This document shows positions 1 through 64,000 of a stretch of DNA of 64,000 nt, in pieces. The stretch is from Acholoe squamosa (Eukaryota > Annelida > Polychaeta > Phyllodocida > Polynoidae): NCBI GenBank assembly GCA_949317995.1, contig OX439038.1, positions 73,294,659 through 73,358,658 on the forward strand, written 5' to 3'. A program made the translations under genes and the position numbers. Below the pieces are notes generated by a model that worked only from the letters and a program-made list of their open reading frames with translations, was not told the DNA's origin and ran no database searches. Positions within the stretch are counted from its first letter, which is position 1; every line of letters starts with the position of its first letter.

Positions 1-1222
1 CAATATATTCTTCTGTAATGGCACATGTGTCGAGCCATATACTTCATTTTCTTTACAGGTGGTGTTCAACGAAAGTAAATCATAGCCAGGGGATGACTGG
101 TACAGATTACGTTTTTTCATCAAAGCTAGGAATGATATACAAAATTACATTTTGATATCAAAAGCAAAGACCACCCTTTTTTCTCATGATGTCCTCTTGA
201 TAGTTATCATATTGAAAAAGGGATTCTGAGGTATATAGTAGCACATCCACTGATTTAGGGGCAGGGAGCAGGCTTCTCTGTTGCATTATTCTATGACGTC
301 ACTATAACGTAGATTGACATTATATCACCTAAGATATTTCAGTTGGGGTATTTGATGCAAATCATCAAAAGAAATACACAAGAAATACACTCATAGATTA
401 TGTATGAGGAGCATGTGTTTGAGAATCATCAGGGCTGTCTAGTCAATGATATGATACCCATTGCAACATCATAGAAAGCACCAGACAGGTCTGTTTCCCA
501 CTTTAATAAAAGCAGATGTAGTTATTAGTATGTCGTAGTCTTTTGTTCAATATAAAGCCTACCGAAAAATACCATCGTGGAAATATGGTGGTCTTTTCTT
601 CTAAATTACAATATTTTGAAGATAAAATTTATCTCCCAGATTATATTTGATTGTGTCTCCTTTTCTTAATAGCCTGCCATCGAGCTTTCCTTTACTCTCC
701 TACTCAACAGCCCATAGTAACAGCAGTTCCCTATTTCATTCCATGTCTTCTACCCCTTTCACCCAACTCCTCCACCTCTTGCAAGCTTTCCACTGCCTTT
801 AGCCCCTGAGGCCATGATCAGCCCACATTTTACCCCCTCAGCCTCCTCCCAGAATCCCCACCCTCTCACACCTCCCTACTTTTGGCCATGCAATACTCAG
901 ATCAGGCTTTGTATTAGACCCTTATTAGGTCGTTCAGAATGCAGCCTGGAATTCCATACTAGGCTGGATGATGATGCCTTCTCTACTGGCTCACATTTCA
1001 GTAACATTGGGCCGCTCATATTTCTATGAGCTGCTCCTCTGGGTAATACTCCTGGAGATATTGTCATGCTGAAACTTGAGGAGCCCATGGTATTTTTAAT
1101 AACCTAGTGGTACTCGCTTTTACACAGTCTTGGGGAGCCATGGACAAATCAGAGGAAGGTCTATAGAAGTTTTATAGGGCTGTAATACAATTATGTATGC
1201 GAGAATATTTTCTTCTTTTCAG
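1..1222. other. Gene-poor stretch, no supported gene
   Basis: No convincing gene is visible. A good-looking splice acceptor (pyrimidine tract ending CTTTACAG) lies at 51-58, but no open frame behind it ends in a good donor, so no exon is called. One copy of the 9-mer GAGCTGCTC lies at 1028-1036. The small open frames around 814-1088 overlap on opposite strands and have no splice context. Confidence 0.5.
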
Positions 1223-1293
1223 CCAGACATTGATTATGGACTTCCCCAGTTTCTACTGTGGGAGTAAATTTCGTTCTAACCAAGACTTTGTCA
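1223..1293 (+). CDS. Candidate internal exon, 71 nt, unknown protein
   Basis: The acceptor is strong: an uninterrupted pyrimidine tract ending TTCTTCTTTTCAG at 1222. The second frame (1 nt, 23 codons, 1 nt) is open and begins QTLIMDFPSFYCGSKFRSNQ, with two cysteines and several aromatic residues. It can leave through a GTATGA donor at 1294, and the frame stays open well past it. The first frame is also open for 13 codons and could leave at 1264. I do not recognise the sequence. No neighbouring exon could be joined with confidence, and a chance open frame behind a chance acceptor remains possible. Confidence 0.3.
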
Positions 1294-1383
1294 GTATGAT
1301 TCTCTTTACCCAATACCAAATGGGTGTGTCCCCAAACCTTTCACAATCATATCATGCTTAAAGCACCATGGGCAGTGGTCAGA

Positions 1384-1427
1384 ATGATGTATGAATGCGA
1401 CTCACCAAGTCTGCATTAGTGCATCAT
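1384..1427. repeat. Dispersed hairpin repeat copy
   Basis: ATGATGTATGAATGCG and CTGCATTAGTGCATCAT form the two arms of an imperfect hairpin around ACTCACCAAGT. The same arm words recur in many other places in this window, and the best copy is at 31,484. Confidence 0.45.
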
Positions 1428-1528
1428 TCCCAACCTTCAGTAGTGTATGACCTCCTTATATTCCACCTGGCCGTGGACCCCATTGTTCCTACTGTAGGTT
1501 TATTTCCAAATTCTACAGTAGGTTGGGC

Positions 1529-1652
1529 AGCAGGAGGTTTTATGAATTAGGTCAGATCTGGCAGAAGGTTTTGTGAATTGGGTCAGGTCTGGGAGGAGGT
1601 TTTGTGAATTAGGCCAAGCCTAGCAGAAGGTTTTATGAACTAGGTCATTTTC
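1529..1652 (+). repeat. 31-bp tandem repeat, about 4 copies
   Basis: Four consecutive units share the core GAAGGTTTTGTGAATTGGGT, each followed by a CAGGTCTGG-like segment. Copies differ at several positions. The array ends just before a tRNA-like SINE head and may be part of that element. Confidence 0.6.
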
Positions 1653-1680
1653 AGCATTTGACCATATTCTTCAGATAGTG

Positions 1681-1770
1681 CTAGTCCCAGTGGGATTCGT
1701 ACCCATGTACCAGGAGGTGCTAGGATCTCAAGTTCCATGTGCTAACCATTACACTATGACACCTCACCTG
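1681..1770 (-). mobile_element. tRNA-derived SINE head
   Basis: On the minus strand an A-box-like TAGTGTAATGGTTAGCAC is followed about 40 nt later by a B-box-like GGGTACGAATCCC. This is the arrangement of an RNA polymerase III internal promoter in a tRNA. The cloverleaf is not intact and the B box departs from GGTTCGANNCC, so this is a SINE head or tRNA relic, not a functional tRNA gene. Confidence 0.55.
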
Positions 1771-1915
1771 ACAGGAGGAGTGTTAGAACATCTAATGATT
1801 ATTCAGATAAGAATAGTCTAAAATAAAAGAATAAAACTAAGAGAATAGCCAGTCTGGTCCCCAAAAACCGCTTCACAAAACTAAGAGAATAGATATTTCT
1901 TTAAGAAATGAGACT

Positions 1916-2040
1916 GGAGAAATGTTACTCTAAAGCGAGATAAAATAGCAAAGTGGTTTTCCATAATGGAATAGAAAATAGGGAAAAAACAGATGCTGTA
2001 GCCATAGGGCCATGGGGTCTTGTTGTATTTGGGCCAGGTC
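1916..2040 (-). mobile_element. SINE copy with the B-box region deleted
   Basis: This segment matches the element at 3,121-3,290: the ACTCTAAAGCGAGATAAAA-type body, then AGATGCTGTAGCC and GGCCATGGGG. It lacks about 40 nt that in the other copy carry the B box and anticodon-like arm. It should therefore be transcriptionally dead. The body similarity and the clean internal gap support a shared family. Confidence 0.5.
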
Positions 2041-2422
2041 GCCAGAAAGCAGTAGATTTTGTGTTTTTGGGGTCATTTTGGACTCTCATGGCTCTGGAGA
2101 AAGAAGTAGTAAACCAATCTTATCTTGCATAATCTCATTTGATAGAGGGCACTTAGGGCTATCAGAAAAATGTGAATTTGTGGTCATCCATCAAATACTC
2201 CCAGACTTATAGCCTGCCGAAGTGAAAAAAAAAACAAATTTGTTCTTTTTTGAGTTTTGGTATTTTTCACAAGTGTCCTGTAATGTATAAAGAACATCTG
2301 GAGTATCCCAAGGTTATTTTTTGTATTGTATATGATCATAGGCATCATTTCCATGAGGTTTGGCCATGTTACTGAGTGAGAATTTTTCATCATGTGTCTT
2401 TGACAATGGAAATCTCTAATTT

Positions 2423-2613
2423 GTAAAGTCCGGTACCTAAATCTAAATCAGTTATAAAACATGGAAAAGTGGAGCTTTGAAGTTTTTGTCATTACCCATA
2501 TGAAGGGCCTTATTATCCCGTACTATGTTGAAAAAATTGTGTGTCTATCTGCATTTGTCTCCTTGTGAGAGCAGCTTATGTGAAATAATTCTGATAAAAG
2601 TACCGGACGTTAC
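2423..2613. mobile_element. Short inverted-repeat element, left of an abutting pair
   Basis: The left end GTAAAGTCCGGTAC at 2423 pairs, with one mismatch, with GTACCGGACGTTAC at 2600-2613. The element is 191 bp, AT-rich and has no open frame. Its right end touches the next element with no spacer. A single 392-bp element with an internal palindrome is an alternative reading. Confidence 0.6.
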
Positions 2614-2635
2614 GTAACGTCCGGTACTTTTATCA
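2592..2635. repeat. 44-bp perfect palindrome at an element junction
   Basis: The sequence from TGATAAAAGTACCGGACG to its exact mirror ending CTTTTATCA is palindromic with no loop. It is centred between 2613 and 2614, where two inverted-repeat elements meet. It could extrude as a cruciform. Confidence 0.9.
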
Positions 2636-2814
2636 TCATGTAAGAGGCAGTCTACTGTGGATGTATAACTCTTGTTCCACTTTGTAATTGAAGTCAATTA
2701 TAGACATATTTGCCTTGTTATTTTATGTGTTTGTTATGCATAATGGAACATTGCTATATTACTGAGAGCAACTTTAAATACCTCTTATTTCATCATTTTG
2801 GTACCGGACGTTAC
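2614..2814. mobile_element. Short inverted-repeat element, right of an abutting pair
   Basis: Perfect 14-bp terminal inverted repeats, GTAACGTCCGGTAC at 2614 and GTACCGGACGTTAC ending at 2814, bound a 201-bp non-coding body. The body is not obviously similar to its left neighbour except for about 20 nt at the ends. No clear target duplication is seen, so the superfamily is not assigned. Confidence 0.65.
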
Positions 2815-3120
2815 ATGACACAAAACCAGCAATAAAAATGGAACCAGACATCCTAAGTTGGTATTTTTTGGTTTTCTGAGCTGAAGGGATGTATGTCCCT
2901 TCACAAATTTGTTAAGGTTATATAAAGTAATTAGAAAATTAATTTTCCAGGCCCTTCAAGGGCAAAATTTTACACTTTCTGACGACCTGACCCATTTACC
3001 TGGAGTGGTTTCAATCCATGAAAAGTGTAAAACCCTATTTCAACTTGTAAATGGAGAAATATCACTCTAAAAGAATGATATTTCCAATAGTCTACTACAG
3101 AATGGAGGAAAAACAGACAG

Positions 3121-3290
3121 CATCCATGGGCTGGAGAAATATCACTCTGAAGTGAGGTAAAAAAGCAAAGTGAAATAGAAGATGGAGCAAAAGCAGAGCA
3201 GAGTGGGGTTTGAACCCATGACCTCTGGTGTTTGAGGCAGATGCTGTAGCCTTTAGGCCATGGGGCTCTGTGTTGAAATGGGTATTGGCT
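3121..3290 (-). mobile_element. tRNA-derived SINE with A and B boxes
   Basis: On the minus strand, CATGGCCTAAAGGCTACAGC (A-box side) is followed by an anticodon-arm-like segment and then GGTCATGGGTTCAAACCCCA, which contains a good B box (GGTTCAAACCC). The body on the + side has a repeated ATCACTCTAAA/ATCACTCTGAA motif. A related, internally deleted copy lies at 1,916-2,040. The tRNA of origin is not clear; a Leu- or Ser-like type is only a guess. Confidence 0.6.
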
Positions 3291-3445
3291 GACCTTTATG
3301 TGGAATAGTCTATACATTATCTTTATCAGTGATGGTGAAATATCACTCTAAAATATATGTAAATAGGACCTCAAATTCTCTCATAATCTCTTAAGGATGG
3401 AGTATATGTCAGAAAACCTCCTTGGACTTAGAGGATTTGCCAGGA

Positions 3446-3632
3446 AATGTAGAAATAAAGGTGAAATCCTGTCCCAACATTGGCAGAGATCCATCATCAT
3501 TCTCATGGAGATTCCTTGTACCCAGAGCGTGTACTGTACTGCTTCATGGTAGAAACTACACTGCTTCACTGCAATGCAATTACAGTGGTCCATGGTTCAG
3601 TTTTACGAGGATCACAAATAGATCCAACAGTG
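3446..3632 (+). mobile_element. Copy of the CACTG-ended short element
   Basis: This shares GATTCCTTGTACC, AGAAACTACACTGCTTC and the terminal CAACAGTGTAGA with copies at 10,551, 46,570, 52,811 and 59,091. The 3' end is clear at CAGTG; the 5' end is approximate because this copy has diverged. It is non-coding, and open frames crossing it are not genes. Confidence 0.5.
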
Positions 3633-4594
3633 TAGAGTAAGCATAGTGCTAAAATACAGCCTTGGCAGTTAGGTTTTCTTAGGTTGCATTTATATAAATC
3701 ATCATACCGCCCTAAGAGGGTTAAACTGCTCCAGGTTTCATCAGCTTAGGAGCTATCATCTCCACTGGTGAGGTCTGTATGGGCTCACACTGTGAAGGTG
3801 CCCTCAGTTCAATAGCTAGCTTATAATTACCTAGTCAACTTGGTAATTGCAACTTGTGTCAGGGTAGAAAGAAATGGTCTTTGAACAGGTTTTAAGCAAT
3901 TGAGTGAGTCAAGTAATGAACTCCAATTAATGTAGACATCTTCTGCAGGGGAAGGAATTGATTCTCACGGATGACAAATATTTGGCTTGTGAAACCATGT
4001 GCAATAATTTCAGAACATGTCACTTTCAGCGCATATTCAGATTTGACAGTTTAGCTCTGGTATGTTGTATCAAAAGAAACACTTGTTGCCTTGAGCCTGC
4101 CTGTGAGTAACTCTCAGTTTTGAAATGGTGTGTCAGGTCGGTATAATGTGTGCTTGTTTACATGGTTATGACCATTGCTGCATTCATATATGCTGAGATA
4201 AGGTTGAGGTATAAAATAAACTGTCGTCCCCTATTCATCTGGACTATATCTGTTGTAGGACTGCTTAGACATAGAAGCAAACATGTATTCCAACTGGAAG
4301 AATTTGATAAACCTACCCTGCTTGCTCTTCATGGGACAGCAGCTTTTGTGTAATGTGAAATCAATGTAGTGTATGATGTGTTCGAAAGCAAGAAAAATAG
4401 ATCTCTTTATATCATTAACTATATGTAGATCTACTCAGATTTCATAACAGCACTAGACAATAACATTTTGGGCCTTTGACAAATATTGAACTAAGGAAAT
4501 AATTAATATTTAGTCCTTTAGGCAGAAAAAGAGAGAAAAAAAAAGTTTCATGCAGGGTAGATCTGAGAGGCTAATATCTTCTTTATCAATTTAG
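3633..4594. other. No supported feature
   Basis: Ordinary AT-rich sequence. There is no splice-bounded open frame and no repeat shared with the rest of the window. Confidence 0.4.
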
Positions 4595-4700
4595 TGAAAC
4601 TGCCTTTCCTGGAGATTTCTACATTTATGATATTGGATCGGCAGTCCCTTATACACGTACCTGGACAGGAGTGTCTAGGCGTATAGATATCCAGTATCAG
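4595..4700 (+). CDS. Candidate internal exon, 106 nt, unknown protein
   Basis: The acceptor is TTCTTTATCAATTTAG at 4594 and the donor is CAG/GTATCAG at 4701. The frame (1 nt then 35 codons) is open and includes AFPGDFYIYDIGSAVPYTRT, rich in tyrosine and threonine. It ends at a codon boundary, which is compatible with splicing to the phase-0 exon at 9,044. The acceptor tract is only moderate and I do not recognise the protein. Confidence 0.25.
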
Positions 4701-7456
4701 GTATCAGATTACTGAGCTTTCTTAGACCTTGCAGAGGTATAATTCCCTGGCTGTCCTCCATGTGCCATTGTTCAAGTTACTGAAAGGCATTTTCAGGAGC
4801 TTCCTCGTCTTCATTTAATTATAATAAGTATACCTGCCAATTTCGCATTATATAGGCAGTTTGTAATTTTTGAATAGGATTTGACCGGAACTAATAAACA
4901 TATAGGCTTGAAGGTGAATGGCGTGATGTGGGTCATCAATTGCAATACTGATTCCAATGATGTAACAGCATCACAATGGTTCATATCTTCTTAATGGTAA
5001 TAAATAAAATTGGATTTAGAGTTTGAAATATTCATACTTGCATCTAATAAATTCACATTGGTTTGTTAATTAATGGAACAAATTTATATTCTTCAATAAT
5101 CATATGACGTCTAGAGAGGTCAAATGAAATAGTCAGGAAGTAGGGGTCATTTGAGTTGTATTACCCTAGTTGGGTATCAGTTTTTGTACTATTTTAGGTT
5201 ATTTATATCTATGCATTCCAAGGGTCCTTTCATACTTTACCATTAGGTACAAGACCCTAGACCCTGATGTGTTAATGAGTGGCAGCAATAAATTGGAGAG
5301 GCATCCCTGGTGATACCGTTAAGTCCTGTGAAGCCTTATGTGGGCCTGTCCGTGGGCCAGGGATATAGTGTAGAGGTAAGTGTACATTGAGTGGCTTCCC
5401 CTCCTGGTAACTAGTGGCCACATGGGACCAGCACCAGTATTTGTAGTTATTACCTATGAACTATAGTATAATATGGGGTTAACTGGTAGCCAGCCTGTAT
5501 TGTCAGATGGAAAATCAAAGGGGTTACTTCATTAAATATAACTAGGTAAAAATGATTCATGCAGACCAAAAATTTCAATATGACTTTGGTAATAATGCTT
5601 ATTTGAATTGAAGGGCTGTGTTAGGAGGTATCATTATTACACCCTGGGAGGTTATGTTGTGTTTAAGCAACACAGCACAGAGTGTCCACATGATAAAAAG
5701 CTTTATAGAAACCCCCTTGCATATTGACCACTGAAGGTTTGTTCAACACCTTCTGGACTTTTACTATCTATAAACAATTTGGTAGTTTATGGACTGAGGG
5801 ATATGTGCCGGGTGGGTGGTCTGCTCACGCAAGGCTCCATGAGTTGCTCGGCACGGGATCCCACAGGGACCAAGCACCAACGAGCAGCTCACCTTGAGTA
5901 GGGCAGGACTTGATCAGCCACCTCTCTCCTCAATGAGCTGCTGCTCCTCTAGTTGACCCGGGCACACTTACAGGGCCATAGATGTAGATCCACTCTACTC
6001 TTCATCTTGGTTAATTAATATGGAACATGAACAGTTCTGTCAAGCATATGGGGCTGATACATAAAATGTATTGTTTCCGATGCACAGTTCAAGAGTTGTG
6101 GGTCATGTAAAATTTATGTTTATTTATTACTGCTATAGTTTGTATTAGTGGTATATAACATTCAAAATATTGGGTGTTTTTCGACAAGTAAGTATTTTCA
6201 TATACTAATAGTCCACATTTAGATGCTCACTTTCTGGTTGTTTTGGAAATTTCTTCTTCTGGAGGGGGGGGGGAAGACCCCTGAATTTGTTTAAAAAAAC
6301 CAACAAGAACAACCACATGAGTGAATTAAGTGAATTAGCCAAGTATTCTCAAATGATCCACATTAAGGTGCCTTTGTCATAGCTAGGCCTACATACCGGA
6401 ATCCACTTAAAATGTAAATTGGGGCCATTGTTTATAATACTGACATGAGGTAATGGCATTGTTTTATGTGCCCTATACATCTTCATCTGTGTATTTTTAG
6501 CATAATGCTTTGTCATCAGTCATCCCTAATAAGCAATTAACTCAAACACCTTGATCTATCACCTATTACATCAGCAGGAGTAGTCTTCTCATTGTAAGTA
6601 ATATCTTCATTATCTTGATATCTTTCATAGAATATGATATAGACAAATGTTGTACATAATAAATGTAACTACATCCCAGGGCATGAAAATCAATGAAGGT
6701 TTTATTGACTATTAAAAAGCACAGTAGTGAACATTATGATGTTTTGACAGGGAGTGTTGCCTTCTTGATATCATAATATACTAAGCTGTAACCTCTAAGA
6801 TGAGTTCAGGAATTCTTGTGTAGTGTTGTGTCCTTAGCAACTTTTCCAACCACCCTGTAATGCAAAGGTTGGAAATAAGCACTTGGATACTGTATTTGGC
6901 AAGCAGCTTGTGGTGATAAAGACTTGGGGCTGATTAGCAATCATTCCTAAGCCCTTCCCTTTTACAGGTGGGTACAGGATTTCATTCTCACAAGAGTGAC
7001 CAAAATCTGACTACCCAGCCCATTAGAGACCACAGACTGTATTAATGCATTTAACTCATACCCATTAGTCACTCATACAATTCTGGTGCGTAACTGGCAA
7101 GTTTGGGATTCATCTGCAACTCTGGCAAGTAAGATGCCATGGTTGTATTTAGTCCATTATCATAACCCTTGGTACAATCCTAAGATTTCGACATTAAATT
7201 AATACACGTTCATGATCCTTTATCATCTTGTCGTCGTGATAAATGCAGTCCCGACAAGTCCACTTGGGGGGTATCCTCCTCAGGGGTACATTCCATATAC
7301 TGACCAAGGGGCTTAACAAACTAAAGCATCCCCATAGAGGGTGGTGAGCTGCTGTGAGCTTCTCCCATTGTTGGGTCTTTTCTCCCTTGGAGGGACTCAG
7401 GTGCTGGTTGAGATGGTTGTGAGTGGCTGAGGTGGTTACCTGTTGGTGTCACCTGG
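4701..7456. other. No supported gene; GAGCWGCTC patch
   Basis: About 2.7 kb without a credible exon. At 5,820-5,960 a short GC-richer patch holds GAGTTGCTC, GAGCAGCTC (5882-5890) and GAGCTGCTG, part of a window-wide word. A G-run of ten lies near 6,263. A strong acceptor tract (CCCTTCCCTTTTACAG) ends at 6,967, but no frame behind it reaches a convincing donor. Confidence 0.4.
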
Positions 7457-8148
7457 TCCTGATGAGGCACCTGAGTCTGCATGTTGTAGTTATGGAGTAA
7501 CAGACATGGCCCTGATGAGGCACATGAGTCTGATTGTTTTAGTTATAGTGTAACAGACATGGCCCTGATGAGGGACCTGGGTCTGCTTGTTGTAGTTATG
7601 GTGTAATAGACATGCTGTTGATCAGGTACCTGCGTCTGTGTGTTGTAGTTATGGTGTAACAGACATAGCCCTGATGAGGCGACTGAGTCTGCTTGTTGTA
7701 GTTATGGTGTCACAGATGTGGCACTGATGAGGCACCTGAGTCTGCTTGTTGTAGTTATGGTGTAACAGATGTGGCACTGATGAGGCACCTGAGTCTGCTT
7801 GTTGTAGTTATAGTGTCACAGATGTGGCCCTAATGAGGCACCTGAGTCTGCTTGTTGTAGTTATGGTGTAACAGATGTGGCCCTGATGAGGCACCTGAAT
7901 CCGCTTGTTGTAGTTATGGTGTCACAGATGTGGCCCTGATGAGGCACCTGAATCTGCTTGTTGTAGTTATGGTGTCACAGATGTGGCCCTGATGAGGCAC
8001 CTGAATCTGCTTGTTGTAGTTATAGTGTAACAGAGATGGTGCTGATTAGCCACTTATCTGTGTTTGTGTGTTTTAGTTATGGTTTAACAGACGTAGCCCT
8101 GGTGAAGCACCTGAGTCTGCTGTTAGTTTTAGTCATGATGTAACAGTC
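7457..8148 (+). repeat. 53-bp minisatellite, about 13 copies
   Basis: Consecutive units follow CCTGATGAGGCACCTGAGTC, then TGCTTGTTGTAGTTATGGTG and TAACAGATGTGG. Central copies are nearly identical while the outer ones have drifted, the usual pattern of unequal exchange. The period of 53 is not a multiple of three and the units are not open in any one frame, so the array is not coding. Confidence 0.9.
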
Positions 8149-8498
8149 TTATCTTTTGGAGATATACAAAAAGATGATGTTATTGGTTGATTTCCTCATT
8201 TATTTTGGTCCCTGATCCCAGGGTCTCTGATACTAAGTGAAGTGATTTTCCCAAAGCGATTGGCAGCACGGTCTGGAGTGGTGTTAGACATTTTTAGGTA
8301 CATTAAGCCAGAACTATGCTGTCATCATCTAGTTTCCCATTATATGGCCAACCTTTTTTCTTTGTAGTGACTTTAAATCAAAGCCAGCTTTAGAAGCAAG
8401 TGATTGCTACAAACTATGACAAACTATGGTGAGAGTTACCGTAGCAGGCTGCCTTGAGGTACATGTAGTATCACATACTGTTACAGCATGACTAAAGT
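8149..8498. other. Spacer with an orphan acceptor
   Basis: No gene is called. A strong acceptor tract CTTTTTTCTTTGTAG ends at 8,367, followed by a frame open for 16 codons that could leave at a weak GTGATT. This is too little to call an exon. Confidence 0.3.
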
Positions 8499-9043
8499 TA
8501 TCACAAACACCCACACCTGTTGAAAAACATGTCCCAGCCACACACCAAGTCCCCAATATAGAACTTAAAAATGTTCAACATGAGAACTGGATTTGTACTG
8601 TGGCCAAGCCAACTGTGGGATTGAATGTACGCTGTCAGTAAAAAGACAAAATACACTACCCTGACTTGCTTCAAAATAACCCATCTGTATTCTGAACTGT
8701 ATATGTGTAAGAACGCGGACCACTTTGCTCCATTTATATTGGAACTTCACTCTGGATATTGGGATTGCTTTGACCGCTATTATCATGTATTGAAATGGGT
8801 AAAAAAATGAAAGTAACAAAAGATTAATAAAATAAGCAATAGGACAAAATGGATGTCTGCTATATCTCATTGACTGAGGACCGTTGCTATTTTATGTGAC
8901 ATTTAGGATAGTATGGCAGTAATTGTACACTGTAGCAAGCAATGTTGGGTAGGATTGACAGATGCACAAATAGAAAACAATGACATGTGACAGATTTAAA
9001 TGTTTAATACTAAACTCTCCTCTACATGTGTGTTCTCTTTCAG

Positions 9044-9088
9044 GACTCCATGATGTCAGTTGCCACCATAGTGTACAATGCAATCTGG
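9044..9088 (+). CDS. 45-nt in-frame exon, copy 1 of a duplicated pair
   Basis: The acceptor GTGTTCTCTTTCAG and the donor GG/GTGAGTAAC are both strong. The 45 nt encode DSMMSVATIVYNAIW in phase 0, a hydrophobic helix-like segment. The second copy at 11,420 encodes DSMMSVAAIVYNAIL. Five of 45 bases differ but only two residues change in this frame, against four in the other open frame. The product is not recognised; a membrane segment or a HEAT/ARM-like helix would fit, but that is inference. Two such exons in tandem suggest mutually exclusive alternative splicing of a larger + strand gene. Confidence 0.5.
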
Positions 9089-10082
9089 GTGAGTAACTCA
9101 CTTATAGTATCAATAGTTAGTCTCTGTTGCTGCATTAGGCCCACCCTGTGGCAGGGACCACTGTCCTCAATCCCATATGTTTAATTTATTGGGTCAGCCT
9201 AATGAATGAATGTTAAATACACCCCATTGGGCAAAGAACATTTATTCAACGGTGATAACTTAATCAGAAAGCTAATAACATACACCTATCTTGGTGACTT
9301 AATGATCAATGTCAATCAGCTGGTTTTCAATGTTGATTTAAGGTTCTGGGCCTCAGTAGGATTGAATGCACTATACGGTCTCCCAAAGGATGCTAATCCC
9401 TATGTTGGTGTGAGGTGGGAGATGATCAATGCTTCCACATGGTAATATTGTTTGTCTCATTGTTATGAAGCCTTTTCCTTGCCCTTAACTGATATCAGGA
9501 CAGCCAGACTTTTCTGGCAAAACAGCTGCTGTCTAAATAAACTTAGGATGTCCCAGGGTCCCCTGTCCCTAGTTAGAGCCCCACCATGGAGCAGTGTCTT
9601 CAACCACTTAAAGGTGACTCAGAAAATGCACTTCTGGGGATTCTACTTACTAGCATTACATTGGTGCATAACACCAACCCTTTGGGACTAAGTAGAGATG
9701 GAAGGGTCGAAAAGGCACATATTATAATCATCGCACACTGCACTCCTTCTTAAGTGGTTCAAACCTGCCAAGGGGCAGATGGGAAGCTGGGGGATTAGGC
9801 AGAGAAAGCCACTTAGATGCAGGATGTACAGGTGAAAGAGTGTTGGCCTTGGGTGGGGAGGAAGGACTGGGTTGTGGAAGACCATTGGGAGAGATGTAAG
9901 TAGGATAAATGACAATGGTATACATGCTGTAGGTGCTAGAGGATCAGCCAAAATATCCAATAGGGGTTTCCTAGTCTAGGGACCACTGTTTGAGTGAGTG
10001 GGTACAGCTGGGCAGTCTCCCACTATTGAACAGTATAGCTTTAGGCCTGACCTATGTTGATTAAGTCTCCCTACCACTGATA

Positions 10083-10086
<4 letters not shown>

Positions 10087-10147
<61 letters not shown>
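10087..10147. repeat. (TA)n microsatellite
   Basis: About 30 TA units without interruption, lying in sequence present only in copy 1 of the tandem duplication. Confidence 0.95.
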
Positions 10148-10149
<2 letters not shown>

Positions 10150-10550
10150 ATTACTTTCATTGATGGCACCAACATAGATACCAAGAATATGACCTATCAT
10201 ATTGTCCATACGTGATTACACAAAATTTGATATTTTGGGTAAAAATCAATGACTAATGAAAACGGGGTCACCTTTCCCATGCTCTACATAGGAGTGTTTG
10301 TACCCCTACTCCCACACAGCCATGACTGGGCCGCGGTACAAGGGGAATGCTCTATTAGAGTGGATGGGTAGTAAGGGGTGAGAGGGAGTTGGATAAGTCC
10401 GATCAATTTGTAGTAGCAGTTACAAGGTTAAGTATTACATTATTAACCCTTTAAGGGCTATGTAGTTTTACTATGTACTCGTCTTTGGTTGGCAAGCCTA
10501 CTCGCCTGGGGCCTACATTCCTGGTCTAGGCCTGATTAGTCAATTATCTA

Positions 10551-10776
10551 CACTGTAATAAATAACCGTTTATTCTACCAGGGATCCTCATAAAACTAAA
10601 CAGAGGACCACTGTAATTGAAAAACACTGAACCAGTGTAGTTTTTACAAGAAGCCCCAGGTGGCAGAACGGTGGTATACAAATGAACAATAATCTCTGTT
10701 AAAATAAGGACATATATCTGACAACTTTGAAACAACGAATGCACCATTTCTTTGGCAATATTTCGTTTTTACAGTG
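10551..10776 (-). mobile_element. CACTG-ended short element with TA flanks
   Basis: Starts TA/CACTGTAATAAATAACC and ends TTTTTACAGTG/TA, giving inverted ends and a TA on each side, 226 bp in all. Internally it carries, in reverse, the GTAGTTTTTACAAGAAGC and GGATCCTCATAAAACTAAAC segments shared with copies at 3,446, 46,570, 52,811 and 59,091. It sits at the junction between the two halves of the tandem duplication. The TA target suggests the Tc1/mariner-pogo superfamily, inferred from ends only. Confidence 0.65.
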
Positions 10777-10867
10777 TAGTGTAGCTGTGCCCACTTGGAT
10801 GGCACGAGTTATGCAGTTGCAGACTTTGACTAGGGAGTACCATGGACTGTTATAAGAAGACTTTGGC

Positions 10868-13044
10868 TATCACAAACACCCACAACTGTTGAGAAACATG
10901 TCCCAGCCACATATCCCAGTCCTCAATACAGAACCGAATAACACAAGAAATATTCAACACCAGAACTGTATTTGGATGGTGTCCACCCCCACCCGTGGCA
11001 CTGAATTCCTGTTGACAATAAAAGCACAAAATACACTACCATGTCTGGCTTCAAAATAATCCATTTGTATTCTGAACAGTGTAGGAGGGGGGTCATTTTT
11101 CTCAATTTCTATAGGGATATGGGGATTGCTTTGATCACAAGTGCCACGAATTGAAATGGGGAAAAAGGAAAACATTAAAATAGGTGTAACAAAATATAAG
11201 CTAATGGTATAACCAATAGGACAAAATGGGTGTCTCCCATATCATAATGAATGAGGACTGATGCTATTTTAAGTGGCACTCACGCAGAATAGCAATAATT
11301 GTACACTGCAGTGAGCAATGGTGGGTCGGATTGACAGATGCACAAGTAGATGAGAAAAGCATGTGACAGATTTGAATATTTGATATGATATTCTGTTCTA
11401 CATGTGTGTTCTCTTTCAGGATTCCATGATGTCGGTTGCCGCTATAGTGTACAATGCAATCTTGGTGAGTAACTCACTTATAGTATCAATAGTCTCTGTT
11501 GCTGCATTACCTTTGCTCAGTCTCATCTGTTTATTAGGTCAGCATAATAAATGAATGCTAAATGCCCACCGTGGGGTAAAGAACATATCTTTAAGGACAA
11601 GGGCTCCAGGTGACCCAAAAATTAATTGACAAAGGATTTCCTTGTAACTTGAAATATTTGTTCTTTACATGATGTGTAATTGAAATGTGGAATAAAAAGT
11701 TGGTGTAGCAATGCTACTTTCTTCGGTAGCAGTCATCTTTTGTAGGATGCTTTAGCATTGAGTCCAATGGGCTGACACCTAGACATTTTGGATTTCGAGG
11801 AACTTTGGTGAATTATTCCCAAACTGGACAAAGAATTCTCTTCAAAAACTACAAATATGTCTATTGACATGTGTTAATCAAGATAGAAATGTAAAATCAT
11901 ATGGTTCCAACGCTACTTTTTGCACAAGATGAGTGTGTATGCACAAGGGTGGGAACCCTAATGCATAAGCCTATGGACCACAGCCAGAGGGGGTAGAGGG
12001 GGGTTTGTAGTGTTTTGGCAAAGTTTCTTCAAACTTGATGAATGCTCATTTATATTACTAGACATAGCCTTTGAACTAATAATGATAGAAACTTGCTTCA
12101 AAAACTCACAGATTCCTCTAACTGAGGAGAATGCAGTAGTTCCCGAAATGGCCAAAAGGCGCCTGCCGCTCTCGTCCTGACTTGCATGATCAATGTCGGT
12201 CAGCTGGTTTTCAATGTTGATTCAAGATTCTGTGCCCCAATCGGATTGAATGCACTATATGGTCCCAAAGGGGCTCTAACATCTATGTTGGTGTGAGGTG
12301 GGACTGATCAATATTTCCACCTTGGATTGCATTTGTCTTTGTGGCCGTTTCAACACAATGGATAGTAATTTGGCCTTTATCATTACCATTATGTGATATC
12401 AGGATAGCCAGACTTGTCCTTATCTTACTAAAGTGCCCTTTTCTAACAGAACAGCTGCTGTCGGACTCAACCCAGGATGTCCAAGGGTCCCCTGTCTGCA
12501 GATAGTGCCCCACCCTGGAACAGTGTAGTTAACCCCCTAAAGGCTGCAGAGTGTATCAGGCTTCATGTTACATTGTATTAATGAAGAAACGATGCACTTC
12601 TAGAGAGCCTACTCACCAGCAATTCATTGGTGCCCCACATAAACCTCATAGTGTCAGCATGGTGTATCAATGCATCCTGCAAACCATGTTTTGAATGGTT
12701 AAAACCTGCTATGGGGCAGATGGGGAACTTGGGGATTGGGCAGAGAAAGCCACTTAGCTGCAGGATGGACAAGTGAAGGAGTGGGGGCTTTGGTGGGGAG
12801 GAAGGATGTGGAAGGACCATTGGGGGAGAACCAAGTGGGATAAATGACAATGGTATACACACTGCAGGTGGTGGAGGATCAGACAAAATGTGCAATTAGA
12901 GTGGATGGGTAGCAAGGTGGTGAGAGTGAATCGGATGAGTCCCATCAATTTGTAGAAGCAGTTAAAAGGTTAAGTATTAAGTTATTATCCCTTTAAGGGC
13001 TATTTAGTGTTGTTATGTGGTCTACTCGCCAGGGGCTTACATTT
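10868..13044 (+). repeat. Tandem segmental duplication, copy 2
   Basis: Second copy of the block at 8,499-10,522, in direct orientation about 2.37 kb downstream. It carries its own 45-nt exon. It has about 580 bp of extra sequence around 11,590-12,175 that is absent from copy 1, possibly an insertion, although I see no clear terminal repeats there. Confidence 0.85.
11420..11464 (+). CDS. 45-nt in-frame exon, copy 2 of a duplicated pair
   Basis: Encodes DSMMSVAAIVYNAIL between the same acceptor tract (GTGTTCTCTTTCAG) and donor (GTGAGTAAC) as copy 1. The 23 bases before and 28 bases after the exon are identical in both copies, while the exon itself has five changes. Stops close the second frame in both copies. 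The third frame is open, but its predicted peptides diverge more. As 45 nt is a multiple of three, inclusion, skipping or exchange of either copy would keep the reading frame. Confidence 0.5.
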
Positions 13045-13269
13045 ATACAACATGCCAAGGGTTGACTTTACTCCTGTAAGGTAGGCAAGATGTACCAATG
13101 CAGCATTCGCAAGTGAACCGGGAAGTAGCACCAAGGACCGTACAGTGTGCTATACTCTTCCTGGCATCATGTCGTCACCCTAGTACAAGAAGGTTGTAAC
13201 TAATTTACAGTGTCAGTTACAACCTTTTTGCAGTAGGGCGAGGACGAAGTATTAAGTTATTAAAGTAGT

Positions 13270-13526
13270 GTGGAGAATTTACTACCAGTCTGTCTGCCAT
13301 TAGGCAATAAAACCAGACTCAGTATTGGAGCTACTCCCACCCTCAGCATGGGCAGCTCGGGGCATTGCCACTCAGGCCGGACGATAAGCGCGTTAGAGCA
13401 TCGACTGGAGCGGCACGGCCTGAAGTCTGCCCTCCTCCTCCTGCTCCTCCTCCAGTAACCGTCCTACCCCGCCCCTTGCCTTAAGCTGACTGCCGCCCGT
13501 ATGGCTGTGGCTTCCCATCCTCCTGT

Positions 13527-13559
<33 letters not shown>

Positions 13560-14760
13560 GGAGGGCGGCGTATGTAGTACAGCCACAGCTACTACCGTGC
13601 TGCAACAAGACGCCACGCTCCGCTCTGCACGCTTCAGTCACCCAGCGGACGGTGGATCCACCAGTACTTCTAGTACTACTCACTACTACTCTGTACCCTC
13701 ACTACTACAAAACCAGTGGTACAGGAGGGGCTGACAGTAGTGAGCAAGCATTGGCAAGCGAAGTGCAGCGGCATACACATAAGGAAAAGGCAAAGCTTCA
13801 CTGAAGGTATTCAGGACAGACTGTTTCAGCTGGACCCTCTCCCTCCCTCTGGGGCTTCAAGTCACGGCAGACCCTGATCCTGTCTTGAGCCACCTTAGAG
13901 TAGACCTCCGGCAGTGGTAGGAGTCTGGCCAGCCCTAGACAAGGCCAGACATTAACGGTTTGGAGGCCGTCCATCTATTAGTTTACCTCAGCCTTCTTGC
14001 CAGTACCACTAGCTCTCAGGAGAAACAGCGGTCTCCAGTACAACATCCCTTGTATATGCAGACTTTGGGTTTTAGTTTTAGACGTGCTGACTTTGACCAG
14101 AGTAGCCAGGGGCACCGGTTGGGATCTGTGCCTCTGCTTTAAGTGAGCTGCTCACCAGCCAGACGGAGATGGCATCCTGAGCAGCTCAGGCCGGATCCAG
14201 ATGAGCCGATATCCTCCTCCTGAGTGGCAGCTGGCGTTCCTCCCGGCTGCTCCCCAGCCTCTATACGCCATACCATTAGGACATTAACCTCCTCTCACCC
14301 ATACACCACCCACTGGAGGAGGGAAAAGACACCCCAACATACTCACTTAATCCAGTCTACTCAGAACCTGCTCCTGGGACTCACTAGGCTTTAAGTTGGA
14401 GGTGAGCAGCTCACGTGAAGTAGCTCAGAACCTAGCGCTACATCTAACTCCCTGCCTCCCTGATGAGGCACGAGTCACCCACAGGAGGACGGGGAAGGTA
14501 AAAAAGCTATCACTCCAGGTGCATACAACATAAACACTGGAGGCAGCCAGCCCCTGGAGAAGACAGCAGAGAGGAGGATACAAGGACCTATTGCTGGCAG
14601 GTGCTGGAGAAGCTGACCCTGAGTAGGTCTGAGCTGTTATCTATATCCACACCCACCTGTACACACTGAGGGGTCACCAGGAGAAACACCTTCTGTATAC
14701 ACAGGAGCAGGAGGAGGTCTTATTGCAGTGAGCAGCTCATCTAACACTACTATGACGTAT
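13270..14760. other. GC-rich patch, possible first exon or promoter
   Basis: This stretch is clearly richer in G+C and CpG than its surroundings and holds overlapping open frames on both strands, including + 13,501-13,734 (starts MAVASHPPVAAAAAAAAAAG) and - 13,393-13,683. The long alanine and serine runs come from one GCT repeat, so they are weak coding evidence. Five GAGCWGCTC words fall at 14,145, 14,179, 14,404 and 14,730 in and near the patch, plus 15,523 just beyond. It could be an unmethylated 5' region, but I see no TATA box and no clear donor. Confidence 0.3.
13528..13557 (+). repeat. (GCT)10 trinucleotide repeat
   Basis: Ten uninterrupted GCT units: poly-alanine in one + frame, poly-serine in one minus frame. 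It lies within the GC-rich patch. Confidence 0.95.
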
Positions 14761-15028
14761 GTATACTTGACTTGTAGATATTTGTTTGACACCTATCATA
14801 ACCCCTGCTACCCAGGCAGTTGCTGGGAAGTCATAGAAACTGTTAGACCCATCCGTCAGACACCTAAGCTACTGTAGATAGCTCAGTCGTAAAAGTACTA
14901 AGTGGGCAATGTACGATGTACTATGAAATCAATTGATGCAAATGGGGATCGAAATCATCAGGGTATTCCTCTATTAGAAGGATTGTTTTTATAAGTTGGA
15001 AGGATCTGTAATTACCCTTTTAAACAGC

Positions 15029-15129
<101 letters not shown>

Positions 15130-15542
15130 TTCCAGTTGAGAGCTTTGGGGGGTAGTTATTTTCATCCCTGCCATTTACAATACAAAGCACTTTAAATGAC
15201 ATTAATTTATACACCTTTTACATGCACCTAAATACAGACTTTCCCCATGATATTTACAACTGTAGGGACAATTCTGTATACAATTAAGAGTAGTTTTCCC
15301 ATCAGGGCAACTGTTGCTATCACCTTCTTATCAACAGCAATACGCACTAGGCCAGACCCGTATTCTTCATTTCCTAATGACCCCACGTCCTCCCGTTTTG
15401 TGACTAAACATTAAGAATGCAGTGGGGCCCATCTACCTGAGTAGGTCATACTGAACTATTCATTAAGAGAACACTGTGTACAATTTACCCTTTGTGCCAC
15501 ACGTAGACCCAGGTAAAGGAAAGAGCAGCTCATACTAGTCTA

Positions 15543-15873
15543 CAGGGGCGTAGGAAAGGGGGGCAGGGGGGCCTCCCCCCCAATTACAGAGGAGGTGGGG
15601 CCTGAATATGTCTGGCCCCCCCCCAAAAAAAATATGTCAAGCCCCCCTATAAAATGTACAAGATTGCCACAGCTCAGCACTCAAATTGGACAAAATGTCA
15701 TTAAGATAGGGAAAATGGAAGATTTGTTTAAAGATAAGCCATCAAAGAGTATTCTTTTATATAAAATCCAATACAGTGATGCATCAACACCAGCACGCTC
15801 GAGCCGATAATTTATGGTGGCTGGGGTGGATCCCCCTGGCCCCCCCCATGAAGATTTGCTTCCTACGCCTCTG
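15543..15873. mobile_element. hAT-like non-autonomous element (CAGGGGCGTAGG ends)
   Basis: Left end CAGGGGCGTAGGAAAGGGGG and right end TTGCTTCCTACGCCTCTG are inverted repeats bounding 331 bp with C- and G-runs at both sides. A second copy lies in opposite orientation at 26,736-27,079. CAGGGGCGTAG-type ends are typical of hAT-derived elements in many animal genomes. The open frame at 15,595 lies inside it and is not a gene. Confidence 0.75.
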
Positions 15874-15973
15874 ACAGTGAGTTGTAAAGAAAGGCCCTTC
15901 TTATTGTTTTAGAGGAGCCCTTTCTTAAGTGTGTTGGTTAAACAATCTAATGCAGCTTTTCTTTTTTTCACAG

Positions 15974-16024
15974 CAACACCTTTTACTAGAAAAGCTGTAT
16001 ATTTGATTGATATTCAGGATCCAG
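15974..16024 (+). CDS. Candidate internal exon, 51 nt, unknown protein
   Basis: One of the strongest acceptors in the window (GCTTTTCTTTTTTTCACAG, ending 15,973) opens a frame of 2 nt, 16 codons and 1 nt that reads TPFTRKAVYLIDIQDP. The likely donor is CCAG/GTTAAA, which is weak. The outgoing phase matches the candidate exon at 16,981, and joining the two keeps an open frame. The opposite strand has a 104-codon open frame (15,986-16,300) with no splice support, so the strand is not certain. Confidence 0.3.
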
Positions 16025-16529
16025 GTTAAATGTAAAACCGAAAGGTAACCTGCATTCTGTTGATATGGAAATGGCAACTTTTATTATATCACTCAGACTA
16101 TAGTATTCAGATAGCCCTGTGGCCCCTAGTTTCCCTATAGTCCCCAGGATATCGTCAGACAAAGTACATATATAATTTATAGGCTGCAATAATATTGTGT
16201 TACAGGCACACATATGAGTCTGTATTACCCTGGACAAGATGGATGGCCACAGTTCTCTCCAATACATCACCCAACATATAGGAAATAACAAGACAAGCAA
16301 AACGAGCGCCCTGGTTTATTAACTTTGCAGGGATGGGGCAAGGGAATAAGTATCAGGTGGCAAATAGGATAACTATAGCCTGACAGACAAGAGAACGCTT
16401 ACAATTACTGCAGGCTACATAATGTTTATTATAGTGCCTGTAGTTATCCTGTACCTGCTATGCCTCTGCCATAACTCAATCCTATCTAGGGTCGTATATT
16501 GCTTAACTATCCTGTAAAGGTGCTTCAAT

Positions 16530-16680
16530 TTGCTACTTGCAAGTAACTCGCTAGGGCTACATTCATGCATCATGCCGCTATAACGATGCAGATGCATTCT
16601 CGAAGGGTCAGCACCAGGCACTTTAATGCAGCGCTGGTGGGAAGAAGCATCGCCAGTGCTGCAGTGGTGCATCAATGCCG
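16530..16680. repeat. Dispersed hairpin repeat, two units
   Basis: AACTCGCTAGGGCTACATTC with ATGCATCATGCCG, followed by a second unit AATGCAGCGCTGGTGG ... CATCGCCAGTGCTGCAGTGG. Both match the window-wide hairpin family. The minus open frame across it is a by-product of the repeat. Confidence 0.5.
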
Positions 16681-16980
16681 ACAATGGAACATGAACGTGG
16701 GGGCATCATGGAGTCCTTAAAGGTATACAACAGCCGAGCAGTCAAGTCAAGATAACAATGCTAGCTTAGAATGCTTATAACCGGGCTACATGCAAAAAAC
16801 ATAAACAGCTATTTGCAAATGGCCGTGATATTGGTATTATGCACGCGACCAACAGAGCTATTGAGCCACACTCTCCGAGCCCATCTAGAACATTAACTGC
16901 AGAATGGACTGGAATGAGTAGAAAACACGGCCCTTGTGTTGATATTGGAAACTCCATTTTAACACTGGTGCTTTTCCCAG

Positions 16981-17030
16981 GTGTAATTAGATTCCCACAT
17001 GAGGAAAAATCGCATCAAGAACAAAGAATG
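16981..17030 (+). CDS. Candidate internal exon, 50 nt, unknown protein
   Basis: Acceptor GGTGCTTTTCCCAG at 16,980 and donor GAATG/GTAGGT at 17,031 both fit consensus. The third frame (2 nt then 16 codons) reads VIRFPHEEKSHQEQRM, charged and probably soluble. The other two frames stop at once. It joins in phase to the exon at 15,974, with the split codon becoming GGT (Gly). No homology is recognised. Confidence 0.3.
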
Positions 17031-17600
17031 GTAGGTCGATATTGATTATCGCCACTTTGTTTGATGTGAAAGACGATACAGGCGTCAATATTAATTCAAA
17101 ACGCAGGGGGAAGTCCTGGCAGGTCCACATAGTTGTGCACTGGCAGAAATACGACTTAGTAGTTGTCAGGAACCAGTCCACTCCTGAAGCCCCACTTTTC
17201 TCTCTCATATGGCTTTCACAATCGATGAAGTCTACTATGGCAATTCGTGGCTGCATTGTGTCAATCATTGTAAACTTTAACGTATACCATAATGAATATA
17301 CTGTCTAAAATGATAGTTAATATACCAAAACATCCAGGCCTCCAAAAACTGGGAGTATGCGTCCTAAATAGAAAGAATACAGTTGGGCGTTGGTACAAAA
17401 GTCTTTTCTGTTGACTATTGCCAGTATTAGGCCTCTATATAGACAGATATATACGACCCTGTCCCATTGCCCCAGCAAGTCCTCAAAGGCGTATCCATGT
17501 GTCATACGCCAGTGTTATTGATTCAGGTCCCTGTGGCCCTTTGGTACAAGGCCACCTCCCCCTGCCCTACCCATGCGTGTATAGCAAGGACAGGTGAGCG
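17031..17600. other. No supported feature
   Basis: Overlapping open frames on both strands (for example + 17,042-17,308 and - 16,987-17,268) are mutual shadows without splice support. Confidence 0.35.
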
Positions 17601-18110
17601 ATCTATGAGCTGCTCCCCCGACAGGCGAGCTATTAGTGAGTGAAACATACCCGGCTCAACCCTCCGGGTCGGAGGCAATTTTTCGCCAATCGTCTCGTTT
17701 TAGCTTCATTTGTCTGTGTTGGCTTAGTCCTTTGAGGGCCGCATGATACCCCCAGGTTTATATTTCTTCCACGCTCAATGCTGCCTAGGTGGATAGACTG
17801 TTGGCATTGCATGAATGCTTATGCCGACCTTCAGATGTGTTTGGGCAGCTACTTTCGGTCCCTTAGACTATACGACACATGAATGTGCATGATGGGGAGA
17901 GACTCACCAGGGCTGCATTTTATGTTTTATAACAGTCATATGGGCATAGTGCTTAAAAGTGTCAGTTGCCACTTACAGAGCATAGTGGTGGATGGGAGGG
18001 GAGCAGCTCCCTATGAGGGGTCAAGGCGGTGAGCAGCTCCTGCCGCCGGGCATGGGGCTGTGTGAAGTGGGGGAGCAGTTCATGTGTACGGCCTTTGAGC
18101 TACTGACGCC
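17601..18110. other. GC-richer patch with GAGCWGCTC words
   Basis: Contains GAGCTGCTC at 17,607 and GAGCAGCTC at 18,001 and 18,031, with GGAGCAGTTC and TTGAGCTACT variants nearby. A hairpin-family copy (GACTCACCAGGGCTGCATTT) lies at about 17,905. No exon is supported. Confidence 0.4.
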
Positions 18111-21100
18111 GGCTGAACCCTGTATTGTACCGAGGTTGGATGAACTAATCTACCTGTGAGAGGCAGGTAGTGCACCTACTAACCTCATTCTCCTCAACTT
18201 TTAAAAATAACCAGCTCTAGGATTGGTCAGATCAAATACAAGTAAGCCTATTTGATATCGACGATGATATTTAGGATTAGCTGCAACGATGAAGTTGAAA
18301 AACGAATCAATCATGAAATATAGAAGTAATAAATAGCATGACTTTCATTCTACTTCTGGATACTCTGTTTTGTGTAGTTGGTGTTACAACCGATGTTAGG
18401 TTCAAATAACAATAGAGTTAAAAGGCAAAGACTTGCGGCACGGGGATGTGTGTCGAACCAGGGGGGATGACAGAGTAAAATGAGAGAAGGAAGCTCTTGG
18501 TTACTGTTTTGCATGCAACATCATAGGCTTGAAGGGTATATGGAATGCAATCACATACTATAGACCTTTTCATTTAGACACCCATAACTATACCAAATTA
18601 TATCATAATACACACGAGCTTGTAAGGTAAGATTCTTCTTGGGCTACCCAAGTCGATGTCTCCTATACTGGTGGCAGCACACCCATTACTCTGTCTCAGA
18701 TGAATCTCATTCTTTGCATTATTCGTATCTGCAGTTTATGATGACATCACCCAAATACATCGCAATAGATAAATGTTGATGCAGATTAGAACCCCATTAT
18801 ACGTGTATAACAAATTCTATAGATAATAGTGACATTTTGCAGCGTATGGGAGATAAGAGGTATTGTAGGTGCTGAGACAGGACGCTGCGTAACGTCACCA
18901 CGTGCCAGGACAAGTTAGACTGCTGCCAAACCTAACCAATGTGAGTGCTACAGTAGACTGAGGAGGTTGGAGACAACTAGTGTCAATGTACCACCTGCTC
19001 TATTGTCTCTCCCCTCCAGGAAGCATGGTTGCAGTCATAAATCGCACATAACCCATGCTCACTTCTCACAATTCTGGTAAAAAAATAGAGTGGATCACTC
19101 TATTACATTATTTCTTTATTCAACGACGTCACCCCGGTGATAAAATATTCAATAAAAACAATCAAATATTGTTAAGAAATTCAGGGATGACGTGTTAGAG
19201 GTCTCCCTTAAATTCAGCGAATTTCAGGTTTCAAAAGCACATGCATTCCTATATACAAGACCTATAAATCAGGGGGTCTTCTTAAGTGTGCATTACAGAG
19301 TGCCTTGTGCTAGGCCACTTTCACCCCTGCAACTCCAACCAGAGGAGGATTACAATGTACACTTTGCACAGCCCAAAGCACCAAGGCAACTTCTCTTCTC
19401 TATATTTACACTTTGTAAAATCGACCTTTTGTGCTATAGACGGAAAGAAGCCATTGTCTGAGCCTCTCATGTGGGACAGGAGGCTATATATTTATCATGC
19501 ATGGGCCACCTCCTTCAATCCTGACACTTGCAGTACTGGATGTGTAGTTTTGCTGAGCCCTCTATTTCTAACTCATGGTGTACCTACCCTACAAGGAGGG
19601 CCCCAACACGCTTATATTATTCATATCGACATTACTCAGTTTTATCCTTAAATTCAGATGTTTCATATGCCACCCAGAGCTATGATTACATATATATGAA
19701 AGCTTTAGTCCTGTGTCTTTTGATTTGTTCACGTTTTCTTTTTTGATTTGTCACTTCACTTCCATTGCTTCAATTTGATTGATGTGAACCATGGCTGTTT
19801 TATTGAACCTGGTAGATAAGTAAAGGAATCACTATGCGTCTTCCCTTGTGGACCGTCTGAGCTGGAGGAGTACAAAAGACCTCAAGGTCTGTGAAGTTTG
19901 ATGAAGGGCTGGAATGAGGCCTGGGATTTATCGGCCACCAAGGGTGGAGATATTGGCGTAACAAATCTTAGACGTCATTAAAACTAAGGCCGAACCCCCT
20001 TTATGTGTTGCATAATGTTTTAATGACCTGTATCCATTTATGGCCATAATACATGAATACGGCTATGGTAGACTCCTCTGGTGAGTCTACCTGCTTTTGA
20101 CTTGTATAAAACCTATAGAGTTAGTAAGAATTTAATCTTGGTGGATTACTCATTAGGGGTACACAGATGCATCATTATGACCGACCAAAGGCCAATTTCA
20201 TTAATTGAGGATCCAGTTCACAAAGGGTTAAGACTAAGGCCCCAGATTAAAAGGAGTCTGCAGGCTGTCCGGACCTCCCGATTTACGATTTTCTCTAACG
20301 TTATCACCCCACCGCAGCCGAACCGAGATTTGTGCAACCCTCTAACAATAGCCTGACTGGAATGTGACATTAATCCCCAACCAAACTCCATAAATATCCC
20401 TCTTTGTGTACCCAGACTGGTGGCACTTCACATTGCATGGGGTTGGCCTATGTAGACACTGCATGCAAAGTGTGCATATTATTATGATTACCATGAATTT
20501 GGCCAAAATAACTGTATCATTCTATGACATTATTTCATCAGTCAATTTATGGACCAGATTGATCAAGGATGGTAATTACTACTAACAAAGTTGTCCAACT
20601 CAGTTTCTTTTCTCCCAAATCTTTTGCCAGTTTCATGAGAACTGGCCGTGAGCTTCCCAAAGATGCCATGCCGCTGCAGCATATCATTGTTTGCTCTTTG
20701 ATTCTGCCTCTATAGTGAGAAGCTCCCTTTGGAACCTTGTCCTGCAGGATTATGTAACCCGTTATCACTGGACTGGTATCCTTAATTATAGCACAAAAAG
20801 CAGCTTGGCTGCTGCTAGAGGGGAGATACTGGATCCAAAAGGAGTCTGTTATCTCCCATAGACAGATACAGCTTAGAAAGCCTCCCAGTGCATTAAGCCC
20901 TGCTTTGAACTAGAAAGGAGGCAAAGTACCTGTACTGTCTAAGCACTGATTTGGAAGGCTTCTTTGCTCTACACCTCCTTTAGAGTTCTTTATCCTTCTA
21001 AATTAGGACAGTGTATGTTCTCACATGATTGGGGATGTTCTGAGGCAGCGTCAACAAGGCTTTGATGTAGCGATTTATCCTCCTCATCTTAGCACTTTGA

Positions 21101-22028
21101 GGACTGGATAATGTCTTAAATTTTAGGGTCATTTTGCTGCCATTATGCTCCTTTACTGATCAGCTTTAGCGCCAAACCTTTGGGAGTGTTTCAACTCACT
21201 TGCTTGCAGAAATGTAGCCCAGGCAAGTCACACGACGGGGTTGCTCTATTTCATCAAAGGGCTTGGATTAAATATATAGCTGTTGCAGAACAAATAAAGA
21301 ACCATTACAGTTCATATCCTATATATATTCAGTACAAACTATTTTAGAGGCTATCCTTGGCATTGCAACATCAAAGACCTCCTATTGGCTATGAGTGAAC
21401 TGGGGATCCGTTCTTATAAGTGTTCCAGAACCCCACTGGCACCCAGCAATTGGCCTTCCTCGGCTTTGCGGTCAAATATCAAGCTGAAGGTCACATTCCG
21501 CTTTGAAGTACAGAAGGATTCTTTTTAAGTGGAAGAGGAGTGACAGGAGAGGATTGGCTAAATTAAACCTTAGCTTGATATGGCACCTGTGTTTTATAGC
21601 TACTTAGCACCTTAGGGTGTGTATGGTCACTCCATCTGATGCATATTAGTATCCCCGTACTCGTCATGATACGTTAGTATGGTGCTTGGAATCAACCTTG
21701 ACGAACCCAGCCGACGACGACAAAACGTCATAATGTATACATTAAACCAACATGGATCCCTTATTTCAAAGTACTTCGTTTTTAAATCGACCATTTTAGC
21801 CATCCCTGCATGTAAGTGGATGCCTGTCAAAAAGGAAATTGTGGGGACAAATGAATTGATTATTATTGAGAGGGTTCTTTTTCTCCGCCCTTTTCCCCAA
21901 GTGAGAAATATACACAACTGGTTTATATCAAGGACTTGCCACTATTCCCCTTACATGCAATTTGTTACGTAGTAAAATAAAATACATGTTTGAGGTTAAA
22001 AACTAGTGTAACACTACTAGAAAATAAT
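18111..22028. other. Gene-poor stretch with weak open frames only
   Basis: About 3.9 kb without a firm call. A frame at 19,352-19,427 behind AACTCCAACCAG, a 97-codon frame at 21,679-21,972 and a minus frame at 20,547-20,768 are protein-like to the eye but lack paired strong splice sites. Half-copies of the dispersed hairpin occur near 20,045-20,190. Confidence 0.35.
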
Positions 22029-22552
22029 GTGTAGTACCAGAGATGTCAGACCTTCAGAGGTCCGTCTATTTTCAGAGGTTCAAACTTCACTAAAAAATTA
22101 TACATCTCAGAGGCTTATTCCATCTTGTGGTCATGATATAGATAGAGAGAATTACATTGATCATAGATACCCTTACATCATATCCTTTCTACTTCTAGGG
22201 AGCTTAAGGCTGAGCATAGTTCATGCTTCAGCAGGTGGAATTAATCATGCCTTGTGCTGCCCTCTAGCCTTTTCTAGACAAACCACCTTTCAGAGATCAG
22301 AGGATCTCTGAAATCTCATTTCAGAGGACATGAATCTTAGCTGGCTGCTGATTGAATGTTTTTAATTGTCTTTCTATGTTCATCCGTTCTAGGGATGGTC
22401 TTTATAGTTTTGAGTGAAGGGAACAGATTGAAATGAAGACAAGATGGGTGCTTTTAGCATAATATATTGGGGGAATGAGTGCTTTGCTAACACCCAAAAC
22501 TTTTCAGAGGTTGAGCCCATTACCAACTGACATCTCTGGTAGTACTCTACAC
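22029..22552. mobile_element. Inverted-repeat element with TTTCAGAGG sub-repeats
   Basis: GTGTAGTACCAGAGATGTC at 22,029 is mirrored by GACATCTCTGGTAGTACTC and CTACAC ending at 22,552; the copies differ by a 5-nt insertion. Inside, CAGAGG occurs repeatedly near both ends, as in transposons with subterminal transposase-binding repeats. The 524 bp have no transposase frame. The superfamily is not assigned. Confidence 0.6.
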
Positions 22553-22829
22553 CGTATGTAGCTCCTCGTCTGTACGTTAAAAAGACCTGATAGCTTAACA
22601 TATCGAGGCCATAGCTCTAAGCCCAGCTGTTCTGAATCAATAGCAGCAATCTCTACCATTTAGATACTGGTGGGATATATACATGTTGGAGTCATTAGCC
22701 TGGTCTTGCCCTCAGTCTGTGCGTCTCTAAGGCCTGCCTCTGACAAGGGGAAGAAATAATGAAACAGCCCGCCATGGAACATTTCCCGTGTCCCTGATAC
22801 ACTCCCCAAGGGGTCAGAGAGATACACCG

Positions 22830-22880
22830 ATACAGTGCTTGGGTGAGACTCACCAGTACTGCATTGCTGCACCATGACAA
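22830..22880. repeat. Dispersed hairpin repeat copy
   Basis: GAGACTCACCAGTACTGCAT followed by TGCTGCACCATGACAACTAA matches the right arm of the family; the left arm is partly lost. Confidence 0.4.
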
Positions 22881-23414
22881 CTAAGTAACCTGACTTTTAA
22901 GGTATCCCTGGCCCTCAAAGCATTAAAAGAGAGGGCAGGATGGAGAACCTGATATTTCAGTCGCTGACTGTTTGTGTGGGTAGCAGAGCAGTTAAAAAAC
23001 GATGAGACGATGGATATATAGGATTTGATGGGTAAGCCCTCGATGGCACGTTGGCGTGGGAAAGCTATAACCAGTGTGGAATGGGAGGTAATATTTCTGT
23101 TTTTCAATATCAATTATATGTATGACAGATTCCTTCACACCTAATTCCTCACTTATCACCAAGTGCCTAATTGCCCATAACCATAGCAGTCATATGCCAG
23201 AGCTGTGACTTAGTTTGATTGACCGAGTCACCTCCTCATTTATATTAGTACTAGTAGGTTGAGAGGTAGGTGAAGGGAGGGGGTGAGTGGGGAATGATGC
23301 TGACTTGAGGTTGAGGGGGTAGGGATGACGGCTGATTTGCATTAGGAGAGACTAGAGACGTTTGAGGATTATAGCGGGACAACTCTCTCAGACCCATCTT
23401 CCTTCCTCCTCCAG

Positions 23415-23495
23415 TGGCTGCGGCAGTTAGTAATGAGCTTACTGGAGGAGGGTAGACATGGGGAGGGAAGCTTAACCATTGAAAAGACCGCATGA
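23415..23495 (+). CDS. Candidate exon, unknown protein
   Basis: The acceptor tract CTTCCTTCCTCCTCCAG ending at 23,414 is very strong. The first frame is open for 26 codons and reads WLRQLVMSLLEEGRHGEGSL before stopping at TGA. It could be a terminal exon, or could leave early at GG/GTAGAC. The other two frames stop sooner. There is no partner exon. The minus open frame here (23,251-23,493) is proline-rich and unsupported. Confidence 0.22.
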   Translation, partial: WLRQLVMSLLEEGRHGEGSLTIEKTA

Positions 23496-23532
23496 TATGA
23501 TGCCTCCAGGTTCATGTTTCTTGGTGCTCAAG

Positions 23533-23590
23533 GTGTGCCAATGCAGTGCCAGCGAGTCCCTGCACGAGCACTGCATTGGTCACCATGCCC
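23533..23590. repeat. Dispersed hairpin repeat copy
   Basis: CCAATGCAGTGCCAGCGAGT and ACGAGCACTGCATTGG form the two arms, with CACCATG following as in other copies. It contributes to the short + open frame at 23,479-23,715, which is therefore not called. Confidence 0.5.
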
Positions 23591-23715
23591 TCCAGACATT
23601 TGTTAGCCCTATAGGGGCGGTACAGGATCCTGGAGAGCAGTCCTTGAGAACAACCAGGGTACCTCTGGGTAAATCACCTAAAGGGTTAGAGATAGGCTTA
23701 TGGCAGAAGTCATAA

Positions 23716-25099
23716 CTCAGAGCCGACATGCAGCCCAGATCCCATCTCCATCAGTGGGCACAGATCCTGCCAATCCAGCCTCCCCACAACCCACTACTCT
23801 TATAGCTTCATTAAGGGGGGTAGAATCCTCTGGTTTATCTCTCAGAGATAGACCTTAAAAACGCTTAATGATGTGTAGGAGTCAGACCATTGTAACTGCT
23901 GCTTTCTCTAATGTGCTAGGAGGAAATGTCTGTGCTGCCTTAGAAAAAGGCCAAATGGGATTTAAATGCAGGACCCAAACCCAAACATCTTAGGAGTGTG
24001 GGTTGAGCTAGGTTTACCAAGTCCTAGATTAGTGCTCAACATCTTTTTCTTTACTGGGATCAGAGATTTACATCTTACGGGTACTTCCTTTAGTTTCATA
24101 TCATGTTCCATATTTTGATGGATAAGAACAACAGGTGAATCCGCAAGCTCTGGTAAAAAACATATGTGTGAGAATACATCAATAGTATTATTTAAGAAAC
24201 ATACCTAGCTTGGTTCATGTCTTCATGACATAAAATTCATCCTGTGGAGGGTGGGGCATCTTGAATCAGTGTAAAAGGCAAACCTGACAGACTCAGCCGG
24301 GATGGACAGCTTGTATGTTTGTGCAGCCAGTGGGCTTAATGGTTACTGTGTTAGGCACCTTAGTCCACCAAGGTTAACATTCACGTTGTAAAGTGCTCAG
24401 TTCCTCCTGAGTAATTTCATGTGGACACTGTATGTCAGTATACCTGTTAGCCTAGCTGCTATTCCCATTGGATGTCTGAAGGAGGTGTCTGAGTGATAAC
24501 CCTTCTAATACTATGCAAACCAATTGATTCAGGGGACTTTACTCAAACTGTAAATATGATTAATCGCTGTATTACCTACAAAATGAAGAAAGATTAGCCA
24601 ACTAATGCATTTTTGCGATTTATATTGCTTTAAAACAGCCATTGTTGGCCCAGGTCCTCCTTGGTCATTGGCGGCGCCTTTTCGGTCAAAAACTGATGGT
24701 CTGAGTTGGAACTTTAGATGGGAATTGTCCATCGAAATTGGGGGATAATTAAACAGAAAATCATGGAAACATAATCTTTAGGATCTAGTCTTTCATTGTA
24801 CATGTACAATTCCTGAAAAAAAATTTCTTTAGCTATGAAAAATGCTGAAGAAAAAGCCTGACATGTTTGACTTACTTTCTCATGAAAATGAGGCTCCATA
24901 GGATTACATTGGGCAGTAGATTTTGGGGGTAGACAGGGGGTAGAAATAACACATTGGCTCCTATGGGAATAGGGCAATTAAGACGCTTTTTTCAGCAGGT
25001 AAGGTGGAATTCTCGGTCCAGAAGGGGTTAAGACCGTTGGTATATGAGTGTGGAAATCGGACCACCATAATTTTATGTCTACCGCCTCACTTGCGGTCT
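23716..25099. other. No supported gene
   Basis: About 1.4 kb of ordinary sequence. At 24,990-25,002 an acceptor tract (GCTTTTTTCAG) is followed after only CAG by a GTAAGG donor, leaving no room for an exon. Minus open frames at 24,529-24,977 have no splice support. Confidence 0.4.
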
Positions 25100-25104
25100 G
25101 GAGA

Positions 25105-25345
25105 CTTGACGCATGCGCGCAGAGTGACCAGTCGTCTGATTTTTTTTTTCTAACAGTAAATTGAGGGGGTATATTAGATTAAATTCGATTTATATTGCCA
25201 AAGATGCATGGATACTATTCAAAAAGCCATTAGTATCAAGTTAAATCGATAGATTCTAACTTTTCTCTGTCAAAAATGCTACTTCCCGCAAGGAGCCGGT
25301 TGCGCATGCGCACAGAACACCAAAATCCAAAATGGCGGACAGCGA
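25105..25345 (+). promoter_or_regulatory. TATA-less promoter candidate: NRF-1, NRF-1, YY1
   Basis: GCATGCGCGC at 25,111 and TGCGCATGCG at 25,301 match the NRF-1 palindrome GCGCATGCGC. CAAAATGGCGGAC at 25,328-25,340 matches the YY1 element that often overlaps the start codon or first transcribed bases of housekeeping genes. The order (NRF-1 sites upstream, YY1 last) points to + strand transcription. No TATA box is seen. The surrounding sequence is otherwise AT-rich, which makes the sites stand out. Confidence 0.5.
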
Positions 25346-25592
25346 GATGATCGCCTTATGGTGCTATCGAAACTGCTGGATTTTAACAAAATGGAGGAGA
25401 ATTACACTGTCTCATGCCTTTTTATGGTTGATCTCGATCCTTATTCAAGACCTGCTGATGTTGTGCAACGCTTAACTCGCCAGGAGAGGAGTTATTCGCC
25501 AATGATAAATGCAAGCGATAATGGATGCATTCTCCATAGCCTTAACCATTGACGACTTGGACACACTGTCACTATATTGACAGTCCCCTACG
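25332..25592 (+). CDS. Candidate first exon downstream of the YY1 element
   Basis: The ATG inside the YY1 motif starts a 47-codon frame (MADSEMIALWCYRNCWILTK and on, stop at 25,475). A better-context ATG at 25,391 (ACAAAATGG) starts a 53-codon frame in another phase. A strong donor ACG/GTAAGT follows at 25,593, but neither frame stays open to it. Either the exon is largely 5' UTR with upstream frames, or a weaker internal donor is used. The product is not recognised. Confidence 0.3.
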
Positions 25593-25657
25593 GTAAGTAG
25601 TGGAAGACCTGGTCCAGTTGTGCATTGCACGCGTTCAATCTTTTAAATTTTCCTTAG

Positions 25658-25939
25658 CCCACTGTGCTATACCATCTTGGAACTGAGATAAGAGATAACT
25701 CTGCTGTGAAGAGGACCCTTGACATGCTGTTGTGCCCTGGGCAGGACCAAGCTCAGGCCAGTTGTAGAGATTTACTAGCTAACTGTAGTGGTGGGCTAGT
25801 GGCTGGGAGAAGAAGTATCCCTTTCCCTACTCTATCTAATCAACGCTTTAGTAACACAGTACGCCCACACTCACTCCTTGACTTTCTGCCGGGATCTCAT
25901 GTTCCCAACTATCTTGTCCAGGTCCCTGTTTCTATGTGA
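25658..25939 (+). CDS. Candidate exon, 93 codons, unknown protein
   Basis: Acceptor TTTTAAATTTTCCTTAG ends at 25,657, exactly where one frame opens. That frame then runs 93 codons to TGA at 25,937-25,939, and the other two frames stop within 12 codons. It reads PTVLYHLGTEIRDNSAVKRT at the start, with an internal ATG at 25,721. It lies 65 nt downstream of the 25,593 donor, which would be an unusually short but possible intron. Joining to the first exon gives an in-frame TGA just upstream, so translation would have to start inside this exon. Confidence 0.3.
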   Translation, partial: PTVLYHLGTEIRDNSAVKRTLDMLLCPGQDQAQASCRDLLANCSGGLVAGRRSIPFPTLSNQRFSNTVRPHSLLDFLPGSHVPNYLVQVPVSM

Positions 25940-26735
25940 CAAGTATCTTTCCCAATAAAATGCCCTTATGAGTCAGATTTGTAGCTCAACAACACGTCCA
26001 TTATGCCTGAAAGATCTATCTCAACATCTCTGATCTATCCATTATATGTTAACTTCCATACCATATTGTGGTAATATTGTCTTTTAGAAAATCTTGCAAT
26101 CACAGCAATACACTCTCATCACATTCTTCAGCACGTTCCCAAAACACTGGCATAAGAACAGTTCTGCCTCCATGCCTCATACATCCCAATGTCAACTCCC
26201 AAACTATATCCCCTGTGCTTACTCTCAATCCTCTGTCTATCATGCCAGGGTTTGTTCCATAACTCCAATATCTTCTCAATCGATGGCTGCATCAGCTCAC
26301 TCCTTCCTCATCCACCACTCCCATACCCTCTAACCTCATAGTGCAGCCACTCCCTGCAACCTCTTATTATCCCTACCCTTATACTTTGCTTGCACTCCAA
26401 CCTCTTCTTGCTCTCCACCCTGGATGCAAAGCTGACGGCTCATTCTCCCAAGTGTGGCCAAAATTTATGCATAAATCTCATTGTTTTATCAATCTGCACC
26501 AAACTTTACTTGTTATGGGAGATGAAGCAAAAAGGTTAGTGCTCCATACTTGGCCCCAGACGTAATTCATGGTATACAGGTTACATACACCAATAAGGCA
26601 TACTCTCAACCATTTTCTGTCCATTTCCCCCAAACTGGTGAGAATTGACCTGTGGTATAATTGGGTGGCAGGGTTGGCCGGACGGCCTGATTACGAATTC
26701 CCTGGCAGAATGAGACGTAGGCAGGAATTACATGA
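25940..26735. other. No supported feature
   Basis: Overlapping short + frames with no paired splice sites; C-rich, T-rich sequence. Confidence 0.35.
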
Positions 26736-27079
26736 CAGAGGCGTAGGAAGCAAATCTTCATTGGGGGGGCCCAGTGAGGGCCTCACCTCGACCACCTTGA
26801 ATTGTCGGCTCAAGCGCAATAGAGCCTACACATAGCTATTTAAAATTTGTATAGAAAAGCAATTTTTGATGAATTTTATATCTGATTTGAGGCCCAGGCC
26901 CCCATTTTCCCTATTATGATTACTATATCAATCTTATTTAAGCGCAAAATCTTAGCTCTTGTTCAATTCATTATGAATTCTTGGCAAATTTTGGGGGGGC
27001 CCTGACATACTCAGGCCCCACCTCCTTCATGATTGGGGGGGCCCGGGCCCCCCTGGCCCCCCCTTTTCCTACGCCCCTG
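26736..27079. mobile_element. hAT-like non-autonomous element, second copy
   Basis: CAGAGGCGTAGGAAGCAAAT at the left and TTTTCCTACGCCCCTG at the right bound 344 bp with G- and C-runs. It is the reverse orientation of the copy at 15,543-15,873. The flanks are CATGA on both sides, a possible 5-bp remnant of a target duplication (hAT elements usually make 8). Open frames at 26,569 and 27,033 run into it and are rejected. Confidence 0.75.
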
Positions 27080-27795
27080 CATGAGCTGTGCCACAAGTTG
27101 TGGAGTCAGAACTGACCCAATATGTGAAGGAGGCAGTGGTGTGTGGGACCATCTTACGCTTGACCATGCTTGGCTTCCACTTACACCCTGCTTACCAACC
27201 TACTTGTACATCCTGCTTACGCTGCTAGGGCTCCCATTATACTGGCCCTTTTTTTCTTTGGGACATTCCTACAAAATATTTCCATGTCATTTCTATACGA
27301 GGCATGGAAGATCCTCAACAGAGACCTTGTTTTCACGTCCGCTTTTGTGGGAATGACTCGGGAAATGACTATTTCTATGCCAACATCCTAGAAAGAGAAT
27401 GGATCTGAGTTCCAACTGAATTCAGAGATCATAGCTTTGAGGGTGTTGACTGTGAAGTGCATTACGAAATCAGTGTCATAATGTTGGACCTGTTATTGAC
27501 CGTACCCGCTCGTTAAAGCACCCGGGTAGTAATCAACTTTGGCTCTAGCAGTTGCTTACTATGCAAGACCATGCAGACTTGTACTCAAATCAGGAAATTC
27601 CTGACATGCTACAATTTTCTAGATAGAAATAATTATGTTTGGTAAAGGGATCCTTCCTTGTGCATGTTATGTAAAGACCATACTATGACTTTGGAGTTCC
27701 AATAACAAGTCGTGATTGATCATTATGGTACTATGGGTAAATAATTATCAGGATGTTTTGTACCTCATCAATATGGTAACTTTGTTTTCTTATAG
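27080..27795. other. No supported feature
   Basis: Short + frames at 27,033-27,391 begin in the element and lack a donor. Nothing else is visible. Confidence 0.35.
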
Positions 27796-27883
27796 ACATG
27801 TGCCACCATACCCCCATATCCTGCCGCCTGTAGCCTCTTACAAAGACTACAATAACCTCATAAGCACAAAAAGGCCATGGTGA
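27796..27883 (+). CDS. Candidate 3'-terminal coding exon, 28 codons
   Basis: Acceptor ACTTTGTTTTCTTATAG is strong. The frame (1 nt then 28 codons) begins HVPPYPHILPPVASYKDY and ends KRPW with TGA at 27,881. It is rich in proline, tyrosine and basic residues. It lies about 90 nt upstream of the second promoter cluster and 2.4 kb downstream of the first, so it could be the last exon of a gene starting near 25.3 kb. No AATAAA is seen before 28,000, a point against. The protein is not recognised. Confidence 0.3.
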
Positions 27884-27970
27884 AAGAAATGCTTTCATCA
27901 CGTCTCAAGCCTTATACTTCAAACAATAGAGGTCCCTTTTTGGGGAACAGACAAGAGGAAAGGGTAACAT

Positions 27971-28050
27971 AAAAGAACTTCCGGTTTTGCCGATACTATA
28001 AGCCTGAGGCGCTGTTTGTCACTTCCGGCGCTCGGGCATGCGCCTAGGGA
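27971..28050 (+). promoter_or_regulatory. Housekeeping-type promoter candidate: ETS, ETS, NRF-1-like
   Basis: AACTTCCGGT at 27,976 and CACTTCCGGCG at 28,020-28,030 are good ETS/GABP sites (CCGGAAGT on the other strand). GGGCATGCGCC at 28,034 is NRF-1-like. This combination is typical of TATA-less promoters of genes for mitochondrial and basic cell functions, often bidirectional. It sits just upstream of the candidate first exon at 28,101. Confidence 0.5.
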
Positions 28051-28100
28051 GGGCGAAAGAGAACTACGGTGGCGTATGGGTAATGTGTGTCCGGTACAAG

Positions 28101-28131
28101 ATGTGGCGGATAATAGGCCTAAGTCGAACAG
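28101..28131 (+). CDS. Candidate first coding exon (MWRIIGLSRT)
   Basis: ATG at 28,101 in good context (ACAAGATGT) begins MWRIIGLSRT, short, basic and hydrophobic, as in mitochondrial targeting peptides. It then reaches a donor, ACAG/GTGTGT. GATGTGGCGGA is YY1-like and lies 60-70 nt downstream of the ETS/NRF-1 cluster, the usual distance. The outgoing phase is 1. I found no convincing downstream exon to join. The minus open frame 27,919-28,140 overlaps the promoter and is not called. Confidence 0.35.
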
Positions 28132-28219
28132 GTGTGTCATGTTAACCCTTTAAGGACCACGATGTTTAGAAAAAGTGAAAGCCACTAAGGCATTTAATCA
28201 ACTGCCCAACAGAGCGGCT

Positions 28220-28289
28220 CCCAGTGGGCACAGCCTGCTAAATCAACGTTGGAATAACGGTGATCAACCAACGTTCTGTGCCCACTGGG
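28220..28289. mobile_element. 70-bp inverted-repeat element (CCCAGTGGGCACAG ends)
   Basis: CCCAGTGGGCACAG is mirrored exactly by CTGTGCCCACTGGG, with AACGTTG-type palindromic words between. Short elements with these ends are widespread in animal genomes. The 135-codon open frame at 28,175-28,582 runs straight through it and is not a gene. Confidence 0.75.
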
Positions 28290-30511
28290 CTCTTCCTGAT
28301 TTTTTTAGAAGATGTGCATTTCTTCATATTATGACATACAAGACATGTCTTGTCTTCAGAACTTTACAAATCAAATGCCTTCAATGTGTATCAACGATAT
28401 TTTTGAGTAGGAAAATATACAAGAGGGAGCCCTTCTCGATCTATAAATTATCAAGGCTATTATCATTCACTCCTTCACCAGGTATCATACACCAGACACC
28501 GTGTACAGAGAGGATATTTCACAAAAACCTATATAAAAATAACATTATTAAATTACCCTGCTGGGACATAAATGCACACTAGTCTATGTATGTTGCATCT
28601 ACACCACGCCCAGATTACCTGAATCCCCCTTGCACCCTACACAAAGGCAGCTGTGATTAGGTGTATACTGCAGCTCAGCAGGCTGGTTAATTGGCTAGGC
28701 GCTTCGACCTTTTAGGTCCTTTGAATTAGTTATTCCTCCTGTGCTGAGACATATGGGAGGTGCCATTCCCGTTGGTTACCGAGAATTGTGCGTTCCAGGA
28801 CGTAGCTCTGTAGTGCTATAGCGGTTCTATTTCAGGACTTGGCATGGTAGATTAACCATGAGTCGAGCTTATGCCATATCAGTTTCATACTTAAATGTTT
28901 AGATAAGTTTGCATATTAAGTCCTCTATTTCAAATTCCTTATCAACACTTATGTCAACATTATAATGAACTGCACTTCACAGAGGGCCCAGCATGCATGA
29001 ATGAGTAACTACACATTCTTATACCTGGCTCAAGGGTTGTAGCCTGCTCTAGGTGAATCTACCCCACTCTTTTTGTAAAATGACCTGTAATGTAGATATC
29101 CCTTCTGTCACTACTGAACCTTTCAAAAACTTTGCACTAAAAGTTCAGAAACCATATCAAATATGTAACTATAGGCAGTTACCCTTTAAAGCATGGGAAA
29201 ATGACTACTTTATCAGCAGGCAGGAAGCAGCAGATTGTCTGAGCTGCAGCAGAACATAACTTTGTAAAGGTTACCTGTGGTGTGGTGCATCCACAGCATT
29301 GGATGGTTGTCAGTTCCTCTTATGTCCATGTGAATGGGGCGGCCGTGCACCACGTAATCTTCCTGTAGTTCACCACTGGTACATGCTGGTACTGTTATCA
29401 CACAGTTTAACCCTTTGATATTAGACAAGTATTGTATCTATTCATTATGATTCCTTGTCATCATCCCCTGCTCCCCCATGGGGTTATGATGCATGAATGT
29501 ATACCTAGAATGTAGATTCATTCATGCATCAGGTCGACCTGATACAGCCCCAGATGGTGGGCTTTATTCAAACCATAGATGCACATCTTTATTTCTGATT
29601 GAACCGATCCTTGCCAGAGCCTAGGCAGTGAGCATAAAATATGAATTAATTGGGTATTGGAATGAGGAATTCCCCATGAACTGATCCTGCCCCAGTCTGA
29701 TCCATATACACTATAGTGTCCAGACTTGTACCACAGATAATTAGATGACTTCACTACTATAGTAAGGTAGCTATGGTGGGATGGTCCCTGGTCCACCCTG
29801 TGGTGGATACTTGGACCGGAGCCATCCCTGATAGCCGGTTATTGAATCACCAGTACCGGGGCAGGCCGCATGAGGAAATGGGCTCGTTTTCACACCAAGT
29901 CACAGACACAAAAACTGGGTATAATATGGGCTGGATGGAGCCTGCAGCCAATAGGTTCGGACGGCTAGCTGTGGGTGATGAGAGTGAGAGGGGATGAGGA
30001 TGGAGAGATGGATGGAGGGGGGAGGGTAGGATAACAATAATGGAAAAAGTAATTATAAAAGGCCTGCCTCCCAGCCCTGGTTCCCAACACCATTGCCAGC
30101 CTCTAATGGGCCCAGTGCACAGCGTGTCAAGTGGGGTGCTGCTGCTGGAGAGGGCTTCAGAGGTATTTTAGTGTGCCTCAGGCTGGCCCTACTCTCCACT
30201 TGCTCCTCGGCCGATAAGCATGATCAGGGGAGTCGGTCTCATTGACGGTGGGTGAGCTGCTCGTGGTGGGAGCAGTGTGGCATGCGGAGCAGCTTGGAGC
30301 TGATCCCATTGGACACGCCCACGGCATGCCCACCACCACCTGTCGCTGGTAAGCAACAACTCTCACAGGCCGGAATAGTATCTAATAGCCCTTCAAGTGG
30401 CACAAAGTGCCCTCACGCATCAGTTTCAGTCCAGCCAAGGTGAGTCCGCATGACAAACCTGGATTTACTCATTATGCAGAGTCTGCAGGGGTGAAGCACT
30501 CCCGGAGGGTG
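28290..30511. other. No firm gene; weak open frame and hairpin copies
   Basis: An open frame at 29,053-29,259 (starts VNLPHSFCKMTCNVDIPSVT) begins right after CTGCTCTAG, a modest acceptor, but has no donor. Hairpin-family sequence occurs at 29,485-29,530 (TGATGCATGAATG ... CATTCATGCATCA). A GC-richer part at 30,180-30,330 holds GAGCTGCTC at 30,254. Confidence 0.35.
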
Positions 30512-31481
30512 CACAGAGAAAAGAACACTGATCGCTTTGACGCATACTGCACAGGTCACAATTTGTCTCCCAGATGACATGTATGAAGGCATGTCAAATG
30601 AGGTTGACCCTCTCATATTTGGTTCGTCAACTCCATTTGACATGCGTAATGAAGACACGTCACATATTTCTGATCCATTCACCTGAGTGCTAGGTAATAC
30701 TGTGAGACAATTATGTAAGGGTCAAGAGCAGTCAATAACTATGTACCAATGGTTCAATCAAGGGAGGCCTATAATAGAAGGCAGGGGATATCATAGTCCC
30801 ACAGGCCTGCAACACTAAGGCACTTTTTTCTATCTACAGAACTCCTACTTGACTGAGGACCTCTATGCAGTCCATAAGACAACGGCATGGAGGTGCATGG
30901 CAATGCCATATGTCTCCCTGTACTGTAGATACTGAGATTATAGATTGTGGGTTAGAATACAGTCCTTTGGTATTTTCACTGACCCACACATAAGGTGTCT
31001 AACCACTCCAGTTGGAGTATTTAGGATGGTGGGTGTCTATTTTGATATTCAATAACAAATGCAGATTTAACAACGAAATAGAATTCACTACCATTCATTG
31101 ATAGTATTTACAGACCTTAGTGATCTATTCTTCATGAAAACAAAATGACACAGATACATCAAATGTCTCAAGTGTTGGTAGTACTTCTTGGTAGTGATTA
31201 GTCCTGGTACCAAAATGGTTGTTTGCTCCATCTAGTGGAATATCCTAGAACAATTATGTATGTCAAACCATCACATGTCAAGTGCCTTCGACATGGCCGT
31301 GACCCTAGTCAACTCACAGATGACATGGCATTTTAAGGCATGTCAAATCATATGAGGATTACTGTGTGCTACAGTTATCATGGTGACATATGTGCACATG
31401 TCCCAATGACGTGTGCTCTCTGTGTCAAATCAAGTTGACATGGGTATACATGTCACTTTGTCAGGAAGAATTTTCTCAGTG
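30512..31481. mobile_element. CACAG...CAGTG element, about 970 bp, GACATG sub-repeats
   Basis: The left end CACAGAGAAAAGAACACTG and the right end GAAGAATTTTCTCAGTG are imperfect inverted repeats. GACATG/CATGTC words are frequent inside, mostly in the outer thirds. Flanks are TG on both sides. Its ends resemble the element at 46,168. No transposase frame is visible. A good acceptor at 30,839 with a 31-codon frame (NSYLTEDLYAVHKTTAW at the start, TGA at 30,933) lies inside it, so that frame is treated as chance. Confidence 0.5.
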
Positions 31482-31483
31482 TG

Positions 31484-31547
31484 GGCATAATGCATGAATG
31501 CAGCCCTGGCGAGTCTACTCGCCAGGGCTGCATTCATGCATTATGCC
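31484..31547. repeat. Perfect 31-bp hairpin, best copy of the dispersed family
   Basis: Left arm GGCATAATGCATGAATGCAG, then CCCTGGCGAGT; a 2-nt loop (CT) at 31,515; then the exact reverse complement ending TTATGCC. It abuts the preceding element with two bases between. The perfect pairing suggests a recent or conserved copy. Confidence 0.9.
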
Positions 31548-31651
31548 AACCAAGGCCCCCTACTTGCATCACAACACTATTCGGCCATTAAGGGACTAGG
31601 CTTTCGACTCATCAGAGTCTGGTGTATTGAAAATAACCCCCTTCACTTCAG

Positions 31652-31678
31652 ATAGCACAGCTGCTGCTCCGTATAGTG
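31652..31678 (+). CDS. Candidate 27-nt microexon
   Basis: Acceptor CCCCCTTCACTTCAG and donor GTG/GTGAGT are both strong, only 27 nt apart. Phase 0 gives IAQLLLRIV; the third frame (STAAAPYS) is also open. A length of 27 keeps the frame if skipped. In phase 0 it joins to the exon at 32,425. Microexons of this size are known in animal neuronal genes, but function here is unknown. Confidence 0.3.
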
Positions 31679-32087
31679 GTGAGTTTGGAACCTATTTATT
31701 ACCTTCGTTAGGGTCCCACACCGATGGGGACTGTCCACAGTGGAGCAGGCTGGAGTGGAGCCAGGGGCGCGTTCAGTCTGTGTACAGAGTAGAGGGATAT
31801 AGACTGCTAAATCCTGGTCAAGTTTGGAACAGGCCCCATAATGTAGGTATATAACATTACCTGAAACTATGTCGGTGAAGTTCTACCAGCTGCTACTTTC
31901 AGTGGTAATGATAATGAGATGCCACCTTTCCTAACTTTGTCGGAACTTTTCTAGCTGTACTTCTTATAAACACTTCATATTGGAAGTTGAAAACAATAGG
32001 ATGATTTTCTGAATTGTCTCAGATCACTAAGTAACATCATTATCGCGGATATTATCCAATTGTGTGTCAGTCTCGTCATGTAGTCCA

Positions 32088-32313
32088 TACCCAGCAAATT
32101 GTCGTGAGTCCTCGTCAACCTGTGTGAAGTGGCTCACACATGTCGCTAGATGGAACACGACGTCGTTATAGCACAAGATCACCAGGAATAGCAATTGCTA
32201 TGCCATGTGAGTCTAACACACAGTGGCGAAAGATGACGGAATGAGTTATCACTCAAAAAGGAGTCACTATTGATGACCAATCATGGTGACAGATGACGAC
32301 AATTTGCTGGGTA
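32088..32313. mobile_element. Short inverted-repeat element (CCCAGCAAATTGTCG ends)
   Basis: TACCCAGCAAATTGTCGT and ACGACAATTTGCTGGGTA are exact mirrors at the two ends of 226 bp. TA at each border suggests a TA target site. No open frame of note. Confidence 0.75.
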
Positions 32314-32424
32314 GTATAGGGGGCATGAATACTATAATTGGTCCGACCTTCAGTATACAAGACCTTGGACATCACCAACTGTTACTCTATTCCTTGAATA
32401 ACTCAGTGTGGCTTTTATTCTCAG

Positions 32425-32711
32425 ACACTTATTAACAGGTTAGCAACTATGTTATATAAAAGATACCTAAAACTCTATTGCCTACACGTAGATTCCAAGG
32501 TCATCTTGGCAATGTCAACAGGTCGAGAATATTTGGAAATACAAATGGAACAGTTGCCCAAACCCCACCCTACCTCCTGCCCTCTGACCGGAGTGCTCTT
32601 TGGTTCAATTCACAAAGTTAACTGGTTACCCAAACGTCCAATTAGTCAAACAGGAAGTGAAGTGTTGGTTTACTTCACCAGGAGGCGCCCTGATCCCAGA
32701 GCCACCTGGAG
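32425..32711 (+). CDS. Candidate internal exon, 287 nt, unknown protein
   Basis: The best single exon candidate by size. Acceptor GTGGCTTTTATTCTCAG ends at 32,424 and donor GGAG/GTGAGT starts at 32,712, with one frame open across all 287 nt (95 codons plus 2 nt) and closed by a TGA lying in the donor itself. It begins TLINRLATMLYKRYLKLYCL and ends with a basic stretch FTRRRPDPRATW. There is no signal peptide or clear membrane segment. Incoming phase 0 fits the 27-nt exon upstream; outgoing phase is 2. A GAGCTGCTC word follows at 32,743. The family is not recognised. Confidence 0.45.
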
Positions 32712-33554
32712 GTGAGTTGTAAAACTGATCTGAGCGGGTGGTGAGCTGCTCATTGGTTGTCAAGGTCTCGCACTACAATAAACATTGCTGATGGTGATAT
32801 GGAAACCTTGAGTCACACTGCACAACATAGTAGACTCTCGCCAGTTTGGCCAAGATTTGAAAAAAAGGTTTAGATGATGCCTTAGGCTTTAAGCAGTGCA
32901 AAGTGTATACTCATTTGACAAATTTTGAAACACTACTTGATACATCTGTTGAGTGATAGTCTGATTTTGTATAGTGATGCCTGAATTTCTGCCAAACTCA
33001 TAAGAATCAGGCACATGTACTTGAAGTCTACAGTCTGTTTTTCACATTATTCTCTGTCTATTTCACTCACAAGCTAAAAGAACCATTGAAAAATGAAGTG
33101 CCTTTCATGGTATTGATTAGATATGACGTATTCACACACTGAGACCTTTTTTCATTCCCATCTGCTCTGAGAATATTCCTAAGGGTATTGATGGATTAAA
33201 GTGTGCAGTGCGTGACGGAAAAGGCCTGGCTCTGTGTTTCCAGCAGAGAGAACTGTGGATGTGCTTGGTGCCTTGCTATATCAGCACTTGGAATCATAGA
33301 AGGCCATTGTTGCCGGCATTGTTGTACCACTGTATTCAGCTTATGTAGCTTAATGTAGTTTATGAATAGGCATTCATTGATATGTCCTAAGCTAGGATGT
33401 AATATGTATGTCTAGTATATACGACTGAGCATAATGAACTGAATGATTCGGTGCCTTCTGATTTAGTGGAGTTATTATAGATCCTTCATTCACTCCTTGG
33501 GAGCCTTACACAGTTTCTAATATAGAACTCTAACTATACACTATACTTTGATAG
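32712..33554. other. No supported feature
   Basis: Ordinary AT-rich sequence with no repeat or splice-bounded frame. Confidence 0.4.
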
Positions 33555-33913
33555 ACCCCCAGGAGCCTGCTCCTCCATGCTAAGAGTGAGGGATCTGTGC
33601 TGCGCTTGTTGAGGATCAAGCTAGACAGCTTTATTAAACTCAGGTCGGCCGAGCCAAATTGGGGTGACTCAGGGAGCGTTGGCGCTGTGGAGGCTGGTGG
33701 CTTAGAAGTGTGCGTGACAACCAGGATGGCAAAAGGGGGCCTGTGGACCCTAATCGATTACCCACAGTACCCCTGCTGTAATTTAATCAAATATCACCCA
33801 GCTACTTCAGCTGTGTACCTTACACGTCTTAATATCATATCAGCATGGGTAGTGCTGGGAGTCTTGGTTCACTTTAGATCATGTTCGGCGAACACACCTG
33901 TGGTGCAGAAGAC
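33555..33913 (+). CDS. Candidate exon, 359 nt, unknown protein
   Basis: A frame opens directly behind a modest acceptor (ATACTTTGATAG) and stays open for 119 codons to a strong donor, AAGAC/GTAAGT, whose TAA closes it. It begins TPRSLLLHAKSEGSVLRLLR and has a hydrophobic stretch near its end (LNIISAWVVLGVLVHF), possibly a membrane segment. It joins in phase to the open frame at 34,119. The acceptor lacks a good pyrimidine tract, which lowers confidence. Confidence 0.3.
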
Positions 33914-34118
33914 GTAAGTGTGCAATGTTTCAGAATATTGAATCAACACTGGGAGCATGTAGGTCTTCTACTTCTGTACATAACCGACACCTGCTTTGTA
34001 TAAGGCTTTGGGGAGTCAGGTTTGAGTTTACCTACCGTCGAGGACTTTTTGAAAAGGAATGAGCTATTTATTCATTATTCAATATATTATTTAACTTACC
34101 ATCACATCTATCTTTTAG

Positions 34119-34434
34119 ATGCCAACTTGGTGATTGCATTCCTTTGCATTTACGTTTTAATTTGATAGAAATTGTTGGCCCAAGGAAAGTAGCCAATGTC
34201 GGGAACTTTAATCGAAATTAAAAACTAAATGATTTTACAGCCAACATTTTACATGAAGATTTTACCCCGCAACTTGACTGTCATCTTATTTTAGGACCAA
34301 CTGAATCCGTAACCCAAGCACAACCAACAATTGACAAACTCTTCACACAGACCTCTTTGGACGAATCCTCCCCTCTTGTTCCCCATTTTTCTATAAAAGA
34401 ATCTAAATTGATTAAGAAGTGCCTTGAAGGGTGA
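34119..34434 (+). pseudogene. Decayed open frame with one internal stop
   Basis: Behind acceptor CACATCTATCTTTTAG a frame reads CQLGDCIPLHLRFNLIEIVG onward, hits TAA at 34,219, then continues open in the same frame through PTESVTQAQPTIDKLF to TGA at 34,432. A second good acceptor (GTCATCTTATTTTAG) at 34,294 enters the same frame downstream of the stop. It may be a broken gene or two alternative exons, or chance. The minus frame 34,291-34,515 is a shadow. Confidence 0.22.
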
Positions 34435-34800
34435 ACAAAAAAAACGAAGCTCACTCAGTAGTCTATTCTTCCGGCGGCCAATATGATTGAAGTAAAAGGG
34501 TGGTAAGGCGAGCATAGAGTGAAGTGGACATCAGAAACAGGTCTGATATATAGAGAGAGCAGCCCTCTGGGGTAGGTGAGCCAGTATGAGCCACTCAGAC
34601 AGAGGGATGGGGGGAGGATATGGAGGGTAGGGTTCTATGCCCTGTGTGTAATGGGCTAAAGGGACAGGGGGCAGACTCTCAGAACTAATAGGCTGTGTAT
34701 ACTAGGACTGTAAGGGGCTATGCTGTTAGCATGGTCTCTGTCTCAATTGCTATCTAACATTTACATGAGAATTATTTCCCACCTTTTTAAAGATTTTCAG

Positions 34801-34832
34801 CAGTGGTCTCACGTCCTCACGTTTGTAGGGTG
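34801..34832 (+). CDS. Candidate 32-nt microexon
   Basis: Acceptor CCTTTTTAAAGATTTTCAG and donor GTG/GTGAGT are 32 nt apart. Phase 0 gives QWSHVLTFVG; the third frame is also open and the second has a stop. The length is not a multiple of three. Support rests on the splice sites only. Confidence 0.2.
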
Positions 34833-35194
34833 GTGAGTGAATGTACACAGAGATTTACAACACATGGCTAGAAAGCTGTCTGTTATTTTAACAGGTGGCA
34901 CTGTGTATGTACTAACGGACCTGTAGTCTAGCACTCTCTGTTGGCTGTGAGATAAGACTAGAGGGGAGGAAGTAGAGGCCTGCTGTACGCATCGCACCTT
35001 CCATTACTGGGTGTGAGAGTGGCTGGCCAGGCCTTTGTCACCTTACACTGCTGTGTGGGTGCCCTGTGGAGCAAACCCCACCCTCCTCCCTCAGTCTCCC
35101 ACAGACTCTAACAGACTCCCACAGCCTGCATCTATATAGGCCGAGTTAACCCTTTAAGGGCTGAATAATCCTCCCAGGTTAATGTAACTTGGTT

Positions 35195-35255
35195 GTCATT
35201 ATGCACCAACACTGGCGATTAGACATACCAGCACTGCATTAGTGCATCGTAAGAA
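35195..35255. repeat. Dispersed hairpin repeat copy
   Basis: CATTATGCACCAACACTGGCGA and CAGCACTGCATTAGTGCATCG pair as imperfect arms. TTAACCCTTTAAGGGC lies 45 nt upstream at 35,146, as seen near other copies. Confidence 0.55.
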
Positions 35256-35869
35256 CCTTTTGGGATGTATAAACTATTTAAAGTCAGCATGATGCATAAT
35301 TGCAGCACAAGAGACATAACTTAGGCATGAAGCACACATGTACCATGCGGCCCTTACAGGTGCAGGTGTATAGCACAGTCTACCAATGGTAGGTGTTACA
35401 GTGTTATGTAGTGTGTTTACACACATAAATATAACATAAGATTCCACTGTAACTACAATGTACCTACCAGTGTAACATGCTGTAATGTGTTTTGTATCGG
35501 TCATGAACAAATTGATTTTCTGTAATTACGCCTTATTCTGTGGTTTTCACTCTTTATTCAGTGGCTTTACACACTGAATGGAGTGTATAACATAGCTGGC
35601 ATCTATTAGCGTTTTGCTTTGTATTCTAATGTGTCCTCATATAGAAATGTCAAAGTATGAGTGACTATTTATTTTGATGATATCATAGACATCGATTCTT
35701 TTGGTCTTAAATGAGACAAGTCAGATCAGACAATAAAGACGAGACCTTTCTAAAAAGTACAAACCGACATTGATGATATAAGAGTTTGCTGAAAACAGTA
35801 AAGACTGGTACAGCCCCCTTTGGATGCTAAACTGAGTGCGTAGAGCTTGTATCAAGACTACAGAATAAC

Positions 35870-36600
35870 CCGGACAGTATGGGAGCTCTCCATAGAGACT
35901 TCAAACTGAAGCAGGTAGTATGGGCTTCCTCTAAAAAAGACCGCAAACTACCACAGGCTATATGAGAGCCTCCTAAAAGAGGGTAAACTATAATGGGCAG
36001 TATTGAAGTCCTCTAGAAAGATAACAACGTGACACAGGCAGAATGGGAATCCAGTGTACATAGATATTGCAATCTGATAGAGGCAGTTTGGGAACCCCCT
36101 TGCAAACTGGCTCAGGCAGTATTGAGGCCTGTTGATCTATAAAGATTTCAAAATCACATCTGGCTCTGAAGTGTTTGAGACCTCTACAAAGACTACACAC
36201 TTAAACAGTATGGGGGCCTTCACATAGCATGCAAGCCAAAATAGGCTGCTTTGTCCTATCAAAGACTGGTAACTACACACTTAAGTACAGGTCTGGGAGC
36301 TCTCTATAATACTGCAAACTAAGACAGGCAGTATGGGGGCCCACTATAAAGATTTCAAACTGTTACTTGCAGTATGGGAGCCCTCTATAAAGATTTCAAA
36401 CTGTTACTTGCAGTATGGGAGCCCTCTAAAAAGATTTCAAACTGTTACTTGCAGTAAGGGTGCCCTCTATAAAGATTTCAAACTGCTTCTTGCAGTAAGG
36501 GTGCCCTCTATAAAGATTCCAAACTGTTACTTGCAGTATGGGTGCCCTCTAGAGACTGCATACTGATATGGTCAGTATGGGGGATAGTAAAAGACCGTAA
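35870..36600 (+). repeat. Degenerate tandem array, about 41-bp unit in its core
   Basis: Between 36,330 and 36,550 about five units read CAGTATGGGAGCCCTCTATA then AAGATTTCAAACTGTTACTTG. Upstream copies back to about 35,870 are longer and more diverged but keep GGCAGTATGGG and the AAACT ending. The frames through the array change phase from unit to unit and are not coding. Confidence 0.8.
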
Positions 36601-36796
36601 ACTTTCACAGAGGTCTCGCCTATAAGACACAACCTAACTCTTTCTCATGTTATAAGGCGGAATATAAGTCCATCCTCGCGTATTATAAGCTGCGCCTTAT
36701 AAGCTGGGTATTATGGTAATCCTTGTGTAAATGATATACACATGTAGATACATGTACAATGTAGATAAGATTGTTCTACCTTTATTTTCTCTGCAG

Positions 36797-36843
36797 TTTC
36801 ACCCTAAGAATAATACTCTGTCAGAGATAGCCTTTACCCAACA
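36797..36843 (+). CDS. Candidate internal exon, 47 nt, unknown protein
   Basis: The acceptor tract CTTTATTTTCTCTGCAG at 36,796 is excellent. Only the first frame is open (FHPKNNTLSEIAFTQ, then 2 nt) and it reaches CAACA/GTAAAC at 36,844. NNT is a possible N-glycosylation site. No neighbouring exon joins in phase. Confidence 0.3.
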
Positions 36844-37059
36844 GTAAACACAATGTACACATTGTCAACTAATCTAAAACATACAGTGGAAAGCAAAGGT
36901 CAGCCAATAAGTTTAGTCTGATTTTAAACGATAGGTGATGCACTGGTTTTTCTCCACCAATAAGCAAAGTGAGACTCCTACTGAAAGTTTATAGAATGGT
37001 CTTTTCCACATGTCACTGAGATTCACCTTGGTCATATGGTGATGCCACTCTACAATCCT

Positions 37060-38110
37060 AACCCTTTAAAGGTAGACTCGGCAGGGATGTATTTATGCAT
37101 CATGTCGACTCTCTAGGATTGATAAAGCCCAAAGAAAAAATATATACATAGATTAGCGAGGGTAGCCTTCATGCATGATAGAGGCAAATAGACCGTATGA
37201 ATAGACATAATGCATTAAAAGTCCATGCGATCTGTCCAGGGTAAATAATAACGACCGACAGCGAATGCCACATAATTTATGTAGAAAGATGACACTGTGG
37301 CGTCCCTAGTCTGGGCACCGTTTTAGCTACCAAGATCCGTCTTCATTGGTGAGGGATGGGCCCTCCCCCTGGATCCATACGGAACTGGCGTGAGTGTGGG
37401 ATTAGGGCACAGTGTGCGGGCAACCAGCTCAGGCATCGATCTCGCGGCTTTCCCGGCGTAATGTCAACGCTGACAATGGTGAAAGGTTGGGGACCAGCGT
37501 TAGGGAGGTTATGGCTGGGATGGGGCCCCGTAATGATCCCTAATACAGTAATGGGAGTGACTTGGCATGGCCTTTGTGGGACCGTGGTCTCAGCAATGTG
37601 CACTGTTGAGTGATTTTCATTCTCCTCCTTTCAGCCCTACCTGGTTCACATTACATGCCCAGCCACTACAATAGGCCTCTTTTATACTGTTTGGACAGGC
37701 TATTGGCGCTGTTATGATGGTTATGTGGTTGTATGTGCAGCGCCATATCGCTGTATGTGGGTTTATCATACTAACTCTGCTTTGTGCAGAACACAGAAGG
37801 TGAATGGAAATTGCTGACCATTTGTTATGATCATTCTACATTGTCCATTCTCCCTTTCAAACGATGCAAATTTGATAAGCCTTATTCGCTGCATAGTACT
37901 TTAAATTGCAGTTTGCATCTTTATAAGCATCAAGCATGCAAACTGCTAGCATCGCGAGTAACTCGCCTGGCTTACATTCAGGTTCCTTGCTAACACTGCA
38001 GGATTGCCACGATGCACCAATGAAGTGCTGGAGAATAGACTTATTAGCACTGCATTGCTGCATCGTGATAGCAAATGTACATGAAACTGTTGTATAGCAT
38101 CATGCCGCCT
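37060..38110. other. Hairpin-family copies, no gene
   Basis: CCTAACCCTTTAAAGG at 37,062 is followed by GACTCGGCAGGGATG and ATGCATCATGTCGAC. At 37,935-38,060 two more units lie close together (CGCGAGTAACTCGCC; ATGCACCAATGAAGTGC ... GCACTGCATTGCTGCATCG). Opposed open frames at 37,343-37,613 are shadows of each other. Confidence 0.45.
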
Positions 38111-38184
38111 TTAAAGTATCACCTCAGATAGTAGGTATAGAGAGGAAGGGGAGATGGATATTGTTGGTCATTTTGTGTTATCAG

Positions 38185-38311
38185 ACCTGGGAGTGGATTG
38201 ATGGCGCACATTTCCACCCACAAGCTTTGTATTCAGACAGGGGCTCTCTATTCTATCTATCACAATACCATGGCAAAATAATGAAAAGCTGCATAATTTG
38301 CTACTTTTTTA
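38185..38311 (+). CDS. Candidate exon, unknown protein (WEWIDG motif)
   Basis: Behind acceptor GTCATTTTGTGTTATCAG the frame reads TWEWIDGAHFHPQALYSDRG and remains open to TTTAG/GTTAAT at 38,312. WxWxDG recalls the core of C-type lectin domains, but no flanking cysteines are in place, so this is only a resemblance. The frame is open into the (TA)n repeat, and the donor is weak. Confidence 0.22.
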
Positions 38312-38338
38312 GGTTAATGTGTGTTAAAAATAGAACAA

Positions 38339-38340
<2 letters not shown>

Positions 38341-38408
<68 letters not shown>
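38341..38408. repeat. (TA)n microsatellite
   Basis: About 34 uninterrupted units. The opposed open frames here (poly-YI) are artefacts. Confidence 0.95.
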
Positions 38409-38411
<3 letters not shown>

Positions 38412-39570
38412 CGACCTTATTAAGAAAATTTTGAAATGTGGAACAGGCCCCACTGACACCCATTCTCCAATATGACTGGAATGTAACTCCCAGTTGCTTG
38501 ATCACTGCCAAAATGGCTACAGCACTTCATATAGCCCATAAACTAGACAGAACAGGTCCATAGCCCCAAGGGCAGAATGTAGCCATCGATTTGTGTTTGA
38601 CATGGTAACGCGTCGTCAAGCATGATATTGTTTGCACATTAGTCTGAGTATGTCCTGTGGTAAAGTTGGCTCCAACCCCTCCCACCACACAGCCCTAACA
38701 GCTTGATAGCCTGATAGCCTGATTTACAATCCAAATTAATCATACTGTAAATATGCCTAGGCCAAAAATATGCTACCATGGGTTGGCCTTTGGTCAAGTG
38801 AATGGGTGCTAGGAGAGGGAGGAGTAGTTGTCCTATGTGTTATTTCCTGAAAGGCACTCACATTGATCATATCACAGGGATACAATGTATCGCATACTGA
38901 TGGGCATTAAGTGAGGGTTTGCTAACCAATGGTGGATACAGGGTTTTAAAAGGCCTAATTCACATTGTAAGTGTACAATTTCCACCCTAAAGCGGTGCAT
39001 ATTAAGATTCTTAGCACCCATGTAAAGGTTCAAAACAGGGGAGTCACAGGGGCTCCTGTCTTAACCCACCACTTATAAATGATATGACTGTGCTCATCAT
39101 TGAATGAAATGTTTTAAAGTTCAACTGGCATATCCCATCATAAGTTTGCTTCTGAGGCACAGATTATGCAGGTTGGCATTCCAATGTATCCTGTTGCCCT
39201 TACAGTTTCAGTTGATGTTAATATTTTAAGACAAGAATGCAAATTTGAAAAAAAAACATACAAGATTTTCTTACTGGAGTTTGGCAGACCAGACTAGCTT
39301 AGCTTCACAAGTGGATTGCTTGGGTGTCTATATGTGACGACGTCGGTGTCGGAGGCTGGTACTCCTGGTCAGTGTAAACCTGGCTAATACTCACCATCGG
39401 CCGCCAATGAACCCTTTTAGGATCACAGGATGCCACAAGGATCATTTCAGATGCAACATCAAACCATGGTGATTAACTTGCCACTGCTTCATTGGCTCCC
39501 TCTGCTGACCCTTCAGGGCTGAATCAGCCCTTTTTGGCTCCCTCTGCTGAATCAGCCCTGTAGGGTCCGT
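38409..39570. other. No supported feature
   Basis: Ordinary sequence. A short tandem TTGGCTCCCTCTGCTGA duplication occurs near 39,495-39,550. Confidence 0.4.
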
Positions 39571-39634
39571 ATCATGCATGAGTACAGCTCTGGGGAGTTA
39601 CTCGCCAGAGCTGCATTCATGCATTATGTCGACC
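39571..39634. repeat. Dispersed hairpin repeat copy
   Basis: TATCATGCATGAGTACAGCTCT pairs with AGAGCTGCATTCATGCATTA across GGGGAGTTACTCGCC. It is followed by TGTCGACCAA, the same right flank as several other copies. Confidence 0.65.
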
Positions 39635-39989
39635 AAGGGCAAAGGCCATTAGACCGATCCAGTCCCCAAAGTGTTAGCCAAGAACTCAGTGAGCCAATAC
39701 TGGGTGAGCAGAAGGCACCAGGAACCACAGCTAAATTGAGTTTTTGCTCCCGTGAGCGTCGATCGAATCTGACAGAAGCAAAGTGTAGCGGAAGTGTCAA
39801 GGTACCTGTGAACAGGGAGGGTGGGTTCACTGCCTATAGAGTAACACCCTCCACTCAAGGGTGCTGCCATATTGGTTCTCTCATAGATGACGCTAGTTCG
39901 TGCGATATTATACATTAGATTTCGTGGGGGTTTCCTTTTTGTCAGCCATCGAGTGACATATATGTAGAAAGGTTTGTGATTCATCACTA

Positions 39990-40293
39990 CACTGAAAACT
40001 TGGAAGATCTGAAACTAGTCAGCAGTGACCACTTTAGGTCCTCAAGTTGACGATACCTAAAACTACAACTTTAGGTAGTCAAAAGGTTGACTTTAGGTCA
40101 TCATCCTGATGACCTGAGTTGTCAGGATGACAATACTGACAGTACAGAGTCGGTATATTGACAACTCAGGTCGTCAGGATGACAACCTAAAATTGTCATT
40201 TTGATTACCTAAAGTTGTAGTTTTAGGTATCGTCAACTTGAGGACCTAAAGTGGTCACCGCTGACTAGTTTCGGATCTTCCATGTTTTCAGTG
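39990..40293. mobile_element. 304-bp fold-back element with TA flanks
   Basis: CACTGAAAACTTGGAAGATC at the left is mirrored by GATCTTCCATGTTTTCAGTG at the right. The mirror continues almost without break for about 125 bp on each side (for example GACCACTTTAGGTCCTCAAG against CTTGAGGACCTAAAGTGGTC). Both borders carry TA. Only about 50 bp in the centre are not paired. It is non-coding and would form a very long hairpin if transcribed. Confidence 0.85.
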
Positions 40294-40599
40294 TAGATAT
40301 GCAGGCAGTGTATGGCAACTGGCAGGGGCAGGAGGCAGCAATATGCAGGGGGGGGGCACAAAATCTGGATTAAGTGTTCAAACAGTAGGATATCCCCCTA
40401 GACACTACATTTCTCTGCTATTTAGGTCCCTGGCGTTAACCCTAAGAGACCGAAGGAAAAATGTGGGGGAAGGGACATCATGTCCAAAAGCTGATTTGTC
40501 TACTGTCCTACTTCATTTTGCCCCAAAATGTACAATCTAAATCGTCTCTGGTACAACCAAAGAGGAAACCTGCTAGCACCCTATAGATTAATTCTGAGC

Positions 40600-40905
40600 T
40601 TCACCAAAGAGTTGCTGTAGGTTCCCTGCAGCAGCAGGAAGAGATGAGGGATGGAGGAGTGCACGAGCACAACACCGGGCAGGTACCTCCCGCCACTCCT
40701 CTCACCTTGCCCTTCTCTCCTACCCCGCGTCTCTCTGATCTGCCGGAAGCGGAAGCAGCATGCACACAAAGGCAGGCGTCACCAGGGGTCGCTGCTGTAC
40801 ATGTACTTTCTGCCCCCCGCTGCACCGCAAATGGGAGCCGGCCAGCTGTCACATGACCTGTCATGTGACTGGAGAGCGGGGGGGGGGGGAGGCAGTCAGT
40901 GCGGA
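40600..40905. other. GC-rich patch, possible promoter
   Basis: CpG-containing sequence with CCGGAAGCGGAAG (ETS-like) near 40,742 and a GTCACATGACCTGTCATGTGAC inverted repeat at 40,848. Four overlapping open frames on both strands are composition artefacts. No start or splice signal decides a gene. Confidence 0.3.
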
Positions 40906-40907
40906 CA

Positions 40908-41315
40908 CCTAGGACAGTTAAATAGTCCCAACTAAAAACAGTGTTTTGCTTGGTATAATCAGTGCCAGGGGACCGTATTTTTATCGCAGATTAATAATTT
41001 TGGTACCAGAAGAAAGGTAATGATTTGGGGGAAAAATGTTGGTCACATGGAAACCTATTGTGTCAGAGAGGGGTCCAAGGTCTGGGGGCGCCTGTATCAT
41101 TTAATTTATTCAACATGGTGGTTTCCATAGCAACTGGTGCATAAAATGGATCTGACTCCATTATGGTTGACCATGCTAAAAAAAATCAAGAATGACTTCA
41201 GCTTTAATTTAAGCCTTTATTTATGAATGCCATCAAATTAGAACCCGATTGACGCCAGTTTTATGGTGGAAGATGGGGGGAAACATCCTTGGCCCTATTA
41301 GTGTGTGACACCTTA
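40908..41315 (+). repeat. Direct repeat, copy 1 (about 0.41 kb)
   Basis: From CCTAGGACA through GGTATAATCAGTGCCAGGGG, TTAATAATTTTGGTACCAG and GACGCCAGTTTTATGGTGGA to GTGACACCTTA, this matches 42,123-42,554 in the same order and orientation at roughly 90 percent by eye. A long-terminal-repeat-like arrangement is possible, but the ends are not TG...CA. Confidence 0.85.
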
Positions 41316-42102
41316 ACTGGGTGGCTGGGTGGGGTGATTTTGGCCACATTTTGGGCTCTTGTAAGGACTCAATCCAAACTGGATGAATATTTTTGTATTA
41401 AAATAGCTAAATTAAGTGTAGGAGAAGCTATCATTTTTTCTTTGATTTTGTCTGGGATTTGCGCATGATTGACCTTTTTTCGCTCCAGATGGGGCAATGG
41501 GGCTACTTGGCACAGAAAGTGGTTCCAGGGCTCCTCCATAAAAGTGACCTTGTAAGCCTCTAGAAATGCTAATAAATAGCACAAATTATGCTTCTTCTAT
41601 TCATAACATATGGAATATTCCTTTGCAAATATGATTTTAGTCAGACCTCAGAATTTTTCATTGTGTAGTCAAGCGTTGATAGGGAAAATAAACAGCCCAT
41701 CATCCAAAAAATATCACATTTTGCACCAACTCATGCAGATTTTGGAGACATTGCCTTTCTTTTGATTACTTTCATGTTTTTAGGTATGAGATGGGATCTT
41801 AACCAGTTATACATTATTGTTGTCAATGTGTTAAGGCATCATATGAGGGTAGTTTGCCATAACAAAGTCAGATCCAATTTTTTGGTAGAGCAAGCGAAAG
41901 AGAGGTCCCTGTTTTTAACCCCTAAAATACAAAAATTTGACCCCTGAGGGACCCCCTACCCATATTTCAATAGGCTCCATGGTCATACAAATTTTCCATG
42001 TAAAAAGTGGAAATTCATGTCAGGGAGGTACACATATTATCTTTATTTCTGGGCAACTATATAGTGTCAGAAAAAATGACCCCAGCTGTTAAGGTGTCAC
42101 AG
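41308..42102. mobile_element. Possible inverted-repeat element between the direct repeats
   Basis: GTGACACCTTAACTGGG at 41,308 is mirrored by CAGCTGTTAAGGTGTCAC ending at 42,102. This suggests a body of about 0.8 kb, or ends belonging to the larger repeated unit. The 61- and 74-codon + frames inside are not convincing. Confidence 0.35.
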
Positions 42103-42122
42103 CAGTATTCCGTCCCAGTAAA

Positions 42123-42554
42123 CCTAGGACAAATAGTCCCAACTAAAAGCAGTGTTTTGCTTGGTATAATCAGTGCCAGGGGACCTTATTTTTATCGCAG
42201 ATTAATAATTTTGGTACCAGAAGAAAGGTAATGATTTGGGGGGGGGGGGAAGTTGCAAAAATATGTTGGTCACCATGGAAGCCTATTGTGTCAGAGAGGA
42301 GTCCAAGGTCACATTTGTGACCTGTCTGGGGTGCCTGTATCATTTAATTTATTGAACATGGCAACTGGTGCAAAAGCGGATCTAACTCCGTTATGGTTGA
42401 TCATGCTAAAAAAATCAAGAATGACTTCAGCTTTAATTTTAGCCTTTATTTATGAACGCCATCATATTAGAACCTGATTGACGCCAGTTTTATGGTGGAA
42501 GATGGGGGGGCGGAATCTGAGTGTCCTTGGCCCTATTAGTGCCGTGACACCTTA
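42123..42554 (+). repeat. Direct repeat, copy 2
   Basis: Second copy of 40,908-41,315, about 1.2 kb downstream. It contains an extra GGTCACATTTGTGACC palindrome near 42,307 and a longer G-run. The copies differ mainly by indels in G-runs. Confidence 0.85.
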
Positions 42555-42810
42555 GGGGATTGCCACTGCAAAGGATGGTGAGTTTGAGAGCAATAGTAGG
42601 AAAGTTGTGTATGGATAAGGAGACTGACGCTGAGTCATTTCATGCTGAAATGTGTGTAATGATTTTCCATCATGTAGGAACCTATAGATGTCAGATTACT
42701 GCAAAAAACAGCAATTGGTTTACCTGCATTTCAAATTTATTAATCATTAATTAGGTTAAATGTATGATCAATGCCTCTTGATTGGTCCAACTCCCTTCAA
42801 CACATTTTAA

Positions 42811-43184
42811 CCCTTTGCCTACCGCAGTATGAGACCATGCATATTACATAACAGCCATACTCTGCACATGTAATGCACCTCCACAGCCGGCCATCTTTGA
42901 GAATAATGCACCATGCTCACTTATGCCGTACTTTGCATAACCATAGCAAAGTTTTCTTGTGAAAAAAACACCTAGAACATAATTACCAATGATATTTGTT
43001 ATGTCTCCTTAAAATGTTGTCTTGATGTGAATATTATTTCACCATCAAACCCAAAAACAACCGTTGAGAAAGAAAATGATAAAGAGTTCATTAATGCACT
43101 ATCGGTTCTCCCCATGGTAGTGCATTAGTGCATTATCTGCACTACTCATGGTAGTACATTAATGCATTATCGGTAGGCAAAGGG
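42811..43184. mobile_element. piggyBac-like short element (TTAA, CCCTTTGCCTACCG ends)
   Basis: TTAA then CCCTTTGCCTACCG at the left; CGGTAGGCAAAGGG then TAAA at the right. These are exact 14-bp inverted ends with a TTAA site, intact on one side and one base off on the other. Inside, GTGCATTAGTGCATTATC-like palindromic words recur three times. TTAA plus CCC ends suggest descent from piggyBac. No transposase. Confidence 0.7.
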
Positions 43185-43780
43185 TAAATCTAACTTGCCT
43201 CAGAAATTGCAGAAAGTTGAAGCAGATTTCTTATAGCTTGTTTGCTAAGTTTGGTCGACCCGACATATTTAGGTCGCTATACCTGTAAAGAAGAAACGCC
43301 AACGTACAGTGCAATATTGGTCTGTGGTTCCTCGGGCGTAGTTGGCTGAATCAGAGGAGGCTGGTGAATGAATCGAGTGGCCCTCTGCATTATTGATGTT
43401 TTGACTTTATAGTAGAGGGTGGCGACGACAGACTCAGCCAGCCAAGGTCTAGCTAAAATTCACTGAGGGTGTTCTGGGTCCAAACCCAACCTCGTCTTCT
43501 TCAATGGCGTGAAGGCACCTGAATTGATGAAATCCAGAATAATAAAGAGGCACCGAGACGCTCCCATTAGAACAAGTCTGCTTCCAGCTGTTTTCCATAA
43601 TTGAGTTTAAGAATGAATTCCTCTGGGTGGACTATGGGTGGTGTCTGGACAGGTGTATGGCTGGCGTGTCACCTATCTCTCCCAGCTGATTCTTACGTGT
43701 GTCCAAGCTCTAGTGGCGTGATTTCGGAGATTAAGATGGAAGTTTGCCATTTATTTTATGTGAATAACTTCTTCCCGTAG
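43185..43780. other. No supported feature
   Basis: Nothing coding or repeated is recognised here. Confidence 0.4.
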
Positions 43781-43789
43781 AGATAGCAT

Positions 43790-44065
43790 TGCGCGGCCGA
43801 TCCGCACACCCCCAGTGGCGTAACGTGTGCCCATACACCACAGCGGCCGATCCACCACTGCAGCCTCGTTCTGGGTGCATGTAAACATTCAAAATGGCGG
43901 ACTGGCGCTCGTACGGGGAACTACAGTAACGGATTTTGCTAATTTTCAGTTAATTAAACACTCTAAAAACATAAAATAAATATAGAACTAACCTCCCCTG
44001 GTGTCCTCGGTGGCCGATCCACCCCACGGGGGAGACCCCCCCCTCGTGGTGGATCGGCCACCTTG
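43790..44065. repeat. GC-rich inverted repeats (GGCCGATCCACC) with a YY1-like site
   Basis: GGTGGCCGATCCACCCCACG at 44,009 pairs with CGTGGTGGATCGGCCACC ending at 44,063, a tight hairpin with a G/C-run loop. Two more GCGGCCGATCC words occur at 43,793 and 43,842. Between them CAAAATGGCGGACTGG (43,890) matches YY1. It could be a small element carrying promoter-like sequence; no gene start follows. Confidence 0.6.
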
Positions 44066-44225
44066 TACACCACGGTCGTTTAGTTCTATCTATATATTTG
44101 ACAATTATCTTCCCTAGTATGTACATTTATTCTGATTGAAAATACACAATCATATCAATGGTAATCATGCAGTATGACCACTTACCCCTTTTGGTCCATA
44201 AGGTGTCTCTAGGTCCGTGTTCCTT

Positions 44226-44360
44226 TATCCAACTGATGCGTGCACCAATGCAGCCCTAGCAGTCGGACCGCCTGCTAACCAATGCCGAATAGTACATCAT
44301 GTTGACCTTGCCGACTACTCACCAGGGCTGCATCCATGCATCATGATGACCAATGGGCAA
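44226..44360. repeat. Dispersed hairpin repeat, two half-units
   Basis: TGCACCAATGCAGCCCTAGC and, 70 nt on, CTACTCACCAGGGCTGCATC with ATGCATCATGATGACCAA. The right arm is well conserved. The short + frame here is a by-product. Confidence 0.5.
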
Positions 44361-46167
44361 AATCCACCACAGTACTTGGCGCCCCTTAAAAGATTAAGCA
44401 AGCAGACCCCCCGTTCTTATCTAGAGAGTTTACGTATTCCACCTGTCCCTCTGGCTAATTGCTGCCAATAACACAGATTGAGTCTACACCCATCTGTCTT
44501 CCAAGCGGCCGACATTGGAGGAAAGGGATAGAAAAAAGGAAGCCTGACCAATTGAATTTGCCAAGTGCACTGCATGCGACATTGTGTGCAAGATGGAGTC
44601 CTTAACATTTTTTGGCCTTCTGGAAGCAGTCCAGGAAAGGGTGTTGGATAATTCGTCTATCCATCAAAACCGTGTTGCTGTCACTTGGGCTGCCTCAGGC
44701 AGGACGGTGAAGCTTGGCCCAGGTTGGCCTCAATACACGGCCTAACCCTGGAGCACCTGCTACACACCCTGTACCCCATACCATACTACACCCCGTGACC
44801 TGCACATCCCTCCTGGTCAAGGTGCTGTACATATCATTACGCTAGCCCCAACCCAGTGAACCTTAAGGTTGGAAGGCGTATTCTAGAAGCTCCCAGTGCA
44901 TACCTTGCTATCTTTGAAGAGGAATTCCTTCCAGTCACTAGGACCAGTTACAAACGATTCGTAGCAACATCCTACATTGGACAAGGCTTACCTATATTAG
45001 ATTTGCAGTTTAACTTACTGTACAGATTCCCGGTCAGTTTTGTCAGAATCCAGATATAATACGTGTATACTGATAGTGCACATTACCTCGGATTCTGATT
45101 GATATTTCTTTCAATGGATGGTCATCCCACTATAGAGAGGTTACGACCACGACATGTGCGACAACATGTACATCAAGAACACCAGGGTGCAACCAGTCTA
45201 CACCATCACACTCATTAAGGATGCTGCTAACCAATCACCATAAAAAGGGTGTCTCGCACCTGTTCACAGCTGCCTGAGCTATTGCAGGATATCAGCTCCA
45301 TAGCAAATTCCCAAATAAATGCCACAACTTTTGTTCTAATCTCACATAAAAATAAACAACAACAAAAAACTTGAGCAGCATCTGTATCTAAGGATTAATT
45401 ACTCTGCCTTTTTACCCACCCACGTCTCCTCCTTAAGGGCTGACCTTCTGTCTGGTGCAGACAGGGGGCCTTAACCCTTTAAATGCAGCACTGGGGAATT
45501 AATGCCATGGCTGCATGTATCACGAAAAAACTGGTGGATTGAGCTCTCTCTTTTTTTTTTATAATTTTCCCGATCAAAGCGTTAATTTGCTCCTTTTGCA
45601 CTCCAAAGTATTCCGGGAATTAGGGGAGACACCTCCTCCTCTTGGATTTTAGTTCCCTCCTTTTCCAATACCTGAACCCGGCAAAAAAATGGCACCTCCA
45701 TGCTACCTCTTCGGAGTCAAGGTTGCTTACCGTTGAGGACATCAATACTCATCGGTCTGCAATGCCCTCTCCTCTTCCTCCAGCCCCTTGATGCCCTATA
45801 GACCTTACTACGTGGGCGTGCGTGCCTTCAATATTTTAACCATGAATTGCTTTTTTACAGCGACCACACTCTGAGGTCGTGTTAACTGGGTCTTCTGCCT
45901 GAGGGGGAATGTGCGGCCTACAGCATACATATCACATGGACAACGAGATCAGAAGCCTCTCATTTAGCTTGGTAGCTAGTGTGTTATCTAATCTATATCA
46001 AAATACCTTGAAATCATAAAAAGTTTCGAAGTTATCCTTCTATTTTTTGGATGATTTGGCTGTAGGTCTGGCTCTATTGATAACGATAATAAGTAAAGTG
46101 CCCCGGTTTTCCAGTCGTTTTCTCTTCATTCTGGAGCTATCTGGGGTTTTCATTTGGTACAAATCTT
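44361..46167. other. No firm gene
   Basis: A frame at 44,857-45,059 (NLKVGRRILEAPSAYLAIFE and on) follows ACCCAG but has a poor tract and only a GTCAGT donor, so it is left uncalled. TTAACCCTTTAAATGCAGC at 45,473 marks another hairpin-family copy. Confidence 0.35.
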
Positions 46168-46419
46168 CACAGAGAAAAAAAATCTTGAGTCTAGATCCAG
46201 ACTCAGGCAATGTCGCCAAAATGAGTATGATTTGAGACTCACCCAGATTCTTGATTACTTGATGATACTCAGGCAGATCCTGAGGCTGATCCTTGGGTAA
46301 TAGTCTGGCTTTGCCTGAGTATCATGCAAGGATCAGGCTGAGTCTCAAATCATACCAATTTCGGCGACATTGCCTAAGTCTGGATCTAGACTCAAGTGAG
46401 TAAGATCTTTTTCTCAGTG
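46168..46419. mobile_element. 252-bp fold-back element (CACAG...CAGTG ends)
   Basis: CACAGAGAAAAAAAATCTTG at the left and GATCTTTTTCTCAGTG at the right. The mirror extends inward for about 80 bp (GAGTCTAGATCCAGACTCAG against TAAGTCTGGATCTAGACTCA; CAATGTCGCC against GGCGACATTG). A second inner palindrome uses CAGGATCAGCCTGAGT-type words. The open frame at 46,047-46,235 runs into it and is rejected. Confidence 0.8.
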
Positions 46420-46569
46420 TTTCATTGCAGAAAGTATAGAGCGTCATCTTGAATGTGATAGAGTAAAACGAAATGTAGAGATCACATTAATATTTTTCAA
46501 CATGACAATCACCTGATCATAAGGGTGCAGTTGGATTCACTTGTTTCGATATTTAGCCCAGAGACTCAT

Positions 46570-46701
46570 TGTAATACAATGCTTTACTAATTTACCTCCT
46601 GAGGCTTCATTGTTGAAGCTACACTGCTTCGCTGCATTATAACTATGGTGGTTCGATTTTATGACGATGCCTGATAAATTCAACAGTTATTTATAGAGTG
46701 T
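46570..46701 (+). mobile_element. Copy of the CACTG-ended short element, partial
   Basis: GAGGCTTCATTGTTGAAGCTACACTGCTTCG-type sequence (core TTCATTGTTGAAGCTACACT) and the terminal ATTCAACAGTTATTTATAGAG match copies at 3,446, 52,811 and 59,091. The 5' part is missing or unrecognisable. Confidence 0.5.
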
Positions 46702-48977
46702 AAATTTTAGCAAGAACTATGCATTAAAATGAAAACTTATATTTAGTATCTTCACTACCAATATTTCCCAAAGGACCACCACAGTGCCATATTGGACTTA
46801 ACAGAATGAGACAGTTTGAATGCAGAGGATTTAATATCTTATACCTAATATTTTGTGGCAAATGTGTTCAGTATGCATGAGTGTGGACTTGGAAGTTACC
46901 GCTGGAATGAAGGACTCTCCTCAAAAAGTGTCCAACCTGATTAAAGTCAAGATACAAACAGGCGTGGGTGGTCCTTTGCAACTTTTCATTGGAAAGATTT
47001 TGTTGGCAATAGTTATACTTGGATTTCAAAGGAGAGTTCATAGACACAAACTTACACCAATGTTTTACAAATTTTCATAAGCTGTATATTGCAGTGTCTT
47101 AATACATGCGCATTGATCAGTTCTATATTAACAGGGATTGAAGTCTTCAGGGATTTTCCTGACTTCAGGGAAGTTCAAACTCAAGGCCTACATATTCCTT
47201 TTATACACAAAACCTATATTTTAGGGATACTTACTGAGCACTCCAGGGGTTCTTTGCTCAATGACTTTCATCCCTGTTTTAATAATGAACTTCAACCAAA
47301 GACACTTTTGATATTCTCATAAAGAATAGTATTGGCGAGTTTTGTCCTCCATGGAGAGGTTAGATACTAATCCCCGGCCTGCTTGAGCCTTGGCTGGGAT
47401 TCCATAGACCAGGTCATGACAGAAGGTGAACATGCCACTATAGGCCGCCCCGTACACGGAGTAGGTCGGCAATGCCTCTCTTGCATGGTGCAGGTCCTTT
47501 AATCATGCCCCATACACTGCTCCATGGGTTCTTTGATGGCCGCATAATGCTTTGCTGCATCATTCCCATTGGTAGCCATGGTGCTTGTATGAACGCATCC
47601 CTGGTCAGGACAGGTTGGAAAGTCTTAGGTTTTCCCCTAATGCAAGTTCAGAAGACCGTATACATTGCTTTACAAAATCTACGGGATCCTGATTGAGCAT
47701 TCAGCAGATCTTTGTGTTCAGCCACCGCCCCCCTTCTTTGTAATGGCCTAGTGTTACGTGAATGAATCATGACTGATCTACGGGAGTTAATTATACACAT
47801 TCAGAAGGGCCAGTATGTTTCACCAATTTAGTTGCACAAGCAATGCACCATTGTACCATGATGACAAAAGAGCATGAACAATGGAGGCATCATGTAGTCA
47901 TTGAGGGTAAATAAAGCTCACAACATGGCCTTTCATTTCAGCCATTTGTGCACCATTGTGTTCCCTGACTTATGACCTCCCGGTGCTTTGCCGGTGGTCA
48001 ATGACCGGTGAGATGCTTGTTTGCTTGTCTTTTTATGGGTACAAGAGATGGAAAGAGGGTTTAAATGTTGACCAGACGCATGTAACTGCCTCCATAGAGT
48101 AGAGCAATGGCATATGTGCAAGAGGCAATGACCCCTAAATCCAGACAGTTCATCAGCTGATCAGAATGAGATGAATGAGACCTATTTTACGACAGCAATG
48201 AGGGATACCAGACTGAACAATCAGGTGAATCTCGTAAACCTTTTCACGTTGATATTGAAAAAAAAAATGTATCAAGAAGTCTGGAAGATCCCCACGAATG
48301 GTGACGTTATAAGGAGTACGTTTATATACTTATAAACGAAAGTCACCATTCTGCAAAGAATAATCTGCATTCGTTTCAAATCTGCTAACTTTCTCAGCTA
48401 CACCGAAGCAAAGATTGTTGCTTAAAAGAACCAGCCCTTCAATAAGCTGAGCATCATTTTAAATTAAGAATCATAGATAAGATACCACGTGTATACAGTC
48501 ATGTGTATGCCCCCTCAGATATTGGAAATCGCTGTAGGAAAAGATTGTAAAGATTGGCCTCTTATATTAGACTGTATTGGAGAATGTGGGTTAATAATCG
48601 ATACATTCTTACTCAATGTAGGGTAGTTGCCTCCAAGGTCCCCATGATTAATTGCAGAGGTAGGTGCAATAAGAATGCCTGTACATCCCTAATACAGACA
48701 TACTGTATGCAGCTCTGTATAGTATTATCAGGCCTCACAGGGCTTTGTTCAGGGAAACCATGGAGAAGGGTTCTTTGAATGGTGAATTCTGCATAGCCTT
48801 CCTTGGTAATTCATTTATTATACATGGCAAGGATTTACATGAAGGAATTATATTTCATAGAAAGTGTTTTATGTATTAATGTACCATTCTCACGACTGTG
48901 GGCAAGACCCATCGTGCACTAGGCCTATTTCAGCACACGGTGCCTTGCGTTAGGGAAAAGAAATACATAAATTATGT
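46702..48977. other. No firm gene; two weak open frames
   Basis: A frame at 46,868-47,080 behind GTGTTCAG contains a hydrophobic stretch (LQLFIGKILLAIVILGF), and another at 47,136-47,322 lies behind CTATATTAACAG. Both have poor pyrimidine tracts and no donors. Hairpin-family words occur at 47,475-47,610 and 47,830-47,870. Confidence 0.3.
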
Positions 48978-49106
48978 TTAAACCATTTTAGGGGTTTCTT
49001 TATCCATAGCACTTGATACAGACAAAAGCATGACGGCATACTCCAATATTTCTCCTGTCAGGATGTGACCAAATTCGTGAGAATTGACCCAATCCTGGTC
49101 ACAAAC
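48978..49106 (-). CDS. Candidate minus-strand terminal exon with HEFGH
   Basis: On the minus strand an acceptor ATATTTACACCTTCAG is followed by a frame open for 42 codons to TAA. It reads VCDQDWVNSHEFGHILTGEI near its start. HEFGH fits the HEXXH zinc-binding signature of metallopeptidases, and HExGH is usual in M50 site-2-type proteases. The spacing does not fit the metzincin HExxHxxGxxH pattern. A five-residue match can arise by chance in a window this size and no second exon was found, so the assignment is tentative. Confidence 0.25.
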   Translation of the reverse strand, partial: VCDQDWVNSHEFGHILTGEILEYAVMLLSVSSAMDKETPKMV

Positions 49107-49377
49107 CTGAAGGTGTAAATATGATAAAACCACAGTAGTACATTTACCCATGTACCTGTTAGGAGCCACAAAGTAGGTGATAAAGGGACTAGTCTCCAGC
49201 TTCCTGTGACTGTTCCAAGAAGCTGCCTTAAGATTCCATTTCCTGAAGCACTTACTCATGGATAACGTTTTTTGTATAGGGGCGTAGACAGGATGATATT
49301 GTCACTGAGTGTATGGTTACCGCCTCCTGGCGGTGCCCAAAGAGTAGGGGGGCATGGTGGAAATATGATGGCACATG
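49107..49377. other. Spacer
   Basis: Contains a fragment of hAT-like sequence, GGGGCGTAGACAGGATGA at 49,279, resembling the CAGGGGCGTAG ends seen elsewhere, without a matching right end. Confidence 0.35.
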
Positions 49378-50254
49378 CACTGCAAAAATGGTGTTTAGAT
49401 TTTAAACATGTTTAGGTCTAAACATGTTTAAAACCTAAACATATACGTCAGTTAGGTGTCTCATCGACTACACATTTAGGAAAAAAACACTTTTATTCTA
49501 AATACATAAACATTTTTGCTAAACATGTTTAGATGTTAAGAGTTTAAACACTTGAATACTAGGTGTTTAGATTTAAACATCAATATGTTTAGATACTTGA
49601 ATGTCAAATCCACACCAGGTAGCAGCACTACCTCTGAATGGGCTATCTGCACACAGTTATAATCAATTGTTGTTACAAAAATCCCCAAATCCCTTGTGTA
49701 TCATAGTGTCATTTCATTGAATGTCATGAAAATAGAAACAGCAAATGAAAATTTACTAAATTCAATTTACACTACCATCATTACCATAAAATAATTGATA
49801 AGCTCTATGACTGAAACCTATTTCATGTTATTTTGTAAAGGATAAAGCAATGTCCTTCCTGCCAAGCTCTCATTCTAATGCAGTGTGTACATAATTATAT
49901 GTGTATAGTTGTGCCTGACATCTTTGGAGACTTTGCAGTGTAAATACCTGCTGATGTCCTCCAGTAAATGAGAAAACAAACAAAAGATATTCCTTTATTT
50001 TTTTTAATGGATACATGCCAGCAAACACTTACTTCCCACCAAATCACTTCTCAACAGAAAAATTCATAAACATCTAAACGCTAAATTTCATTGATATCTA
50101 AACACAAATTTTGAACCTAAACACCTAGATTTCTAAACACTTGAGCTAAGCACATTGTTTGGCTAAACATGTTTAGGAAAGTAATCTGATTACAAAAACG
50201 TTGCAAGAATATGTTTAGAATTGTGTTTAGGATCTAAACACCATTTTTGCAGTG
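49378..50254. mobile_element. 877-bp element with dense TGTTTAG sub-repeats
   Basis: CACTGCAAAAATGGTGTTTA and TAAACACCATTTTTGCAGTG are exact inverted ends. Both ends carry arrays of TGTTTAG/CTAAACA in both orientations, more than 25 in total, while the central 350 bp has almost none. This is the layout of a transposon whose transposase binds clustered subterminal motifs. No transposase frame is present, so it would depend on a partner. TG borders both sides. Confidence 0.8.
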
Positions 50255-50882
50255 TGGGCTCTACAGCTAGTATGATCAACTGTGAGCCAGCAAGCTAAAA
50301 GGACCGTCCAAGGGGGACAAGTACCAATTCTGGCCACCAGGGGGACACCACTAAGGCTTAAAAAGGGGAAACTAGACCGAAAATTGTATTATACTAGTTT
50401 TTCATGAGGATTTCAACAGTCCTACAGGGAAATTTCCATTTTTGGTCCAAACCTTCCAAATTTGGAATGCAAATAGGATGTTTTTAGGGCATTTCAGGGC
50501 ATAAATCGGTGTATTTGTTGATATGTGTTGCCATGGAAACAAGATTTATACTCAAAATAGAGGAATAAAAAATAAAAAAAGTTACTCATAATGTTTAATG
50601 TATCATACCAATCTGCCGCCTTGATGCATGGATGATGCACTCGTAAAGGGTGTCCAGGATACACCAATGCAGTGCTGGCAAGTTGGCTTGCCATCACCCA
50701 CTGTTGCATCATGACAACTAAGTACCATTAGCATGAACCTGTTGGCACCATGCAGGGTTTGAAGTGTTATGGTCTGCCTGTATAGGCATGTTACGCTGTG
50801 TTGGGTGCCATGTCTGGAAACAGTAAATTCCTTCACAAAGGTGGCCTAATTTTCCCATTAAAGACATAATTATATAGGTTCA
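50255..50882. other. Hairpin-family copies, no gene
   Basis: At 50,620-50,725: TTGATGCATGGATGATGCAC, then CACCAATGCAGTGCTGGCAA and CACTGTTGCATCATGACAAC. The minus frames across it are repeat by-products. Confidence 0.45.
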
Positions 50883-51630
50883 GGGACCTTTTTCTGTTTT
50901 TGCAACGATTATTCAGATTAATTGGGATTATTTGACGATCATCTGAGGATTATTTTGAAATCTCACGATTTTTCTTTTAGAAGCCATTTCTAAAAGCAAA
51001 ATCATGAGAATTTCTGAGATGTAGCTTGAAACACAATCTCACGATTTTCCTTTTAGAAATGACTAGTCGTGGAGGTATGGAGATAATCATCAGATAATCT
51101 TTAAATAATCTCAGTAAATCCGAAGACATTTCCTAGACATGTTTTACTATTGAATCAATTATTTCACGATTAATGATTGTTTTTGTCACAATCATAGAAT
51201 AGTCCCATTTTAAAACAACATGGATAGAATGAATAAAATTCAAATTAAATTCATGTTGGGCTATTAATATCTGTCTTGAAACACGTAGTAACTTTTTTTT
51301 AAAGATACACCAAATAGTTAAAAAAAGGAGTCTCTTACTTTTAGGTCAGAAGAAAAAGTAAGCCCCCTCCTTCAGCACTGTACAGAAAGACTTTAAAGTC
51401 GTAGAGTAGTTATCAAAGATTATCTGGAATGCTCAGTATTATCGTGAAAACCCTTTTAGAAATACAAAAGTCGTTTACTTTGGAGACTCTCCTTAATATT
51501 GTTTTTAATCTCCTTAAAATCGTTTTTGAGATTATATATAATCCCCAAACTGTCACGATTTTCAATTTAGAAACACTTTTCCTATACGACTTAGTGAAAA
51601 ATAATTGTTCCTAAAACAGAAAAAGCCCCC
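50883..51630. mobile_element. Inverted-repeat element (CTTTTTCTGTTTT ends), 748 bp
   Basis: GGGACCTTTTTCTGTTTTTG at the left and AAAACAGAAAAAGCCCCC at the right are imperfect inverted ends. The body repeats CACGATTTTTC and TTTTAGAAA words on both strands, again a subterminal-repeat layout. The open frame at 51,429-51,614 lies within it and is not a gene. Confidence 0.6.
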
Positions 51631-52810
51631 AGATTGCCTAACCGGTGATATATATGGTAAGCAGTGACAGTCTTTGTGCAAGAACAGAAGGGCTACACAG
51701 TTAACATGAACATCCTGGGAGCCGCTGTTTTACAGCACTGTATTAAAATAGGGGGTGAGAAGCAGCTGTGGCAGTAATCTTATAGTTGTGACATTCACCA
51801 GCAGCTTTTCCTGCAGCTATCACATTATATTCTCCTCATGGTGAAGTCTTATTTCATACACAAGGACAACACGACAACCCACAGTGCCTATTGTACACAT
51901 CCTACTGTTAAGTAGCGCTACATGTACACAATTGGTCCTATTCATTTCTTGAAAAGCTGGCATTTCCTCAACCATTGTGTCAGTCTTCGTACATTCTATA
52001 TCTAATTTCCCCACTTATTATTTTATGATTTCTCAGGGTATTGGAAGAGAAAATTGATAGAATTCATAACACTATCTGCGTTTTTAACAGGGAGTAGCAC
52101 GTCTGGATTCTTCAGCAGTGCTACCATTCCTGCTCTTATCAAGATCCATCTGCATTTTCGCTGGGATTTCTGATTTAACTAATGATTTATAACATATTGT
52201 AATGACAGACCCATGTACTCACATATTGAGTGCAATACCTACAGCTGCTCGTAAGCTGCTCATGGTTGATTAAGTCCAGCTTGGCCTAGGGCCACTCACC
52301 TTGGCCTTAGAACACACTGATGAGTCCAATTCCCCTCCATATCTGTTGAATCAGATACTAGATATCTGGCTATACTTGTGCACCTCTGATCTGGCAGTGT
52401 ACACAGAATGTTCATTGCATGATATGGGGCCATCCTCTTTGCCATTGCCTACAGTGGAAGTAGATACAATTACCGGTTTACCTGAGGTGTATTTTCTTTC
52501 GGTCCTGTGGCTCTTTGGAGTATTTGGTATGAAGAGCTAGTACACTCACTCTCGGTCTAGTCGTAGATCACCTCGGGCTAAGCTACACCCTTCACAGTGA
52601 CTTTAAACCTGTCAAAGGTGATATAAAAAAACAGAGAAGATATCTTAGGTGGTAGCCAGACTCGGTAACCTTGGATGTATACCTGACTGCCCCTAGTGGC
52701 CGGCAATAGAAATCAAAGGGGGCGCCAACTATTCTATAGTCTTTATAAAACTTTGAGGCCGTTGATGAGCAAATGAAGTGAAAGGTGGTCAAAAAAGTCC
52801 TGTATGTATA
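51631..52810. other. No firm gene; one long open frame
   Basis: A + frame open from 52,271 to 52,540 could start at a weak acceptor (CTTGGCCTAG, 52,287) and leave at CTGAG/GTGTAT (52,486). It reads LDIWLYLCTSDLAVYTECSL in part. A frame at 52,091-52,192 follows ATCTGCGTTTTTAACAG (GVARLDSSAVLPFLLLSRSI) and ends without a donor. Neither is strong enough to call. Confidence 0.3.
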
Positions 52811-53018
52811 CATTGTAAAATAAATGTCGGAATAATAACAGAATCCTTGTCCCAAAGTGGCCAGAGATAGGACGTTATTTTCACAGAGATTTCTTGTACC
52901 ACTGTACTACCACCTGGGACCTTTTTTAAAAACTACACTGGTCCATTGCAATACGCTGGTTTACCCTTCAGTTTTACAAGGATCCCTGGTTGATTCAACA
53001 GTTATCTTTTATACAGTG
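52811..53018 (+). mobile_element. Copy of the CACTG-ended short element
   Basis: Starts CATTGTAAAATAAATGTCGG and ends ATCTTTTATACAGTG. It shares ATCCTTGTCCCAAAG, TTATTTTCACAGAGATTTCT and AAAAACTACACTGGTCC with the copy at 59,091, giving a 208-bp full-length version. Frames across it are rejected. Confidence 0.65.
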
Positions 53019-55181
53019 CATACAACTCCGATAACATCCATTATTTTCCATATGCTGCTGTCAGTTGATCACAGATGCAGACGCTGCACTGGCCAAGCTG
53101 CCTACTAAGCCCTTTTAGCGAATTGCATTAGCGTCCATTCTCCCCTCACCCCTTACATACAAGCTTAGTTGGAATTAAATGCTTTGTCGTTGTCTAGAAG
53201 CCATTAAGAGGAGTCCATAGGCCTAGTGATGTATTGTCAGGAGGGTGGGAGGCACGTGCTCCACCCACTTAAACTGGACTGTCGACTAGACGAGGTGAAA
53301 AACAGAGTAGGGGATAGCACGCCGGCTTTTAATGGGAATATGTGAAAACTGGTGATCCTTTCATCTAATCTAAGTATGAAGAATGGCTGTCACAGGGAGA
53401 CAACACTGGCAGAATAGAGATGGAAGACTACACCTTTCCAATGCCGCGTGCTGTGAAAGTTTCCTTGCCTTTTTTGAGGGATTGCTGTGTTTAGGGCTTA
53501 CCCACACCTAATTCACTAATTGTATAGTGTATGTCTGTAAAGGGCAGTTGGTGGTAGGAAATACACAAAATTGTAGATTGTGTATTTTCAACGCAATCGT
53601 AGAAATTGCGGGAGTTAGAAAATGTGCTCGTTGTGATTACGCAAAAAAAAGACCTACCTAGCCTTGACATCCTTCTCTCTCTTGGCTTTTTTAAATGACA
53701 AATAGTTTTTGTTCACGTTTGAGTTGATTGTCCATCTTCGTGGCGCTGTCCCAGATCATCACGCAGTTCCAGAGCTGATGTAGGGTAAGCCTCAGGCCCG
53801 AGGTAAAAGACGCCAATCTACCTATCCTGGACTGTCGCACCATGTAACCTAAAAGACACTTTTTCTTTATTGTAATGCTAACAAATTACTAAAAAAAAAG
53901 TCCTTGTAGCAAAATCACCAAGGTTGAGACAATTCTGAGGGATGTTGCACAGATGAGACAAATTGTGATCGAGGTATGTTTTAATCATGCTTAGGCCTAC
54001 TTAATAATGATAAAAGTGGAGATGTTCTTCCTAAGATGAATATCCTGCGTCAGACTCCTGAGTGAGTATTTTCGCAATTGGTCCCTAGCCAGTAATCCAT
54101 TTGTTCTTGAATCCCCACAGCAGCCTTTTGCCTCTCTGTCATATTTAGATCAGAGGCAGAGTTCCCCTGTTCATTGAATTCAATGCATCTTTTGTATGTA
54201 TACACCAGGTCACTGATTCTATACTTATATTGGCGACATTCAGTTGATAGATTGCACAGAAAAATAGATGGAAATTCCATCCAGTAAAGACGAGATAAAG
54301 ATTAAGAGGTTGTATATATGTGGATACATAATCTTTGAATAGAAACGTAGAGAGAAGGCAAAGCCGCAACTACCGAAAACTACTGACAGACCGAAGGGGT
54401 TCGGTGCCTATTCACTGCACATTTCTCACACTTGTATAGAGGCTTATCTGTTTAACGAAGATTTCGTTTTGAGAGAGAGAGGCCCATAGTATACTGTACT
54501 TATTGTTGTAGTTTAGGTGGTTGAGTCTGGGTACAAGCACACGTTATGCTGCAAGTGGACGGATCATGGTTCCCATATCCTGATAAGAGAGTTTATCTGT
54601 GACACTAGTAGCTGACTTAACACAAACCACGCAAACGGCCGTTTACCATGATTATTACCATGAAATATGCACTTCCCTGGTGTGAGATTTAGAACACCAG
54701 CATGCAACAATAACACCTGAAAATGTACACTAGCTGATCATAATCTCAATGTAGGTCCTCTGGTATAGGATCCCTTACATTACAATGCGATGTAAACATT
54801 TATTCTATGAATTATTTGTAAAGGTCAGAAATACAACTTTGATACAAATACATCTTTGACCTTTTATATTACAAATTCTTTGCCATACAGACATAAGGGA
54901 ACAATCTAGATCTACCATTTGTACCTGCCAAGGCAACTTATGGCATCCAATTGTTTTTATTTTATATTTGTTGTGCATGAAAGAAATGCAAGCAAAAGAT
55001 TCATTATAATATAAATCTGCTATTGTGACTCCCAAGGACCAGGGAAACCACAATTTAACTCCTGTGTCTGGTACAGTCTCCTCGTTTACCCAAGTCTTGT
55101 GAGTCAATCACTTTCCCTCGAAGGCCACCGGAGGCGTCAGGTGGCTCTCCACTGCTTCTTTATGGCTTCCTTGAAATTCAG
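53019..55181. other. No supported gene
   Basis: About 2.1 kb of ordinary sequence. A 100-codon minus frame (54,805-55,107) and overlapping minus frames at 54,050-54,369 have no paired splice sites. Confidence 0.35.
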
Positions 55182-55328
55182 GTTGGCTTCTGTGGTGGCT
55201 CCTGGCGGGGTGACTAGCATAGTGAGGAGATGTGGAAGAGGACCCAGGGTACAGGAGGAGACTGGATGTGCTGTGACTGAGGTTGGGGATGGAATGCCAG
55301 TGGCTAAGTGGGGTGATGGGGGGAGGGG
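55182..55328 (+). CDS. Candidate internal exon, 147 nt, unknown protein
   Basis: Acceptor GGCTTCCTTGAAATTCAG ends at 55,181 and donor GGGG/GTGAGT starts at 55,329. The second frame (1 nt, 48 codons, 2 nt) is open throughout and begins LASVVAPGGVTSIVRRCGRG. It is glycine-, valine- and arginine-rich. The length is a multiple of three. The outgoing 2-nt phase matches the 1-nt start of the next candidate exon at 55,864, giving a Gly codon at the join. The strand-opposite frame at 55,108-55,365 is proline-rich and lacks splice sites. G-rich composition could inflate the open frame. Confidence 0.35.
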
Positions 55329-55863
55329 GTGAGTGTTTGGTGGTTATAGTATGGTTATAGTACATCTCCCACTAGGTGGCAAGGCCCACTAAGGTTTAAC
55401 TGGTATCCTAAATGCTATGAGGGAAGTCTTCTCCAGGTTCTGATAGTACCTGGCTCAGTTTCAGCTTCTTCCATATTACAGTGATGCCCTTGAAACTGTC
55501 TATTCTTATGTATTGATTTTTTCACATGGAAAAGACTTGATCCTAATAATTCTTTTTATTGGTCTTCATAAAGATGTACAGTATGATCTTTCTGATCCAA
55601 TCTCAACCATCCTTTATATAATGTATACTTAAATTTATTGTTGTTAGAATTTATCAATTAAGTGATACAATATAAGGTCTTACTGTCAAAGGAATGCATG
55701 TTAGATTCATCAGCCAAAGTGAATATAGAGACCTGCTGAGGACCTTTAGGCAGTAGAGGTGTTAACCAGGTGCTTGGGGGTCTCATTATGGTCCCATCAA
55801 GATAGGTATGCAGCTGATATTTATAATGACTTCCTCATGTACCTGTAATATAATATATACCAG
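55329..55863. other. Presumed intron, nothing seen
   Basis: Between two candidate exons; no repeat or motif recognised. Confidence 0.3.
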
Positions 55864-55969
55864 GGACACGGATCGATATGAGCTCTTATCAGATGGGGCA
55901 ACAATAGGTAGGACATGTGATCTAGAGATTGCTGAGAAGAAGCCCTGGAGCCAGTATAGGGTCGGGGAG
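55864..55969 (+). CDS. Candidate internal exon, 106 nt, unknown protein
   Basis: The frame entered from the 55,182 exon (1 nt then 35 codons) reads DTDRYELLSDGATIGRTCDL, then EIAEKKPWSQYRVGE, and leaves at GGGGAG/GTAAAG, a good donor. The acceptor (ATATATACCAG) has a weak tract. The composition is well mixed and charged, unlike a chance AT-rich frame. ATIGR in this setting faintly recalls FHA domains, but the key serine and histidine are not visible, so no family is claimed. Outgoing phase 0 matches 56,403. Confidence 0.35.
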
Positions 55970-56402
55970 GTAAAGAGGGCGCTGTGGATGAGGGGCAGGG
56001 ATATGAGGGTGGAGGGGGCAGTGTATGTTTTATCATCATGAGTCGGTGGGGTTGATGAGGCCGTCTCTGGGGGTATCTGGGGCAGCTGCTGGGCGCCGTG
56101 GAATGTCATTATTTCGCCATATGGATGCCACCCAACACAGGCCTCCCACACCATGGAGGAACCACCAACCCCCATCCCCCCACCTCCTCCATCCATATAC
56201 ACTTGTCCCTCAACTTAGCCCTTTAAGTATAAAAGCTGTGTTCATATCTAAATGCATCATGCCAGCTATACAGGACTGATACACTCTCCAAGAACCAGCA
56301 TGATGCATATAAATATAGCAGTGCTATTTGTCCCTTAACTGGCTATTCTTAACCCCTTCTGTCTCCACCTCCCTCCACTTACCCAATCCCAATCCGCTGC
56401 AG

Positions 56403-56522
56403 GTGACCGCAGTTTGTGTCGGGGGCCGACTACTAATGCCATTTACCACTGACAAGGATTGCGCTAATTGTGATGGATGGTATCCTGCGTGGGGCCTCAA
56501 CTTTTATGTGCTTGCATTGTAA
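56403..56522 (+). CDS. Candidate terminal exon, 39 codons
   Basis: A long C/T tract (TCTCCACCTCCCTCCACTTA and on, ending CCGCTGCAG at 56,402) makes a strong acceptor. Phase 0 is open for 39 codons, VTAVCVGGRLLMPFTTDKDC then ANCDGWYPAWGLNF, ending TAA at 56,520. It fits the phase-0 donor at 55,970. Three cysteines lie in the middle. It might instead leave early at GATG/GTATCC. Unknown family. Confidence 0.3.
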   Translation: MTAVCVGGRLLMPFTTDKDCANCDGWYPAWGLNFYVLAL

Positions 56523-56837
56523 TCACATATGGGCTTCCTAATCAGCTAACGCCCTATGCTGTGTCTATAGTGCTTTGTCCCAACTGCCTCACAACATCCA
56601 CAGCAGCAACAGGGTCCACCTATTGGTAGGATAATAGGTGCTCCCAGGGGGTTGGCTCCTTAGGACCGCAAGATGTCTTCGGTTTTGTATTGTCTTCACC
56701 AGAGTTGCATTTATGCATCATACCTGTTAACAACACGAAGGGGATCTGAATCAACATCCCCAGATGATCGGTGCCCTCAAGATCATAATGCTCAAAAAAA
56801 GTTGATTACTGCAGGGCCCTATTTTCCCCATACCCTA

Positions 56838-56854
56838 TTTTTTTTTTTTTTTTT
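56838..56854 (+). repeat. Poly(T) run
   Basis: Seventeen T residues; it could be the tail of a minus-strand retroposon, but no body is recognised next to it. Confidence 0.9.
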
Positions 56855-57114
56855 ATTGAAATGAATAATTATATCTTAACGCGGAAAAGGGGGATTATTG
56901 TCCCTTCAACATAATCGGCCTATGTGTTGGAGCCAAATTTCCATATAATACAGGTCTGTTTAATTCATGCTTAAATTGAATATTTAATATTAAAAAAAGA
57001 GCTAAGAAAATAACAACCCCCCCCCAAGAAGATAAAGGAGAAAAAAAGAAAAGAAAAATAGAAAGTCCACTTTGCCATGTCCTGTATCATTATATTTGAC
57101 ATTTTCTGTTTCAG

Positions 57115-57166
57115 ATGGAAACGCCTACATAGAAGCACAGGCAGGGCTCCTGAACAGGACTAATTG
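57115..57166 (+). CDS. Candidate internal exon, 52 nt, unknown protein
   Basis: Both sites are excellent: acceptor TTTGACATTTTCTGTTTCAG (ending 57,114) and donor ATTG/GTAAGTTT (57,167). Two frames stop inside; the third (2 nt, 16 codons, 2 nt) reads GNAYIEAQAGLLNRTN, with NRT a possible N-glycosylation sequon. It needs an upstream exon of phase 1, which I did not find. This is one of the best small-exon candidates in the window. Confidence 0.42.
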
Positions 57167-57333
57167 GTAAGTTTGAAAGTGATATCCCTTAACGGTATCT
57201 TATATCAGTAATATTTATCACGCAGCGTATGAACTTTGAATTTGCCAGGCAAAGTTATATTAGCTTTCATAGACCTTCAATATCAAACCATCTTAATGAA
57301 TATGTACCACACATTTGAACTAAAAATGATATT
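57167..57333. other. Spacer after candidate exon
   Basis: Nothing recognised apart from the donor. Confidence 0.3.
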
Positions 57334-57463
57334 AACTAAGTAATGTATGGATATCACATAGACGAATGCCTGTAGTGGAGCATATTGGGATGAGGCCGTC
57401 AGGCCGAGTCCCGATATCCTCCACTGCAGGCATGTGTCTATAGAAATCCATACCTTACTAAGT
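57334..57463. mobile_element. 130-bp fold-back element
   Basis: ACTAAGTAATGTATGGATAT at the left and ATCCATACCTTACTAAGT at the right, with inner arms ATGCCTGTAGTGGAG and CTCCACTGCAGGCAT, leave only a few unpaired bases around GGCCGTCAGGCC. It would fold into a hairpin with arms of about 60 bp. It could equally be called a miniature element; no target duplication is certain. Confidence 0.75.
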
Positions 57464-57510
57464 TTACACGATTCAGGTGGATAAAACCATAGCATAGCAA
57501 GGCAGGAGGG

Positions 57511-57580
57511 AGAATCGATCCCTGGACCTCTTGATTACTTGTTGGGCACTCCTAACCACTTGGCCATGGAGTTACCTGCA
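57511..57580 (-). mobile_element. tRNA-derived SINE head
   Basis: On the minus strand GGTAACTCCATGGCCAAGTG begins an A box (TGGCCAAGTGGTTAGG), and the far end has CCAGGGATCGATTCTCCC as a degenerate B box. The long A-box spacing is Leu/Ser-like. The stem is broken, so it is not a functional tRNA. Confidence 0.5.
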
Positions 57581-57741
57581 TGTGAGAGCATTTTGAAGTA
57601 TTACATATCATAAATGTTGACAGAATAGTCATTTCCTAAAGTATTTATTTTAGGTGGACAAAAAGATGAAAAATAGTCCGGGACCATAGATTCAAAGTAC
57701 AATATCCTGAAGTAGAATAATAAAGAGTATATTATTGGAAA

Positions 57742-57797
57742 GTATAGTTACTCTATGAAAGTTTAGTTACTCTATGAAAGTATAGTTACTCTATGAT
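57742..57797 (+). repeat. 19-bp tandem repeat, 3 copies
   Basis: AGTATAGTTACTCTATGAA repeats three times with one T/A change. Confidence 0.85.
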
Positions 57798-57944
57798 CAA
57801 TGCATTATTATGGTCAATTCTAAACAATCCTATGGTAGAATTCAGGGATGAAAGATGTGTGGGACCACTACATTTCCTTTTTCCATTAGATTTCGTTATC
57901 AATAAATACAAGTTGAAAAAAAAGTTCACCATCAGCAGTAATTA

Positions 57945-58021
57945 GGCAGGTTTAGCAACCACTAAGTAGGCAATATAACGCAGACTTGCAGCATACTTAC
58001 AGCACTGTTGCTGAACCTCCC
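57945..58021. mobile_element. TA-flanked short element (GGTTTAGCAAC ends), deleted copy
   Basis: TA/GGCAGGTTTAGCAAC at the left and GTTGCTGAACCTCCC/TA at the right bound 77 bp. The internal CAGACTTGCAGCATACTTAC matches the longer copies at 58,207 and 58,536, so this copy has lost about 40 bp. Confidence 0.7.
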
Positions 58022-58028
58022 TAATAAC

Positions 58029-58104
58029 AGGATTCGAATCCTTGAGCTAAAACACATTCTGATTTAGAGTCCAGGGCCTTATCCATTGCACCAGCAGGGA
58101 CACT
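58029..58104 (-). mobile_element. tRNA-Arg-like SINE head
   Basis: On the minus strand TGGTGCAATGGATAAGGC is a good A box, CTGGACTCTAAATCAG resembles the anticodon arm of an Arg (TCT) tRNA, and AAGGATTCGAATCCTG is a good B box with paired T arm. The acceptor stem does not pair, so it is read as a SINE head or tRNA pseudogene. It directly adjoins the element at 57,945. Confidence 0.6.
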
Positions 58105-58206
58105 GGTGTTAACACCGTGCAGAATAGAATGCTATGGTGACTTTACCCCTAACCAGGTCAGTAGTGAAGCTACTATTAGATTACTCGGTAAGAATGAATG
58201 GCACTA

Positions 58207-58325
58207 GGGAGGTTTAGCACCAACTGCGTGAGCAATAAAACGCAGACGTACAGCATACCTACAGCACTGGTACGTCTGCGTTAAATGAGCTACGGGGGAC
58301 GTACGTTGTTGTTGCTAAACCTCCC
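58207..58325. mobile_element. TA-flanked short element (GGGAGGTTTAGC ends), full copy
   Basis: TA/GGGAGGTTTAGCACC to TTGCTAAACCTCCC/TA, 119 bp. Internal CAGACGTACAGCATACCTAC and ACGTACGTTGTTG segments match the copy at 58,536 in reverse. Clean TA borders suggest a Tc1/mariner-type origin. Confidence 0.8.
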
Positions 58326-58424
58326 TATTTTCACACCTTGAATGTATAGACTGTATTGGTAGTACCCCCCCCCCCCCGGCTACACTCATGCTAAACTAGA
58401 GGCAACTATACACATTCTGCAGGA

Positions 58425-58500
58425 CTACCAATCTTGTGGCCCAGGTTCGATTCCCGGCTGGGGAAGTACGGTTTTAAGTATGTTCTTCTTGGGAGGATAA
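58425..58500 (+). mobile_element. SINE fragment with B box
   Basis: GTGGCCCAGGTTCGATTCCC contains a consensus B box (GGTTCGATTCC), but no A box is recognisable at the right distance upstream. Followed by GGCTGGGGAAGTACGG and a T-rich tail. A 3' fragment of a tRNA-derived SINE is likely. Confidence 0.45.
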
Positions 58501-58535
58501 CAGGCACTGGGTACCTGATATCCACCCAAACAATA

Positions 58536-58654
58536 GGGAGGTTTAGCAACAATGACGTACGTCCCCCGTAGCTCATTTAACACAGACGTACCAGTGCTGT
58601 AGGTATGCTGTACGTCTACGTTTTATTGCCCACGTAGTCGGCGCTAAACCTCCG
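58536..58654. mobile_element. TA-flanked short element, inverted full copy
   Basis: TA/GGGAGGTTTAGCAACAATG to GCGCTAAACCTCCG/TA, 119 bp, the reverse complement of the 58,207 copy with a few changes. The two lie 210 bp apart in opposite orientation, so they can themselves pair. Confidence 0.8.
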
Positions 58655-59090
58655 TATTGCCTGGTATTCAAGTCAGATTTCATGTCATTGTGCATGCAAT
58701 ATCGACAGTTATCAGAATGGGAATATGCAGGAAAGGCATTCAGAATCACAGAAATCGTGTAATAACTATGGATAATAGGTCATGTCCAATGACTCGGCAG
58801 TTTGCTAAATCCTTAATAGGGACAAAATGTGGGATTAGTAATTGCCAGGTTTACTTTTGGTAGTGAATATGATGCCAATAAAGCTTATTTGATCTAGAAT
58901 TACTTTAGAAAGACACTGTAAAGTTGGATTGAATGGGCTTTTACAACACCCATACAGACCGATACATACTGTTGGTGTCTGTCATTTTATAACCCTGCTT
59001 TGTGCTTCGGGCTGCTTCGGCTTTGACACTGTGTTTTCTAGCTTTCTAACATCGTGCTCATTTGCCTTCATGATAAAACAATTTAATCTG
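58655..59090. other. No supported feature
   Basis: Short + frames at 58,657 and 58,929 are unsupported. Confidence 0.35.
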
Positions 59091-59681
59091 CACGGTAAAA
59101 AAGTGTTATTAAAACAGTGAACTCCTTGTCCCAAAATTACAAGAAAGTCTGTGTTATTTTCACAGAAATTCCTTGTGCCACTGTGCTTAATATAGGGGTG
59201 TGAAATTTCCGCGGAAACGCGGAATTCCGCGGTTTTGATGCTCTCCAGGATCATTCTTGAGATATGTTCAAATCTACTGAGAAAATGAATTAGCATTAAT
59301 GTGAGGGGGGGGGGTCTTTGAATTTTCTCCAATGTTGGATCTATAATGTCAGCCAAAATAGAGATATCAAAGCATCCTAACCATTATTCTAAGCTTCCCT
59401 TTATGAATATAAGGTGGTATAAAGTGTCCACTTAACTATTTTAATCAATTTACTATAATGTAAAAAATTTAGATATAGACTAAAATTCCTGGGGAGATGG
59501 TATGATATGCTTCAGAGGAAATCGGTTTCAGGATTTCACACCCCTGTTAATACCACCATATGGGGCTTCATTGTAGAAACTACACTGCATTACTGCAACA
59601 CTATTACAGTTGTTCACCCTTCAGTTAAACAAAGAATCCCTGCCAGAATCCCTTACACATTCAACAATTATTTTTAGAGTG
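59091..59681 (+). mobile_element. CACTG-ended short element interrupted by a nested insertion
   Basis: CACGGTAAAAAAGTGTTATT to AACAATTATTTTTAGAGTG matches copies at 52,811 and 10,551. Its middle is split by the element at 59,191-59,546; joining the flanks over one TTAA restores a sequence collinear with the other copies. The 124-codon minus frame at 58,982-59,356 crosses both elements and is rejected. Confidence 0.7.
59191..59546. mobile_element. piggyBac-like TTAA element, nested insertion
   Basis: TTAA at 59,187 and again at 59,547 flank TATAGGGGTGTGAAATTTCC ... GGATTTCACACCCCTG. The inverted ends GGGGTGTGAAAT match exactly. The 356 bp contain a CGCGGAATTCCGCG palindrome near the left end. 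TTAA duplication on both sides and an inferable empty site make insertion certain; the piggyBac label rests on the target site only. Confidence 0.8.
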
Positions 59682-60495
59682 TACCTATTCAAGATTATAA
59701 GGATCATTGGATTAGGTCAGAAGTAAGGTAACCATTTGGCTCAATTGTGGGTGAGTGATAAAGATGGAGTTGTAAAGATGGGACTATTAAGTCGAAGTCC
59801 CTCTTTATTCCCAGCATCACTCAACCTTATTCTTTTTTCCACACCCTCAGGAGACTACCTGTCTCCATTCTACGAACCCTGGTCGTTAATTCTGCACACT
59901 GGGTATCTCTTGTGTAAAGAGATAATGAAATATGCCCTATGGCTACTGATGTGGGAGCCGCCCTATGTGGCCATATGACACGGTATATATACATGTGTAG
60001 GTGTATACACTATACTCGGACGGTACAAATACAGGGTCTTTATATACTGGCTCTAAATATCAATGACACGATACATAATCTTAGGAAAAATATAAGATAA
60101 AAAGTGAAAGATATAGATATCATTTGGATCGCGATAACACTAACATTCCCATATACTACTTACACTCTTCATGGCGGCCTCTCGATGTCTGTTACGCTAT
60201 AAAAGACACGGCAAGGACATGAGCCTTCCTGTGTTATCAAGATGATTACCGTCAAACAGTAGGGACCCGGGGGATGTGAAATGAATTATTAATCGCCATA
60301 CATATACACCACACCATTACACCGGCAAATTCGATGCAAGCAAAGATGATATCTGGCTAGCTAACTTGAAATCCCCCATTCTCCAGACTACTATACGGAC
60401 GTGCCAATGAATACCAATTCATCTATTTTGCGAGTCTCATTCAGAGGGCCTACTTTGGCGACAAGCCTGACTCTAGAGAAAGTAAGGCTGACTCC
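59682..60495. other. No supported feature
   Basis: An open frame at 59,736-59,978 lacks splice sites. Nothing repeated. Confidence 0.35.
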
Positions 60496-60893
60496 TTTTT
60501 ACCCTATTGATAGATTTGCTTTGCAGTTGTTAAGTCAGCTAGTGTTTGTGCCTTAATGGTGGTATAATGTAGCCACATGCTAATGTATAGTACATCATAC
60601 TCACTGGTGGATCCCCATAGTGCTGTATTCTGTCAACTTGACCCTCAGTAGGACCACAACAGTCTAGCCTGGGCAGGACAGGGCGAATGCAAAGTGCCAT
60701 TCTATGGGACATTACCATAAAGTAGAATCATCTCCATTGGTTCCCTTTATGTATGAATTGGCCACAGTGCTATATTCCACTTAGCCAAAGAAATGGTCAC
60801 TATGGTCCAGCAGTGAGTATTTCTCGGTCTGCTATGGTAATGTAGATAGCTGCTAGAAAGTATTATAGCTGAATTAGCCCACAGTTATTGCAG
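60496..60893 (+). repeat. Duplicated block, copy 1 (about 0.4 kb)
   Basis: Matches 62,486-62,873 in the same orientation, with long shared stretches such as GTGCCTTAATGGTGGTATAA, ATGCTAATGTATAGTACATC and CATTCTATGGGACAT. Identity is roughly 85 percent by eye. No long open frame is conserved. Confidence 0.85.
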
Positions 60894-62485
60894 CCACACC
60901 CCTGGGATGCCCTCAGGGAGCACGGACCTGTGCTATGTGTGTCGGACAATCTTCCAATTAACACCTACAGGGATTCAAATAGACACCAAAATATTCTGAA
61001 TTGATGACTGTCCGATGACACCAGATCACAACATAAATACAAACTGTGACTCCGCTAGTTGACAGGTATTCAATGTCTCGTCAAATATGAACAGTGTATT
61101 GGGATGGAAATGTTTTCCTTTCTTTCATTTTGGCATCAGTTTTATCGTTATAGCTATTGTAATGAATTAGAAATTTGAATCTGTAGTTGTGGGATGATAA
61201 AATTAGAATTTATTATTGCAGGGTATAGATGTATAACTTTTGCATAATAGCTGAAGTGTCTGGAGCATAGGGCTTTGCAGGCACTCAGCCAGGCCTATAT
61301 CTATGTATCACGACGACACATAATTAAAGGACAATGTTATTCTTAATTGGTAAAGACAGCTCTAATATTAAACATTTACACCAGCACTGCAACAGATTAT
61401 AAATTATTAATCTGTTCTAACATAGATACAGAAAGAATCTAAAGATGGCTGTTCATTGTATATCTGCCCTATAGATCCCATGGCTATAGTCATCATCCAT
61501 TCATGAGCAATATAATTCATCCCCTTCGTTCATAACACGACTTTCGCTATCCTCTCTGCGCCCACACATAATACTATAAGTTGATGCCTTTGTGTCTTGG
61601 CGCCACCGCCCACTTTTCACATAAATTTCACAAAGTGTTTATATTTTATCACTATTGGTCACCAAAGGCATTGTCTTAGTTTTCCTTCTGAATTTCCCCT
61701 CTCTCATGCAAAAACACAGTAATTTGTCTGATGATCAATTATCATGAATTTGTCCAAATCTGACAAAATGAAATTTGAGGGTGTTCAGCAAAAGATTGTG
61801 TTAGCCTTTTCTCATATAAAGGATCTTCTTGCACATAAGCTCCTCTCACAGATCACTCTGTAACCTGTAGCTTGCTTTTGGTAAGACAGAAATCATAAGC
61901 AGCCTCTAGGCAGTACAATTGCAACGCTCCCCATAATGCAGATGTTGTAGAGATGTTAAATAATGTCGAGCACAAAGAGTAATGCATATATATTAGTTTA
62001 GATAAACCTGTGAGAATCAACCCCCTGGTTATCTTACACGGCCTCTTAGTTTTCCTTTTGTCAATGACTCTTTTCACCTGATAACTATACTATCTGTGGT
62101 ATTGGGTTATGGTCAGTTACCCTGTGTGTGGATGAACCACACTATAACCAACACCTATCACACAGTGCCCTCACAGGGTGATATAACAGCATCATATTAA
62201 TTACACAGGAGTAAAAGGATCATATGGGAGCATATCTCATATACAGGAGGAGGCCTTAACACTAAAGGGACAGCATATTGCTTTAATACATTATGCACAT
62301 TTGTCACTATGACGCATCAATGCAGGCTATTAGTAATCAATACAGGACTGCATCCAGAAGTCTAGACCCATACATTTGAAGTGGGTTCATCATTTTGAAT
62401 TTTGCTGATCCTGAAGGGATGACAATGATTGGAACCTTGACGCTCGATAATAGTTTCAGGCATAAGCCTGTCCGGATTCTATCTG
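60894..62485. other. No supported gene
   Basis: Between the duplicated blocks. Hairpin-family fragments occur at 61,285-61,320 and 62,305-62,355. The minus frame at 61,853-62,077 has no splice support. Confidence 0.35.
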
Positions 62486-62873
62486 CTTTTTACCCTTATG
62501 TTAGCTTTACTTTGCAGTTCTAAAGTCAGCTGGTGTTTGTGCCTTAATGGTGGTATAATGTAACTACATGCTAATGTATAGTACATCATAGATCCCCATA
62601 GTGCTGTATTCTGTCAACTGGCCCCTTGGTGGGGCCACACCAGTCTATTTTGGGCGGGGTAGGGAGAAGGAAAAGTGCCATTCTATGGGACATAACCATA
62701 AAGTAGACTCATCTCCATTGGCTCCCTTTATGTATGAATTGGTCACAGTGCCATATTCTACTTAGCCAAAGAAATGATTACTATGGTCTAGCAGTGAGTG
62801 TATTTCTCGGTCTTTATCGTGGTGTGGATAGCTTGTTAAATATATCTGTGTATTATAGCTAAATTAGCCCACA
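62486..62873 (+). repeat. Duplicated block, copy 2
   Basis: Second copy of 60,496-60,893, about 2 kb downstream. It lacks the CTCACTGGTG segment of copy 1 and has a TATATCTGTG insertion near the end. Confidence 0.85.
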
Positions 62874-63636
62874 TACCTTGTATATGCTATCTAAAAGTCA
62901 CATTCGTCTTCACACTTTTTCATCAAAATGAAAGTTTCCCAGATTTTCTCAATAGTAGCCCTTTTTGCCTTCTACAGGGTGTGAAATCTCAGCCTAAAGT
63001 TGGATTTCAGCCTTTTTTTTATGCTCACCAGAAAAATAACATCATGAATTAACGAATTCTAGTATCCCAAAGGTAATTGTTGGCCTCCCTGTAGATCAGA
63101 AAGTGTTATACTCTGTCTATTTAATCATTTGAATAACTTTTATGTTATGTAAAGATATTATTTATAAATCTTTATTAGGCTGTTCAGTGCACTTCAGCCA
63201 GAATGGGTTTTGGTATTTCACACTGTGACTGGGTTCTAGCAGCTCAGATTTGTACTATCATATTGGAACAGCTTTCATGTGGAGTGTAGGTACCGTCTGT
63301 TATATTCAAATTAATGAATTTAGAACCCCATAACAACGGCTGAAAATTGTAGATACTCTGTCGTCAAGAGTAATGACCTTTGGTCCCCAGGGGGTTTTAG
63401 TAATACTAAAGGTCAACATTCTTACATTACAGGAAACAAATTCCTCCCACCATGTTTTTTTCCCAATCTTCCAGTATCACAATGAATGCATGATAGATCT
63501 ACATGCTCCGTGCATATTTTCCACATCCTTATTCCATCTCCCCTTAGTCTCCACTATCACATGACCTTAACTTATTGCATCCCCTTTCCTAGTTTGTGAA
63601 CTGAGAAAAAGGAGAAGATAAAACTCATGTTTGGGG
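62874..63636. other. No supported feature
   Basis: AT-rich. Nothing recognised. Confidence 0.35.
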
Positions 63637-63870
63637 TTAGTTCTCCCTTTCTACTTGCTCCCCAGACGGCAAGGCTAAGCCTCCCACACATCTTGGGCCT
63701 TTGTGGTCATCCGCCGAGAGTGGCTCCCGGGAGACCTGGGGCGGGGTGGAGCAGCTCAGAGTAGCCGTTATGTCCTGATTGGTGAGCTGCTCGCGTCCTA
63801 ATGCCCTGAATACGGTCTGATCACATACAAGCCCCGCCCCCGTCACTGACCCCACTGTCGGTGCCATGCT
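63637..63870. promoter_or_regulatory. GC-rich patch with GC box and two GAGCWGCTC words
   Basis: GCCCCGCCCCC at 63,831 is a consensus SP1/KLF box. GAGCAGCTC (63,749) and GAGCTGCTC (63,784) lie 26 nt apart. A 76-codon minus frame starting MAPTVGSVTGAGLVCDQTVF spans the patch; its ATG (63,867) would lie upstream of the GC box, so it is not clearly the product of this promoter. The patch contrasts with the AT-rich surroundings. Confidence 0.3.
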
Positions 63871-64000
63871 AGTAAAGGGATATCATGACCAATTCAATAC
63901 TGGTCATGTTTTTGTTTTTCTTAGTAGATTGCTAGTTATGGGACATGATATTGCTGAGTGAGCTTATGTCATGAGAAACATGCTGAACCTAGCACCTGTT
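63871..64000. other. Window end, nothing seen
   Basis: AT-rich sequence to the edge. Confidence 0.4.

Follow-up and report, generated by a model that had tools for sequence, protein, structure and literature searches.

A perfect hairpin in the genome of Acholoe squamosa as the probable inner palindrome of an abundant piggyBac-type MITE

Introduction

Transposons of the piggyBac type are recognized by the duplication of TTAA together with a terminal CC[C/T]T motif (PMC2872659), CCCTT being their most conserved 5' motif (PMC10813416). They include the CMITEs of corals, non-coding piggyBac-type MITEs with CCCTTT-type ends that insert at TTAA and also occur in tandem arrays (PMC2872659). The ends of piggyBac and piggyBat contain palindromes, 19 bp long in piggyBac, to which the transposase dimer binds through its paired C-terminal domains (PMC11707139). 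TTAA is likewise duplicated by Kolobok elements, which have 5'-RR...YY-3' termini (PMC9587614), and the Kolobok-type T2 MITEs of Xenopus, which form abundant and long-lived families, carry AGGRR adjoining TTAA (PMC6004289). A palindromic MITE of another kind is the human Made1, an 80-bp element related to Hsmar elements that gave rise to hsa-mir-548 (PMC1784062).

The hairpin described here lies in a 64,000-nucleotide stretch of the genome of the polychaete Acholoe squamosa, hereafter referred to as the window, and is part of a 260-base element. As in the coral CMITEs, this element is non-coding, has TTAA as its target and carries CCCTTT-type ends, and the tandem arrays of CMITEs have a counterpart in a small array-like cluster at 8925-9553 of L063, where several overlapping copies lie in a row and perhaps form a small tandem array. 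Unlike the CMITEs, the present element forms a nested palindrome over its entire length, with two ~70-base hairpins; the text of PMC2872659 contains none of the terms 'palindrom', 'hairpin' or 'secondary structure'. The T2 MITEs are comparable with respect to the TTAA target and to the abundance and long life of the family, while the terminal nucleotides are AGGRR there and CCCTTT here (PMC6004289). Palindromes within the ends are a feature in common with piggyBac and piggyBat (PMC11707139), where the transposase dimer binds them, whereas those reported here are far longer. Made1 is similar as a short MITE with one strong hairpin of comparable arm length (37 bp versus 31 bp in the present case), but is the hairpin itself (PMC1784062), whereas the present hairpin is one of two within a TTAA element.

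Results

The reported hairpin and the element containing it

The original prediction of a perfect hairpin with 31-bp arms at positions 31484-31547 of the window was borne out, the arms (31484-31514 and 31517-31547) forming an exact inverted repeat around a 2-base centre, and RNA folding of 31478-31555 gave -63.4 kcal/mol, corresponding to z = -13.8 relative to 200 dinucleotide-shuffled versions. The genome was queried with 151 bases around this hairpin. Among the 40 candidates scored out of 1456 found at first look, which together gave 83 matches, nearly all matches span only the hairpin (approximately positions 26-107 of the query) and a single one extends to 144 of the 151 positions, at 81%; the flank of the reported copy is therefore without a close relative among the scored candidates.

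For alignment, 621 bases were fetched around each of 39 genome sites, oriented and combined with the copy from the window (n = 40). Column identity amounts to 0.767 within 260 columns as opposed to 0.417 and 0.448 in the up to 100 columns outside each end. The element thus delimited comprises 260 bases, i.e., TTAA, ~252 bases and a second TTAA, in the form TTAA-CCCTTT...AAAGGG-TTAA. An exact TTAA is present at the left end in 12 of the 40 copies, at the right end in 18 and at both ends in seven, compared with a background in the window of 354 in 64,000 bases or ~0.6% per position; several of the copies without an exact TTAA are one base off, and the remainder are mutated or end short. The limits of the element in the alignment are sharp.

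The consensus opens with TTAA-CCCTTTAA, its left end reading TTAA-CCCTTTAAAGGGC and its right end CCCTTAAAGGG-TTAA, which on the other strand corresponds to CCCTTTAAGGG. The terminal CCCTTTAAAGGG is followed by a 24-base perfect palindrome, GCATGATGCATTAATGCATCATGC, by a first hairpin, termed B, a short spacer, a second hairpin, termed A, and a near mirror image of the outer parts, in which GCATGATGCATTAATGCATCATGC is slightly imperfect. The two halves of the element are therefore long inverted repeats, each with a hairpin of ~70 bases, and hairpin A is a diverged relative of hairpin B. With 46 complementary outer pairs, the consensus is almost entirely base-paired when folded (-213 kcal/mol), B and A branching off a single outer stem. 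A version of the element as one ~200-base palindrome, with boundaries placed by hand, was overturned by the genome copies. The idea that the hairpin is the core of a TTAA-inserting miniature element is supported by the constant ends and the TTAA flanks, and needs correction in that the element extends beyond the hairpin and contains a second inner palindrome.

Within the copy that holds the reported hairpin, 6 of 70 positions in hairpin B, 4 of 9 in hairpin A and 32 of 69 other aligned columns deviate from the consensus. This copy looks old, with an almost intact hairpin B and a decayed remainder.

The family in the window

Self-comparison revealed relatives of the hairpin throughout the window at ~59-86% identity. 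A half-arm profile seeded from a consensus read by hand gave 15 matches at E<0.01 and none in 20 dinucleotide-shuffled windows, nor did the iterated procedure yield anything when run separately on each of the 20 shuffles; with separate profiles, 24 matches were obtained for the inner arm and 16 for the outer arm at E<0.02, and none in shuffles. The full-element profile, for which 39 genome copies from outside the window were used and the window copy was excluded, identified 25 loci (46 matches) at E<1e-3 that make up 6.7% of the bases, i.e., one per 2.6 kb (Table 1); neither 20 shuffled windows nor 200 kb of reversed sequence contained any. The dispersed family is thus real, and 17 of the 18 further positions originally predicted for it were recovered at this threshold, while that at 45.5 kb reaches only E=0.016. 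Loci absent from the prediction include those at 7.0-7.3, 9.0-9.2, 9.6, 12.5-12.7, 13.0, 21.1, 30.4 and 47.8 kb.

Besides the copy at 39410-39675, which extends over almost the entire model, and five near full-length ones, the window contains mostly halves and fragments. When its copies are pooled, hairpin B departs from the consensus by 0.20, hairpin A by 0.32 and the remainder by 0.365, and it is because of this divergence that the exact motifs of the prediction recur mostly with mismatches. Exact TTAACCCTTTAAGG occurs at 10443, 28142 and 35146, the last of these being an element end.

Table 1. Hairpin and element copies in the window, with model positions referring to the 260-base element
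Feature	Positions	Strand	Basis
Hairpin B of the reported copy	31484..31547		perfect inverted repeat, fold
Degenerate copy with the reported hairpin, covering 2-153 of the 260 model positions	31449..31598	-	profile
Most complete copy (model positions 3-258); hairpin B ~39563-39638, hairpin A decayed	39410..39675	-	profile
Near full-length copy; hairpin A foldable, hairpin B with right arm retained	16513..16726	+	profile, fold
Near full-length copy; end is exact TTAACCCTTTAAGG at 35146	35146..35364	-	profile
Near full-length copy; hairpin A well paired	37881..38117	+	profile, fold
Near full-length copy with both ends (TTACCCC... and ...CCTTAAAAGATTAA), middle altered	44182..44398		profile
Near full-length copy; one exact end (AAAGGGTTAA at 20222)	19997..20230	-	profile
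Copy with TTAACCC end at 12529	12529..12700	-	profile
Diverged copy	17725..17980	-	profile
Half copy, hairpin A and right end	22795..22925	+	profile
Half copy, hairpin A and right end	23474..23622	-	profile
Half copy, hairpin A and right end	50598..50769	+	profile
Diverged copy, still folding (z -6.0)	1337..1454	+	profile, fold
Diverged copy, absent from the prediction	7017..7342	-	profile
Diverged fragment, absent from the prediction	9047..9212	-	profile
Fragment, hairpin A region	9625..9708		profile
Fragment	13020..13128	+	profile
Fragment with right end	21090..21244	-	profile
Fragment around hairpin B	29474..29569		profile
Fragment	30386..30510	-	profile
Fragment from right arm of hairpin B onward	37072..37242	+	profile
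Left-end fragment	47531..47605	+	profile
Right-half fragment, one locus with 47531..47605 among the 25	47763..47907	+	profile
Fragment, middle	56250..56311		profile
Fragment	56696..56771		profile
Fragment	62257..62354		profile

The window also contains other repeats. Three further long inverted repeats at 39982-40301, 58200-58661 and 46184-46396, with arms of 143, 130 and 70 nt that are 90-92% complementary, are perhaps other foldback elements; TTAACCC is absent from their detected arm ends. The sequence TTAACCCTTTGCCTACC at 42807 resembles a standard piggyBac-type end of another family, and 29407 and 28142 likewise start with TTAACCCTTT. Several paired blocks at 8.6-10.5 kb and 11.0-13.0 kb, 79-86% alike and spaced by ~2.4-2.9 kb, perhaps represent an old tandem or segmental duplication, and minisatellite arrays with units of 53 bp and 41 bp are located at 7454-8146 and 36294-36564, respectively.

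Distribution along the genome

The assembly comprises 1.48 Gb in 63 contigs, among which 15 large ones of 54-127 Mb were seen; the window is located at 73.3 Mb of a 91.3-Mb contig. Once matches on opposite strands of one palindrome, as well as two near neighbours, had been merged by hand, 40 distinct sites remained of the 83 matches. Of these 40 best-matching sites, among which is that in the window, 36 reside in the outer quarters of the contigs (20 expected, P ~1e-7), and eight pairs of sites lie within 1 Mb of each other as compared to 1.2 expected (simulated maximum 7). With the full-element profile, four loci were found in twenty 10-kb stretches (200 kb, mostly central), confined to two of the stretches; eight loci lie in eight 5-kb stretches from distal zones (40 kb), distributed over five of them. 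The density in the window, 25 loci in 64 kb, is ~20 times that of the mostly central stretches. Both sets of stretches were placed by hand, 15 of the 20 10-kb ones in the inner half and the distal ones on arms with known matches; because these are not random samples, the densities, and the range of 10^4-10^5 in which the copy number of the family may lie, are only indicative. CpG ratios in the 20 stretches are mosaic (0.22-0.70). The family is strongly regional and distal on contigs, a bias that may stem from insertion preference, from local hopping or from better retention.

Folding and covariation

Hairpin-forming RNA had been considered as an alternative nature of the hairpin, and no positive evidence emerged in its favor. 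Compared with the described families of Rfam at gathering score, the whole window gave one match only, to tRNA at 1682-1763, and none at the hairpin. The tRNA-like match (minus strand, 35.3 bits) was not called by ARAGORN and is perhaps the head of a tRNA-derived SINE.

When plus-strand folds were computed for the 11 window hairpins with both arms adjacent, seven surpassed their shuffles by >3.5 standard deviations and four did not surpass them (z -0.25, -1.09, -1.40 and -0.30), a result that is also expected of a decaying palindromic transposon. In the same 11 hairpins 76.3% of cells pair as opposed to 71.9% in shuffles (one of 500 shuffles as high), the covariation score was reached in 3 of 500 shuffles, and 11 pairs changed on both sides compare with 8.2 (matched by 42 of 500 shuffles), whereby the placement of some apices with the help of folding favours pairing. 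In the inner 34 columns the arms within an element are 72% alike versus 65% between elements, an excess that is still significant when the reported copy is left out (P 0.0009), and in the outer columns there is no such excess (P 0.83).

Among the 40 genome copies, complementary double changes numbered 18 versus 5.9 in hairpin B (maximum 12 in 1000 shuffles), 47 versus 29.7 in hairpin A (shuffle maximum 46) and an unexceptional 46 versus 37.8 in the outer repeats (shuffle maximum 57). Covariation was rejected as proof of RNA, as inherited subfamily differences in lineages of a palindromic transposon suffice to produce it.

Low divergence of hairpin B

Hairpin B deviates from the consensus at just 1-3 of 70 positions in 20 of the 40 copies, the remaining element of which is 17-38% diverged; across all 40 copies, each of which had been chosen by its hairpin B match, the remainder is 12-56% diverged. 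The binomial P for hairpin B against the remainder is <0.01 in 30 copies, the lowest value (1e-16) belonging to copy L022, whose flanks may not be homologous. The 20 copies with a long loop have median pairwise divergences of 0.086 for B and 0.444 for the remainder, where the closest pair differs by 0.295, and the corresponding values for the 20 with a short loop are 0.101, 0.331 and 0.172; an equal contrast between B and the remainder was obtained when the long-loop copies were realigned separately with a leave-one-out consensus. Two copies on different contigs, L017 and L038, exhibit ~72% identity over 474 bases, partly beyond the element, and only two base differences in B. Plain decay alone predicts neither that many strongly diverged copies have a little-changed hairpin B nor that the sites cluster distally.

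One explanation that goes beyond transposon origin is that hairpin B has been kept or renewed after insertion, be it by gene conversion prompted by the palindrome or by selection for a hairpin RNA, and would thus evolve in concert in dispersed, dead copies. The contrasts just described and the excess of complementary double changes between the arms of B point in this direction. So does a comparison with copies from the window, which were found by profile and not by hairpin B alone: the 18 of 26 window matches left after omission of the reported copy and of those with <20 aligned B columns have a B divergence of 0.213 without spread beyond sampling (chi2 16.3, 17 df), and without spread chance would need 318,000 copies for 22 of them to lie at <=3/70 and 8.3 million for nine at <=1/70 (the model used these numbers of copies, while a recount gave 20 and eight).

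However, the 40 copies were all picked for their hairpin B, and when the same mean of 0.213 is combined with a spread of 0.05, 9,300 copies give 22 at <=3/70 and 63,000 give nine at <=1/70, numbers to be compared with the family size of 10^4-10^5 suggested by the rough densities. The binomial values were for this reason discarded as decisive proof of conservation after insertion, since they can arise when the closest matches are picked out of a family of very large size with copies of differing age; such picking could explain the pristine B only if copies differ in age more than the 18 window copies show. The contrast is, furthermore, weak (P>0.01) in 10 of the 40 copies, several of which are among the best fits to the consensus, hairpin A, though also palindromic, is not conserved in the same copies (~0.23), and other window copies have a B divergence of ~0.12-0.35. 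That B is little diverged even in the window may reflect constraint in active lineages or a consensus that suits B best for having been derived from B-selected copies. On balance, we consider it rather unlikely that gene conversion or use as hairpin RNA has kept hairpin B near-identical in dead copies.

Transposon class

The reading that we favor, with a probability of roughly 85% and judging from sequence features, takes the reported hairpin as hairpin B of a piggyBac-type MITE that is old, abundant and non-autonomous and inserts at TTAA. The consensus has terminal inverted repeats starting with CC[C/T]T and the TTAA target at both ends. With 260 bases, compared with a transposase of ~500 aa (PMC10813416), the near-palindromic element has no room for a transposase gene, and a Pfam search with 10 of the 11 window ORFs of at least 110 aa gave no match.

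A MITE of the Kolobok type, similar to Xenopus T2, would share the TTAA target sites, but the RR...YY termini of Kolobok (PMC9587614) and the AGGRR of T2 (PMC6004289) disagree with an element that starts with CCCTTT, ends with AAAGGG and hence has CC...GG termini, and render this assignment very improbable. As the ends fit piggyBac and not Kolobok, the family is filed as a piggyBac-type MITE on the basis of ends and target site, not of an enzyme. A viral origin was dismissed, the 22-base arm pattern having no exact match in viral contigs. Chance resemblance among TGCAT-rich palindromic words without any true family, to which the merely 60-70% likeness of many window copies might be ascribed, is refuted to near certainty by the 25 loci found with a profile from outside the window against none in the shuffled and reversed controls, and by the sharp edges of the aligned copies, the absence of which had been named beforehand as the outcome that would speak against the family.

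The original statement that no known transposon family has exactly this form applies justly to the precise layout, of which no description was found in the literature searched, but the kind of element, that of piggyBac-type MITEs, is a familiar one. The family may have an entry in Repbase or Dfam. As far as can be told, it adds an unusually palindromic member to an established group of mobile elements.

Discussion

Based on the assignment to piggyBac-type MITEs, we infer that a piggyBac transposase encoded elsewhere would have bound the CCCTTT ends, and perhaps also the palindromes just inside them, and that the element would have been cut out and pasted into TTAA with duplication of the site, i.e., moved by cut-and-paste with the transposase acting in trans. 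After insertion the copies would have decayed, with that at 31484-31547 keeping hairpin B nearly intact. That the inner palindromes aided binding of the transposase is a further step, and one for which the palindromes bound in piggyBac and piggyBat set a precedent, as functional palindromes inside transposon ends.

If the excess conservation of hairpin B is true, it would represent a palindrome evolving in concert throughout the genome within an otherwise decaying element. The concentration in distal regions is of relevance to the spread or persistence of MITEs along chromosomes. What had appeared as an odd hairpin is now a defined family of mobile elements with known ends that can be masked, dated and counted, and if the nested palindromes served the transposase, its copies would offer a natural series of end variants for studying the use of palindromes by piggyBac-type enzymes.
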